From positions 1 through 43,304 of the forward strand of contig JAHDDW010000017.1 of the NCBI GenBank assembly GCA_020629155.1: DNA of 43,304 nt, given 5' to 3'. Positions within the stretch are counted from its first letter, which is position 1. Each line of letters begins with the position of its first letter. Below the pieces are notes generated by a model. It did no database searches, had not been told where the DNA came from, and was given only the letters and a program-made list of their open reading frames with translations. Positions 1 to 43,304 of this stretch are shown piece by piece. The position numbers and the translations under genes were made by a program. The DNA comes from Acidimicrobiales bacterium. GTDB taxonomy: Bacteria > Actinomycetota > Acidimicrobiia > Acidimicrobiales > SZUA-35.

Positions 1-254
1 ACACGCTTGTCGATTTCTTTTTTAAGAATTTCAGCACACTCTTCGAAGCGTTTTTCTAAACACCAATTGTGTGCACATCTCAAGTGCTCGTCAGTCATAT
101 CGCGAACCTTGTATGTGCAGTTGTTAGAGCGCCACTTGGGGGTTTTGCGATTGAGCCTATTAAACATGTTTGACTCTAACGACTCAAATCGATCATCACC
201 ATACATGGAGTAATCCATTTGATCATAGTAGCGCTCTAACTCCAGATCGGCCAT
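1..254 (-). CDS. Hypothetical protein, 3' end cut by window edge
   Basis: An open leftward frame starts at ATG 254-252 and stays open to base 1, giving 84 codons. It starts one base after the TGA of the upstream gene (258-256), so the two are almost certainly translationally coupled. The visible part begins MADLELERYYDQMDY and is rich in acidic, basic and aromatic residues. It has three cysteines between about residues 42 and 74, too irregularly spaced for a clear zinc finger. There is no signal peptide or membrane segment. I do not recognise the family. Its place at the downstream end of the polymerase/helicase operon suggests a small replication-associated phage protein, which is inference only. 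Confidence 0.75.
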   Translation of the reverse strand, partial: MADLELERYYDQMDYSMYGDDRFESLESNMFNRLNRKTPKWRSNNCTYKVRDMTDEHLRCAHNWCLEKRFEECAEILKKEIDKR

Positions 255-255
255 T

Positions 256-588
256 TCACCCATCAGGCTTCTCCACGTTCAATTTGCTGAACGCTATTGC
301 ACGCATGTCTTCGAGATGTCGTGCGCCTTGGCTTGCGTCAGAAACACCTGTCGGCCTAATGCCTAGCGCCCACATTTTATTCATCAACATCTTCATACCG
401 TGGTGACTTACCCGCATGGTAGGGTTTGAAGGCATAAGCCCGTTAGGTTCATGCTCGGTGACTTCAACCGGATTTGCTATATATGTTTTACCGTTCGAGT
501 GGTGACAGTACCCGTAAATTTCTATACCACCGCCCCAGTGCATATCCCTAACGTCAAGGTCTAAGTATTCGTCTTCGTTATTTCTCAT
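256..588 (-). CDS. Small phage protein downstream of SNF2 helicase
   Basis: The gene encodes 110 residues and its ATG (588-586) overlaps the SNF2 stop codon in an ATGA arrangement, so it is coupled to the helicase. The N-terminal half holds glycine, histidine and tyrosine (HWGGGIEIYGYCHHSNG near residues 17-33). The C-terminal half ends in a helix with QGARHLEDMRAIAF, a style I associate with small unnamed phage proteins beside replication genes. There are no transmembrane segments and no catalytic motif I can name. Function is unknown, and the operon position argues for an accessory replication or recombination role. Confidence 0.75.
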   Translation of the reverse strand: MRNNEDEYLDLDVRDMHWGGGIEIYGYCHHSNGKTYIANPVEVTEHEPNGLMPSNPTMRVSHHGMKMLMNKMWALGIRPTGVSDASQGARHLEDMRAIAFSKLNVEKPDG

Positions 589-2039
589 TTCTTTGATCTC
601 CTATTTAAGTCGTCAAGTAAGTGGTTTTGTATTTTCGTTTTTGTTCTTAGTGCACCAACAATCTTCTGTTCTACTGAATTAGCTATGCACAAGTAGTTGA
701 TGGTCACGCCTCTGTTTTGTCCAGGTCTAAATACACGACCAACAAATTGATCGTGCACTTCCAAGTCCCATATATTTGAAAAGTAGATGATCGTTGCACC
801 ACCGTACTGTAGGTTTAGCCCGTGCGATGCTCCCGCAATCTGTACAGCTAAGTTTGCGATTTCTCCACGGTTCCAACGCTCAACAATTTCCAGTGTGTCG
901 TGGTCTTTTATGAACACCATGTCAGGGAAACGTTTGCGCAATCGTTCTTCATCACTCTTAAACCAGTAGCCGATGATTAAGGATTCGTTACCTTCAGCAA
1001 CTTCCATAATTTCTTCTAGCGCGTCTAGCTTGACGGTGTGAACTTCTTCCCATTTACCTTTAACGTAATCCAGGTCTTCAGGATCGCCAACAATCACAGC
1101 ACCGTTAGCAAACTGTTGCAGCTTCATTCGTAATGACGCTGTGTTAGGCGCAAGGATATCTTCGCCGTTGTCCAGCTCTAACAAGAAGTTCTTTTCTAGG
1201 TAGTCATATTGCTTGCGTACTTTAGGCGGCAGTGCTAATTCAATTGGGTTATAAATGATATCCGGCATATCAATATAATCCGTGGTGATCAACACCTTGA
1301 CTAAGTTTGCTAACTTTTTGTATATCTTCTTTCTTGACGACTTGCGTATCTCAGGCTTTTCAAATCGTGACGCGTTAGCTCTGGCCTGAAAGTGTGTCCT
1401 AATGTACGCATCGAAAGAACGTCCTAACGCTTCGCCGTCATCCAGCAAACATATCTGACTCCATAAGTTTCCAAGACCGTTTGCTGCCGGTGTTGCAGTC
1501 AGTAAATAGATACGCTTTATAGGGCTACGTATACGTCGAAGTCCACCTCCGCGTTTAACAGCTTCGCGTCGAGTGAATTTGCGAAGGGCTTTAAATCGCT
1601 TGGACGAATTGTTTTTAAACAGTGAAGACTCATCCAACACCACGGTGTCGAATGGCCAGTCCGCTATTTTGGGATACAGGCTTAACAACCATAGTAAGTT
1701 CTCGACATTGATAACTACTATCTCGGCATTACTGTTTATTGCCGCCAGTCTTTTATCGACTGGGCCAAGTGCTAACGCTACGTTCAGATATCTTGTGTGG
1801 GACCAGTTTTTTGCTTCTGTGTGCCAGACTGTTTCAGCCACACGCTTCGGAGCGACAATAAGCGTACGCCTTGATAACCCCAACGCATCCAGAATGGCTA
1901 TGGCAGTTAGTGTGACAATAGTCTTGCCTAAGCCTAAGCCCATAAACAATCCGCAGCGTTTCTTGAACACCGCGTACATACTCATAACAACTTGATAGCT
2001 GCGTAGGTCTTTCCATCTAAGCATTGTGTTGCTCAACAA
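585..2039 (-). CDS. SNF2-family DNA helicase/translocase
   Basis: A 484-residue superfamily 2 ATPase of the compact phage SNF2 type. Visible motifs are Walker A GLGLGKT (residues 34-40), motif Ia IVAPKRV, a DESS Walker B box (136-139), motif III LTATP (180-184), and motif VI QFVGRVFRPGQ (431-441) carrying the arginine finger. An arginine/lysine-rich loop (about 157-175) precedes motif III. Enzymes of this family use ATP to translocate on or remodel double-stranded DNA. The start overlaps the VRR-NUC gene by 23 bases; an alternative ATG at residue 6 (2024) still overlaps. The adjacent VRR-NUC and polymerase genes suggest a role in phage replication or recombination-dependent DNA processing. 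Confidence 0.93.
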   Translation of the reverse strand: MLSNTMLRWKDLRSYQVVMSMYAVFKKRCGLFMGLGLGKTIVTLTAIAILDALGLSRRTLIVAPKRVAETVWHTEAKNWSHTRYLNVALALGPVDKRLAAINSNAEIVVINVENLLWLLSLYPKIADWPFDTVVLDESSLFKNNSSKRFKALRKFTRREAVKRGGGLRRIRSPIKRIYLLTATPAANGLGNLWSQICLLDDGEALGRSFDAYIRTHFQARANASRFEKPEIRKSSRKKIYKKLANLVKVLITTDYIDMPDIIYNPIELALPPKVRKQYDYLEKNFLLELDNGEDILAPNTASLRMKLQQFANGAVIVGDPEDLDYVKGKWEEVHTVKLDALEEIMEVAEGNESLIIGYWFKSDEERLRKRFPDMVFIKDHDTLEIVERWNRGEIANLAVQIAGASHGLNLQYGGATIIYFSNIWDLEVHDQFVGRVFRPGQNRGVTINYLCIANSVEQKIVGALRTKTKIQNHLLDDLNRRSKK

Positions 2040-2361
2040 ACAGACTTAATTTTTTCTCATCAAAATCACACAGAATGCAAGTGTCCAGATATGCTTTGCC
2101 AATCTCAATGTCATCGCAAACTAAGACGGGGTATCCGACAGCTTTGAGTTTCTTATGCTCGCGTTGTTGTGCTGGAGTTGCGGACTCACCAGTTTTCTTA
2201 AACTCGATAAATGCTGTGCGACTGTCTTTGAAGAAGATGTAATCCGGTGCAGCACGACGATTTTCGTTGACGTACTTACGAGCAAGGAACAAATTCTCCC
2301 GTGCGTAATTAACGACGGACGCTTGAATGACACTTTCGGTTAGCCTATTCTTTTTTGGCAT
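2017..2361 (-). CDS. VRR-NUC domain nuclease
   Basis: A 114-residue stand-alone VRR-NUC nuclease, a branch of the PD-(D/E)XK superfamily and close to the usual single-domain phage length. The N-terminal glutamate (E9), the APD segment (39-41 region, D40), the IEFKK core (52-56, with the E-x-K catalytic pair) and downstream glutamines (65-66) are all visible, so it looks intact. Known VRR-NUC phage proteins cleave branched DNA such as Holliday junctions. The gene overlaps its upstream neighbour by 17 bases and the SNF2 helicase by 23. That order (polymerase, HNH-like, VRR-NUC, SNF2) is a familiar phage replication cassette. Confidence 0.9.
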   Translation of the reverse strand: MPKKNRLTESVIQASVVNYARENLFLARKYVNENRRAAPDYIFFKDSRTAFIEFKKTGESATPAQQREHKKLKAVGYPVLVCDDIEIGKAYLDTCILCDFDEKKLSLFVEQHNA

Positions 2362-2863
2362 TGCGTTCTTCCCGCACGGCGCGTCGTCGCGCTCGCATCG
2401 TGGCGTTGATAGTTGCCGCTTTAATTAGGTCAAGTCTCGGCTCCGTGTCTTCCCAACGAATGTTAGTGATGTCTACGTTTAGGGGGTTGCCGTCAGCATA
2501 GATAACGTAACTTGTACGACGGTTCAATTTAGGCTGCTCAAAGAACGCCATTAGCATAAGTTCTGCTACTGGCATGATGGTGTGGAGACCGTCGTTATCA
2601 GTCACACGAACTAGCAGTTGCCCTTTAACGAACCGAACTGACAACGCAGTAAGCACAAGCCTGAAGAAAGAGCCGTTAGCGTTCTCATCGGACAGTATGC
2701 GACCGTTAAACACCAGACCTTGCGAACTGATTACATATCGCATGTGGCCAGGAATAGGTCGCAGTATGTGCTTAGGGTTGGTGACTACATTCTTTTTATA
2801 ATTGACATCCAACTTTGTTTTTGAACCTTCTAAGAATTTATACATGATCTTTATGTATCCCAA
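2345..2863 (-). CDS. HNH/NUMOD4-fold-like protein, catalytic histidines apparently lost
   Basis: The protein has 172 residues, or 166 if it starts at the second ATG (2845), which overlaps the polymerase stop by only 8 bases and may be the real start. The central part follows the layout of phage HNH homing-type endonucleases: YVISSQGLVF (about 43-52), MPVAELMLMAFFEQP, then YADGNPLNVDITNIRW. In active members the last segment normally reads N-H-x-D-G-x-x-x-N; here the histidine position is YA, so the beta-beta-alpha metal site looks degenerate. The C-terminus is a basic helix rich in arginine. It may be a DNA-binding protein derived from an HNH nuclease; family assignment is by pattern only. 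Confidence 0.6.
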   Translation of the reverse strand: MGYIKIMYKFLEGSKTKLDVNYKKNVVTNPKHILRPIPGHMRYVISSQGLVFNGRILSDENANGSFFRLVLTALSVRFVKGQLLVRVTDNDGLHTIMPVAELMLMAFFEQPKLNRRTSYVIYADGNPLNVDITNIRWEDTEPRLDLIKAATINATMRARRRAVREERNAKKE

Positions 2864-5174
2864 TATCAGCCGCTTTCTCTTTTGTCTTATCGATATAAAA
2901 TTCGTAATCGATATTCGAAGGGAAGTCGTCTGGTAACTTGTTTATTAGTTCTGCATTTTCAGACAGTGGCACTTTGTTTCCCGACGTGGCGTAAGTAATC
3001 GGTTCGCCATTAGTAGCCAAGTACCACCGCACTGTTCCACCTACAGCTTTGCCTTTCCATATCGCACCGCCTTTGACTTTTTGAATAGCAGCAAACTGTG
3101 CAATATCCCTGCATGAGCGGATTGTGTCTTCTATTGCTACGCCGTCTTCTATAAGGGCTTTGATGGCTGCCACCATGATTCTAAACTTAGGGTTCTTACG
3201 AAGCCCGTCCGACGCGTAGAAGCCTTTGCCTTTAAATTTTCCTTCAGTAGTCAGCGCTAGGTAGTTGTTGACATCTTGGCTGTGAATGCTTCGATACTGA
3301 GTTTCTTCTAACTCAAGTCTTGTCGCTTTCTCCCACTCTTTAACCATCTCAAGCATGTGTTGGTGATGGTTTTCGCTCGGGCTATGAACGACAATGCCGT
3401 CCGTGTTAGCGCTAACCACTTTGCACCGCGTGTGGTAGTGGATAGTTTCAATGAGCAATAGCAAACAGAGCTGACCAGAAACCGTTGTCTGCAATAGCAG
3501 TTGTGGATCGTATAGCGCTGAATACTTAGAACCGAACTTACCGAAAGAAGAGTTCAAAACGATCTTGAGTGAGTCAGCCGTCGTTTTATCACCACTCTTT
3601 TTTGCTTCAACACGCTGTGTTCGAATGTTCGAGTACACTTCCGTAAACGCTTCGCCTAAATGTTCCGGTCGGAAGCCGTATTGAATAATCATTTCAGGGT
3701 AGTAGCTGGTGACATCCAATTCACACAGTCGTTCGGTTGTGTCTGCAATAACGGCTCGCGACTTTTCGCAAGAGTGCAGACCGCCCGAACCCATTTGATA
3801 TTCCATCCCTTCGTACTTGACCACCTTGCCGAACTCAGGTGGGATTAACATGGCGTCTTTGTCGCTTAGTGTGAACCTTGCGATAATTGCGTTGGCCAAT
3901 GCACGAGACATCTCCGGTGATCGAAACGCAAAGCCTGACGGGTTACTGTCTTTCAACAGCCTGTCTATCATTTTCTTCATACGAACTTCGTCACCCGCTT
4001 TGGCGGCGTCCACGTACGGACGATGTTTGATGTTTAGCGCTTTAATAATCGGCGCTATGTCAAACGTTTCTGCGAACGCTTTTAAATCCTTCAGTGTCGG
4101 TGTGCTTTGTTGGTCTTTGGATATGTCACGGTTTTCAGCGGCAATGCGATTGATGTACGCGCATATACCTTCGTAGGTCATGACTTCGATTTCACGAGCC
4201 GTCAATTTGTCTACTGTGAGGTATTGGTTTGGATTCAACTTAGAGCGAATCGTTTTTGCAACCGTCACAGTGGGGTCCGGCGTGCTCTTACGTTCGTCGT
4301 AGTAAGCCCGCAATCCATTGACAATGCCACTTTGAATTTGAGAACCCACTAGCCGCCGTGCGTTCGTTGTCGCATCGACAGCGTCATACATAGCTTGCAA
4401 CAAAGCAGCCCGAACCAGTGGTGTATCTGTTTTGATAACGTCCGGCACGTGATACTTATAAAAGGGCTTCGCTTCAACAGCGAACTTAGGTGTTTCTACA
4501 CCACGGTTGTTTAACTCACTCTTTAAAACCATCTCGGCTATTTGCGGATCAGACTTGGATATCAAATCCAAGTCGTACATGTCGCCGAGTTCTCGCCGTA
4601 AGCCTATCTCCGGTCGCAATTTTTCGAACAGTATTGCAGTAGTGGTCAGATCGTTAAGGCAGTAGCTATACGACGCGTCTGCCATACGCTTTGATATTGG
4701 AAGATTGGGATCGAACGGCAAGTCTTGCAGCTTAGGTGCATCTAAGCGACCGCCGTAGATTTTCAACGACGCAATACCTGGAGCTAATGGTGCGATGTCG
4801 ATGTGTCGATAGTGCGGTGTGTTTAAACCGAACTCGTTGGCCACATTCCAAGGCGCTAACTTGTCGCCGTAGATAAGAAACTTAGAGACTTCGTACAGTT
4901 CACCGCAACTAAATCCTTGTTGGTATGCTTGCACAAGCCATTGATCGTACGCTATACCATTAAAGGACACATTAATGCCCGAATCTAAATGACCTTTGAG
5001 TTGTTTCCTATCGCGACCTATAGGTTCATTGTCAAATAATTCCCAACGCCATACTTGCTTGGTCTTAATGTCTTCGAACAACACCATGAACCAGTTGGAT
5101 ACGCACTCGACATCAAACGTTCGTATTGGCACGGTCAGCTCTCCATTTGAGGTATTGGAAACGAATCTCACCAC
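2838..5174 (-). CDS. Family B DNA polymerase with 3'-5' exonuclease
   Basis: A 778-residue replicative polymerase. Proofreading motifs are present: Exo I FDVE (20-23), Exo II NGIAYD (72-77), Exo III YCLND (171-175). The polymerase half has a GGLHS-type loop (464-468), motif A DVTSYYP (487-493, matching DxxSLYP), motif B KIVLNSSFG (537-545), and motif C with NTDG (590-593) instead of DTDS. The aspartate equivalent to the essential second Asp remains. These are family B, not family A, signatures. The annotated start is GTG at 5174, but GTG at 5132 has a better ribosome site (GGAGAG six bases upstream) and would place Exo I right at the N-terminus, as is common in phage enzymes. Confidence 0.9.
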   Translation of the reverse strand: MVRFVSNTSNGELTVPIRTFDVECVSNWFMVLFEDIKTKQVWRWELFDNEPIGRDRKQLKGHLDSGINVSFNGIAYDQWLVQAYQQGFSCGELYEVSKFLIYGDKLAPWNVANEFGLNTPHYRHIDIAPLAPGIASLKIYGGRLDAPKLQDLPFDPNLPISKRMADASYSYCLNDLTTTAILFEKLRPEIGLRRELGDMYDLDLISKSDPQIAEMVLKSELNNRGVETPKFAVEAKPFYKYHVPDVIKTDTPLVRAALLQAMYDAVDATTNARRLVGSQIQSGIVNGLRAYYDERKSTPDPTVTVAKTIRSKLNPNQYLTVDKLTAREIEVMTYEGICAYINRIAAENRDISKDQQSTPTLKDLKAFAETFDIAPIIKALNIKHRPYVDAAKAGDEVRMKKMIDRLLKDSNPSGFAFRSPEMSRALANAIIARFTLSDKDAMLIPPEFGKVVKYEGMEYQMGSGGLHSCEKSRAVIADTTERLCELDVTSYYPEMIIQYGFRPEHLGEAFTEVYSNIRTQRVEAKKSGDKTTADSLKIVLNSSFGKFGSKYSALYDPQLLLQTTVSGQLCLLLLIETIHYHTRCKVVSANTDGIVVHSPSENHHQHMLEMVKEWEKATRLELEETQYRSIHSQDVNNYLALTTEGKFKGKGFYASDGLRKNPKFRIMVAAIKALIEDGVAIEDTIRSCRDIAQFAAIQKVKGGAIWKGKAVGGTVRWYLATNGEPITYATSGNKVPLSENAELINKLPDDFPSNIDYEFYIDKTKEKAADIGIHKDHV

Positions 5175-5207
5175 CGATAATGAGCACGCCTAACAAAGCC
5201 ATGAAAA

Positions 5208-5558
5208 TCATGAGAGTGCTTCTTGTATAAAACCGCCGACATCCATTTGATGTTCAGCAGCAAAGCGTAATAGGCGAATCATTAGCGAACCGATGTGCGC
5301 TTCACTCGCATAAAACTCTTCATTTAAAACATGTAGAGTGTCTGGGTCTCTTTTCATCACCTGCCATAAGTCGCTGACATCGCCGTGCATAGCAGTGATA
5401 TGCTTATCGACTTCGATGCCGTCAGACCAATCGTTATTAGAGATACCAGACGATCTTGCTGCACTTCCGAGATTGTTAATAATCTCTCTTAGATCGTTTG
5501 GGATTTGCGCTGGTTCGCGAGTAGCTTTGTGAACTACTTTGAGATGGGATACTGACAT
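5208..5558 (-). CDS. MazG-like all-alpha protein, metal ligands altered
   Basis: A 116-residue protein with an AGGTGT ribosome site before its ATG. The C-terminal half (about 57-115) follows the helical pattern of MazG/phage nucleotide pyrophosphohydrolases: a first helix DVSDLWQVMK where active enzymes have ExxE, then NEEFYASEAHIGSLMIRLL where they have E-x-x-D, then AAEHQMDVGGFIQEAL, very like the family's terminal segment. The acidic ligand pairs are DxxD and E-A-H, so catalysis is doubtful. It is the first gene of the leftward polymerase operon. It could be an inactive structural homologue or a divergent pyrophosphohydrolase. The fold assignment rests on pattern alone. Confidence 0.55.
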   Translation of the reverse strand: MSVSHLKVVHKATREPAQIPNDLREIINNLGSAARSSGISNNDWSDGIEVDKHITAMHGDVSDLWQVMKRDPDTLHVLNEEFYASEAHIGSLMIRLLRFAAEHQMDVGGFIQEALS

Positions 5559-5979
5559 TGTATTGACACCTGTTTTTGATGTCTAAATTATGCCCGTGTT
5601 AGGTGTTCTAATCTACGACGCGTACGCCAAAATGTGAACGTGTTAGATAAGAAATACGACGCAGTTTTAACACCACGTCTCAGATTATCTCAACGCCGTA
5701 CACCGTGTATACAACTATACAAGTCTGACCCCCTTTAAAATCAAAGGTTTAAGTGTAGTGTTGCGTGCTCGCCTCCGGCACCAGCGCACTAAAATCAATA
5801 ACTTAGCAGGAGTTCACAGAACGTAACAAAACTTAGAATACTGTCGCAACTTATTGATAATATACGGGTTCATTTAGCAACGGGAAGACCGATATAAATC
5901 AGACAGTAACAGCATATCTCAAAATGCTACGCCAAATTTACGACTTTTTCGGAAGTCGCGTTGTAGTTGGGGAGGACCA
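5559..5979. promoter_or_regulatory. Divergent control region and probable attP area
   Basis: A 421-base gap lies between the leftward polymerase operon and the rightward integrase, so promoters in both directions must sit here. It holds a repeated composite element (CGTGTTAG at 5595-5602 and 5639-5646; TACGACGC at 5614-5621 and 5655-5662), an inverted GTATA/TATAC pair near 5708-5722, and GCCTCCGGCACCA at 5771-5783, which resembles the acceptor end of a tRNA-Leu gene. Just before the integrase ribosome site is a small hairpin, CGACTT/AAGTCG. Integrase arm sites and attP are usually placed like this, but the core cannot be fixed without the bacterial junction. Confidence 0.45.
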
Positions 5980-6999
5980 ATGAGCACAATAACTAAAATA
6001 GTTCTGAAGAACGGCAAAGCACGATACAAGGCCGAAGTCAGTGTGAACAAGGTTCGAGACTCCGCAAGGTTCGACACACGCTTAGAAGCGAAGCGATGGG
6101 CCAACGAACGAGAGATAGAACTCTCAGACTCTCCAAACAAAATAGTTAAGGGTAAAACCACCACGGATGTCTTCGAGCGCTACGCTCGGGAGATCACCCC
6201 CACGAAGAGGGGTGCAAAGTGGGAGCAAATACGCCTCCGTAATCTCACTGAGTCGGTTTTAGCGGATATCCCGCTAGAAAGACTTGGTTCCCACCACTTA
6301 GAGGCTTACAGAGCCGAGCTGGAAGCCCGAGGGCTTGCGCCTAACAGTGTCATACGGGAGTTGGCAATCGCTAAGACAGCGATCCGGCAGGCAACACACA
6401 AATCGTGGTCATGGTTAAAGCGCTATCCGTGGCACGGCGTGGAGATGCCGGAACCTGGAGATGCTAGAGATGTACTGATAACACCGTTCGAAGTACAACG
6501 AATCGTGGTGTTCGGTAAGATCGATGAAGAGGGTGTTGTCACCACCTACACACAGCAGGTTGCAATAGCGTTCTTGTTGGCTATTGAAACTGCGATGCGC
6601 TTAGGCGAACTCACTAAGGCTGACAGAGCCGATATCGATCTGGATAGTAAAGTCTGGTATATACCAAAAGAGAATGCCAAGACATCCAAGTCTCGGTCAG
6701 TCCCGTTATCACCCAAGGCAATCGAACTTATAAAACGACTACCTGAGAGATTGGATGGAAAGCTATTCGGGGTTTCGTCCTCCACTGCTAGCGTTCTTTT
6801 TAGACGAATAAAAGAGAACGCTCGCATTAAAAGGAACATTACGTTCCACGATACGCGACACTTGGCGCTAACTCGTATGTCTGAAATTTTCGATCTCATG
6901 GAGTTATGTCGGATATCTGGACACGCTAATCCGAAACAACTGATGACGTACTACAACAAATCAGTTTCGGACATGGCAGAAAAGTTCGAGCCTGCTTGA
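5980..6999 (+). CDS. int: Tyrosine site-specific integrase
   Basis: A 339-residue phage integrase with a strong GGAGG site just before the ATG. Layout is standard: N-terminal arm-binding domain (1-60), SAM-like core-binding domain (about 61-160), and a catalytic domain with Arg in TAMRLGEL (R207), a beta-hairpin lysine in KTSKSRS (234-240), H-x-x-R in FHDTRH (H290, R293), the SGHAN histidine (H315), and nucleophile Tyr in TYYNKS (324 or 325). All catalytic residues are present, so the element should be capable of integration. The gene runs opposite to its neighbours, and its last 49 bases overlap the convergent excisionase-like gene. Confidence 0.96.
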   Translation: MSTITKIVLKNGKARYKAEVSVNKVRDSARFDTRLEAKRWANEREIELSDSPNKIVKGKTTTDVFERYAREITPTKRGAKWEQIRLRNLTESVLADIPLERLGSHHLEAYRAELEARGLAPNSVIRELAIAKTAIRQATHKSWSWLKRYPWHGVEMPEPGDARDVLITPFEVQRIVVFGKIDEEGVVTTYTQQVAIAFLLAIETAMRLGELTKADRADIDLDSKVWYIPKENAKTSKSRSVPLSPKAIELIKRLPERLDGKLFGVSSSTASVLFRRIKENARIKRNITFHDTRHLALTRMSEIFDLMELCRISGHANPKQLMTYYNKSVSDMAEKFEPA

Positions 7000-7253
7000 G
7001 TTTTTCCCCACTGCATACCCCAATGCACAATGTCAATAGGTCGCCAACGTTTGATGCTTGATCGAACGCTGGTTGGCACATTACAGGGAAGCGGGAAGTG
7101 GTCAAGTAACATCATCCTTCTGACGGTCATGGTGGAGCATCCAAAGTAAGTAGCTATGTTATCTAAACCCCATAGCGAGGCTGACAACAAGTCTAATTGA
7201 TTTTGGATTCTGTTTAGTTTTGATAAGAATGTATCAATATCAATGGCTGCCAT
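6951..7253 (-). CDS. AlpA/excisionase-like helix-turn-helix protein
   Basis: A 100-residue protein with a winged-helix/MerR-type DNA-binding segment at about 28-60: LWGLDNIATYFGCSTMTVRR, followed by a proline-containing turn and SIKRWRPIDIVHW, where AlpA-like proteins show a comparable K-W-x-x-x-x-I-x-x-W end. Family members act as excisionases or transcription regulators. The 3' end overlaps the integrase 3' end by 49 bases in convergent orientation. Integrase and excisionase would therefore come from opposing promoters and form antisense 3' ends. No strong ribosome site is seen before the ATG. Excisionase is the most likely role, by position and fold. Confidence 0.7.
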   Translation of the reverse strand: MAAIDIDTFLSKLNRIQNQLDLLSASLWGLDNIATYFGCSTMTVRRMMLLDHFPLPCNVPTSVRSSIKRWRPIDIVHWGMQWGKTQAGSNFSAMSETDLL

Positions 7254-7322
7254 AGTACATCTTGTATATTGCTAATCGGAACCACAAGTTAGCAAAATAA
7301 ACGCCATTGATTTTGCTATTAT

Positions 7323-7359
7323 GTCGAAAGTCATAGTTATTTTAACTATGACTTTCGAC
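7323..7359. repeat. Perfect 17-bp inverted repeat with 3-base loop
   Basis: Arms 7323-7339 (GTCGAAAGTCATAGTTA) and 7343-7359 are exact reverse complements around TTT. The element lies just beyond the stop of the leftward DUF2815 gene and before the excisionase-like gene. Neither strand shows a U-run after the stem, so it is not a classic intrinsic terminator. It could be a factor-dependent terminator, an RNA-stability hairpin, or a protein-binding palindrome. The remaining bases from 7254 to 7372 hold nothing else I can identify. Confidence 0.85.
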
Positions 7360-7372
7360 TCATAAAGTATCG

Positions 7373-7999
7373 CTAGATGTCCTCTTCGCCAAATTCCTCA
7401 ACATCGTCATCGTCGTCAACGTCATCGTCGTCGAGATCGGCAAAGTCATCGGCTGATGCTTTACCGCCACCACCTGACAACGGATCGCCGTGGTTACGAT
7501 GTCGGACACCGTTGAGATTAGCGTTGATACGCTTGCCCCACTGGTTATCTTGAATCCATATTGACAACATAACGTCAGCGAATGACCCCGAGTAGATAAG
7601 ACCGGAGTCTTCATCGGTTGGGTTTTTAGCTTTATCAAGCAGTGTTGGTTTTTGCTTGTTAGCACCCTTAACAGCCCAATGACCGTGGTGTGCTTCGCTT
7701 TCAGTTGAATCTCCGTCGCGGAAGAAACACTTATCGCTGTCGCCCCACTTGTCCTTAGTAACCATTTTCTTCAATGGTGCAGGGATTTTATCTTTGGAAC
7801 CGTACTTATCGACCAGTGCTTTTACACACTTCTTTCGGATGGACTCAGACATTTCTTCGTCATCCTTTGAGAGCAGCATCGTACATTCATACTTGTCTGA
7901 CTCTTTGCCTTCAAACACACCTTTCTGATGCACGTAGCAATAAGAAAGGCGAACGTTAGAGAGAAGGATTTTTTGTTGCTTGGCTTGTTGCGCAGCCAT
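7373..7999 (-). CDS. DUF2815 family single-stranded DNA-binding protein
   Basis: A 208-residue protein with AAAGGAAT before the ATG. The N-terminal part (QKILLSNVRLSYCYVHQ), the PTEDS/GLIYSG region and the WGKRINANLNGVRH segment match the DUF2815 phage family, which has an OB-like fold related to T7 gp2.5-type ssDNA-binding proteins. The C-terminus is extremely acidic (about 182-208, mostly Asp/Glu), the usual tail by which phage SSBs contact polymerase and helicase. Length is typical. It sits beside a DUF2800 nuclease, a common pairing. It probably coats single strands at the phage fork. Confidence 0.88.
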   Translation of the reverse strand: MAAQQAKQQKILLSNVRLSYCYVHQKGVFEGKESDKYECTMLLSKDDEEMSESIRKKCVKALVDKYGSKDKIPAPLKKMVTKDKWGDSDKCFFRDGDSTESEAHHGHWAVKGANKQKPTLLDKAKNPTDEDSGLIYSGSFADVMLSIWIQDNQWGKRINANLNGVRHRNHGDPLSGGGGKASADDFADLDDDDVDDDDDVEEFGEEDI

Positions 8000-8136
8000 A
8001 ATAATTATTCCTTTGTAGATTGTAGCTTGTAGATTGTCACCAACGTCAAACAGACGTTGGATTAAAGAGAAATATACACATGTTTAGGTCACTTATCTAC
8101 AACGCAAACAATGGGTGTTTGTTTTTGTGTTGCTTA
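8000..8136. other. Short intergenic region with two hairpins
   Basis: The gap between the DUF2800 and DUF2815 genes holds a perfect 8-bp stem (8040-8047 with 8053-8060, CCAACGTC/GACGTTGG, 5-base loop). It also holds a CAAACA/TGTTTG stem near 8105-8121 followed by a T-run on the plus strand. The imperfect repeat TTGTAGATTGT occurs twice near 8012-8036. The first hairpin would lie in the leader of the DUF2815 transcript. A plus-strand terminator here would stop transcripts antisense to the operon. Confidence 0.5.
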
Positions 8137-9405
8137 TCACAGATCAGCTTCGTCCATTTCATCTAGTGCATCCTTAAATGCTTGTTCTGGAACCCACTCT
8201 TGTGCGTTAGAGGTTGCTGGTACTAACGTAGGCTTACCCTCAATGGTCTCGTAGTAGTCCGCGTATAGCTCTGTAAATTTTTTAGAACCTACAGCTTTGC
8301 GCAGTGACGATTGTGATTTTAGTTTCGGTTCTTCGAACGCATCGTCACCCAACATAAATTCCAACGCTTCAGCATCACCCCTGTAAGAGTTGCGACCGAC
8401 AGCCAATTTGAAATTAGGAATAGGGCGACCGTTAGTTGCACGTGCGTAAGCTGTCTTCTTAATCGCTTCCATCCAATCGATAATTGGTTTCGCACGATCC
8501 AACCACACAGACAACTCTTCATCACTCATTCCTTCAACGTTCGCACTGTAACTCGCGACAGACTCATCGATATCAGGAAACTCGGCTTGCAGTCGCTCAG
8601 TCATTTGAGCAGCCAGTGCTTTGCAATCACCTTTGGCTTCGCAAAAAGAACATTGCTTGTCACCAGGGTTAAGTGGTGGATCGGGTAATTCAGCTTTAGC
8701 CGCAGCGTCAGCAGCAATAGTAATGAATTTATTTACACGTTTTTTATCGAACTCCCAACTCGCTATATTCTCACCGTCATTGTGTCGAGGCTGATAGATA
8801 TGCCCGCGATACGTTTCAATGTTAACACCGTGGTCTTGCTTAATTTGATTGCGAATACCCTCAGCGTATGACAGCACTTGCATGTTTTCGTTAACGTCAA
8901 CGAACACACCGCGACCGTATTTCAGGTCAAGGATATCGACGTGGCGTTTAGTCAAGTTCACCACTGCGTAATCGTTAGTACCGAACGAATTGTCATGTAT
9001 GCGTGGCATAGCAACTTGAGTCTCACTGTACACCACGATATCGTCGCCAGACTCCAGTGCATCTTCAGCCAACGCTTGTGCGTAGTCGCGATAGCGTAAG
9101 CAAATATCCAGCATGTCAAGAAAGTCAAATTGGAACTCGAACTCAGGCTTCCAAACATGGGACTCTTTGACAATATCGATAACCCAATCAGCGTTAACGT
9201 CTTCCAGTGGCCATGTCGGGTTGTTGATCAGCACGTCTGATAACTCGTGCGCAAGCGTCCCTTCGTCCGCCGCAAGATTTTCGGGGTTGTGGTCAGGGTG
9301 TTCTTTGTAAAACCGTTGTATTGCTTGGATACTACCTGGACACGGAACCCACCGATGGGCACCCGAGGCTCCGAAAATTGAATGTACTAACGCTGGCGCT
9401 GCCAT
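8137..9405 (-). CDS. DUF2800 protein, Cas4/RecB-like PD-(D/E)XK nuclease
   Basis: A 422-residue protein with TAGGAG before its ATG. It has the Cas4/AddB-type nuclease layout: EGTLAHEL (48-55), GTNDYAVV (142-149, Asp ligand D145), ILDLKYG (158-164, D160 and K162 of the catalytic core), and QVLSYA (176-181). Cysteines at 22, 252, 255 and 261 (CSFCEAKGDC) match the split 1+3 iron-sulfur cluster pattern of the family. DUF2800 proteins sit with DUF2815 in many phage replication modules. Likely function is a 5' or ss-DNA exonuclease used in recombination or end processing. All key residues appear present. Confidence 0.87.
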   Translation of the reverse strand: MAAPALVHSIFGASGAHRWVPCPGSIQAIQRFYKEHPDHNPENLAADEGTLAHELSDVLINNPTWPLEDVNADWVIDIVKESHVWKPEFEFQFDFLDMLDICLRYRDYAQALAEDALESGDDIVVYSETQVAMPRIHDNSFGTNDYAVVNLTKRHVDILDLKYGRGVFVDVNENMQVLSYAEGIRNQIKQDHGVNIETYRGHIYQPRHNDGENIASWEFDKKRVNKFITIAADAAAKAELPDPPLNPGDKQCSFCEAKGDCKALAAQMTERLQAEFPDIDESVASYSANVEGMSDEELSVWLDRAKPIIDWMEAIKKTAYARATNGRPIPNFKLAVGRNSYRGDAEALEFMLGDDAFEEPKLKSQSSLRKAVGSKKFTELYADYYETIEGKPTLVPATSNAQEWVPEQAFKDALDEMDEADL

Positions 9406-9436
9406 GATGACTCCTAAATTGATATGCGTAAAATAA

Positions 9437-9464
9437 AAAAGGCAGACTATGAAGCCTGCCTTTT
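9437..9464 (-). terminator. Intrinsic terminator (leftward)
   Basis: A hairpin with arms AAAAGGCAG and CTGCCTTTT (9437-9445 and 9456-9464). Read leftward, the stem is followed by TTTATTTT, a good U-run. It lies between the lysine-rich protein gene (stop 9510) and the DUF2800 start (9405). DUF2800 would then need its own promoter, or the terminator must be leaky or antiterminated. Confidence 0.75.
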
Positions 9465-9509
9465 AATACTACGAAAGTAGATTGTTTATGTCTGTGTACT
9501 ACACCACAG

Positions 9510-9995
9510 TTATATATCTAAATCGTCTTCCAGTTCTTCACTGTTTTCTTTAGCCAGGTCTTCGAACGTTTTAGTGACTTTGGTGTAGAACTCGTCGTAG
9601 TTTTCCGGCTCAACTTCGGCAATGCTCTTGTAACCTTCTGAACTAATAAACGCTTTTAGTTGTTTAAGTTCTTCGGGTACACCGGACGCTTTAGCGGTAT
9701 CAACGCAGGCTTTCTTAAAAGCATCCGCGTCAGCAAATTGTGATTCTTCATCCAGATCATCGTCATCTAAGTCATCGTCCTTCTTTGCTTTGGACGCTAC
9801 CTTCTTCGATGCTGCTTTCTTCTTTGAAGATGCTTTCTTCTTGCTTGTTGCCGGTTTAGATTCTGTAGCACTATCTTCAGTATCTACCGATTTTGAATTA
9901 GGTACATCCAAGCCTTGTTGCGTACTTCGAGCCACTTGGCACGCAGCAATCGTTTCAAGTGATACTGCAATGCGTTCTAGTAATTTTTCGATCAT
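9510..9995 (-). CDS. Lysine/alanine-rich protein with acidic C-terminus
   Basis: 161 residues in four parts: an N-terminal helix (MIEKLLERIAVSLETIAAC), a histone-H1-like basic stretch (about 47-70, repeated SKKKAS units), an acidic hinge DDDLDDDDLDEES, and a conserved-looking C-terminal helical domain (about 88-150) ending in an acidic tail. The N-terminal helix style is common in small phage proteins next to DUF2800/DUF2815 genes. The basic linker suggests non-specific DNA binding. I cannot name the family. It is the first gene of the leftward DUF2800/DUF2815 block, but an intrinsic terminator separates it from DUF2800. Confidence 0.75.
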   Translation of the reverse strand: MIEKLLERIAVSLETIAACQVARSTQQGLDVPNSKSVDTEDSATESKPATSKKKASSKKKAASKKVASKAKKDDDLDDDDLDEESQFADADAFKKACVDTAKASGVPEELKQLKAFISSEGYKSIAEVEPENYDEFYTKVTKTFEDLAKENSEELEDDLDI

Positions 9996-10276
9996 GTGTA
10001 TTGCTCTCTGAGAGGTTTAAAAGAGTGGTGAATGGTACAGCAGATTGCATGCCGTTCAAGTCACTTGTTACAACTTTGACTATCCGGTCACAACTTAGAC
10101 CTAAGCTATTGAATCGTAACGGGGGGAGTAATAAAGTTGGTCGGGGTTGTTGCATTGAGACATAAACTTCGTCTACGCTATGTGACCGCCTACGCTTTCT
10201 ACGGGCATAAAAAAGGGCAACGTCTCAACCCCGTCGCCCTTAGTTACTAACTTACAACTTCACCACATAAAACATT
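9996..10276. promoter_or_regulatory. Divergent intergenic region with ACAACTT repeats
   Basis: A 281-base region between the leftward lysine-rich gene and the rightward primase-helicase. TTACAACTTTGAC (10068-10080) and the related TCACAACTTAGAC (10088-10100) sit exactly 20 bp apart, and a third TTACAACTTCACC lies at 10252-10264 close to the primase-helicase start. Repeats spaced two helical turns apart are typical operators for a dimeric regulator. Promoters for both flanking genes are expected here, though I see no unambiguous -35/-10 pair. Confidence 0.5.
10209..10241 (-). terminator. Intrinsic terminator (leftward) upstream of primase-helicase
   Basis: On the minus strand the arms AAGGGCGACG and CGTTGCCCTT form a 10-bp stem with one G-U pair, followed by TTTTTT. 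On the plus strand the same stem has an A-C mismatch and no T-run, so direction is clear. It would stop leftward transcripts arriving antisense through the primase-helicase gene from the 13-23 kb operon. Confidence 0.75.
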
Positions 10277-12967
10277 ATGCACCTGTTCAAGTCTACAGTA
10301 AGTTTTCTAAATAGCAAGACTTCTTTGAAGTTAACTGAAGGTAATTTGAAATTTTCTGATTTTTCGAATCCGAGAATATTGCATTTAGAAGAAAACAAAG
10401 ACGGTAGTTTTAAAGAAAAGGACGGAAAAGCATTCATGTCAGCTAGATTCGCTGACCAACGACGAGCGAGTAGTAATCCGGTTGTCGAAAATACAATGCT
10501 AGTGTTTGATATCGATAATGTTTCTGACAAACAGGATTTTCTCGACTCCCTCAACATGTTGAAAGACGAGAACATAGAGTTCATTTACCACACGACCACT
10601 AGTCACACACCAGACAAGCCGAGATACCGGCTGTTAATACCACTTATAGAACCTGTTTCACCCGATGAGTTTCGAGGCTTGTCTGAAGCCGTGTCGGATT
10701 ACTATCGTTTAGGTGCCGATCCATCTAGCTTTAAGCCTGCGCAAATTATGTTTCTGCCGTTGGTACTTCCTGGCCATAAAGATGAATACAAAAAGGGTAA
10801 GAGTTTAGGTGCTCCGCTCAATCCATCAGCGTTTACATACACGACACGCGATGAAGATGACATGGAAGATATCTTCCATAAAAATTCACCACTGCCGGTC
10901 CCTGAAGGTGTCAGCGAAGAGTTATGGATTAGTGCGATATTAGATTCTTATCCGCCACATGATCTAGGGTATGAGACTGACAAGGTAGGTGCCGGTGGTT
11001 GGCTCGGTGTCATGATGGGGTTGTATCATCAGTACGATGGAAGCCAAGAAGGTTTCGATCTTTTTCTCAATTGGGAGTCATCTGGAGGTACGAATCCGAA
11101 AGCTGACGAACATGGTATGCCGTACCGTGTAAAGCGTTGGAAGAGTTGTCGAGCAAAAGCAGGGGTAATGCCGCGCACAATGAAAAGTGTGGCGAACAAA
11201 AAGCCTGAGAACGGCCCAAGTGTATTGTCAATGGCGTATGCCAGAGTCATTAAACTGACTAATGATGTCGAGACGGTAGATAAAATATTTAATTTTGCCA
11301 GCAACGATCCGTACATAAAGTACGCAAAAGAAACAGCCGTTGTTGTTAAAGCGTATCAAGAGAAGAAAACAGCACTGGGTGTTGAGACTAAATCCAAAGT
11401 CGCTTTGCAACACATGCTAGGCGGCGCTAACACTGACGACGATGTCGGTGACGAAGAAGCCCATTACTTCTTTCATCGATACCTACAAAAGAAAGACGGT
11501 ACAACGCTAATTGATATGCGTAACCCGAACACAACGGATGACCCATTAAGTATCCGTGCGTTCAATAACAAGTACCAGAAAACCATGCCAATCAAATCGC
11601 CGAACGGATTGCGCTTCAAGCCGATGGATGTACTAACCAGTGGTTTATTCAAATATGTAGACATGCGTTTCTTAGGTGAAACATTCTATGAAGTAAACGG
11701 TCCTGCTTACACACAGTGTTCGTTTGATGAGTCAACCGTCGATAGGAACTTATATATTCAAGGCTCATGGCCCGTAGTAGACGCACCTTTCGACGAAGAC
11801 GATGAGTTGGACGCTCAGATAGGCGCAATGATTGAAAGTCATATCACTTACATATCTGGTGGTGATCCAATCGCCGTCAAAGGTTTAACTCAGTGGTTAG
11901 CCAACACTCGTCAGAATCCCCACACGCGTGCCGAATGGGTTCCAGCGTTACTCGGTGTCGGCGGGGCAGGTAAGTCGATGTTCAAGACGTTAGCGCAAAC
12001 GGTACTCGGTAAAGAACAAATGGGTTCAACGAACGCCAACGTGGTGAACAGTTCGTTTAACAAGTACGCAGGTGAGCCGGTATTGATCACCACGATTGAT
12101 GAAGTTGAAGGTGACGCGGGTAGAAACTTTGGGTTAGACAATCTAAAAGAACTTGTTACCGGTTCGACAGTACCCATCAACGCGAAGGGTGTTTCAGAAA
12201 AAACGATGAAGGTGTATACGCAATTCTTAGTCATCGCCAACCGAGAGAACGTGCTCGGTGCTGAAGCTAAGGAACGCCGGTGGATGCCTGTTACACCGTC
12301 AGTCAACCATAGGGAAACAATCGGTGAAGTGCTCGGTAAAGAGTACGTTGTCGGTCACACACTGAAACAACAAAACGCGTCATTAAATAAGTTCTACGGT
12401 AAGTATGTTGATCTTATGAACAAGCACGCAGATCGTTTTGCGGCATACTTTGAAAGCGTCGATCTATCAGACTTTGATATTAACAACGTACCCGCTACGG
12501 CGACCAAAGAGTTAAAGAAAGGTATTGACGTTCAATCACTCACTGTTGCAAGAATCGAAGAGGTTCTCGACGGCGCACTAGTAATTCATCGCCCTGACTT
12601 AGCAAGAGACTTGTTGCTGTTGGCGACGGACATGGAAAACAACTACGACGATGACGAATTTGTTGAAGTGTTCAGCGCCACGTCTCGTGTACCTAAAAGA
12701 CGTAGAACGCAGCTTATAGAAACTGCATTAAAGTTGTCGGGATACATCCAAGTGACTACCGTTGGTGTTGACACTCAGTCTAAGCGCTGGAAAGGGTTGT
12801 TTGCCGGTCAGAAGGATAAGGTGCGTGTCTGCAACGTCTGGTACAAAAAAGTGCCCGATCTGGACGGTGTAAAATGGCATCCCAACGACGAGAGTGCTAA
12901 AGCAGCTATCACCGACTACGTCGAACGCGTTATGACAAAAGACGCAGTCAGTGAAGACGAACTCTAG
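10277..12967 (+). CDS. Primase-helicase (AEP-like primase fused to D5/SF3 helicase)
   Basis: An 896-residue replication protein. The N-terminal part looks like an archaeo-eukaryotic primase domain: LVFDID (75-80, metal-binding D78 and D80), TTTSHTPDKPRYR (106-118), then SFKPAQIMFLP. A PriCT-like segment follows (about 240-290, GWLGVMMGLYHQY to RVKRWKSC). The C-terminal half is an SF3/D5-type ATPase with Walker A GVGGAGKS (about 560-567), Walker B LITTIDEVEG (about 602-611) and a sensor FLVIANRE. It would prime and unwind at the phage fork. It is the only rightward gene between leftward blocks. Its TAG stop shares the CTAG palindrome with the stop of the convergent gene at 12964. Confidence 0.9.
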   Translation: MHLFKSTVSFLNSKTSLKLTEGNLKFSDFSNPRILHLEENKDGSFKEKDGKAFMSARFADQRRASSNPVVENTMLVFDIDNVSDKQDFLDSLNMLKDENIEFIYHTTTSHTPDKPRYRLLIPLIEPVSPDEFRGLSEAVSDYYRLGADPSSFKPAQIMFLPLVLPGHKDEYKKGKSLGAPLNPSAFTYTTRDEDDMEDIFHKNSPLPVPEGVSEELWISAILDSYPPHDLGYETDKVGAGGWLGVMMGLYHQYDGSQEGFDLFLNWESSGGTNPKADEHGMPYRVKRWKSCRAKAGVMPRTMKSVANKKPENGPSVLSMAYARVIKLTNDVETVDKIFNFASNDPYIKYAKETAVVVKAYQEKKTALGVETKSKVALQHMLGGANTDDDVGDEEAHYFFHRYLQKKDGTTLIDMRNPNTTDDPLSIRAFNNKYQKTMPIKSPNGLRFKPMDVLTSGLFKYVDMRFLGETFYEVNGPAYTQCSFDESTVDRNLYIQGSWPVVDAPFDEDDELDAQIGAMIESHITYISGGDPIAVKGLTQWLANTRQNPHTRAEWVPALLGVGGAGKSMFKTLAQTVLGKEQMGSTNANVVNSSFNKYAGEPVLITTIDEVEGDAGRNFGLDNLKELVTGSTVPINAKGVSEKTMKVYTQFLVIANRENVLGAEAKERRWMPVTPSVNHRETIGEVLGKEYVVGHTLKQQNASLNKFYGKYVDLMNKHADRFAAYFESVDLSDFDINNVPATATKELKKGIDVQSLTVARIEEVLDGALVIHRPDLARDLLLLATDMENNYDDDEFVEVFSATSRVPKRRRTQLIETALKLSGYIQVTTVGVDTQSKRWKGLFAGQKDKVRVCNVWYKKVPDLDGVKWHPNDESAKAAITDYVERVMTKDAVSEDEL

Positions 12968-13611
12968 GTTGCTAGATCACGACACGAACGGTACATGATC
13001 GGTGAGCGTTCGAACAACGGCTTAATGATGTCGGTGTTCGACACTGGTCGCAACGTAGTCAGCATTGCCGAATACAGCTCCCACACGGTGAGTTCTTCGC
13101 AGTCGTCCAGGTAGATTAGCGCATCCATCAATCGCGACGGTGTGAGTCCACCATCGCGAATCGTGTTAATCAGCGCAGTGTTCACCACATCCCAATCTAA
13201 AGCCATAGAGCGCATCTGCTCCAGTCTCTCATTAACGGCTCCATACACCTTCGGAAGCCGAGAAAGCCTGTCAGAAACGATCTGACGGTGCGAATTGGCG
13301 TCGTTCACTCGATTACCCCAACTACATAGCTGTGCCAGCATCCCAATGTCACCAGATTCAGGTATCAAACCGATCCACAATTGCGGTGCCGTGCGATAGT
13401 CGTTGCCGTTGCGCCAACCCAATGTGATGCCGTCGTACCCTTTAACCAATCCGATACCACAGTACCCCTTACCACCGGTAATCACACCGTGGTGAATGTT
13501 GGTCAGCTCAACACCGCTATCTTCGCAGCCACGTTTAATAGCATTCGCGAACGGCTTGTATTCTTGAGGCTCGGACAATGACCTACCAAACACCGATTTT
13601 AAAACTTTCAT
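12964..13611 (-). CDS. Hypothetical protein, possibly DUF932-like
   Basis: A 215-residue protein with AGGAAT before its ATG. The N-terminal half has glycine-rich strands (HHGVITGGKGYCGIGLVKGYDGITLGWRNG begins around residue 40). The C-terminal half is helical, with VNERLEQMRSMALDWDVVN and LTVWELYSAML. The strand-then-helix order recalls phage/plasmid DUF932 proteins, but this is a weak resemblance. Its stop codon overlaps the primase-helicase stop by four bases in convergent orientation, with no terminator between them. It is the last gene of the leftward accessory operon. Function unknown. Confidence 0.7.
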   Translation of the reverse strand: MKVLKSVFGRSLSEPQEYKPFANAIKRGCEDSGVELTNIHHGVITGGKGYCGIGLVKGYDGITLGWRNGNDYRTAPQLWIGLIPESGDIGMLAQLCSWGNRVNDANSHRQIVSDRLSRLPKVYGAVNERLEQMRSMALDWDVVNTALINTIRDGGLTPSRLMDALIYLDDCEELTVWELYSAMLTTLRPVSNTDIIKPLFERSPIMYRSCRDLAT

Positions 13612-13668
13612 GTAACTATTCCTGTTTTGATTTGCGTAGTATAGATTGTGCGCAAAATAAAATGCGGA

Positions 13669-14286
13669 CTAACCGCGCAATTCCGATAACAAATAATCTC
13701 GAAGCCCATCGACGGGCTTGCGGTAATCGATGTGTTGCTTCGCTCGGCTGATAGCCGGTTGTGTTCTTACTAGGGCAGTGGGGCCACTGACGAATAGAAC
13801 ATTCAATATCATTCGCATCGACTTGTGAATGAAGGGTGTAAAAAGAAAGTAGTAGGTGAACGCGATAAACAATCCACCTAACGCAGCACCAACTGGTGGT
13901 GTCCCGTTGACAGCCACTTCGATAGCAATGATGAACGGGAGCAGCACGACAACTAAGAACACCGCCATTGCTACCGGTAGAACGATGCCGCGCAAGACGA
14001 TGACAAACAGCGTGATAACCATCTCACTTAATGCACCTCGGTTCTCACGTGGTGTCGCAAACATTACCAGCGGTAAGAGTAGAGCGGCCACTAAGAAACA
14101 CCATGCCGTTTGAATATTGAAATAGTTGTACAGCGTGTGATGTTGATTCACCACGGTGGTAATCGGAGCGTAGTCGAACAGGTATGCAATGTTGATTGCC
14201 GTTGTCGTCAGTACCGCAGCCCACACGTACAACGCGAACGCACACAGTAGAGTTCTATCTATAACGCTATCTATTATTTTATCCAT
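13669..14286 (-). CDS. Polytopic inner-membrane protein
   Basis: 205 residues with about five hydrophobic helices: roughly 12-35, 60-78, 87-103, 104-122 and 133-155. A cytoplasmic-looking basic C-terminus (about 165-205) follows, containing RAKQHIDYRKPVDGLRDYLL. The ATG overlaps the TAA of the 54-residue upstream gene (TAATG), so the two are coupled. There is no signal peptidase site. I do not recognise the family. A multispanning membrane protein in an early operon next to an exported protein could alter the host envelope, for example in superinfection exclusion, but nothing in the sequence proves this. Confidence 0.75.
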   Translation of the reverse strand: MDKIIDSVIDRTLLCAFALYVWAAVLTTTAINIAYLFDYAPITTVVNQHHTLYNYFNIQTAWCFLVAALLLPLVMFATPRENRGALSEMVITLFVIVLRGIVLPVAMAVFLVVVLLPFIIAIEVAVNGTPPVGAALGGLFIAFTYYFLFTPFIHKSMRMILNVLFVSGPTALVRTQPAISRAKQHIDYRKPVDGLRDYLLSELRG

Positions 14287-14450
14287 TAGTCTTCGAACGC
14301 GTACTTCACCGCCTCCAGTGTCTCAATCTTCTTTTCATTCTCACTCGTGTCTACCTTTCCGGTGATGTTCTCGTGAGCGTTGTGGTTAATTGCTTGAAGT
14401 TCTGTTATTCGGTCTTCAAGCAATTCTATAAATTCACTTGGCTTTATCAT
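14286..14450 (-). CDS. 54-residue small protein, coupled on both sides
   Basis: The frame starts at ATG 14450-14448 and ends at TAA 14288-14286, coding for 54 residues beginning MIKPSEFIELLEDRITELQA. The start overlaps the upstream stop as ATGA and the stop overlaps the next start as TAATG. This fills exactly the gap between two called genes, so it is very likely real. The sequence is acidic and helical, with heptad-like leucine/isoleucine spacing at 8-19 suggesting a short coiled coil. No family is recognised. Confidence 0.8.
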   Translation of the reverse strand: MIKPSEFIELLEDRITELQAINHNAHENITGKVDTSENEKKIETLEAVKYAFED

Positions 14451-14842
14451 GCTTGTAACTCTTCAGTAGCTATAGTGCGAATAACGTATTGCTCATGCAC
14501 GGGTATGCGTCCGTTGATAACCCACAAACAGTGCCCTTGGAATTTACCTAGCACTTGGTGACGATCTGTTAAACCTACCATCAACTTCATCGATACAACG
14601 AGAACGCGCACACCTTCCGATCCCTCAGCACCTTCGAACGTCCATTTCTTTTTGGACATTTCTGTCTTTAGATCGGCGATATCTTGAAAAGCCGTATGGT
14701 ACTGGTGTCGTACTTGTGGGTCAGTCGCGATTGTTGCGACGATAGGCTTCAGTATTGACGTTATATCTAACCTGACATGTTCGTCGGTTATCGCTTTCGC
14801 TTTATCGCGAACGTCACTTTCAAACTGTTTTACTTTGTTCAT
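14447..14842 (-). CDS. Hypothetical protein, 131 residues
   Basis: The frame can be extended to 14902, but ATG 14842 lies four bases after the upstream TAA (14849-14847) and is the better start. The product is 131 residues, soluble, with an alpha-helical N-terminal half (MNKVKQFESDVRDKAKAITD) and a beta-rich C-terminal half (VRVLVVSMKLMVGL, GHCLWVINGRIPV). The stop overlaps the next gene as ATGA. No motif or family is recognised. Confidence 0.75.
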   Translation of the reverse strand: MNKVKQFESDVRDKAKAITDEHVRLDITSILKPIVATIATDPQVRHQYHTAFQDIADLKTEMSKKKWTFEGAEGSEGVRVLVVSMKLMVGLTDRHQVLGKFQGHCLWVINGRIPVHEQYVIRTIATEELQA

Positions 14843-14846
14843 GATC

Positions 14847-15152
14847 TTAGGCCACGTCTTTAGTAAATGAAAAATCGGGAGGCATGCCGAACGAGATGTC
14901 ACAATAAAGTTCGTTTGCCAGCATGTTAGTCAGCGCTCTCGCGGACTCTTGCGACAAACCATCAACCCGCACGACTGGATTTTCTTCGATGTCGTGCGGG
15001 TAGGCTTGTAACACCACGGTGTAATGCTCAATGAGATCGCTACTGGTTGCCATGACCGGTGTGTCGTTGAAAGAAGTCATAGCCGAAACTATGACCTCTC
15101 TCATTCGATTACCGACTTTCGTTTTGGCTAACTCGATGTCGATAGGAAACAT
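14847..15152 (-). CDS. Hypothetical protein, 101 residues
   Basis: The ATG at 15152 directly abuts the TAG of the exported-protein gene, and the stop lies just before the next start. The operon is therefore continuous and translation probably coupled. The 101-residue product mixes helices and strands, has one cysteine in ANELYCDISF (about 83-92), and has no signal, membrane segment or catalytic motif that I can name. Function unknown. Confidence 0.72.
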   Translation of the reverse strand: MFPIDIELAKTKVGNRMREVIVSAMTSFNDTPVMATSSDLIEHYTVVLQAYPHDIEENPVVRVDGLSQESARALTNMLANELYCDISFGMPPDFSFTKDVA

Positions 15153-16061
15153 CTATCTAACCTTCCAGCTCGGACCAATGATCCCGCAACCGGCTTGACC
15201 GATATCAACCCGTCCATTACAGCCGACAGGAAAACGATCTTCATCACCGTTGTTGTTAGCCGGACCATTCCCGCAGCGAACGTCGTTGTACATCGCATCG
15301 ACACTCGGGTGATCAATACCTGGCCCAGTCTCGATGAGTGTGGACCACTGCCTGACTGTGTTCGTCTGCCCGTTGATCGTGACACTGGTTGAACCTATCC
15401 CGTGATCAAAACCGGTCCACATGTAGCATGTATCGCCGACTGAATAGCTGTCAGCCCACGATCTACCTTGCGGTGTGTATCGACCGGAATAGGTGCCGGA
15501 CAATTGCGTCATGAAAGGGCCAACGTTCGAATCGCTTGGTGTTGGGTCTGGTGTAGGTGGTGGGGTCGGTGTCGGCGTTGGGTCCGGCGTAGGTGTCGAT
15601 ACCGTGGGCGTCCTGCTAGGGGCACTGGAGCCGATCACACCGGACGAACAGGACCAACCCCCATCGATAGGGTCACAGTCCACCCTTGGGGCCATACAGG
15701 ACGCCTCATAAGCCGCTATCGCTGTCACTCTGTTAGAACCCACTGCAACGCACTCACTGGACGATGTCGGCGGTAGTGCGGGCGTTGGTGCCGGATCGGG
15801 AGGATCGACGCTTACAGAAGAACCCAGTGGTGAATGTGAACCTATCTGACCACTGGAGCACTGCCATTGTCCGTCATCGGTAGGGTCACAGTCCGCCCGT
15901 GGGATGTCTGGACAGCTCAAAGCATAGTTACCTTTAGCACTGGCCAGATCACCCCCGTACGCGTCGCACGCTGTTTGACCGAGTGCTCCGGTGGTGGTGA
16001 TACTCATGGAGCCGAGTACAAGCAATGAAGCGGCGACGGTGGTGAGTGTGTTGATTTTCAT
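15153..16061 (-). CDS. Exported cysteine-rich protein with duplicated module
   Basis: 302 residues with AAGGAA before the ATG. A Sec signal peptide covers about 1-28 (MKINTL, hydrophobic core AASLLVLGSM, cleavage after ALG or AQT-like site). Two copies of a four-cysteine module follow: C32/C50/C58/C68 and C104/C122/C129/C138, each ending in WxCSSGxIGS. A proline/threonine linker (150-177) leads to a C-terminal domain (about 180-302) with four more cysteines (212, 263, 281, 292). Twelve cysteines suggest up to six disulfides formed in the periplasm or outside the cell. It sits in the early operon away from the lysis genes, so a lysogenic-conversion or envelope role is plausible. Family not recognised. 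Confidence 0.85.
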   Translation of the reverse strand: MKINTLTTVAASLLVLGSMSITTTGALGQTACDAYGGDLASAKGNYALSCPDIPRADCDPTDDGQWQCSSGQIGSHSPLGSSVSVDPPDPAPTPALPPTSSSECVAVGSNRVTAIAAYEASCMAPRVDCDPIDGGWSCSSGVIGSSAPSRTPTVSTPTPDPTPTPTPPPTPDPTPSDSNVGPFMTQLSGTYSGRYTPQGRSWADSYSVGDTCYMWTGFDHGIGSTSVTINGQTNTVRQWSTLIETGPGIDHPSVDAMYNDVRCGNGPANNNGDEDRFPVGCNGRVDIGQAGCGIIGPSWKVR

Positions 16062-16137
16062 ATTTCAAATTCCTTATAAAGTTAGTTAATGTCATGTTGT
16101 GGTGAAAAGAAAACTACGGGTGAAAATTCAGGTGTTG

Positions 16138-16881
16138 CTATTCGTCTGTCTTGACGTGCTCAATGGGTTGATCTTCTGAATGCTGTCTCCAGTCTGGCCA
16201 CGTCCGTCTTTTATTCCTATCAAGTTTTGCGCGAAGTGCTTGAGCGATTTCCAACGGTGACGCACCGGATCGCCATGCACCGTCGAGTGATAGAAGTATC
16301 ACATCAACCCACTCATGAACTTTGTCAGCCTCTAACGACTCGCGTATCTCTTCGAGTTCTTTGCGAATGTGATTACACACGCCGACTTCTCTTGTTCCTG
16401 GCCCGAAGGTTTGTTCACTAAATACAGTTTGTTCAGTGATGAAATTGATGAGATCAAAACCATAGTCGTGTTGTAGAAAGTCTGGAATCAACCGTGTCAT
16501 CTCAATGTAGCGTTGTATAGTGAACATCGCTTCACTAATGTCGGTGTCTCTCGTCTTTCCGGCGGTACGTCCACCACTGACAATGAGTTTTTTAATTGCG
16601 TGTTGGATTGCACCGCTATGGTCGGGCACTTCCCACAATGCACACACTTGATAGATGTCTAAAAAACGTAAGTGTCGAATGTCTTTGTAGTAATGCGGGT
16701 ATCGACGCACTAGTTCTTCCATCCGCTCATCGTCATCGTCTTTTGCCTCCCAGTCTGCAACGTAGGCTCTTGCAGCCGTCATTGCTTTCTTTCTTCGACG
16801 TTGCAATTCTTGTTGCTTGTTTGGATCATTGGACTCGTTGAAAGCGCTTCGGTCTAACGCTCTTGCTATGTTTGTAATCAT
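16138..16881 (-). CDS. DUF3310-like plus DUF550 (MazG-like dATP/dGTP pyrophosphohydrolase) fusion
   Basis: 247 residues with AGGAAAC before the ATG. The middle part (about 65-130) has LRFLDIYQVCALWEV, IQHAIKKLIVSGG and DISEAMFTIQRYI, the layout of DUF3310 phage proteins. The C-terminal part (about 145-235) is a DUF550 domain: SEQTFGPG, VCNHIRKELEEI, EWVDVILLSLDGAWRSG and RTWPDWR, with the E-x-x-E and E-x-x-D ligands intact. DUF550 enzymes are MazG-like diphosphohydrolases acting on dATP or dGTP. A phage would use this to shift nucleotide pools. The two domains are often separate genes, so this is a natural fusion. Confidence 0.82.
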   Translation of the reverse strand: MITNIARALDRSAFNESNDPNKQQELQRRRKKAMTAARAYVADWEAKDDDDERMEELVRRYPHYYKDIRHLRFLDIYQVCALWEVPDHSGAIQHAIKKLIVSGGRTAGKTRDTDISEAMFTIQRYIEMTRLIPDFLQHDYGFDLINFITEQTVFSEQTFGPGTREVGVCNHIRKELEEIRESLEADKVHEWVDVILLSLDGAWRSGASPLEIAQALRAKLDRNKRRTWPDWRQHSEDQPIEHVKTDE

Positions 16882-16942
16882 TTAAAAGTTTCCTATTAAG
16901 TTGTTGGTCGGGTTACTGGTCTATCTGTGTGTTTATCGTGAA

Positions 16943-17248
16943 TTAGAAGTAATGAATGTGTCTGACTTGAGCGCGCAACAATTCCTCTCGTCGTTTCTTA
17001 TCGGGTGTCGCCGGTATACGATCCATAGCATCCTGTAAAAACGTTAACGCTGAATCTGCACCTCTGTCATACGGTGATGTTTCCCCGTAAATTTGTATTT
17101 CAATATCGGCCAGCGTTAAACATTCAATAAAGAACGCGGACATCGCCCACCCGAAACCGGTTTGATATTGTTCTCGGTCTCGCCGTTGTTGTTGCCGGTC
17201 TTTGTCGCGTGCTCGGATTGCTTTAAAGCGTCGGTAGTACGCGATCAC
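16943..17248 (-). CDS. Hypothetical protein, 101 residues
   Basis: Starts with GTG at 17248, overlapping the stop of the methyltransferase-like gene as GTGA, so it is translated by coupling. The N-terminal 30 residues are strongly basic (KAIRARDKDRQQQRRDRE). The rest is helical, with GFGWAMSAFFIECLTLADIEI (about 32-52) and an aspartate-rich turn. Basic head plus helical body suggests nucleic-acid contact, but no family is recognised. Confidence 0.7.
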   Translation of the reverse strand: MIAYYRRFKAIRARDKDRQQQRRDREQYQTGFGWAMSAFFIECLTLADIEIQIYGETSPYDRGADSALTFLQDAMDRIPATPDKKRREELLRAQVRHIHYF

Positions 17249-19008
17249 GCAACCATCTCCAGCTCATGACCAACAACGTGCGAACCCCATTGCTGTGCCA
17301 CCGCATCGCCGATACCCTTGAACGTTTGGCTTCGGATGTTATGACGCTCGGGGCCAGGTGGTGCGTTATGGATCATTGACCATGCTTTATGTTCGGGAGT
17401 GCCCTTCTTCGGTGGTGTTAGTTTGTCGGTCGGTACAAGTTTCGGAAGGTTGACGGTATGAAAGCCGGTCGCTTTAAAAGCCGGATCGCCGAACCACCAC
17501 GGTTGCACGTACTGCGCTGGTTTAAAGTTAACTATCCTTTCCTTCGCGTACTTGTGAAGTATTGGATTCTCAACCGCTCGGTGTGGGATAGGTGCGTTCC
17601 ATAGCTTCGAGAAAAACGCTGCACCCTTGTCGAGTTGATCCCACATAAACGCAAGGCGACCATCTTCGTCCAACGTGTCATACATTGCGACTTCGTCGGC
17701 GCTATAGTCATCGGGGTCCAACTTAGTCGGCGCAACTTTAAGCCAACGCACGCCGCTATTGCATAGTCGCGTACAATTGTGGACAACAACGCCGTTGGCT
17801 GTATAAGTTTCATCCTCTTCAACTGACAAGTTATAAACTGTGACCATCTCAGACGTGTCTGTTATCGAACTTTTAACTTTTCCCCACGCGTAGTTGCCGT
17901 CAATGTAATTGACACGCCTGTCACAGTCGGTTTTTATTTCTATCGTATACGAGTCTGACGTGCTTACTGTCCGCCCTTCGATAACCGTATCACCTCGCGA
18001 TTGATTCATACGGATAGACGGGCATGTTTCATACACTCGTTGGAATAGCACGCTCAAACCTAACACCAACTGTTTCGATATGGTCGATGCTGATATTCTT
18101 TTATCGGTGACATAACCATCACCACTCAAATACCCGTCGAGAAATACAGCCGCTTGCTTCTTAGTTAAAGACAAAACCCAAGCTGGTAATATTTTATTTG
18201 CCGCCCCCTTACCAAACTGTTCAAACTTACTAGCAAACTCGGATTTGTAAAACGTTATGCGATGCACCGACTCACCGTGAGGCAATACATAAGGATTAAA
18301 CGACTCTAAACGTTGCACACAATCCTTGAGCTTGTCATTGCCGATTGACAAAATCATACATTCGTACTTCCCATTAGTGTATCGGCTAGGACGTAAATGA
18401 CCGTCAGCCACATATCTACCGGCTAACCATAGAAAATCATCAGATACATTAATGTTATGTGCTTCGGGCAATACCGAACCTGTAAAATGTTTTGCTGTCA
18501 GCTTGCCTGCATTCACGAAATCAGCCGGACCATCACGCTGCTCAAGCGTACGATTGTTGTTCGCGTACGGTGCGCGTAGTCTGGAGTAATACGGATGTTC
18601 AGGAGTGGTTATTGTTGGTAGACTATTACTTGATTTGACCACCGTTGTCTTTTTTGTTTTTTTGCTCATTACTTCGGTTACAGAACGCCACCTACCTTTA
18701 TGTGTTAGAACTTTGTCCCCCACCTGGATGTCACTAATCTGCATGTATCCGTGTTCAGTTAATACCATTGTGTCACCGACAAAACACGGAGGATGAAACA
18801 CCGCCAACACATCCCAGTCATCATCCAGAACTTCGTTGATGTCGCATTGAAAGTGCCGGTTGCTACGCTCGGCATCGGGTTGGATGTCGCACGAGTAAGC
18901 ATCAAAGCCAAGTGCCTCGAATGATTTGCGAACAACGCCGGAGCGCTCGCAACCAATAAGCACGCGGACATCTTCAGGGTTGCGCAGTGTGGGGTTGATA
19001 ATGTTCAT
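17245..19008 (-). CDS. C5-methyltransferase-like phage protein interrupted by an intein
   Basis: The start at 19008 is set by GGAG in the conserved ribosome block; a longer frame to 19104 lacks one. The precursor is 587 residues. Residues 1-74 and 412-587 form a 250-residue mature protein: a SAM-binding-like start (VRVLIGCERSGVVRKSF), then HPP joined to CTRLCNSGVRW, which forms the PC motif IV of cytosine-5 methyltransferase-like phage proteins. C-terminal AVENPI, YVQPWWFGDP and FKGIGDAVAQQWG also match that group. The intein sits directly before the putative catalytic cysteine. True methylation activity is unproven for this family, but modification against restriction is the obvious role. 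The stop overlaps the next gene. Confidence 0.85.
   Translation of the reverse strand: MNIINPTLRNPEDVRVLIGCERSGVVRKSFEALGFDAYSCDIQPDAERSNRHFQCDINEVLDDDWDVLAVFHPPCFVGDTMVLTEHGYMQISDIQVGDKVLTHKGRWRSVTEVMSKKTKKTTVVKSSNSLPTITTPEHPYYSRLRAPYANNNRTLEQRDGPADFVNAGKLTAKHFTGSVLPEAHNINVSDDFLWLAGRYVADGHLRPSRYTNGKYECMILSIGNDKLKDCVQRLESFNPYVLPHGESVHRITFYKSEFASKFEQFGKGAANKILPAWVLSLTKKQAAVFLDGYLSGDGYVTDKRISASTISKQLVLGLSVLFQRVYETCPSIRMNQSRGDTVIEGRTVSTSDSYTIEIKTDCDRRVNYIDGNYAWGKVKSSITDTSEMVTVYNLSVEEDETYTANGVVVHNCTRLCNSGVRWLKVAPTKLDPDDYSADEVAMYDTLDEDGRLAFMWDQLDKGAAFFSKLWNAPIPHRAVENPILHKYAKERIVNFKPAQYVQPWWFGDPAFKATGFHTVNLPKLVPTDKLTPPKKGTPEHKAWSMIHNAPPGPERHNIRSQTFKGIGDAVAQQWGSHVVGHELEMVA
17776..18786 (-). mobile_element. 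Intein with LAGLIDADG homing endonuclease in methyltransferase-like gene
   Basis: 337 codons in frame inside the host gene. The N-terminal splice block begins Cys1 (CFVGDTMVLTEHGYMQISD), block B has TPEH (T-x-x-H), and the C-terminal blocks read VTVYNLSVEEDETYTANG and end VVVHN, followed by extein Cys. All residues for class 1 splicing are present. Between them lie two LAGLIDADG-type motifs, LAGRYVADGHL and LDGYLSGDGYV, each with its aspartate. The homing endonuclease therefore looks intact and monomeric. Insertion at the catalytic-cysteine motif of the host is typical of inteins choosing conserved sites. Confidence 0.93.
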
Positions 19009-19020
19009 GTAGTGAACTCC
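19002..19020 (-). promoter_or_regulatory. Ribosome site block, copy 1 of a 19-base exact repeat
   Basis: Read leftward: GGAGTTCACTACATGAACA, including the Shine-Dalgarno GGAG and the ATG of the methyltransferase-like gene. An identical 19-mer precedes the clamp gene at 19717-19735. It fixes both starts and shows duplication or selection of the initiation region. Confidence 0.85.
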
Positions 19021-19060
19021 TAGTATTAGAATGGTTGGATTGTTTAGGTCACTATCACCG

Positions 19061-19723
19061 TTAGGTGATAGTGCCTTGCATGTCTCTACCTTTAAGGCTC
19101 GCACTGTTCTTGTCGTTCATCGGCATAATGATTGCGAGAGTGCCAGCAGGCCAGTGGGCATCCAACGGTGTACACGTGACAGCTTCGTGCGACTCGCCTA
19201 TGTGCATCGTCATACCGCCTTTAAAAATGGTCAGACGGGCGAGAAACGCGGGGTTGAGCGCAACGGTTGACGGTTCAATCGGTAGCGGTTTGTTTGAGTT
19301 CCTGCCGAGCTTCGGAAGTGTCTCGTGACGGGTTGCCGGTATCACTCGCGTATAGTCGGGATATCGTCCGTCGATGGTGCTAGCCTCGAATAATTTCGTG
19401 CCTCGGTTGCCCATACAACGAACCACTGTCGCGCCTTGGTAATCGTCGTCCGTTGCGGTGAAGTCAAACACTACCGTGTTAGCAGATACCGGTATTTTTC
19501 CGTCGATGTTAAGGATTAAATCCTTTGCTAAACCGGATTGCTTTAACTCTTCGGAATAGGTCTTGAATAGGATGCTTCCGTCAGTGGCTACGATGTCACC
19601 GTTGGCGGCTAGTAGTATGCCGTCAAGGTAGTATCGAACATTGTTATTGGCTTGGAAATTTTGTGCGCCACGTATTAGGGCCGCGTCGATGGATATGGTT
19701 TTGACTTTAACGTGTGTGTTCAT
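19061..19723 (-). CDS. Sliding clamp-like protein (DNA polymerase III beta-like), short form
   Basis: 220 residues from the ATG at 19723, chosen because the shared GGAG block precedes it; the frame runs further to 19825 without a ribosome site. Diagnostic segments are VATDGSILFK (like the beta clamp ATDGHRL), STIDGRYPDYTRVIP (domain 2 linker of bacterial beta), TVALNPAFLARL, and TLAIIMPM near the end (like the YVVMPM end of beta). At about 60% of the length of bacterial beta it probably has two rather than three clamp folds. Such clamps give processivity to the polymerase; the family B polymerase at 2838-5174 is the likely partner. Confidence 0.85.
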   Translation of the reverse strand: MNTHVKVKTISIDAALIRGAQNFQANNNVRYYLDGILLAANGDIVATDGSILFKTYSEELKQSGLAKDLILNIDGKIPVSANTVVFDFTATDDDYQGATVVRCMGNRGTKLFEASTIDGRYPDYTRVIPATRHETLPKLGRNSNKPLPIEPSTVALNPAFLARLTIFKGGMTMHIGESHEAVTCTPLDAHWPAGTLAIIMPMNDKNSASLKGRDMQGTIT

Positions 19724-19735
19724 GTAGTGAACTCC
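19717..19735 (-). promoter_or_regulatory. Ribosome site block, copy 2 of the 19-base repeat
   Basis: Identical to 19002-19020 and places GGAG nine bases before the ATG of the clamp gene. Outside the 19 bases the two upstream regions differ. Confidence 0.85.
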
Positions 19736-19831
19736 GAAGTTGTAAATGGATTGATTGCTAAACAGTAAGAGCAGTTTAAAACAGGTAGATCGTTTTTTAT
19801 GCGAAGGACTACCCACTTCGCACATGAATAA

Positions 19832-20323
19832 TTACAATTCGCCGTGTTCAGCGAACGAATGAGACTCACCACTTGCACACATAATGATGTGATCTAGCAC
19901 GCGGATGTCGAACAGCGCTGCACCCTCGCATAGTTTGCGCGTCAATCGGTGGTCGGTCGCTGATGGTTTAGGCTCGCCACTTGGGTGATTGTGCGCGAAG
20001 ATCAACGCCGCGCTATTCTTAGTTAGGGCAGAACGAAACACATCACGCGGATAGACACTTGCACAGTCAATGGTGCCCGTGGAGTGAACCTCGATGTCTA
20101 TCACCTTGTGCCGGTTATTCAAGTGCACAATTAAAAAATGTTCACGGGCAGAATCTAACTGTGCAAACTTTAGTTTGAGTGCTTCACGTGTGGCGTCGGG
20201 TGATTCTAGCGCGTCGGTGTTTATGATCGCGCTTGCGTCTTCCACGCGGTTACGCATGATCAATTCAGCACGTCGTAAAACTTCAATGTCTGTTAGTTTT
20301 GGCATTTTATTATTCTCAGTCAT
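19832..20323 (-). CDS. radC: RadC-like JAB/MPN metalloprotease-fold protein
   Basis: 163 residues covering the RadC C-terminal domain without the helix-hairpin-helix part. The JAMM motif is complete: HNHPSGEPKPSATD (111-124, H111, H113, S121, D124), with the supporting glutamate near residue 61 (REHFLIVHLN). ATG 20323 is the longest start, but ATG at residue 7 (20305) is preceded by GAGAATAATAAA, like its upstream neighbour's start, and may be used. RadC-type genes are common on phages and mobile elements; the biochemical role is unsettled. It follows small unknown genes and precedes the clamp. Confidence 0.9.
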   Translation of the reverse strand: MTENNKMPKLTDIEVLRRAELIMRNRVEDASAIINTDALESPDATREALKLKFAQLDSAREHFLIVHLNNRHKVIDIEVHSTGTIDCASVYPRDVFRSALTKNSAALIFAHNHPSGEPKPSATDHRLTRKLCEGAALFDIRVLDHIIMCASGESHSFAEHGEL

Positions 20324-20324
20324 A

Positions 20325-20356
20325 GCCGGATCACATCCCTTTTCAAGTGATCCGGC
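20325..20356. repeat. Perfect 10-bp inverted repeat over the RadC leader
   Basis: GCCGGATCAC (20325-20334) and GTGATCCGGC (20347-20356) with a 12-base loop. On the transcript the loop shows AAAAGGGA, a possible ribosome site, and the stem ends just before ATG 20323. No U-run follows. It may be an operator or a translational control hairpin. Confidence 0.8.
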
Positions 20357-20376
20357 GTGAATTGGTTTGCGCGGTC

Positions 20377-20625
20377 TTATTCGCTTGTTGTTTGTTCTGG
20401 TTGCGGGTTCATTGGTTGAAATTCGTTCCTGACCGGTGCTATAGGCTCGCCCCAGTCAGCCGATATCGTGTGCAAATACGTGCCGTCCATCTCGGTGCAA
20501 CATAGCGTGATGTCTTTGCCGTTGTGGTTGATCTTGTATAGGGGTCGGCTCCAGTCATCTAGGCCAATGAACACGGCTAGCGTGCCGTTGTTAAGTGTCA
20601 AATCGGTGTAATCGTCTACATTCAT
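20377..20625 (-). CDS. Hypothetical protein, 82 residues
   Basis: The frame extends upstream to 20835 but the ATG at 20625 has GAGAAG nearby and starts a natural-looking protein (MNVDDYTDLTLNNGTLAVFI). The upstream extension is the shadow of the preceding gene. The product is a small beta-rich domain with two adjacent cysteines (ITLCCTEMDG) and a tail with prolines and glutamines. Family unknown. Confidence 0.68.
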   Translation of the reverse strand: MNVDDYTDLTLNNGTLAVFIGLDDWSRPLYKINHNGKDITLCCTEMDGTYLHTISADWGEPIAPVRNEFQPMNPQPEQTTSE

Positions 20626-20659
20626 TTTTATTCTTCTCGGTTCCTGGGTATCGTTGGAA

Positions 20660-21058
20660 TTATTGTTTTTCGGCCAGTGCATTAAGCGACTTATAGAAGT
20701 CTTCCTCGCTGCTCTCGGGTTCTGGACCGTTGGCCATGTTCGGTGTGTACACCTGACCGGCTGCGCACAGTAACGCGTAGGTGTCGGAATTTTGCCCGCC
20801 ATGCCATTCGTACGCGTGCCAGTACAGGCCGACAATTACATTGTCTAGGCTTATGGTGTGCTCGCCTATGGTCCACAGTTCGAACAGTTCGGACGTGGTG
20901 CCGTCATCTCGTGCGTACGCGTGAGCGGCGTTACACAGCTCTATTGCTTGGGTCACTATCTCGTCATAAGACAATGACGGGTTTCTATACTCCACGTTGT
21001 CGTGAACGGCGGTGTGTAGGTCGGTGATGTGTTTGAGTTGTTCCGCTGCGGTAGTCAT
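20660..21058 (-). CDS. Hypothetical protein, 132 residues
   Basis: The ATG overlaps the preceding stop as ATGA. The 132-residue product is acidic and helical, with LSYDEIVTQAIELCNAAHAYA (about 28-48) and an acidic C-terminal region PEPESSEEDFYKSLNAL. It has no membrane or signal sequence and no recognised motif. It belongs to a run of small leftward genes that may be host-takeover or regulatory proteins. Confidence 0.7.
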   Translation of the reverse strand: MTTAAEQLKHITDLHTAVHDNVEYRNPSLSYDEIVTQAIELCNAAHAYARDDGTTSELFELWTIGEHTISLDNVIVGLYWHAYEWHGGQNSDTYALLCAAGQVYTPNMANGPEPESSEEDFYKSLNALAEKQ

Positions 21059-21438
21059 ACGGTCACTAACCTCCTAACGGGCTGGTTTTTGTTCTTGTTG
21101 CGTGCGTCATTGACTAACGCAATTAGTGCTAGGGTGTGGGTCTCAATCGCACACTCTCGCGACGTGCCGCACGCGATATTCTCCAGACACTTGTTCGTTG
21201 TGGTGTCGTATAGGTCCACGGCCACGTATCCGTTGCGCCCTTCTGACTCAATCCGGTATCGTATGCCGTGCTCTGACAATAGCGTGTTGATGTCTTCGCA
21301 ATAGTCGCGCAGTGCCTGACGTGTAACGCGTGCGGGTATTCTTGGTGTGACCTTAGTTAGTAAATGAACCATAGTAGTATTATTATTGTTGGATTGTTCA
21401 AAACATAGCCGCCCATAGTCGGCGGCTATCGTGTGCAT
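21055..21438 (-). CDS. Hypothetical protein, 127 residues
   Basis: ATG 21438 lies four bases after the upstream TAA; an internal ATG at residue 23 (21372) is possible, since residues 13-22 are a low-complexity SNNNNTT stretch. The body has an alpha/beta look (YRIESEGRNGYVAVDLYD, then CAIETHTLALIALV), with paired cysteines. The stop overlaps the next start. No family recognised. Confidence 0.68.
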   Translation of the reverse strand: MHTIAADYGRLCFEQSNNNNTTMVHLLTKVTPRIPARVTRQALRDYCEDINTLLSEHGIRYRIESEGRNGYVAVDLYDTTTNKCLENIACGTSRECAIETHTLALIALVNDARNKNKNQPVRRLVTV

Positions 21439-21442
21439 TTAC

Positions 21443-21805
21443 TTATGCAATTCGTGTCTGTTTTTCTTCCACCTCCTGACTCTCGTCTATGTTGTAGTGT
21501 GCTCGGACGGCTGCGCGGATCGTGTCGAGTTCTTCCAATGCTTCAGCGTGTAGGGTGTCGATGTTCTTCTGTGTGGCTCGCATGCGTACGCTTTTAACGC
21601 GCTCTAGGTAATCCTGAAACATCATGAATTGCTTAACTTCAAATTTTTTGCCGTTAGTCTCTTCAACTTTTATGAATACGAGTTGCGCGGTGGTAGTAAC
21701 TACACCTGACGCTCCACTGGTTGAAACGGTCAGTGTTGCTTGTCCGCCGTCATCGTTGTTAGGGATCGCGGGGAATAGTTCGCGCCATTCTTTAGTCTGT
21801 GCCAT
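21443..21805 (-). CDS. Hypothetical protein, 120 residues
   Basis: GGAG lies about 11 bases before the ATG. The N-terminal half is beta-rich (ATLTVSTSGASGVVTTTAQL); the C-terminal half is a long amphipathic helix from about residue 62 to 115 (YLERVKSVRMRATQKN, EALEELDTIRAAVRAHY). Such a head-plus-coil layout suits an oligomerising small protein. Function unknown. A 78-base gap upstream contains a weak copy of the TTAAARTSDGTAGW element at 21853-21866. Confidence 0.68.
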   Translation of the reverse strand: MAQTKEWRELFPAIPNNDDGGQATLTVSTSGASGVVTTTAQLVFIKVEETNGKKFEVKQFMMFQDYLERVKSVRMRATQKNIDTLHAEALEELDTIRAAVRAHYNIDESQEVEEKQTRIA

Positions 21806-21883
21806 GCTTGTATTACTCCAGTTGCGTGCTTTGTTGTTAGTGTGTACGTATATTAAAATGAGTATGATGTGTAGGTCTGTTAA

Positions 21884-22429
21884 TCAGCCCGCATATTGTG
21901 CTGTTACTTTCGGCACGTCGTACCCGTTCGATAGTCTGGCGGCTACGAGTAGGGCATCGTTTAATGACTCGGCAACATATAGAACACCGCTCACCGATCC
22001 CTTAACAATCACTATTGCGTCGGCTACGGGCACGGCGTTCGTGCGTCGCAGACTTTCAACGGTGAACCCACTGCGGAAGGTTGCCAGTGTTGACCGGTGG
22101 CGGAAGTTCACATAGTCGCGTTGTATCCGCCCCACTTCTGGCATCGGGTGTGTAAGTGTGCGCAGTGTTGCGTCAGTGGTGAATTTTAAATAGGCGGCTA
22201 TAACCTGCTCGACGTTGTCGTACATCGATACGTCAATAATTAACGTTTCTTTCGATGGTATGGCTGTAATTTCTATGCCGCTGTCGCTGGTGTAAATCGG
22301 GTATAAGTCGATGTGTGCAACCGGCTCGCGCTCATCGTTAACTATCAACTGTGTGTCTGTGTCGTAGAGATAGGACTCGCCGTTAACGCGTACCATTGCG
22401 GGGTCTGTCAGGAATGATTGCTTGTCCAT
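21884..22429 (-). CDS. Hypothetical protein, 181 residues
   Basis: The longer frame to 22492 reads back into the upstream gene; ATG 22429, four bases after that gene's TAG, is the better start. The protein has repeated strand-like segments (TQLIVNDEREPVAHIDLYPIY, ETLIIDVSMYD) and a C-terminal helical part (VLYVAESLNDALLVAARLSNG). No motif recognised. It is part of a coupled three-gene cluster with the 83- and 96-residue genes. Confidence 0.7.
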   Translation of the reverse strand: MDKQSFLTDPAMVRVNGESYLYDTDTQLIVNDEREPVAHIDLYPIYTSDSGIEITAIPSKETLIIDVSMYDNVEQVIAAYLKFTTDATLRTLTHPMPEVGRIQRDYVNFRHRSTLATFRSGFTVESLRRTNAVPVADAIVIVKGSVSGVLYVAESLNDALLVAARLSNGYDVPKVTAQYAG

Positions 22430-22433
22430 TGTT

Positions 22434-22685
22434 CTAATGTCCGTATAAGGCGACATAGAGAACCCACTTGATCCGGTTCTCGTCGGTGTCAATGTTGCGG
22501 GTGTGGGTCAGCTCTAAATGCTCGCCGTCTGAGTTGTAGGCGTGAAGATATTCGGTGTCGGTGTCTAGTTCTAGTCTCGCCACGATGTCATCGTCTATCG
22601 TCTGGTGAATGTTGCCGGTGTCCCCGTCATAACGGTACTCGTGCCCTTCATAGGTCAATGTCTGGTCTGTACTCGCGTTGTCCAT
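22434..22685 (-). CDS. Hypothetical protein, 83 residues
   Basis: Its ATG shares one base with the upstream TAA (TAATG). The product is acidic and threonine-rich with several YEGHEYRYD-like strand segments (about 12-20) and a hydrophobic end (KWVLYVALYGH). It is probably a small beta-structured protein. Family unknown. Confidence 0.68.
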   Translation of the reverse strand: MDNASTDQTLTYEGHEYRYDGDTGNIHQTIDDDIVARLELDTDTEYLHAYNSDGEHLELTHTRNIDTDENRIKWVLYVALYGH

Positions 22686-22975
22686 TACTCGCTAACCTCC
22701 TTGTATAACTCGCTATAGTCGAGACCGTAGTCAGTCGCTTGTTGCTTCGCTTGTTTAAATTGACCGTTAACAATCGACTGTCTGACAATGTTGTCGTGTC
22801 GGTAGTCTTCGAAGTCTTCCTCCGTTGCATTGTTGTTTGATCTATCGAACGCGAACCCGTCAACGTCATGCGTGTCGTGCTGGTCTGAATGCTTGTCGAG
22901 TGCATCGTTGTAACGGTCTACGCGTCCCTGTTCAGCTAGTGATAGTGTGCGTTCGGTGGTGTTGGCGGTGGTCAT
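22685..22975 (-). CDS. Hypothetical protein, 96 residues
   Basis: A hydrophilic protein. Its first half is rich in aspartate, histidine and asparagine (DKHSDQHDTHDVDG); its second half reads DNIVRQSIVNGQFKQAKQQA and YGLDYSELYKEV, a helix pair of the kind seen in small phage proteins. It heads the leftward cluster 22.98-21.88 kb; a TATAAT box lies 36-41 bases upstream of the ATG. No family assigned. Confidence 0.7.
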   Translation of the reverse strand: MTTANTTERTLSLAEQGRVDRYNDALDKHSDQHDTHDVDGFAFDRSNNNATEEDFEDYRHDNIVRQSIVNGQFKQAKQQATDYGLDYSELYKEVSE

Positions 22976-23010
22976 GGTCGGCGGTCGGTCCCTGTTAGTG
23001 TATGGCCTGA

Positions 23011-23016
23011 ATTATA
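23011..23016 (-). promoter_or_regulatory. Candidate leftward promoter -10 box
   Basis: Read leftward, the bases are TATAAT, a perfect sigma-70 -10 hexamer, 36 bases before the ATG of the 96-residue gene. The hexamer 17 bases further upstream (ACAGTT) is a poor -35. It is likely the promoter of the leftward accessory operon or its main internal promoter. Confidence 0.4.
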
Positions 23017-23066
23017 CGGGTGTGCTGAAATTAAACTGTGTTGTATGTCGTGTGCTTGTTTTAAAG

Positions 23067-23207
23067 TCAGTAGAGAATAAACGCCGGTGCCAGTAGTAGG
23101 GCGGTGGCTGTAATCGCAGTAATGAAGACAATAATTAGTGCACCGGTGTGTAGGTCGGTGATGTCTGCGGTGGTGTCTGTCGTCTTAGTGTTGGTCTGGT
23201 CTGGCAT
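23067..23207 (-). CDS. 46-residue single-pass membrane protein
   Basis: ATG 23207 is preceded by AGGAG at ideal spacing. The 46-residue frame begins MPDQTNTKTTDTTADITDLH, then has one hydrophobic helix of about 22 residues (ALIIVFITAITATALLLAPA) and ends at TGA 23067-23069. The strong ribosome site, polar N-terminus and clean transmembrane helix make it a convincing small gene. Its stop overlaps a copy of the TTAAARTSDGTAGW element. Possible roles are regulator of another membrane protein or exclusion factor; not provable here. Confidence 0.78.
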   Translation of the reverse strand: MPDQTNTKTTDTTADITDLHTGALIIVFITAITATALLLAPAFILY

Positions 23208-23451
23208 GCTGTGCTCCTGTCGCGTTGTTAAATGTAACGGCTAACAACATGCCCAAATTAAATCAGGTAGTTCATCGTGTGATGTCGTTGGCAAACCTGG
23301 AAATAGTGTGGAATAGGTCAAAAATACGCGGTCCCTGTAATGGCCTGTATTGAACGTTCGCCACGTGGGTAATGCACTAGGTAGGGGTTAAAATTGAGGG
23401 TGTACAGGCTCTTACAGTTCAGGGGCATTAGTGCGCGGGCGGCGTGTTTTC

Positions 23452-23490
23452 GGGTGTTTTTGGGGGTGTTTGGGGGCGGTGTTTTTGGGG
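23452..23490 (+). repeat. G-tract cluster (possible G-quadruplex)
   Basis: Four G-runs of 3-5 bases (23452-23454, 23462-23466, 23472-23476, 23487-23490) are separated by T-rich loops of 7, 5 and 10 bases. The repeated unit is GGTGTTT. Loop lengths are long for a very stable quadruplex. Confidence 0.5.
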
Positions 23491-23497
23491 TGTTTGT

Positions 23498-23871
23498 GCC
23501 CTTGGTGTCTGTTTGCTTGAATATGGCACTGTATGGGCATCCAGTGTGCTGTATATCTATACACTGGTAGAATATACAGTTGTTTTCTACCGGTTTTAAA
23601 TTGGGAGCCGTGAATTGGGGTGTTTTGGTGGTGTTTTGGTGGTTTGCCCTTGGTCCGCCCTTGGTTATGCCCTTGGGTTAAGTTGTTGAAATTACACTGT
23701 AATGTTGTTGTATATTATCTTATTTAATTAAGGGGCAAGAATATGAAGTTGTATATGTATGACTTTTAGTGGTTACTTACAGTGTAAGTTTGTGGTGGTT
23801 TATGTGAAGGAAAAAAACATATATATAGGAGAACTTGAAAAATCGTTTGCCCCCTGTTTTTCTGCCCTTGG
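23498..23871 (+). repeat. Five direct copies of octamer GCCCTTGG
   Basis: Exact copies at 23498-23505, 23646-23653, 23657-23664, 23669-23676 and 23864-23871, all on the plus strand. The middle three are spaced 11 and 12 bases apart, about one helical turn, as in iteron arrays bound by initiator proteins. Confidence 0.8.
23528..23593. repeat. Nested inverted repeats
   Basis: Three interleaved pairs occur in 66 bases: ACTGTAT (23528-23534) with ATACAGT (23574-23580), CCAGTGT (23541-23547) with ACACTGG (23561-23567), and CTGGTAGAA (23564-23572) with TTCTACCGG (23585-23593, 8 of 9). It could form alternative hairpins or bind a dimeric regulator. Confidence 0.7.
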
Positions 23872-24069
23872 GCCACTTTTACGCGTGGTGTGCCGTGGTG
23901 GTGTTTTTGTCGCTGTTAGTTTTAAAGTCGGTAGTTTGTTGGTGCTGTTATTGTGTTGTTTGTTGGATGTTGGCTGATACCCTTCGATATGGGCTAAAAG
24001 TTATGACTTTCAACTATGAAGCGAACAACTCAAATCTTTTTGTGGTGAATCCTACCGAGATTAAAATGT

Positions 24070-24098
24070 GTAGACCATTGCACACAATAACGGTCTAC
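24070..24098. repeat. 7-bp inverted repeat GTAGACC/GGTCTAC
   Basis: Arms 24070-24076 and 24092-24098 with a 15-base loop; the left arm overlaps one copy of the 14-bp element. It may be an operator or RNA hairpin. Confidence 0.65.
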
Positions 24099-24118
24099 AA
24101 GAATGAGAATCGACACAT

Positions 24119-24177
24119 GACGATCTCACGCACTTTAAAATGAGTAGACCTATGGCCTTTCTACCGTGGAGATCGTC
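24119..24177. repeat. Long inverted repeat enclosing a 14-bp element copy
   Basis: GACGATCTCACG (24119-24130) pairs with CGTGGAGATCGTC (24165-24177): 12 pairs with one bulged base. The 34-base loop contains TTAAAATGAGTAGA and an inner GTAGA/TCTAC pair. The whole could fold as a branched RNA or serve as a cruciform. No coding frame fits it. Confidence 0.7.
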
Positions 24178-24235
24178 GCTTACAGAGGCTTACAGCGATC
24201 CGCTATTTGCTATGGACTTCACACTTTCCTGGCTT

Positions 24236-24248
24236 CTGTGAATCACAG
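24236..24248. promoter_or_regulatory. Palindrome CTGTGAATCACAG
   Basis: A 13-base near-perfect palindrome (arms CTGTGA/TCACAG around A), typical in size for a repressor half-site pair. Nothing adjacent identifies its binder. Confidence 0.4.
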
Positions 24249-24651
24249 CACACCATTTTTAAATCTCTCCGGCTGATAGCCTGCACTCAATCAGCGTTTC
24301 GGGCACCCCAGTAACAGCCCATAGCCCCAAGCTGTCAGCGTTATGTGCTATGCGTCACATGATGTAAGCCTGTACGCTACCATCTGCGCCCCGTCAACCG
24401 ATAGCTGCACACATTAAAGTCGGTAGAGTGAAACCTAGTCTGCACAAATTAAAAGAGGGGGGAGGGTAGGCTGTGATCGAAGTTTAAAAATTTATGATAT
24501 GACCCACATCCGAAAAATTCTCACAGAAAATTTCCAAATTTAAGTATCTACCTATTTTAATTCCAGTAGATATATGAAATTATAAAATACCATTATCTAC
24601 CAATTTCAAAACCAGCAGATCAAATTACAGGCGTACCAAAGCCGCCACCCT

Positions 24652-24912
24652 CTAAATGGAAAGGTAGTAGGCCAGAGCAGCATCGACTGCCGACGCTCGG
24701 GTATCACCAAAGCCGTCAACCGATGAACAACCGGATCGCCACAATCCACCGGTCCCGTCATCAACGTGGCCAGGACACCACGCGAAAAAGTCTGAGCCTC
24801 GCGACTCAACCACTATCCGTGCATCGCACATCGGACATAAGCCTCCGGTACTACCAGTACCAACGCCGCCATTACCGCGACTATTACTCACTTCTGCATC
24901 ACTGTTATTCAT
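24652..24912 (-). CDS. Lar-like zinc-ribbon small protein
   Basis: 86 residues from ATG 24912 (a GTG at 24924 would add four). After a glycine-rich N-terminus it has LCPMCDARIVVESRG, then FFAWCPGH, a further cysteine in WRSGCSS, and ends with ASAVDAALAYYL. The CPxC, central C, and terminal AVxAAxxYY helix copy the layout of restriction-alleviation (Lar) type and related phage zinc-ribbon proteins. No strong ribosome site is visible. It is the lone gene in the control region, reading leftward. A Lar role in evading type I restriction is possible, but zinc-ribbon proteins of this shape are often unassigned. Confidence 0.6.
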   Translation of the reverse strand: MNNSDAEVSNSRGNGGVGTGSTGGLCPMCDARIVVESRGSDFFAWCPGHVDDGTGGLWRSGCSSVDGFGDTRASAVDAALAYYLSI

Positions 24913-25049
24913 CTTCGTTATCACGTGTCGTTAGTGTCACAAGTGTACAACCATACAGTCACTACAACTCGCATGACTACAACAACCTTCGTTACCACCG
25001 TGGTGAACGAACAATTTTAAAACTGTGTCACAAACTTATTGCTGTTTAG

Positions 25050-25079
25050 TTGTTTCAACATGACATGTACACGTATAGT
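25050..25079 (+). promoter_or_regulatory. Candidate late-operon promoter
   Basis: TTGTTT (25050-25055), 18-base spacer, TATAGT (25074-25079), 33 bases before the first gene of the rightward operon. Acceptable sigma-70 spacing with two imperfect boxes; phage-specific activation is possible. A palindrome ACATGACATGT (25059-25069) lies in the spacer. Confidence 0.35.
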
Positions 25080-25112
25080 CGGCAAATCTTAAACCAACCG
25101 TAAGCGACTACG

Positions 25113-27614
25113 ATGATTACCGAAAGAGAAGAACAAAACCTCCCTAACGCAATTGACCTATCAGCACCGAAATCCTTACCGCGTAAAACGTTTGGACAAT
25201 CCGTACCGAAGTCGATTGATGAACAGATGCGTTATCTTGACGAGTTGATCAGCGATGACAACCGACTTCACTTAGGCCAGTCAGTCAGTGCGACCTACGC
25301 GGATATGGAACGGTTGCATAACCGCAATAACAGCCATAGGGGTGTCAGCGGTACAGTCAGTGAAGCGGAGAAGCTGTTGAACTCTCAACGCAACGAACAG
25401 CGCAAAACAAGAACAGACATTGAGTTCGACGGGCAAGGCAACGTGAGCATGCCGAAACCTGAACAGTCGTTGCTCTCTAAAGCAATCGGTTTAATGCCAC
25501 CGTCTGTTGCTGCACTGGTAACGCTCGGTGCGACAGGCATGACGCAACTCGAATCGTTTGTCGGCGCTAACTCGCTCGACTATCGTGAAGCGTTCGTCTA
25601 CTTCACCAACAACCCGTCAATCGAAGCGCTGTTACCGGCCCCCGTGCTGGCACTGTTTGCCTATATGCTGCGACGCATGCGTGCGCCTAACACCGTACCG
25701 CAGTACGAGTTGGACCATGCGATAACGAGCTACGACGCGTTAAAAGAACACAAAGAGCGTTCGTTAGAAACGTTGGGTACTAGGCTACTCAACAGGGACA
25801 TAGAGTTCGACGCGATGGTTAGTGAGAAGGACAGCGAGTACGAAGACATGGTTGCGATCAAAGACGCAAGAATCGAACAGTTGGAAGAAGAACGCGATTA
25901 CTTCCGAGGCACTATTCCAAGCGGCAGTGATACACCATCGATACCGCAAGCAGTTGATGCCGTGGCGAACAAGATTGTTCTTGGTGATCCGTCGCTAACT
26001 GATCGTTCTGTTAGAGAGGCGTACAACGAGTTGTTGGAGAAGTACGGAGCGCTGGAAGAATCTGAAGCGATGCAACATGACTTGGCGGAAAAGTATCAGA
26101 GTGAAGTAGGTAGGCTCAACGCGGAGATAGGGCAGCTCAACGGTGCTAATCAGCGGTATTTGCGCTCTAATCAAAAATTGATGTCAGAGCGTGACAAAGC
26201 GTTACAAGCAAAACATGCGACTAGTGGCCATGCCCACCTTATCGAAGAGAAAGACGCGTACATCCGCTCACTGTTGGAAAACGAACAGTTGTTACGTGAT
26301 CGTATTAACGAGCGCAACGTTCGACTGAAACAGTTGGGTGACGGGACAGTGGAAAGACTCAAGCGTGAAAACGAAGAGTTGCTTAACAAACTAAAACGTG
26401 CGCGGGCCTACATCAAGACGAAAGCAAGATTGTCTGACGCGGGGGCGGACATGGTATTTGTTGACCCGAACAGCGTATCGCCGCAAACTAATCTGATTAT
26501 CGAGTTTCGAAGTCATACGCGTAGCGAGTTGATCAATCGAATACAAGAATTGCGACAGATGTTCTTTGTGGCCACTAACCAAGTGCAAGCGCAAGAAGAA
26601 ACTATCGATGAGCTTAAAGATCAATTAAGCGATCAAGCGGACAAAATAAAACTACTCCGTGGTCAAGCACCAAAGGATGTCGATAGTGATATTGAAGAAC
26701 TGCTCGGAGAGATAGACAGCGTTCGAATAAAGCTCAATAAAAAAACCAAAGAGTCACTGGACTTACAAGAGCGATTGAAGAACGCCAACATCCGTGCAAA
26801 CGATGCTGGTGCTGAGATATCGAAGTTGGGCGATCAAGTTGCCGATCTAAAGGTTCAGATTGAAGACCTAAGCGATGAAAACAACACGCTAACGGAAGCG
26901 GCTGAAGACCATGCGTTCGTGATTAAAAAGCTCAAGGACGAACACAAAGCCGAACTTGCTGAGAGCAAGGCACAAAAACCGTTGGGTGAATACTACGACG
27001 ATGGTGATGACACCGTTGAGTTGTCACTAAAAGACACGTATGACAACTGGTTTTCTACCGACGATAACGATGGCACTGTAGTTGTTGAGACAGACGAAGA
27101 CAAAGAAGGCGTTCCGGTTCCACCCAAAGAGATGTACGACGCTGAGACTGACAAAGACGATAGGCCAATCAGCGAACGCCACAACAACCCTGGTAACATA
27201 ATCACGTCCACCGGTTCACCGTGGAACGGGGAGGACAGCACCAACGAACATCGGTTAGCGAAATTCTCATCCGTGGTGTCCGGTACACGTGCAATGATGT
27301 ACCTACTTTACGTGTACTACTACAAGCACGGGTTAAAGACGGTGCACGACATCATTCACCGTTGGTCTCCAGCGGACGGAGAGGGTAATAGTCCTGAGAT
27401 CACCGACAACTACATCATTGCCGTGGCTAGAGACATGGGTGTTAATACACGGGATCATCTACACCTTTCGTCGCCTGCAACGATAAGCGATCTAGTTGTT
27501 GCTATGGCTAAACACGAAGGTGGTCGCCGCAACGAACAGCTAACTACCGAAGTGCTAAAGCAAGCATTCAACGCTTTGCCTAATGGCCTTGCGACAACCG
27601 GAAACAAGACATGA
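25113..27614 (+). CDS. Large membrane/coiled-coil protein with C-terminal lysozyme-like domain
   Basis: 833 residues. A polar N-terminal 115 residues is followed by two hydrophobic segments (about 119-150 and 170-186), then a long coiled coil (about 197-660), an acidic linker, and a C-terminal domain (about 689-805). That domain starts RHNNPGNI and contains KFSSVVSGTRAM, DIIHRWSP, YIIAVARDMG and AMAKHEGG. This is the R-x-N-N-P-G-N-x muralytic domain common in phage virion proteins and endolysins. Membrane anchoring plus a coil of this length is unusual. It could be a membrane-tethered endolysin or an ejected virion protein that spans the envelope. Position beside holin genes favours lysis. 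The stop overlaps the next gene (ATGA). Confidence 0.82.
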   Translation: MITEREEQNLPNAIDLSAPKSLPRKTFGQSVPKSIDEQMRYLDELISDDNRLHLGQSVSATYADMERLHNRNNSHRGVSGTVSEAEKLLNSQRNEQRKTRTDIEFDGQGNVSMPKPEQSLLSKAIGLMPPSVAALVTLGATGMTQLESFVGANSLDYREAFVYFTNNPSIEALLPAPVLALFAYMLRRMRAPNTVPQYELDHAITSYDALKEHKERSLETLGTRLLNRDIEFDAMVSEKDSEYEDMVAIKDARIEQLEEERDYFRGTIPSGSDTPSIPQAVDAVANKIVLGDPSLTDRSVREAYNELLEKYGALEESEAMQHDLAEKYQSEVGRLNAEIGQLNGANQRYLRSNQKLMSERDKALQAKHATSGHAHLIEEKDAYIRSLLENEQLLRDRINERNVRLKQLGDGTVERLKRENEELLNKLKRARAYIKTKARLSDAGADMVFVDPNSVSPQTNLIIEFRSHTRSELINRIQELRQMFFVATNQVQAQEETIDELKDQLSDQADKIKLLRGQAPKDVDSDIEELLGEIDSVRIKLNKKTKESLDLQERLKNANIRANDAGAEISKLGDQVADLKVQIEDLSDENNTLTEAAEDHAFVIKKLKDEHKAELAESKAQKPLGEYYDDGDDTVELSLKDTYDNWFSTDDNDGTVVVETDEDKEGVPVPPKEMYDAETDKDDRPISERHNNPGNIITSTGSPWNGEDSTNEHRLAKFSSVVSGTRAMMYLLYVYYYKHGLKTVHDIIHRWSPADGEGNSPEITDNYIIAVARDMGVNTRDHLHLSSPATISDLVVAMAKHEGGRRNEQLTTEVLKQAFNALPNGLATTGNKT

Positions 27615-27970
27615 ACAGTGTGCAAAAAATAAAAGTATCAAAGCGGGGGTTGATACTCCTAACGCTGATGACAATGTCAACCGTTGTAGCGTGCAGCTAC
27701 ATCGGTTCCCTAATTGCGCTGCTTGCGGGAGACGACATCATGAAAGCCAGGTTGTTTAGCGTTGGTAACTGGAGTTGGTTGGTGTTAATTACGGTCTGCA
27801 TAGTATTGGTGTTGTTTGTTAATTCAGAACGCGACGAGCATCGTCGTCAACGCAGTAAGCGATTACGCAAACGACGTGCACGTGAGAAACGCGGATACCC
27901 GAGACCGAACATTCAGCCACCACAACCATCACCAACAAAACCAAAAGCAACGTTGAGACGCGTAAAATGA
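27611..27970 (+). CDS. Two-pass membrane protein with basic tail, possible lysis protein
   Basis: 119 residues. Hydrophobic segments lie at about 14-40 and 55-70. The C-terminal 48 residues are highly basic then proline-rich (SKRLRKRRAREKRG, QPPQPSPTKPK). Two helices, a short loop and a charged tail fit a class II holin or antiholin, but spanin-like alternatives exist. ATGA overlap at both ends shows tight coupling to the lysozyme-domain gene and to the following gene. Confidence 0.7.
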   Translation: MNSVQKIKVSKRGLILLTLMTMSTVVACSYIGSLIALLAGDDIMKARLFSVGNWSWLVLITVCIVLVLFVNSERDEHRRQRSKRLRKRRAREKRGYPRPNIQPPQPSPTKPKATLRRVK

Positions 27971-28416
27971 CCCCCGAAGAAATAGCAAAGTTTGAAGCAC
28001 AAGTAATGGGCGAGTGGGACGGTGACGAAAAACCACAAACGTTCAATGAACAACTTGAGCGCTACATTTACTACGCGTTAGACCAAACAGCCATGCACGC
28101 GGCAAGAGTGTTGTTGGGCAAGTTCATCATAGACGGGTGGTGTCTCTTAGAGTCATGGAGACACGACGCAGAACCAGACAGCAAAGGCGTCACAACTATT
28201 CGAACGTGCGACATCATTACTGACGCTTACGGGACACTCTGTTTGGCAGTGCACATCAATTTTGCACATAGCGGTACAGCAGGTTCGTTGGAGCCTCCGT
28301 ACGTAATGATGGAGTCGAACCCCGAGTCGCTAACGGAGATTAGAAATTTATTGGATCGCGAACAGTGGGTTCAATCGGAATCGGAAGTGGACGCTGTTGC
28401 GTCAAGTGCGGTTTAA
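27967..28416 (+). CDS. Hypothetical protein, 149 residues
   Basis: ATG overlaps the preceding TGA. A soluble protein with an acidic helical start (TPEEIAKFEAQVMGEWDGDE) and a central section containing tryptophans and cysteines (IIDGWCLLESWRHD, TIRTCDIITDAYGTLC). No motif recognised. Its place between lysis-type genes makes a lysis or envelope role possible but unproven. Confidence 0.7.
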   Translation: MTPEEIAKFEAQVMGEWDGDEKPQTFNEQLERYIYYALDQTAMHAARVLLGKFIIDGWCLLESWRHDAEPDSKGVTTIRTCDIITDAYGTLCLAVHINFAHSGTAGSLEPPYVMMESNPESLTEIRNLLDREQWVQSESEVDAVASSAV

Positions 28417-28421
28417 ATCCT

Positions 28422-28649
28422 ATGCCGATCTGCCTATACGACAACCCGTCCACCATGCGTCGCGAGGCATGGCAGGACGGCGTGCTGTTGTCGTTCGTCT
28501 CGTTTGAACTTTTCTTTTTGAAGACGCCGACATTTGCGATACCAGTCATCGACTTTCGATTACAGGGTGGCCCGTGGGAAGAGGGTAAATTCCATCATGG
28601 CGGCAGGGAGGCGATGGTGCTGCCGGACGATTTGCCCGATCCTGGGTAG
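28422..28649 (+). CDS. Hypothetical protein, 75 residues
   Basis: An in-frame extension to 28365 overlaps the preceding gene; ATG 28422, five bases after that gene's TAA, is preferred. The product has a hydrophobic middle (GVLLSFVSFELFFL, about 20-33) that could be a short membrane helix, then a glycine-rich end (GGPWEEGKFHHGGREA). No family recognised and no clear ribosome site; expression would rely on coupling. Confidence 0.55.
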   Translation: MPICLYDNPSTMRREAWQDGVLLSFVSFELFFLKTPTFAIPVIDFRLQGGPWEEGKFHHGGREAMVLPDDLPDPG

Positions 28650-28658
28650 CAGGCTCTC

Positions 28659-28730
28659 ACAGGCTCTCTCCCGAGCCTGTCGGCAGTACCTATGGCAAGC
28701 CCGACCGGTTTTAGCGCCTTAGACGGGCTT
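28659..28730. terminator. Two hairpins after the first lysis gene block
   Basis: ACAGGCTC/GAGCCTGT (28659-28666, 28673-28680, 6-base loop) and AAGCCCG/CGGGCTT (28697-28703, 28724-28730). Neither has a U-run, so rho-independent termination is weak. They may stabilise RNA ends. The rest of the 193-base gap to the lipoprotein gene shows no gene. Confidence 0.4.
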
Positions 28731-28842
28731 ACAGGCGTTCACACGCAAGAATCTCCCAAATGTGTACAATCGTGCCGATGAGCACACAACACCCTGCTCA
28801 TAACTAATTGGGTGTATACATAGCAAGTATTCGGAGAATGTC

Positions 28843-29379
28843 ATGCGGTTCTTATCCCTCAAATGTATTTCAGTGGTTCTGTTCGGTCTGTTGTCGTTGG
28901 TCGGTATCCAAGGGTGTTCGTTACTGGGCGGGGCAGCTCCAACGGCCAGTGTCGTTGCCAACACGTATTTACTTCGTGCTGAGTTCGATATGGCGGTCAG
29001 TACACTGGAGCGCGTACCGTTCAATACCGTGGAACGACAACGGGTTGATAATGCGCTAGCGAATGTCAGTGACATCGTGGACCGGTACGACAATGTGACA
29101 ACTGAAGTCGTGGTGATGACGGTGCTGCAAACCAGATCGGTACTGGACGAAATTGTAGATGCGTATACCGTTATCGAAACGACATACGAACAATACCTAG
29201 AGCGGACAGGCCAGGAAAAGGATTCGTTTCTCAAAGCGTACGGAACATCGGCAATAGCGACACACGATGCAATCGATACGCTGTTGGATGAGAAGGATGA
29301 CGCGTTCAACGTAGACCCGACGCTTGTCGCGGGCTACGTTGGACTCATACTCCGCGTTGTAGCAACCACTGCGCTATGA
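28843..29379 (+). CDS. Lipoprotein
   Basis: 178 residues with GGAGA before the ATG. A lipoprotein signal covers 1-25: basic start, hydrophobic VVLFGLLSLV, lipobox-like GIQGC with the lipid-modified cysteine at 25. The mature part is helical and acidic. It does not have the short proline-rich form of Rz1 spanins, so it is not an obvious spanin. It would sit in the inner or outer membrane and may act in lysis, in immunity to superinfection, or as a structural factor. The neighbouring holin gene follows by seven bases. Confidence 0.78.
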   Translation: MRFLSLKCISVVLFGLLSLVGIQGCSLLGGAAPTASVVANTYLLRAEFDMAVSTLERVPFNTVERQRVDNALANVSDIVDRYDNVTTEVVVMTVLQTRSVLDEIVDAYTVIETTYEQYLERTGQEKDSFLKAYGTSAIATHDAIDTLLDEKDDAFNVDPTLVAGYVGLILRVVATTAL

Positions 29380-29386
29380 CACGGCT

Positions 29387-29716
29387 ATGTTTACACCGGA
29401 ACACTCAACCATTGCTTACGTGGTAGGCATCGTGCTGCTAGGTTCACTTGCAAATGCAATGGTGGCTCTCAACAAGGCCAGACAAGAATCACTTGTCTAC
29501 AACATTGTTGATTTTACAATCTCAATTATTGTCAGCATGTTTGCCGGAATGATGTTCGGTTTAGCCGCTATGTATTTCTCAGAAGACCCCATTGTGATGA
29601 GTTGCAGTGCTGGAGTCGGAGCGTACTTAGGTGTCGGCGGTCTGGCCAAGCTAACTGACATGTTCTTTAACGCAGTTGAATCCTATATTAAAAATCGAGG
29701 CGGTCATGGAAAGTAA
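29387..29716 (+). CDS. LydA-like phage holin
   Basis: 109 residues with three transmembrane helices (about 7-26, 40-64, 70-90). TIAYVVGIVLLGSLANAM and the glycine-rich CSAGVGAYLGVGGLAKL near the end match the LydA/holin family 3 type. Holins form membrane lesions at a set time to release or activate the endolysin. The stop overlaps the start of the next small gene. Confidence 0.8.
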   Translation: MFTPEHSTIAYVVGIVLLGSLANAMVALNKARQESLVYNIVDFTISIIVSMFAGMMFGLAAMYFSEDPIVMSCSAGVGAYLGVGGLAKLTDMFFNAVESYIKNRGGHGK

Positions 29717-29885
29717 TCGCATAGTCGAACGGTTTCGTCGTCAAGGAGTTACGGTTAGAAATTTTGTAGCAATGCCGGTTGTGTTTTTGTTTGTGTTCTT
29801 AATGGCAAGTGGGTTCTCAGCAGTGGTGTCGATGGACGTAGACGCAGTAACGAAAGCACCCGAGGTGGAAGAAAGTAGTGAGTGA
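29706..29885 (+). CDS. 59-residue single-pass membrane protein
   Basis: The longer frame begins at 29676 inside the holin gene; ATG 29706 overlaps the holin stop and is the likely start. Residues 1-20 are basic, about 22-42 form one transmembrane helix (AMPVVFLFVFLMASGFSAV), and the end is acidic (VTKAPEVEESSE). Orientation and size suit a holin partner (antiholin) or a spanin fragment, but this is a guess. Confidence 0.65.
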   Translation: MESNRIVERFRRQGVTVRNFVAMPVVFLFVFLMASGFSAVVSMDVDAVTKAPEVEESSE

Positions 29886-30327
29886 GTTTACCGGTGCACT
29901 AATCCTACAAGACAACTTGGATGGGAACACGTGGACCGTTTTTAAATCGTTTAGGTACTACTTTGACAAGCCGGAAAAGAAGGGTTGGTATATAGATGTT
30001 AATTCAGGTTTCGTAACCGATCTAGCGTCAAAGCCTTTAGTGCGTAAGACAGGAAAATACAATCGTCCTGCCGTACTACACGATCACAACTACAAATATC
30101 CGGTTGCATACTTCGAAGGTAGCCTGCCTGAAAATTTTGATTTTACGATTTGTTATTGTGAAAAATGGTTAACCCGTTTGGAGTGTGACAACATTTTTTT
30201 CATATCGATGCGTATCTCCGGCGTTAACATTTTTTCAGCATCGTTCTATTGGCTGATGGTTCGATTGTTTGGTTGGAAAGCATGGAACAGACACAGAAGT
30301 AGAGATGAAGACCTCAGTGGAATATGA
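29878..30327 (+). CDS. DUF1353 family phage protein
   Basis: 149 residues starting with GTG, overlapping the upstream stop by eight bases. The family signature is clear: a strand-rich start, SGFVTDLASKP (about 43-53), then RPAVLHDHNYKY (62-73) with a conserved HDxxY, and a membrane-like C-terminal helix. DUF1353 genes often lie next to holin and terminase or tail genes. Their job is unknown. Confidence 0.85.
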   Translation: MSEFTGALILQDNLDGNTWTVFKSFRYYFDKPEKKGWYIDVNSGFVTDLASKPLVRKTGKYNRPAVLHDHNYKYPVAYFEGSLPENFDFTICYCEKWLTRLECDNIFFISMRISGVNIFSASFYWLMVRLFGWKAWNRHRSRDEDLSGI

Positions 30328-30952
30328 CATTGATGCGGCGCTTGCTGAGTTCGACGAGATCGATGCGGAAGTCGTTGGTGACATCGACGATGCGATTGCG
30401 GAGTTCGACGCGTTAGAGGCCAGCACGATTGACGACGTGGGGGAAGTCACCGCCATACTGGTTAACCCCGATCAAGATATCGATAGCGTCTTAGGTATGC
30501 AGGATGTTATCAGTGAGCATCGCGACAGCAGTGCGCACATGGAGACTGCCGTTAGTCCCGAGCTTGGCAGGATTCTCGGTGAGATCGAATCCATTGCGTT
30601 CGCTAACATCGCCGACTTGTACGAAGGGCGACAGATATTCGAAGAGTGCGGGTTAGACGAAGAGGGTGAAGTTCAGTATCAGATCATGGATCGCATACTG
30701 CTCAAAGACTTTACAAAGTTACCGCGTGAGATAACCGCTGCAATCCAAAGTATAAAAATTAAGAAAGAGCGCGGCGGGGATGTTATCGAAGTGAAGATGT
30801 ACGACAAGATCGGATCGCTTGAAAAACTTATGCGTTATCACGGTGCGTATGCGCGTGAAAGCGAACAGCGTAAGGATGAAAACGGATCGCTACTCGATCT
30901 ACTATTCAATCAAGTAGACAACAACGGTCTACCTACACCGAAGGCTCAATAA
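30305..30952 (+). CDS. terS: Terminase small subunit
   Basis: 215 residues from the ATG at 30305 (frame extends to 30269). The N-terminal 60 residues are acidic with a duplicated AEFDxxxAE unit. The C-terminal part (about 125-190) has QIFEECGLDEEGEVQYQ, LLKDFTKLPREITAAI, then EVKMYDKIGSLEKLMRYHGAY, typical of the terminase small-subunit C-terminal oligomer/DNA-recognition region. It sits directly before the large subunit. It would select the phage DNA and control the large-subunit ATPase. The usual N-terminal helix-turn-helix is not evident. Confidence 0.8.
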   Translation: MKTSVEYDIDAALAEFDEIDAEVVGDIDDAIAEFDALEASTIDDVGEVTAILVNPDQDIDSVLGMQDVISEHRDSSAHMETAVSPELGRILGEIESIAFANIADLYEGRQIFEECGLDEEGEVQYQIMDRILLKDFTKLPREITAAIQSIKIKKERGGDVIEVKMYDKIGSLEKLMRYHGAYARESEQRKDENGSLLDLLFNQVDNNGLPTPKAQ

Positions 30953-30956
30953 CACA

Positions 30957-33431
30957 ATGTCAACGCCAGAGCGATATTTTGAAGACAATGGCGGTAGCAT
31001 TGTCTATAACGGTCGAACATACAAGAAGCCAAAACTCAAAGAACTTGCGTTAGACAAATTAGCGGATAAAGAGTGGCGTCTCGACAACCTGTACTTCATC
31101 ATCAATGAAGACGGTGAGTTAGTACGTTTTCGTTTGCGACCGATACAGAAGCACTTCTTACGCAATATGTGGTATCGCAATATAATCTTGAAAAGCAGAC
31201 AGCACGGGTTCTGCTGCGATCCGTCAACGCGTGTCTTAACCGCCGATCTAAAGTGGGTAAGAATTGAAGACTTAAAAGTTGGTGAACAAGTTGTTGCGGT
31301 TGACGAACACAAACAAGTCGGTCGAGGAAAAGCACGCAAGATGCGTACAGCAACAGTCGAAGCTGTTGGTGAAGTCTATGACCATGCTTACAAGATCACT
31401 ATGTCTGATGGGCGCGAGTTAATCTGCAATGATCGGCATCCGTGGTTAGGTAAGGCACGCAAAGCAACTGATCTAAAATGGCGGAGCATTAGTGGTAAAG
31501 GCAACAACGTAGTCGGTAAAATTAAAGAAGGATTTTCATTGCGAAGCATAACGCGACCGTGGGATGAAGATCGAACGCCAGAAGACGGTTGGATGGGCGG
31601 CATGATAGACGGTGAAGGTACGGTCGCCAAACAAGAACATCCAATGAAGATAACCATTACTCAACGGCCAGGAAAAATATGGGACCGTATGGACGAGTAC
31701 GCGTTTCTAAATGGTTATGAGCCTACCTATGAAAAAGACAGACGGTATTTAAAACCCAAAGAAGAACGCACGTGCTTAGGTAATGGAATAATTAACCGAT
31801 TGTCGTTTGGGCGTATGGAAGAACTCTTTCGCCTTGTTGCCAAAACTCGACCAAGTAAACTCGAAGGTACTCGGTTTTGGGAAGGACGCGAACTGCCAGG
31901 AAAACGCAGTGCGGCGGAGATAGCAAACGTCGAGGTGGTGAAGATCGAATACATTGGTAAGCAGCGTCTTATCGATTTGCAGACCAGTGAGAAAACATTT
32001 ATCGCTGAGGGTTTCGTTTCTCACAACACGACTTTTATAGAAATATGGAAGTTAGACACTGCAATATTCACTAAGAATTTCAAGGGTGTCATCATTGCGC
32101 ACAAGAAAGAAGACGCTAGTGAAATTCTAAGTTCGAAAGTAGAAGTACCGTACGCAAACTTGCATCCCGATATCGTTGCTCGCGTAGGCATTAAGTCAAG
32201 TAACAAGAGCATGATTGAATTTTCAAACGGCTCTAGTATCAAAGTCACAACGTCTGGTCGATCCGGTACGGCGCAATCACTTCACGTATCTGAAATAGGG
32301 TACACCGCTAAACATCGTCCAGATGTCGCACAAGAGATTAAGTTAGGTTCACTGCCTGCCGTTCACCAGAAAGGTTTTGTGTTCTTTGAATCAACGGCTG
32401 ATGGTGCGGGCGGTATGTTTTTCGACATGTCAATGAAAGCACTTAATGATTCACGTGAAGGAAAGAAACTAACGCCATTTGATTTTAAGTTTTTCTTTTA
32501 CGCGTGGTTCGATAAGCCGGACAACGTATTGACCGACGAAGACGCTGACGTGCAAGTGCTAACGGCGGAGATGGATAAGTATTTCTCCGAAGTCGAAGAA
32601 GCAGCCGGTATCACGTTGAGTTGGAATCAAAAAGCGTGGTACATCGTGCAAGCCGACATTTTCGAAGACAAGATGAAACAAGAGCACCCGAGCACGCCAG
32701 AAGAGGCGTTCGCGAACTCAGGTGAAGGTTTCTACTTCCTAAAGCAGATGGGCGATGCTAGGGAGCAGGGACGGCTTATATCAGGCGGCATGCCACACTC
32801 CAACCATCCCGTAAGAACGTACTGGGATATCGGCGTTAACGATCCGGCAACATGCTGGTTTATTCAGCGTGTTGGTGTTTACTATCACGTGCTTGGCTAC
32901 TACGAAGATACCGACAACGGGATGGACCATCACATAAGCCAAGTAAAGTTTATTGCTGAAGAACGGGGTTGGCGATTGGCTGACGATTGGATCGGCCCGC
33001 ACGACATGAAGAAACGCAACCCAGGAAACTCTAAGACGTTGGTCAAAGAGTGTGCAGGGTACGGTGCGAAATTTAAAGTCGTGCCCAAAGTGCCAAATAA
33101 AATCTTGTCAATACAGGCTGCTCGACGAATGATATCGATGTGCAAGTTTGACAAAGAAGGGCCGAACATGGAACTCGGTATGAGTCGAATGGACAACTAC
33201 CGAAAGGAATGGAACAAGCAAACAATGACGTGGGCCGACAAGCCTCGCAAAGATATGGCAGGGCACGGAGCTGATGCCTTTCAATGTTTTGCCATGTATG
33301 AAGAAAGCGGTTCTGATTACGACACGCGTCCGGCTGCACAACCGGACCCAAGGAACCACGGCATGCAGCCCAACGCGTACGGTGAGAGTTCGCCAGCACA
33401 AGGTAACAATGCAATGAGAGCGTTTACATAA
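30957..33431 (+). CDS. terL: Terminase large subunit interrupted by an intein
   Basis: An 824-residue precursor that yields a 553-residue terminase. The host motif is the deviant Walker A LKSRQHGFC (78-86), joined after splicing to TTFIEIW; the intein lies inside this ATP-binding loop. Downstream are LHVSEIGYTAK (ATPase motor glutamate region), an RNase H-like nuclease start RTYWDIGVNDP, and the final acidic residue in AGHGADAFQCF. It would package DNA into procapsids with the small subunit. The gene cannot work unless the intein splices. The TAA stop shares a base with the next ATG. Confidence 0.93.
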   Translation: MSTPERYFEDNGGSIVYNGRTYKKPKLKELALDKLADKEWRLDNLYFIINEDGELVRFRLRPIQKHFLRNMWYRNIILKSRQHGFCCDPSTRVLTADLKWVRIEDLKVGEQVVAVDEHKQVGRGKARKMRTATVEAVGEVYDHAYKITMSDGRELICNDRHPWLGKARKATDLKWRSISGKGNNVVGKIKEGFSLRSITRPWDEDRTPEDGWMGGMIDGEGTVAKQEHPMKITITQRPGKIWDRMDEYAFLNGYEPTYEKDRRYLKPKEERTCLGNGIINRLSFGRMEELFRLVAKTRPSKLEGTRFWEGRELPGKRSAAEIANVEVVKIEYIGKQRLIDLQTSEKTFIAEGFVSHNTTFIEIWKLDTAIFTKNFKGVIIAHKKEDASEILSSKVEVPYANLHPDIVARVGIKSSNKSMIEFSNGSSIKVTTSGRSGTAQSLHVSEIGYTAKHRPDVAQEIKLGSLPAVHQKGFVFFESTADGAGGMFFDMSMKALNDSREGKKLTPFDFKFFFYAWFDKPDNVLTDEDADVQVLTAEMDKYFSEVEEAAGITLSWNQKAWYIVQADIFEDKMKQEHPSTPEEAFANSGEGFYFLKQMGDAREQGRLISGGMPHSNHPVRTYWDIGVNDPATCWFIQRVGVYYHVLGYYEDTDNGMDHHISQVKFIAEERGWRLADDWIGPHDMKKRNPGNSKTLVKECAGYGAKFKVVPKVPNKILSIQAARRMISMCKFDKEGPNMELGMSRMDNYRKEWNKQTMTWADKPRKDMAGHGADAFQCFAMYEESGSDYDTRPAAQPDPRNHGMQPNAYGESSPAQGNNAMRAFT
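31215..32027 (+). mobile_element. Intein in terminase Walker A motif
   Basis: 271 codons. Splice block A starts CDPSTRVLTADLKW with Cys1; the B-block position reads CNDRHPWL, keeping the histidine but with Asn where Thr is usual; the C-terminal block is RLIDLQTSEKTFIAEG ending FVSHN, and extein +1 is Thr. One LAGLIDADG-type motif is visible (WMGGMIDGEGTV) but I see no second clear copy. The endonuclease is therefore either a dimeric single-motif type or decaying. Confidence 0.92.
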
Positions 33432-33718
33432 TGGAAGTGGTAGAGAAGTTGTCGGCAAGAGTATTTGGCGATGAAGAGAAAGAGATACTGCTCGACTGTA
33501 TCGACCAACTCCGAAAGGAAATTGAAAACGACAACATTCGCCAAGTCGTGCTACTCGGTTTATCGGGTAGCAATACATCGTTAGGTACGAACAGTACGTT
33601 CGAACATTATGCTATTGCGCCAAGCACGAATGCACTACTCATGCTTGGGTTAATGGACGTGGTGAAACTACAAATTATTAGTGAGAAAATTTCACTCCAA
33701 GAGATGCCAATAGAATGA
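33431..33718 (+). CDS. Hypothetical protein, 95 residues
   Basis: TAATG overlap with the terminase stop and ATGA overlap with the next gene. A helical start (GDEEKEILLDCIDQLRKEIE) is followed by a serine/threonine-rich loop and a helix APSTNALLMLGLMDVVKL. No motif recognised. Genes between terminase and portal in such phages are usually small and unassigned. Confidence 0.7.
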   Translation: MEVVEKLSARVFGDEEKEILLDCIDQLRKEIENDNIRQVVLLGLSGSNTSLGTNSTFEHYAIAPSTNALLMLGLMDVVKLQIISEKISLQEMPIE

Positions 33719-33924
33719 AGACGCTAGAGACAGCAACCGACATGGAGTTGCTTAGCGAGTTATTAAGTCGAAACAACATCGAACAAGGGACGGTAAGCTC
33801 AACGTATAGCAGTAGCGTGCGTGATTGCGTTATCGGTATTGGTAACGACAACACAGCGACTATACGGCTTCACACCGACGATATAGAAGCACTCAACGAA
33901 CTAACCAGTGGTGAACCACAATGA
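33715..33924 (+). CDS. Hypothetical protein, 69 residues
   Basis: ATGA overlaps at both ends. The start TATDMELLSELLSRN is a short helix, followed by strand segments (DCVIGIGNDNTATIRLH) and a helical end. Small, soluble, unrecognised. Confidence 0.7.
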   Translation: MKTLETATDMELLSELLSRNNIEQGTVSSTYSSSVRDCVIGIGNDNTATIRLHTDDIEALNELTSGEPQ

Positions 33925-34367
33925 GCTATACCCCAACCCCTATTCAATCCTCTATCAGTAAGCGTGATCTTGCACCAGTGCTGTGTCGGCTAATGGCACG
34001 CTTTGCAGACCCCGACGCGCCGAAATTGCGAGACCCAAAAATTGCAAAGCTGGTGCATGAAGATACCGGTGTGTTTGCGGATTACAGAATCCCAAAGAAA
34101 CCACACATGATCGGCATTGGCCTGTTCTTAACCATCCATAAGGGCACGATCAAACAGGACTCAAAGTTGCTGCGTATCTTCTTTGACATGCGCAAGTTTG
34201 AGAAAGACCCACGGGAATACATCACTGGCATGGTCAAGCAATCGCTGAAGGGTATCGACGCATACGTGGAGCACGATAAGCGTTTTGAGGGTGATTTTAT
34301 TTCATCACTGGACGGCTCTGAAGCGTTGTCGTTCTTTGACCCGCACCAGCCGATGTCAAGACACTAA
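33921..34367 (+). CDS. Hypothetical protein, 148 residues
   Basis: ATGA overlap with the previous gene. It has an alpha/beta character with DLAPVLCRLMARFAD, HMIGIGLFLTIHKGT and LLRIFFDMRKFEKD. It is the last gene of the coupled trio; a 73-base gap follows before the portal gene. Function unknown. Confidence 0.7.
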   Translation: MSYTPTPIQSSISKRDLAPVLCRLMARFADPDAPKLRDPKIAKLVHEDTGVFADYRIPKKPHMIGIGLFLTIHKGTIKQDSKLLRIFFDMRKFEKDPREYITGMVKQSLKGIDAYVEHDKRFEGDFISSLDGSEALSFFDPHQPMSRH

Positions 34368-34391
34368 CCGACATGTCGTAGAAACATGACC

Positions 34392-34405
34392 TAAACACGT
34401 GTAGA
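34392..34405 (+). promoter_or_regulatory. Weak copy of the 14-bp element before the portal gene
   Basis: TAAACACGTGTAGA matches the TTAAAATGTGTAGA copy at 11 of 14 positions and lies 36 bases before the portal start in the only intergenic gap of that stretch. It could be an internal promoter or operator. Confidence 0.3.
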
Positions 34406-34440
34406 CTTCCTACCATATTTGATTCAGGGAGTCCACACGG

Positions 34441-36996
34441 ATGCAAGCAGCAATTATGACCCCCTCGCAGACGCGGGAAGCTGAGAGCAACGCAGCCATT
34501 GAGCGCGAAGCAGGGGCAGCAGCCATATCGCTAGTGGAAGAAGCGGACATTTTTCGCATCCACTTGGCCAAGCAGATCACCGACGATTGGCGCAAAAACC
34601 GAGACAACCGGCTTCGCGTTGATCAAGAAATGCTCACGTGTCTACGTGAAAGAAAAGGCGAATACGATCCCGACGAACTGGCACTGATTCAGTCGCAAGG
34701 TGGATCGGATATCTTTATTAAAACGGCGACCGGAAAAATACGCGCCGGTATTGCGCATATTAAATCCGTCATGTTGCCAGCAGGCGAACGCGCTCACGGT
34801 ATCGAGCCGACAGCTAATCCAGACATACCGCCGTTTATGGAAAAGCGCATCCTCGACCGCATAGCGCAGAATCCGAACATGGTTGACGATCAAGGGCAAC
34901 CGGTCCCACTGGACGCGCAACCAAAAATTCTAATGGACATGATCCGACGTGAGATTCGATCATGGTCTGCCGCCGCTTGCGAACGGATGGAGCGCAAGAT
35001 CAACGATCAGTTGGATGAAGGGAATTGGCTTCGTGCAATGTCAGATTTCATTGACGACTTTTGCACATACCCTGCCGCATTTATGCGCGGACCATACATG
35101 TCGTATGAGCCGTCACTGAAATACGAGCTTCAAGAAACCGGTGAGTACAAAGAGGTTTCAGGCTTTGTGGCCAAGTGGAAGTTTAGAACGATCAATCCGA
35201 TGGACGCTTACCCCGCACCTGGAGTTGACTCGTGTCAGAAAGGTTCGTTTATCGAACGTCTTCGCATGTCAAAGAAAGAACTCTATCGCATGCGCAAAAT
35301 GCCTGGTTATTCGGAAGAAGCCATTAAGAATGTTATGCGTGAAGTAGAAGGCAACACGTTAGAGAACTGGTTATGGACAGACACAGCACGAAAGCAAATT
35401 GCGAATCATAATTATTTTTGGAACAAGACCACGACAGACTTCGACGGTCTTCACTGGTTCGGCAGTGCTCAAGGTTTAGATTTGTTGCAGTGGGGTATGG
35501 ACCCCAAGTTAGTGCCGGACCCATTGGACTACTACGAAGTCGATGCAATCTTAGTGGGTAAAGAAGTTGTTCGTGCGGCGATCAACCCCGATCCAAAGTA
35601 TCGTCGCTCAGTACACTCCAGTTGCTATGAACGCATACCAGGAAATGTATTCGGCAACAGTGTGTCAATGTTAATGCGTTCAACCGGTCGCATGATCAAT
35701 GCGACGGCACGTGCACTACAGAATAACCAAGCACATGCGTCAGGGTTCCAAGTTGAAGTCAACCACCGACGACTATCGCCAGAAACAAAAGCGCATACAC
35801 ACTTCCCGTTTAAAGTTTGGCAGACTGAAGAGTCAGAACAGGCTACTAACGGTGCACCAGCCGTTCGCTTTTTCCAGCCGTCTTCTAATGCTGGTGAACT
35901 GATGGGCACGATCAGTTACTTCTTGAACATCGCTGATACCGATACCGGCATACCGTCTGTGCTTCAAGGCGGGCAAGGTAGCACTGACGGCGCGGACGGT
36001 ACTGCGAAGGGTAGGGGCTACCTACTCTCCAGTGCTGCAAAGCTACTGCGATCATCCATCGGTAATGTCGATGAAGACGTGGTGGTGCCAATCATTCAGA
36101 TCATGTACGACAACAACATGCGATACGAAGACGATCCGTCCATCAAAGCTGACGCGTCAGTCGTGGCACGCGGTGCTAACCAGATGTTGCAACGTGAGAC
36201 AGCACGTCAAGATCACATGGCCGTACTTGAGATAACTAACAACCCAATGGATCAACAGATCATTGGTGTACGTGGTCGAGCGCACTTGCTCAAGAAGACG
36301 CTTAACACGTTTGAGAACATCGATGGTAATCACGTCATACCGGACGGTGAAGAGTTTGATCAACTCATTACGAGTATTGAGAATCAAGAGCCGCCACCAG
36401 ACCCAATGATGATTAAGATCGAAGCGGATGAGCGCGTCGCGATGAGTAAGCTGGACGTTGAGAGTCAAAAAATTGCTCTGCAAGAAAGACTCAAGGCTGA
36501 AGAGATTGCAGCGCAGCGAATCATCAAGACAATGGAGCTATCAACTAAGGAAAAAATCTCCGCAGACGACATGCAGAAAACCATACAGAACGAGATCGTT
36601 AAGCTACGCGCAACACGCATGGCCGAGCGCGAACGCGTTCAGATGGATTTGAAAATGGCCAAGCTCAAAGCGGAAAGCGAAGCACGCATGAAAGTTGCTG
36701 ATCTTAAAGAGCAGCGCAAACAACGTGCAGAGCAAGGCAATGCCGATGACATGAAAGCCGGTGTCACCGACAAAGAGATTGCCGGTATCGTTGCAGCAAC
36801 CGTTACACCGTTGTTTGAAAACTTTAGAACGGAGATCGGCGGTACTATCGATTCTATTGCCGCCGCAATACAGACTGACAACGTTACTGGCCAGCCGATC
36901 AATGTCACCGTCAACATGCCTAGTGCGAACAAGTCGATGACGTTTACCAAAGACCCCATCACCGGTGCGATGAGCGGTCAGGTGGTTGCTGAGTAA
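34441..36996 (+). CDS. Portal protein
   Basis: 851 residues with GGGAG before the ATG. Size, position after terminase, and segments such as TATGKIRAGIAHIKSVML, AACERMERKINDQLDEGNW, MAKWKFRTINPMDAYP-like core and the tunnel-loop region suit a large podovirus-type portal. The C-terminal quarter (about 640-790) is a charged coiled coil (EERVAMSKLDVESQ, RERVQMDLKMAKLKAES), like the barrel of P22-type portals. It forms the dodecameric DNA gate and assembly starting point. The stop overlaps the next ATG (TAATG). Confidence 0.85.
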   Translation: MQAAIMTPSQTREAESNAAIEREAGAAAISLVEEADIFRIHLAKQITDDWRKNRDNRLRVDQEMLTCLRERKGEYDPDELALIQSQGGSDIFIKTATGKIRAGIAHIKSVMLPAGERAHGIEPTANPDIPPFMEKRILDRIAQNPNMVDDQGQPVPLDAQPKILMDMIRREIRSWSAAACERMERKINDQLDEGNWLRAMSDFIDDFCTYPAAFMRGPYMSYEPSLKYELQETGEYKEVSGFVAKWKFRTINPMDAYPAPGVDSCQKGSFIERLRMSKKELYRMRKMPGYSEEAIKNVMREVEGNTLENWLWTDTARKQIANHNYFWNKTTTDFDGLHWFGSAQGLDLLQWGMDPKLVPDPLDYYEVDAILVGKEVVRAAINPDPKYRRSVHSSCYERIPGNVFGNSVSMLMRSTGRMINATARALQNNQAHASGFQVEVNHRRLSPETKAHTHFPFKVWQTEESEQATNGAPAVRFFQPSSNAGELMGTISYFLNIADTDTGIPSVLQGGQGSTDGADGTAKGRGYLLSSAAKLLRSSIGNVDEDVVVPIIQIMYDNNMRYEDDPSIKADASVVARGANQMLQRETARQDHMAVLEITNNPMDQQIIGVRGRAHLLKKTLNTFENIDGNHVIPDGEEFDQLITSIENQEPPPDPMMIKIEADERVAMSKLDVESQKIALQERLKAEEIAAQRIIKTMELSTKEKISADDMQKTIQNEIVKLRATRMAERERVQMDLKMAKLKAESEARMKVADLKEQRKQRAEQGNADDMKAGVTDKEIAGIVAATVTPLFENFRTEIGGTIDSIAAAIQTDNVTGQPINVTVNMPSANKSMTFTKDPITGAMSGQVVAE

Positions 36997-38675
36997 TGGC
37001 AGGCTTACGTCTAGCATGGAACGTAGGTTCTAACAACGCCGGTGATCCGCAGGCCGTGACATTGTATTCGCAAGTGTCCGGCTACGCTCAGATATCAATA
37101 AGAGCCGCAACACGAGTCGGCACAACTCCAACGTTTTTTGTTGATTACTCCACAGCACAGCTAGGTACAACACCAAGCCTAATTTATTATGCGTGTTATA
37201 GAAACACATCGCCGTTCGATTTGATGGAGTCAGGCGAGTTCTACTTCGACGGCGCACAGATTATAAAAACACCCGAACTCTACACCGTCCTAACCAGTCT
37301 ACAAACAGCTCTTGAAGCGCACGTCACAGCAGAACACACGGCTACTAAATCAGACGTGGCGTCGAATATTTCAGCGCTTAATGATGTCAGCTCTACAGAC
37401 ATCACAACCATTGTTAATTCTGCGCGAGACAGTGTGAACACCAACGTCGATTCGTTGAATGATGTCAGTTCAGCAAATATCACAACCATTGTTAATGCTG
37501 CGCGAGACAGTGTGAATACGAACATCGATTCGCTAAACGATTTGTCCGCAGCAGATGTCAAAGCCCAAGTTGATTTGTCGTTAGCTGATTACGATCCTCC
37601 AACAGCCGCCGAGCTAACCGCAACGCAGACAGCCGTGCTGTCGGGTATTAACAGCGGCAATGCGACAATCAACACCAACATTGCAGCGCTTAACAACGTG
37701 AGTGTCGGCGAAGTACGCAATGAAGTGGATGCGTCGATAGCCGCTTACGATGCGCCGACTAACGCGGAAATGAACTCAAAGTTCGCAACTACTGATTCGC
37801 TAATTACCGGTGAACGTGTCGCAGTTGAAAGTGCAATCGCAGCAGCGCAGACAGCAATCAATTCAAATACCGATACTGGTCTCGGTGCGCTTAACGATCC
37901 AAGTGTTGCGGAGATCGAAGCAGCATTGATCGATGACGATGACGGCTCAACGTTCAAGGCAGCGTTAGCCTTGACGATTGAAAACGCAATTCTGAACGAT
38001 ACAGACGGCGCAGCGGTACTTGCTGGCATGCAAGGCGCTACAGCCGCAGCGTTAACAGCGTACGGCGTTTCAACAGCAAGCGATGTGTCGGCGTCAACCA
38101 GTGCCGTACAAGGAACCATAGGTGCGTTGTCTTTCGCGACACCGACTAACGTAACCGATGCACGCGATTTAATTCAGGCAGACATAGCAAACATCGAGAC
38201 TGTTGATATTTCATCGTTGGCAACCGGAGCGCAAATCTCATCGGCACAAGCAAACATTCGCGGCGACATAACAGCGCTCAACAATCTCAGTGCAACGGAT
38301 GTGGCGAACTCGTTGTTCACTTATGGTACTGCGACTGTAGCGTCAGTGAATACTGCGCGGGATGTAGTCACCAACGCTGTTGCCGGACTCAACGACTTAT
38401 CGTTAGCCCAAGTGCAGACGGAACTGTCGAGTTTAAATGTTGCAGAAAAAAGTGATGTAACTAGCATCTTGAATGCAATCACGTCATCGTCAGTGGATAT
38501 CACGGCAACCGAAACCAACACGCTGGACATCAAACAGCTATTGCGTGCCGATCAAGTACCCGTGGGGAACGACATCGTGTACTACCGTGAAGGTTCCAAT
38601 AAGACCGTCGAACTACACCGACAAACTATTACTGGCGGCGTTTCCGTGCTCAGTGGTCTCGGTCTTGAGTCGTGA
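36996..38675 (+). CDS. Repetitive fibre-like structural protein
   Basis: 559 residues, rich in Ala, Ser, Thr, Asn and Asp, with few cysteines. After a beta-rich N-terminal domain (about 1-95) it is built of helical repeats. The motif [AS]LN[DN]xS recurs seven times (e.g. SALNDVSS, DSLNDLSA, AALNNVSV, TALNNLSA). Two 26-residue units are near-identical at DNA level (37377-37532). A small beta-rich end follows. This layout is typical of head or neck fibres and tail-associated trimers. It lies between portal and scaffold genes, so a head/neck fibre is likely. Confidence 0.7.
   Translation: MAGLRLAWNVGSNNAGDPQAVTLYSQVSGYAQISIRAATRVGTTPTFFVDYSTAQLGTTPSLIYYACYRNTSPFDLMESGEFYFDGAQIIKTPELYTVLTSLQTALEAHVTAEHTATKSDVASNISALNDVSSTDITTIVNSARDSVNTNVDSLNDVSSANITTIVNAARDSVNTNIDSLNDLSAADVKAQVDLSLADYDPPTAAELTATQTAVLSGINSGNATINTNIAALNNVSVGEVRNEVDASIAAYDAPTNAEMNSKFATTDSLITGERVAVESAIAAAQTAINSNTDTGLGALNDPSVAEIEAALIDDDDGSTFKAALALTIENAILNDTDGAAVLAGMQGATAAALTAYGVSTASDVSASTSAVQGTIGALSFATPTNVTDARDLIQADIANIETVDISSLATGAQISSAQANIRGDITALNNLSATDVANSLFTYGTATVASVNTARDVVTNAVAGLNDLSLAQVQTELSSLNVAEKSDVTSILNAITSSSVDITATETNTLDIKQLLRADQVPVGNDIVYYREGSNKTVELHRQTITGGVSVLSGLGLES
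37377..37532 (+). repeat. Tandem 78-bp in-frame duplication
   Basis: Units 37377-37454 and 37455-37532 encode LNDVSS(T/A)xITTIVN(S/A)ARDS repeats that differ at few positions; a third, diverged unit follows. This is recent expansion of the fibre repeat and a likely hotspot for length change. Confidence 0.85.
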
Positions 38676-39121
38676 TTGGACCGCTCCATCTCCACCAAGT
38701 ATTAACCCATAGAGGGTACAACCCACTATTCGGGGAGGCCGTACTTGACGAGATACCGGAAGTAGAAGAAAAGCTCGGGGGAGCCAATAGTGACGCGAAC
38801 GATCTACTGGAAAAGAAACCAGTCAACCCAAAACCGTTTGTAAAATTTGAACGTCTCCCACAAAAGAATCCAGAATATGTTAATGTCTCGACAATACAAC
38901 GCGAATCAGGGCCGTTAGAGCGCGATTCGTTAGGTGATGATGTTGACGATAAACGTAGTGTCCCTCCCAGGACACATAGTGATGCGTTTCTCGGGACGGT
39001 AGCTCCGGCCATGCAGCTACCGCCAAGTAACGGGCGAAGTGACCGTGAACATCAACGTCATCACCTAACGGATTTTGCTCTCGAAGATTTGATAGTCATG
39101 GGAGTGATGATCGATGAATAA
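38672..39121 (+). CDS. Hypothetical protein, 149 residues
   Basis: GTG start overlapping the fibre-gene stop (GTGA). The protein is hydrophilic, proline- and acid-rich in the middle (NPKPFVKFERLPQKNPEY, GPLERDSLGDDVDDK), probably flexible, with a helical end (DFALEDLIVMGVMIDE). It overlaps the next gene by eight bases. It may be a minor head or assembly protein; unrecognised. Confidence 0.68.
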   Translation: MIGPLHLHQVLTHRGYNPLFGEAVLDEIPEVEEKLGGANSDANDLLEKKPVNPKPFVKFERLPQKNPEYVNVSTIQRESGPLERDSLGDDVDDKRSVPPRTHSDAFLGTVAPAMQLPPSNGRSDREHQRHHLTDFALEDLIVMGVMIDE

Positions 39122-39323
39122 GTCAGCAGATGAACAGATGATAGACATTTGCCAATCGGCGAGTCCTGAGCTTTTACGCCGACTCAACATGTACTTCACC
39201 ACTAAGCGGGCAGAGCAGTTAGAAGTGTTAAGCATGCAAGTCGATGAAGTGCAGTTCAGACAATCACAAGGCGCAATCAGTTTACTAAAACGGTTGTCGC
39301 AAGATTTCAAACCAGCAGTATGA
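39114..39323 (+). CDS. Hypothetical protein, 69 residues
   Basis: A helical, hydrophilic protein (LLRRLNMYFTTKRAEQLEVL, about 21-40) starting inside the end of the preceding gene. Its TGA overlaps the ATG of the interrupted ORF that follows. Unrecognised; small helical proteins before scaffolds are common in phage head modules. Confidence 0.68.
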   Translation: MNKSADEQMIDICQSASPELLRRLNMYFTTKRAEQLEVLSMQVDEVQFRQSQGAISLLKRLSQDFKPAV

Positions 39324-39496
39324 GTAAGAGGTTTCTACCCTCCGATTTTTCGCCAAGCCGTTCCTAACCAGATCGAATTGCACCGGAAGAGACGACTAGA
39401 AATAGCGAGGCTCCATATCCTCCAACCCCCGAACGTTCGATCCCTGAACCGACTGGTAATCGGCTAAGGCTCATTGAACACCGACTTGAAAATTAG
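39320..39496 (+). pseudogene. 58-codon ORF interrupted by one in-frame TAA
   Basis: ATG 39320 overlaps the preceding stop (ATGA). Fifteen codons (MSKRFLPSDFSPSRS) are followed by TAA at 39365-39367, then 42 more open codons in the same frame (PDRIAPEETT through RLRLIEHRLEN) ending at TAG 39494-39496, 11 bases before the scaffold ATG. Both parts are proline- and charge-rich in the style of the 149-residue neighbour, and they exactly fill the gap. Other genes here use TAA as a stop, so this is not code reassignment. It may be a nonsense mutation, programmed readthrough, or sequencing error. Confidence 0.6.
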
Positions 39497-39507
39497 GAAA
39501 GAAGACT

Positions 39508-40452
39508 ATGTCAGGAACGAACAATTTAGTACAGTCCAGCGCTGATAAGGCACGGGCTTTACGCGCATCTCTCGCGGGCAACCAGCCTGCCTCTGAGAAC
39601 GGCGTAACGGTAGAAGGTAGTAACAGTAGTGCTCCGATTGTAGACGCCGCTCATTCGAGCCACACGCAACAAACGGGACAACCAGCAGCAGCACCGGCAG
39701 CACAACCGACTCGGCCTGATTATGTTGATCAGGACGACTGGAAGACGCGTTACAAACTTCTTCGCGCAAGTGGGGATAAACGTAATGCGAAACTGCAAGC
39801 CGATGTTACTCGGTTGGAATCTGAAAATTCAGAACTCAGACAGCGATTAGCGTCTCAGACGCCGCAGTCACAGTCGAACAACGGATTGCACGTTGATGAC
39901 GAAGCACGCGAACAATTAGGTGAAGCAGGTTCGAAGGTGGTGGACAATCTTGTTCAACGCATTAACCAGCAAGACGCTACTGTTGCCCAACAGCAGGCCC
40001 GCGAAAGTGAAAGAGTTAAGTCTCGTTTCGAAACTGATCTCGACACTCTCGTCCCTGAATGGGAAGCAATAAACGTCGATCCTAAGTTTTTGGCTTGGCT
40101 ATCTGTAGCGGACGAAGGTGTCGGCTATACACGTCATCAATTTCTCAACATGGCTGTAGGACAAAGCGATGCTGAGGGTGCAGCGAGAACTTTCCGAGCG
40201 TACATAAATAGTTTGTCTCCAACGCAGTCACAAAATGCCAACGCTCAACCCTCTGTTGAAATTGAGCCAACGCGGTCGATTGACGATACGTCCGGTTTTG
40301 TCGAAATGTGGTCTCCGCAAGAAATTAACGAGCACTACGAAGAGAAAAATCGAGCGATCAGAATGAACACCTATGTTGGCGAACTGAAAACAAAGATTGA
40401 TGCGCGGCAGATCGAAATTGACAAGGCTCGCGCCGAAGGACGTATCGGATAA
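39508..40452 (+). CDS. Scaffolding protein
   Basis: 314 residues. A low-complexity Ala/Gln/Pro N-terminus (about 50-70) leads into a coiled coil (ASGDKRNAKLQADVTRLESE, about 91-115) and a helical C-terminus. The end FVEMWSPQEINEHYEEKN and EIDKARAEGRIG is the usual capsid-binding tail of phage scaffold proteins. Position directly before the capsid gene agrees. It guides procapsid assembly and then leaves. Confidence 0.82.
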   Translation: MSGTNNLVQSSADKARALRASLAGNQPASENGVTVEGSNSSAPIVDAAHSSHTQQTGQPAAAPAAQPTRPDYVDQDDWKTRYKLLRASGDKRNAKLQADVTRLESENSELRQRLASQTPQSQSNNGLHVDDEAREQLGEAGSKVVDNLVQRINQQDATVAQQQARESERVKSRFETDLDTLVPEWEAINVDPKFLAWLSVADEGVGYTRHQFLNMAVGQSDAEGAARTFRAYINSLSPTQSQNANAQPSVEIEPTRSIDDTSGFVEMWSPQEINEHYEEKNRAIRMNTYVGELKTKIDARQIEIDKARAEGRIG

Positions 40453-40496
40453 CCGATACCCCGACGCGGGGCTTGTCATCTCTTTGGAGAGATGTA

Positions 40497-41459
40497 ATGC
40501 CACGTTTAGTCAGAAGTTCCACCGGTGCACCTGGTGGTGGTCAGTACCCTACATACGATTCGACTAGCCCTTCGGGATTCATCCCGCAGATTTGGTCTCC
40601 ACTAATGACGGAACAGTTTTACCCGTCAACAGTAATCGGTGATATTGCGAACACCAACCATCAGGCCGAAATTAAAGGCTACGGTGACTCAGTTGTAATT
40701 CGTTTAGCGCCTCAGTTGACCATCACAGATCACGAGATCGGTGATGACATTTGGGACGATTACGAAGTTCCGACAAGCACAACTTCATTGCTTGAAATTA
40801 ACCAAGCTAAGAAGTTCGCTTTTCAGTTAGACGATGTTGACGCATTGCAATCAGACATCCCATTGATGGATGAGTTTGTAAGCAATGCTGGAATGAACAT
40901 GGCTACTGCGGTAGACACAAGCATTCTAGTCGGCATTCAGGATGACGCAGCAGCCACCAACAAAGGTGCGGCGGCTGGTGCAAAGTCCGGCAATATCAAT
41001 TGCGGTACTACGGGCGCTCCGCGTGCTCTGACAGCCGCAAATGTTATTAAGTACATCCTTGACATGGCGTTAGTCTTGGATGAAGTGAATATCCCTCGCG
41101 AGATGGGTAGTCGCTACATGGTTGTTCCTTACGCGATGCTTGCGATCATCAAGAACTCCGATCTCAAGGACGCGTCACTGAGTGGTGATTCAACATCAAC
41201 ACTCCGTAACGGGAAAACTGGTCGTATCGATGACTTTGACATTTACGGTTCGAACAACTTGCCTGTAACGGGTTCGACGTTCAACGTATTGGCTGGTCAT
41301 CGTTCAGCATTAACGTTCGCTGCTCAAGTCGATCAGCACACGTTAGAGCATCTTCCGAACCCACGTAAGTTCGGTAAGTTGTGTCGCGGTATGACTGTCT
41401 ACGGATACGAGACAGTTAAGAGTGACGCCATGATCAACAGTTTTGTAACTGTCTCATAA
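40497..41459 (+). CDS. Major capsid protein
   Basis: 320 residues from ATG 40497, preceded by GGAGAG; a frame extension to 40473 is unlikely. It follows the scaffold and is followed by a strong terminator. Features: glycine-rich N-arm (GAPGGGQYPTYD), SGFIPQIWSPLM, a hydrophilic loop with GDDIWDDYEVPTS, then VDTSILVGIQDDA and SRYMVVPYAMLAIIKNSD, ending VYGYETVKSDAM. The layout matches HK97-fold capsid proteins of podovirus-like phages. It forms the icosahedral shell. Confidence 0.88.
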   Translation: MPRLVRSSTGAPGGGQYPTYDSTSPSGFIPQIWSPLMTEQFYPSTVIGDIANTNHQAEIKGYGDSVVIRLAPQLTITDHEIGDDIWDDYEVPTSTTSLLEINQAKKFAFQLDDVDALQSDIPLMDEFVSNAGMNMATAVDTSILVGIQDDAAATNKGAAAGAKSGNINCGTTGAPRALTAANVIKYILDMALVLDEVNIPREMGSRYMVVPYAMLAIIKNSDLKDASLSGDSTSTLRNGKTGRIDDFDIYGSNNLPVTGSTFNVLAGHRSALTFAAQVDQHTLEHLPNPRKFGKLCRGMTVYGYETVKSDAMINSFVTVS

Positions 41460-41465
41460 GCGTCT

Positions 41466-41500
41466 GCCGGAGTCGGGCATTAGTCCGGCTTCGGCTTTTT
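41466..41500 (+). terminator. Strong intrinsic terminator after capsid gene
   Basis: Left arm 41466-41478 pairs with 41483-41495 over 13 base pairs (three or four G-U) around loop ATTA, followed by TTTTT (41496-41500). It would raise capsid mRNA relative to downstream genes. Confidence 0.88.
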
Positions 41501-41524
41501 CATTTTCAGATAAGGAACATTTTC

Positions 41525-42010
41525 ATGAACCAACCTAATAAACCCATTGCTGCTTGGAAGAACACTGTCACCGGAACAATCATTCCTGCAACTCGCGATA
41601 ACGTTCTATTTGGTAAGAAGGACGGCGTCATCGCTATCGAAGCGGCTATTCATCCAGAAACAAAACAGTATTACGATGTCAATAGTGACGACAACGTTGC
41701 TGAAGTCTCTTTGTCGGGCGACTTAACCCGAGTCATTAAAGCGCTATCGAATAATCGTTCACAGCGTTTACATCTACTGCAAGCTGGAATCAATATCTCC
41801 GGTGGTGAAGCCATGTTGCGCCAGCAAGGTTTCTACAGTGATGATGACGAACAGAGCGTCATGGAATTTGAACCGTCTGAGACAGCAGCAGAAGTTGCAA
41901 AGTTTGCAGAAGCCGCAAACAAGAAAGACGCGGAAACAGAAGCCATGAAACAAGCATCTGGAGCAGCCGTCACTGAAGCCAACAAGAAGCTAACAGCAGA
42001 CGACTTATAA
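41525..42010 (+). CDS. Hypothetical head-associated protein
   Basis: 161 residues, AAGGAAC before the ATG. The N-terminal half has short strands (GTIIPATRDNVLFG, KKDGVIAIEAAI); the C-terminal third is a low-complexity acidic/alanine helix (SETAAEVAKFAEAANKKDAE). Genes in this position commonly encode decoration or completion proteins. Family not recognised. TAATG overlap with the next gene. Confidence 0.7.
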   Translation: MNQPNKPIAAWKNTVTGTIIPATRDNVLFGKKDGVIAIEAAIHPETKQYYDVNSDDNVAEVSLSGDLTRVIKALSNNRSQRLHLLQAGINISGGEAMLRQQGFYSDDDEQSVMEFEPSETAAEVAKFAEAANKKDAETEAMKQASGAAVTEANKKLTADDL

Positions 42011-42831
42011 TGATCATCTCGGATTTCACTGTCGAGCTTTCTCGACGCCTACGCGACGTGAACCTTCGACAGTGGGGTCCGTCAGTCGTTATTGCAGCAA
42101 CAAACAGTGCGTTTGTTTCACTGTGCAACGTTGTACCTTCCGCGCATACCGTCGAACGAGACATGGTATTGGCCGAAGGTACTCGTCAGAAGATTGATGC
42201 CGATCTACACAGAACGGTAGACATCCTGTTTAACTACAATGAAGACGCAACGATAGGCACGCCGGTCACAGTTGCCGACCGTGGTGTTATGGACACCGGT
42301 GTACCTTCTTGGCGATCTCATGACGCTAGGGCGTACGTTAAGCACTGGTTGCCGTCTTCTATCGAAGAAGACACGTTTGACGTGTGGCCACCGGCTTCCG
42401 GTGCACGACGAACAGAACCCGTTGTACCGACAGAGCCGGTCGATCCTGGTGTCGGTGCAGATCAAGCCACTATCGATCAATACAACACCGATCTAGCGGT
42501 ATACAACGCAGCAGTGGCGGATCGTGAAGCATGGTCGCTAGAGCCGACTACCACCACTGTGCGCGGTGTGTTTACGAAAGTGCCTGAAGTTGTCGAAGGT
42601 ACGACACCAGTTGCTAACAAGCTGTTAGTGACTGACGAACTGCCGGTCAATATTTTCTATCTGGAAGCGTTGTATAACTTTGCGTTGCATTACTGCTACG
42701 CAGTTGATGACGACATGACGGCGAACAGTGGGCGTTCAACACGCCACTGGTTACGCGCATTGCAGATACTCAATAAGACTGAAGAAACCGATCAGACTGT
42801 GTCAGAAGACACGGTTGAGATGAGTCGATAA
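42010..42831 (+). CDS. Phage adaptor protein (DUF6682-like)
   Basis: 273 residues. The start SDFTVELSRRLRDVNLRQWG, the later LAEGTRQKIDADLHR, ILFNYNEDA, GVPSWRSHDARAYVKHWLP and FDVWPPASG follow the order of phage adaptor proteins that bridge portal and tail. A proline/acid-rich insert (about 130-165) is unusual. C-terminal helical half ends with LRALQILNKTEET. The start is coupled to the preceding gene. Confidence 0.75.
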   Translation: MIISDFTVELSRRLRDVNLRQWGPSVVIAATNSAFVSLCNVVPSAHTVERDMVLAEGTRQKIDADLHRTVDILFNYNEDATIGTPVTVADRGVMDTGVPSWRSHDARAYVKHWLPSSIEEDTFDVWPPASGARRTEPVVPTEPVDPGVGADQATIDQYNTDLAVYNAAVADREAWSLEPTTTTVRGVFTKVPEVVEGTTPVANKLLVTDELPVNIFYLEALYNFALHYCYAVDDDMTANSGRSTRHWLRALQILNKTEETDQTVSEDTVEMSR

Positions 42832-42844
42832 AAGGAATACGTTA

Positions 42845-43304
42845 ATGGCTACTCCAACATTTTCAGGAACAACAATAACGATACCCTCAGCGGGAACTAG
42901 CTTCGACGAGCTTGCCACCGCTTTGGCGTCTAATCCTACTTTTGGAACAGCCTTTGAAACGGTTATAAAAATAAACGCTACTGTATCGTTTGCGTCTGGT
43001 GCGCGATTAACAAAAGGCACTAGCGTAAGAAACACAATTATATTTGACGCCACTGACTCGCGTTTTCGCATGGTGTCGGCATCATTTACTCAAGCCAACA
43101 AGGGTGTTTTAGATTTCACTACTGAAGGTTTTTTAATTCTTGAGGGGAGTGGCTACATTGGCACCGCTCAGTCTCAATTCCAGATAGGCATTGAAGCAGA
43201 AAATTTAACGTTTATTGATGCCCACAGAACCGGTCAATCAGATTTAGCGTTTCGTTCTAACAATACCATTTCTAGTTTTAATATCTCTAAAGAGTTTAAT
43301 GTCG
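42845..43304 (+). CDS. Fibre-like virion protein, 3' part beyond window
   Basis: An open frame from ATG 42845, preceded by AAAGGAA, to the window end (153 codons). Start MATPTFSGTTITIPSAGTSF is typical of phage tail/fibre N-termini. Later segments repeat short strands with glycine turns (VLDFTTEGFLILEGSGYIG, FQIGIEAENLTFIDAHR), suggesting a right-handed beta-helix as in tailspikes. It is incomplete, so receptor-binding or depolymerase function cannot be judged. Confidence 0.75.
   Translation, partial: MATPTFSGTTITIPSAGTSFDELATALASNPTFGTAFETVIKINATVSFASGARLTKGTSVRNTIIFDATDSRFRMVSASFTQANKGVLDFTTEGFLILEGSGYIGTAQSQFQIGIEAENLTFIDAHRTGQSDLAFRSNNTISSFNISKEFNV

Follow-up and report, generated by a model that had tools for sequence, protein, structure and literature searches.

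The locus studied here raises the question of how a phage uses an 833-aa protein, P0001, that unites a long helical architecture of the entry type with a gene position of the exit type. Its gene, the first of a rightward late block, lies at 25113..27614 of the window (the whole 43,304-nt stretch analyzed; all features located below are on its forward strand), and the ORF call together with family and structure matches makes P0001 a candidate endolysin. The ORF begins with ATG and has 0 internal stops; the 833-residue protein of the original prediction is real.

By sequence and modeled fold, the C-terminal domain of P0001 (last ~140 residues) is predicted to be a peptidoglycan hydrolase of the Enc34 type (PHA02564). 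Family, sequence, and fold matches placed this catalytic domain at residues 684-820 (27162..27572). Residues 676-820 matched phrog_873 (“endolysin”) with an E value of 5.2e-37, and the other family matches included phrog_2276 (tape measure; 4.1e-21) and phrog_7182. PDB entry 7q47, the structure of Enc34 ORF39, was matched both by sequence (E value of 1.7e-10) and by Foldseek (1.8e-9). In VIA-align, the AlphaFold model aligned to 7q47_B with a Z of 16.8 and an rmsd of 2.6 over 135 aligned residues, and the next row of the list stood at a Z of 4.8; that lytic transglycosylases were missing from this list was given no weight as evidence. The R-x-N-N-P-G-N motif that had been claimed for the terminal domain was present as R689-N695, within the region of the phrog_873 and 7q47 matches. 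In Enc34, the catalytically important residues are Glu131, Trp79, and Tyr95 (PMC8943055). Alignment to 7q47 put W751 of P0001 (27363..27365; confirmed by a residue check) at W79, Y767 (27411..27413) at Y95, and E802 (27516..27518) at the catalytic E131, with Y767 and E802 both invariant in 42 alignment rows. By analogy with what has been argued for Enc34, the enzyme is probably a beta-N-acetylglucosaminidase. The PHROG collection places phrog_873 in its “head and packaging” category, which, like the phrog_2276 match, weighs against an endolysin role.

The late block has a lambda-like order: P0001 first, then lysis genes, TerS, TerL, portal, and capsid. The stop of P0001 overlaps (ATGA) the start of a gene for a 119-aa protein (27611..27970) that has a basic tail and, as judged by hydropathy, two hydrophobic segments; this protein, possibly a second holin or antiholin, matched no lysis family in Pfam and PHROG scans. 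Its own stop is overlapped by the start of a gene for a 149-aa protein (27967..28416) that had no Pfam or PHROG family match. A 178-aa predicted lipoprotein (28843..29379; Cys25) with a C-terminal hydrophobic segment is encoded farther along, followed by a superfamily III holin (29387..29716) of the Phage_holin_3_3/LydA family (PF16083, 32.4 bits with a cut-off of 28.4; phrog_6384, 1.4e-10). Unimolecular spanins (u-spanins) are described as very diverse and as having a lipoprotein signal, a C-terminal transmembrane segment, and no periplasmic cysteine (PMC6139136). Hydropathy and inspection revealed the same features in the 178-aa protein, with cysteines at positions 8 and 25 only and Kyte-Doolittle values of 2.24 at position 4 and 1.75 at position 160; it is thus unimolecular-spanin-like, and it matched no spanin family in Pfam or PHROG. 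Beyond the holin lie genes for a DUF1353 protein (29878..30327; PF07087, 1.2e-10; phrog_1158), the terminase small subunit (30269..30952; PF03592, phrog_51), the terminase large subunit, split by an intein-like insert (30957..33431; Pfam and PHROG matches), and the portal protein (34441..36996; phrog_332, 5.4e-36). Promoter and terminator scans around P0001 gave results below or near chance. Among the 50 chosen ORFs scanned of the 95 in the window (the 45 left out were mostly overlapping), P0001 was the sole endolysin-family match, and no second peptidoglycan-hydrolase family was found. Sequence, fold, and gene order back the claim of a muralytic protein, of presumed activity, in a lysis locus.

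The position of the gene was compared with that in phages related by their portal proteins. Four of the eight with a named lytic gene (Pseudoalteromonas phage Y3, Pasteurella phage Pmp11, Roseobacter phage CRP-1, and viral contig L186) carried it just upstream of TerS-TerL-portal; in the other four (RHph_TM3_14A, ctsTn925, Rollin, and phiM6), the annotated lytic gene was downstream of the portal. In RHph_TM3_14A, a close relative, the terminase-adjacent protein did not resemble P0001 by blastp. Upstream ORFs were listed for 15 viral contigs with a related portal, and the scans covered 8 from L186, which yielded an endolysin match and an Rz-like spanin match, and 2 from L218, which yielded no lysis-family match. 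A search of 11,200 ORFs from related phages turned up neither a P0001-type domain (profile E <= 1e-3) nor a P0001 relative.

The remainder of the phage very probably lies on another contig of the bin, C59. Of 35 contigs compared by tetranucleotide composition, C59 correlated best with the window, at 0.903 (the runner-up reached 0.706), and the two halves of the window correlated with each other at 0.906. No end overlap between C59 and the window was found, and the two phage contigs (61.2 kb) are not shown to be a closed genome, so that a gene may be missing. C59 carries tail genes and the genes of two virion proteins, one of 1979 aa and one, internal, of 591 aa; no peptidoglycan hydrolase was recognized in the 9 chosen ORFs scanned of its 33 (the other 24 were mostly overlapping). 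The contig emerged from a reading of contig heads; searches of the bin for the missing tail proteins with RHph and Y3 proteins found none. A profile of the P0001 domain that recovers 13/13 known carriers detected no second copy in the bin contig heads. Those of C25 (2 ORFs), C37 (1 ORF), and C43 (1 ORF) also matched related-phage proteins, and none of the three contigs was assigned to the P0001 phage. The C25 proteins resemble a helicase of the DnaB type and a protein of the NinG type, C25 presumably being another phage-like contig, and the C43 protein has Ig/cadherin-type domains. The C37 ORF, at the edge of the contig, encodes a GH25-type protein akin to that of RHph_TM3_14A (3.7e-6); the composition of C37 is host-like (0.949 with C1 and 0.651 with the window), and from this composition we take the gene to be the host's.

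From these data, we judge P0001 to be, with moderate confidence, the endolysin of the phage: an Enc34-type hydrolase at the end of a long, partly coiled-coil protein. The original prediction had left the choice between an unusual endolysin and an ejection-tube protein. The first is better supported because no other hydrolase family was matched in the window or on C59 and because C59 carries separate internal virion proteins; a separate canonical endolysin elsewhere, put forward in advance, together with abundance in virions, as an argument against the endolysin role, was not found among the ORFs scanned on the two contigs. That P0001 is instead an ejection or tape-measure-like virion protein, its wall-cutting domain entering with the DNA and its gene merely adjoining lysis genes, seems unlikely to us, although P0001 does recall tail-type proteins in its long helices, its hydrophobic stretch, and its hydrolase at the C terminus, phrog_2276 and phrog_7182 are among the matches, and the large proteins with this domain in epsilon15 and Kayfunavirus lie among internal-virion-protein genes. 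Moreover, the scanned C59 proteins have no hydrolase domain, so the virion would otherwise have none, and ctsTn925 encodes, upstream of TerL, a giant protein that contains a coil. Against such a virion role, the P0001 gene lies outside any internal-virion or tail module and heads the late block in line with the lipoprotein and holin genes, about 13 kb ahead of the capsid gene; dedicated internal virion and tail proteins sit on C59; and the 61.2 kb of the two contigs would then hold no recognized endolysin.

The distribution of the domain bears on the same choice. The PHA02564-type domain is a module of both cell-exit enzymes (endolysins) and large virion-module proteins. Short proteins (at most 260 aa) carry it in 80/160 survey loci, and the annotated short ones sit in lysis cassettes. 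At 4/160 loci (L087, L137, L150, and L160), it lies at the C terminus of a long protein; these proteins we presume to be tape measure or hub proteins. Three further ones from phage records, which we take to be of the tail type from size and position, are annotated as hypothetical, one with the remark “Phage protein inside capsid D.” At 833 aa, P0001 is far above the short carriers, which speaks against an endolysin, as do the tail-type look of the long proteins with a C-terminal domain and the lytic gene lying elsewhere in 4/8 related phages. For a domain tree, rows shorter than 110 residues and rows that duplicated another in the cut-out segment were removed, leaving 154 (including P0001 and 12 phage records), and removal of near-copies left 89. 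In the quick tree, P0001 fell into a group that was mixed but mainly of the virion type (SH-aLRT of 82, inner forks of 87 and 90), and a second tree without Peetri, L021, Yen210, and L156 gave P0001 a long branch. In AU tests, p-AU was 0.783 without and 0.66 with P0001 among 19 virion-type rows, which were picked after the first tree had been seen, and neither placing was rejected. The first tree's lean, which would favor a virion protein, is not significant.

How P0001 relates to the membrane was the next point of the original prediction, which had two hydrophobic segments and, if P0001 were anchored in the inner membrane, a coil that could reach across the periplasm. Two marginal hydrophobic stretches were found: residues 120-152 (25470..25568; Kyte-Doolittle 1.55; model helices 118-127 and 130-152) and residues 168-188 (25614..25676; 1.54), which run into the basic RRMR (187-190) and of which only 176-188 is modeled as a helix, 13 residues long with a pLDDT of about 62. 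With a 19-residue window, the peaks fall at 120-138 and 168-186. Of 1000 composition-keeping shuffles, 21% had one peak of this height, 2.5% had two, and 0.4% had two within 60 residues. The peaks include prolines (PP and LPAP) and are lower than that of a helicase encoded in the same window and taken as soluble (1.79); the holin reaches 2.1. The pair is above chance, yet offers no convincing membrane spans. No N-terminal signal sequence is apparent, nor is there the N-terminal signal-anchor helix of SAR endolysins (the first peak starts at residue 120) or, by hydropathy, the N-terminal inner-membrane helix of i-spanins within residues 1-119. Together with the RRMR after the second segment, the pair weakly predicts an N-in/C-in topology that would leave the coil and the enzyme facing the cytoplasm.

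A permanent anchor is conceivable in the manner of Enc34 and M4Lys, both of which join a P0001-type domain to a membrane domain; full-length Enc34 protein is toxic (PMC8943055), and the M4Lys membrane domain is required for lysis (PMC7143992). P0001 would then be a tethered, holin-independent endolysin, a reading in keeping with the rarity of such closely spaced peaks among shuffles; with peaks that are below that of the helicase and contain PP and LPAP, and with a second model helix of 13 residues, we hold it to be quite improbable. Still less credible, and very unlikely in our view, is an i-spanin fused to an endolysin, anchored in the inner membrane, spanning the periplasm with its coil, and paired with the lipoprotein at 28843-29379. 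The lipoprotein gene does lie within the same block, and i-spanins reside in the inner membrane and are predicted to contain coiled coils (PMC6139136). However, P0001 has no N-terminal signal anchor, its two segments weakly predict C-in, its helical region is broken, and the lipoprotein, which itself carries a hydrophobic segment at the C terminus, might work without a partner. In addition, an outer membrane of the host is not assured because neither LpxC nor Omp85 was seen in the bin, in which no 16S rRNA was found either. The membrane-anchored, periplasm-crossing coil originally proposed was not borne out.

A coil of over 450 residues had also been expected; found instead was a region of broken helices, partly coiled coil by heptad score and AlphaFold model, at residues 197-620 (424 residues; 25701..26972). 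Model helices span 197-266, 277-289, 297-370, 374-407, 410-442, 457-516, and 523-620, and prolines lie at 269, 275, 278, 293, 452, 457, and 520. By a home-made heptad score, 321 residues lay above the 95th percentile of the per-residue values from shuffles; they form seven blocks, of which the longest has 92 residues and one (76-104) falls outside the region. A low-confidence linker follows at residues 621-680 (26973..27152; pLDDT under 50). The whole model, with a mean pLDDT of 69.3, is only a sketch of coil geometry; it suggests a long, mostly helical protein carrying the domain, as in ejection and tape-measure proteins, and none of its Foldseek matches among viral predictions had a query TM-score above 0.19. 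No full-length relative turned up when viral_contigs and genome_contigs were scanned for exact peptides, nor did one in 3 genomes of the genus, 397 of the order, and 395 of the class (overlapping sets that include the window's own genome). Besides P0001 itself, the class set held one 25%-identity match, restricted to the coil, and residues 1-620 had two chance-level matches (E of 0.9) in the phages collection. The architecture is without a full-length relative in the searches made.

If P0001 is the endolysin, it would be made with the late genes alongside the holin, the u-spanin-like lipoprotein, and the two-segment membrane protein. Because no N-terminal signal sequence is apparent, it would build up in the cytoplasm, whether as a soluble protein or in loose contact with the inner face of the membrane through the weak hydrophobic pair. 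Its helical region may form an oligomer that restrains or concentrates the enzyme, and once the holin opens the membrane, P0001 would reach and cut the wall. A doubtful extension is that the helical region controls lysis, an assembly on the membrane face via the weak hairpin holding an enzyme cluster that the holin frees or exposes all at once; if true, this would be a third way of restraining the enzyme, beside soluble and SAR/Enc34-type membrane endolysins. As an endolysin, P0001 would imply that a lysis enzyme can sit on a large, possibly oligomeric scaffold, and it would bear on endolysin restraint and on role exchange between virion and lysis enzymes.

Among known systems, the proteins of Aeromonas phage 51, Yersinia phage 210.17, Orisa01, L087, L137, and L160, presumably tape measures, share with P0001 a domain near the C terminus after a long N-terminal part; the genes of the first three, unlike P0001, lie in tail regions. 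In epsilon15 gp15 (842 aa) and Kayfunavirus SH3 gp40 (1295 aa), the P0001-type domain is also part of a large protein but is internal or N-terminal, and the genes lie within the internal-virion-protein module with no adjoining holin. Position ties P0001 to short proteins with the domain: VogelGryff bas25_0085 and Komp_PAO1_1 CDS0056 adjoin annotated holin and spanin genes, and the gene of the 139-aa protein of Vibrio phage Pm34 precedes the terminase genes by about 1.4 kb. These three are of 139-155 aa and have no long helical part, in contrast to the 833 aa of P0001. Enc34 ORF39 is a 26-kDa protein with an N-terminal enzyme and a C-terminal two-helix membrane domain, a layout that P0001 does not share: its enzyme is C-terminal, and a 424-residue helical region and marginal hydrophobic segments lie upstream of it. 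Nevertheless, Enc34 ORF39 and M4Lys of Salmonella phage BSPM4 have in common with P0001 the catalytic fold with its W/Y/E residues, a two-segment hydrophobic part, and a place in a lysis module beside holin and spanin-type genes, with no second endolysin recognized (for P0001, among the ORFs scanned on the two contigs).

The 833-residue protein P0001 (25113-27614, rightward) is unusually large and partly coiled-coil, carries a catalytic domain of the Enc34 type, and is probably a holin-dependent endolysin; a limited literature search found no description of this domain on a large coiled-coil protein, from which we claim no absence from print. The catalytic domain (residues 684-820) was without any match in a Pfam search. 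A PDB sequence search with the last 213 residues of P0001 recovered 7q47, the Enc34 endolysin (E = 1.7e-10), and 9vvp (Gp29; E = 5.2e-9), and PHROGs matches comprised phrog_873 ("endolysin," category head and packaging; 5.2e-37), phrog_2276 (tape measure; 4.1e-21), and phrog_7182 (tail injection transglycosylase; 8.8e-11). The domain was modeled by AlphaFold from a 42-row alignment with a mean pLDDT of 84.1, and structure comparison aligned the model with chain 7q47_B over 135 residues (Z = 16.8; the next chain reached only 4.8), as did Foldseek with 7q47 (1.8e-9). P0001 residues E802, W751, and Y767 aligned as the equivalents of Enc34 E131, W79, and Y95, described as catalytically important (PMC8943055).

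The same domain was surveyed in the 160 top-scoring loci of two scans (the best 80 of 493 plus the best 80 of 404, confirmed). Half of these (80/160) carried it within a protein of at most 260 amino acids, 76/160 in an N-terminal or central position of a longer protein, and 4/160 at the C terminus of a long protein. These last look like tail proteins, a point against reading P0001 as an endolysin. The main rival, a virion entry enzyme, appears unlikely to us. Annotated carriers include endolysins and also internal-virion or head proteins, and the domain tree favored neither role decisively. By a simple hydropathy test, 7 of the 80 short carriers (e.g., L069, L151, L156, and L161) resembled SAR endolysins in having an N-terminal hydrophobic segment. 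One of the long proteins with the hydrolase domain at the C terminus, an 812-residue protein in a phage-like region of Ewingella americana (L150:6015-8453), has no hydrophobic peak of at least 1.55.

The long N-terminal part of P0001 had originally been predicted to form a coil exceeding 450 residues. A full-length model (mean pLDDT, 69.3) instead revealed a broken helical region of several separate helices (197-266, 277-289, 297-370, 374-407, 410-442, 457-516, and 523-620), and heptad scores exceeded the 95th percentile of shuffled values at 321 residues in seven blocks. The two hydrophobic segments of the original prediction were recovered in part: peaks of 1.55 at residue 120 and 1.54 at 168 form a pair within 60 residues that occurred in 0.4% of shuffles, but each is weaker than a peak in a helicase of the same window (1.79) and far weaker than that of the holin (2.1). 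No hydrophobic N-terminal signal was seen by hydropathy. The loop between the peaks (148-171) holds one basic and three acidic residues, RRMR follows at 187-190, and the wider flank (190-215), with 3 basic and 5 acidic residues, carries a net negative charge. Under the positive-inside rule, these charges would weakly place the coil and enzyme in the cytoplasm, provided that the hydrophobic pair is membrane-spanning in the first place.

The left part of the window consists mostly of leftward replication and recombination genes, the exceptions being a rightward integrase (5980-6999) and a rightward primase-type gene (10277-12967). It also includes a dATP/dGTP pyrophosphohydrolase (16138-16881; PF04447, 7.8e-20), a family known in phages with 2-aminoadenine DNA; no PurZ-like protein was named in the PHROG scans. 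P0001 is the first gene of the rightward late block; the 2.1 kb before it contain just two small ORFs, neither of which has a family match. The motif TTAAARTNNGTAG, picked by eye in 23061-24609, had 13 matches in the window with at most one mismatch (1.47 expected; as many in 0/100 shuffles), of which 8, including all 6 exact ones, fell within that 1.5-kb stretch preceding the late block; it is possibly an operator, promoter, or origin element.

Following P0001 are a 119-residue protein, a 149-residue protein, a 178-residue lipoprotein, a holin, a DUF1353 protein, TerS, TerL, portal, a gene related to that preceding the capsid gene in related phages, and capsid. The 119-residue protein has two hydrophobic segments, and its gene overlaps the P0001 stop (ATGA). 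The holin matched PF16083 above the Pfam cut-off. The PHROGs scan covered all 50 ORFs selected as the gene set (out of 95; the other 45 mostly overlap); among them, only P0001 matched an endolysin family and only the ORF at 29387 a holin family. The lipoprotein, with a hydrophobic segment at its C terminus, matched no spanin family but agrees with the criteria published for unimolecular spanins (PMC6139136). TerL (30957-33431) has an intein-like insert: its Intein_splicing match (95-357; 24.7 bits) is under the Pfam cut-off of 35.8, and alignment to the best homologues is confined to approximately 34-87 and 358-782. Two nearly adjacent 75-bp copies, 88% identical, lie at 37380-37532 within ORF 36996-38675.

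The window is an entire contig and ends within late genes. The rest of this phage is very probably contig C59 of the same bin (L403; 1-17894, 17,894 bases), which carries tail and internal virion genes. Across 35 contigs longer than 7 kb (first 20 kb of each), its tetranucleotide correlation with the window was the best by a wide margin (0.903; next contig, 0.706) and as close as that between the two window halves (0.906). Four of its ORFs had matches among the structural-region proteins of related phages, and its genes include those for a virion structural protein, a tail fiber protein, a beta-helix tail spike, an internal virion protein (phrog_511, 1.8e-93), and a 1,979-residue virion protein (phrog_22602, 3.2e-60). 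The tail spike gene is followed by one for a glycosyl hydrolase family 16 protein (L403:16325-17221; PF00722, 6.3e-15), possibly a polysaccharide depolymerase. Window and C59 together span 61.2 kb, compared with 60.9 kb for the cultured relative RHph_TM3_14A; a search for overlapping ends was negative, and they may therefore be separated by a gap.

Elsewhere in the bin, searching the contig heads with a profile of the catalytic domain gave no further copy (control, 13/13 known carriers recovered). A GH25-type gene fragment at the edge of contig C37 (L381; 11-340), the start of a membrane-anchored protein, resembles the GH25 protein of RHph_TM3_14A (3.7e-6); we read it as a host gene because the composition of C37 fits host contig C1 (0.949) rather than the window (0.651). 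At 8659-10751, contig C25 (L369) encodes a helicase-type and a NinG-type protein, both with phage relatives, and is perhaps from a second phage or prophage.

Neither LpxC nor Omp85 was found in the bin (97.4% complete), in searches that were positive in 4 and 7, respectively, of 14 control genomes including Escherichia coli and Caulobacter; nor was a 16S rRNA. The phage in this bin encodes a spanin-like lipoprotein. Either its contigs have been assigned to the wrong bin or it infects a host that is not a standard diderm. Phages with related portals have mainly proteobacterial hosts, Brevibacterium and Mycobacterium phages lead among those with related capsid proteins, and, of 397 genomes from the order, 2 had related capsid genes, one being the genome of the window itself.

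Eight related-portal phages with a lytic gene named or found were compared for its position. It lies directly upstream of TerS/TerL/portal in four (Y3, Pmp11, CRP-1, and viral contig L186) and downstream of the portal in the other four (RHph_TM3_14A, ctsTn925, Rollin, and phiM6), so position alone does not decide the role of P0001; in a ninth, L218, neither of the two upstream ORFs scanned matched a lysis family. The late genes of C59, where a downstream endolysin would be expected, showed none, with no match to a peptidoglycan-hydrolase family among the 9 ORFs scanned, and the holin of this phage sits in the upstream cassette. In phage lambda, the lysis genes come first and the terminase follows; the late block of the window has the same order, with its lysis genes before the terminase.
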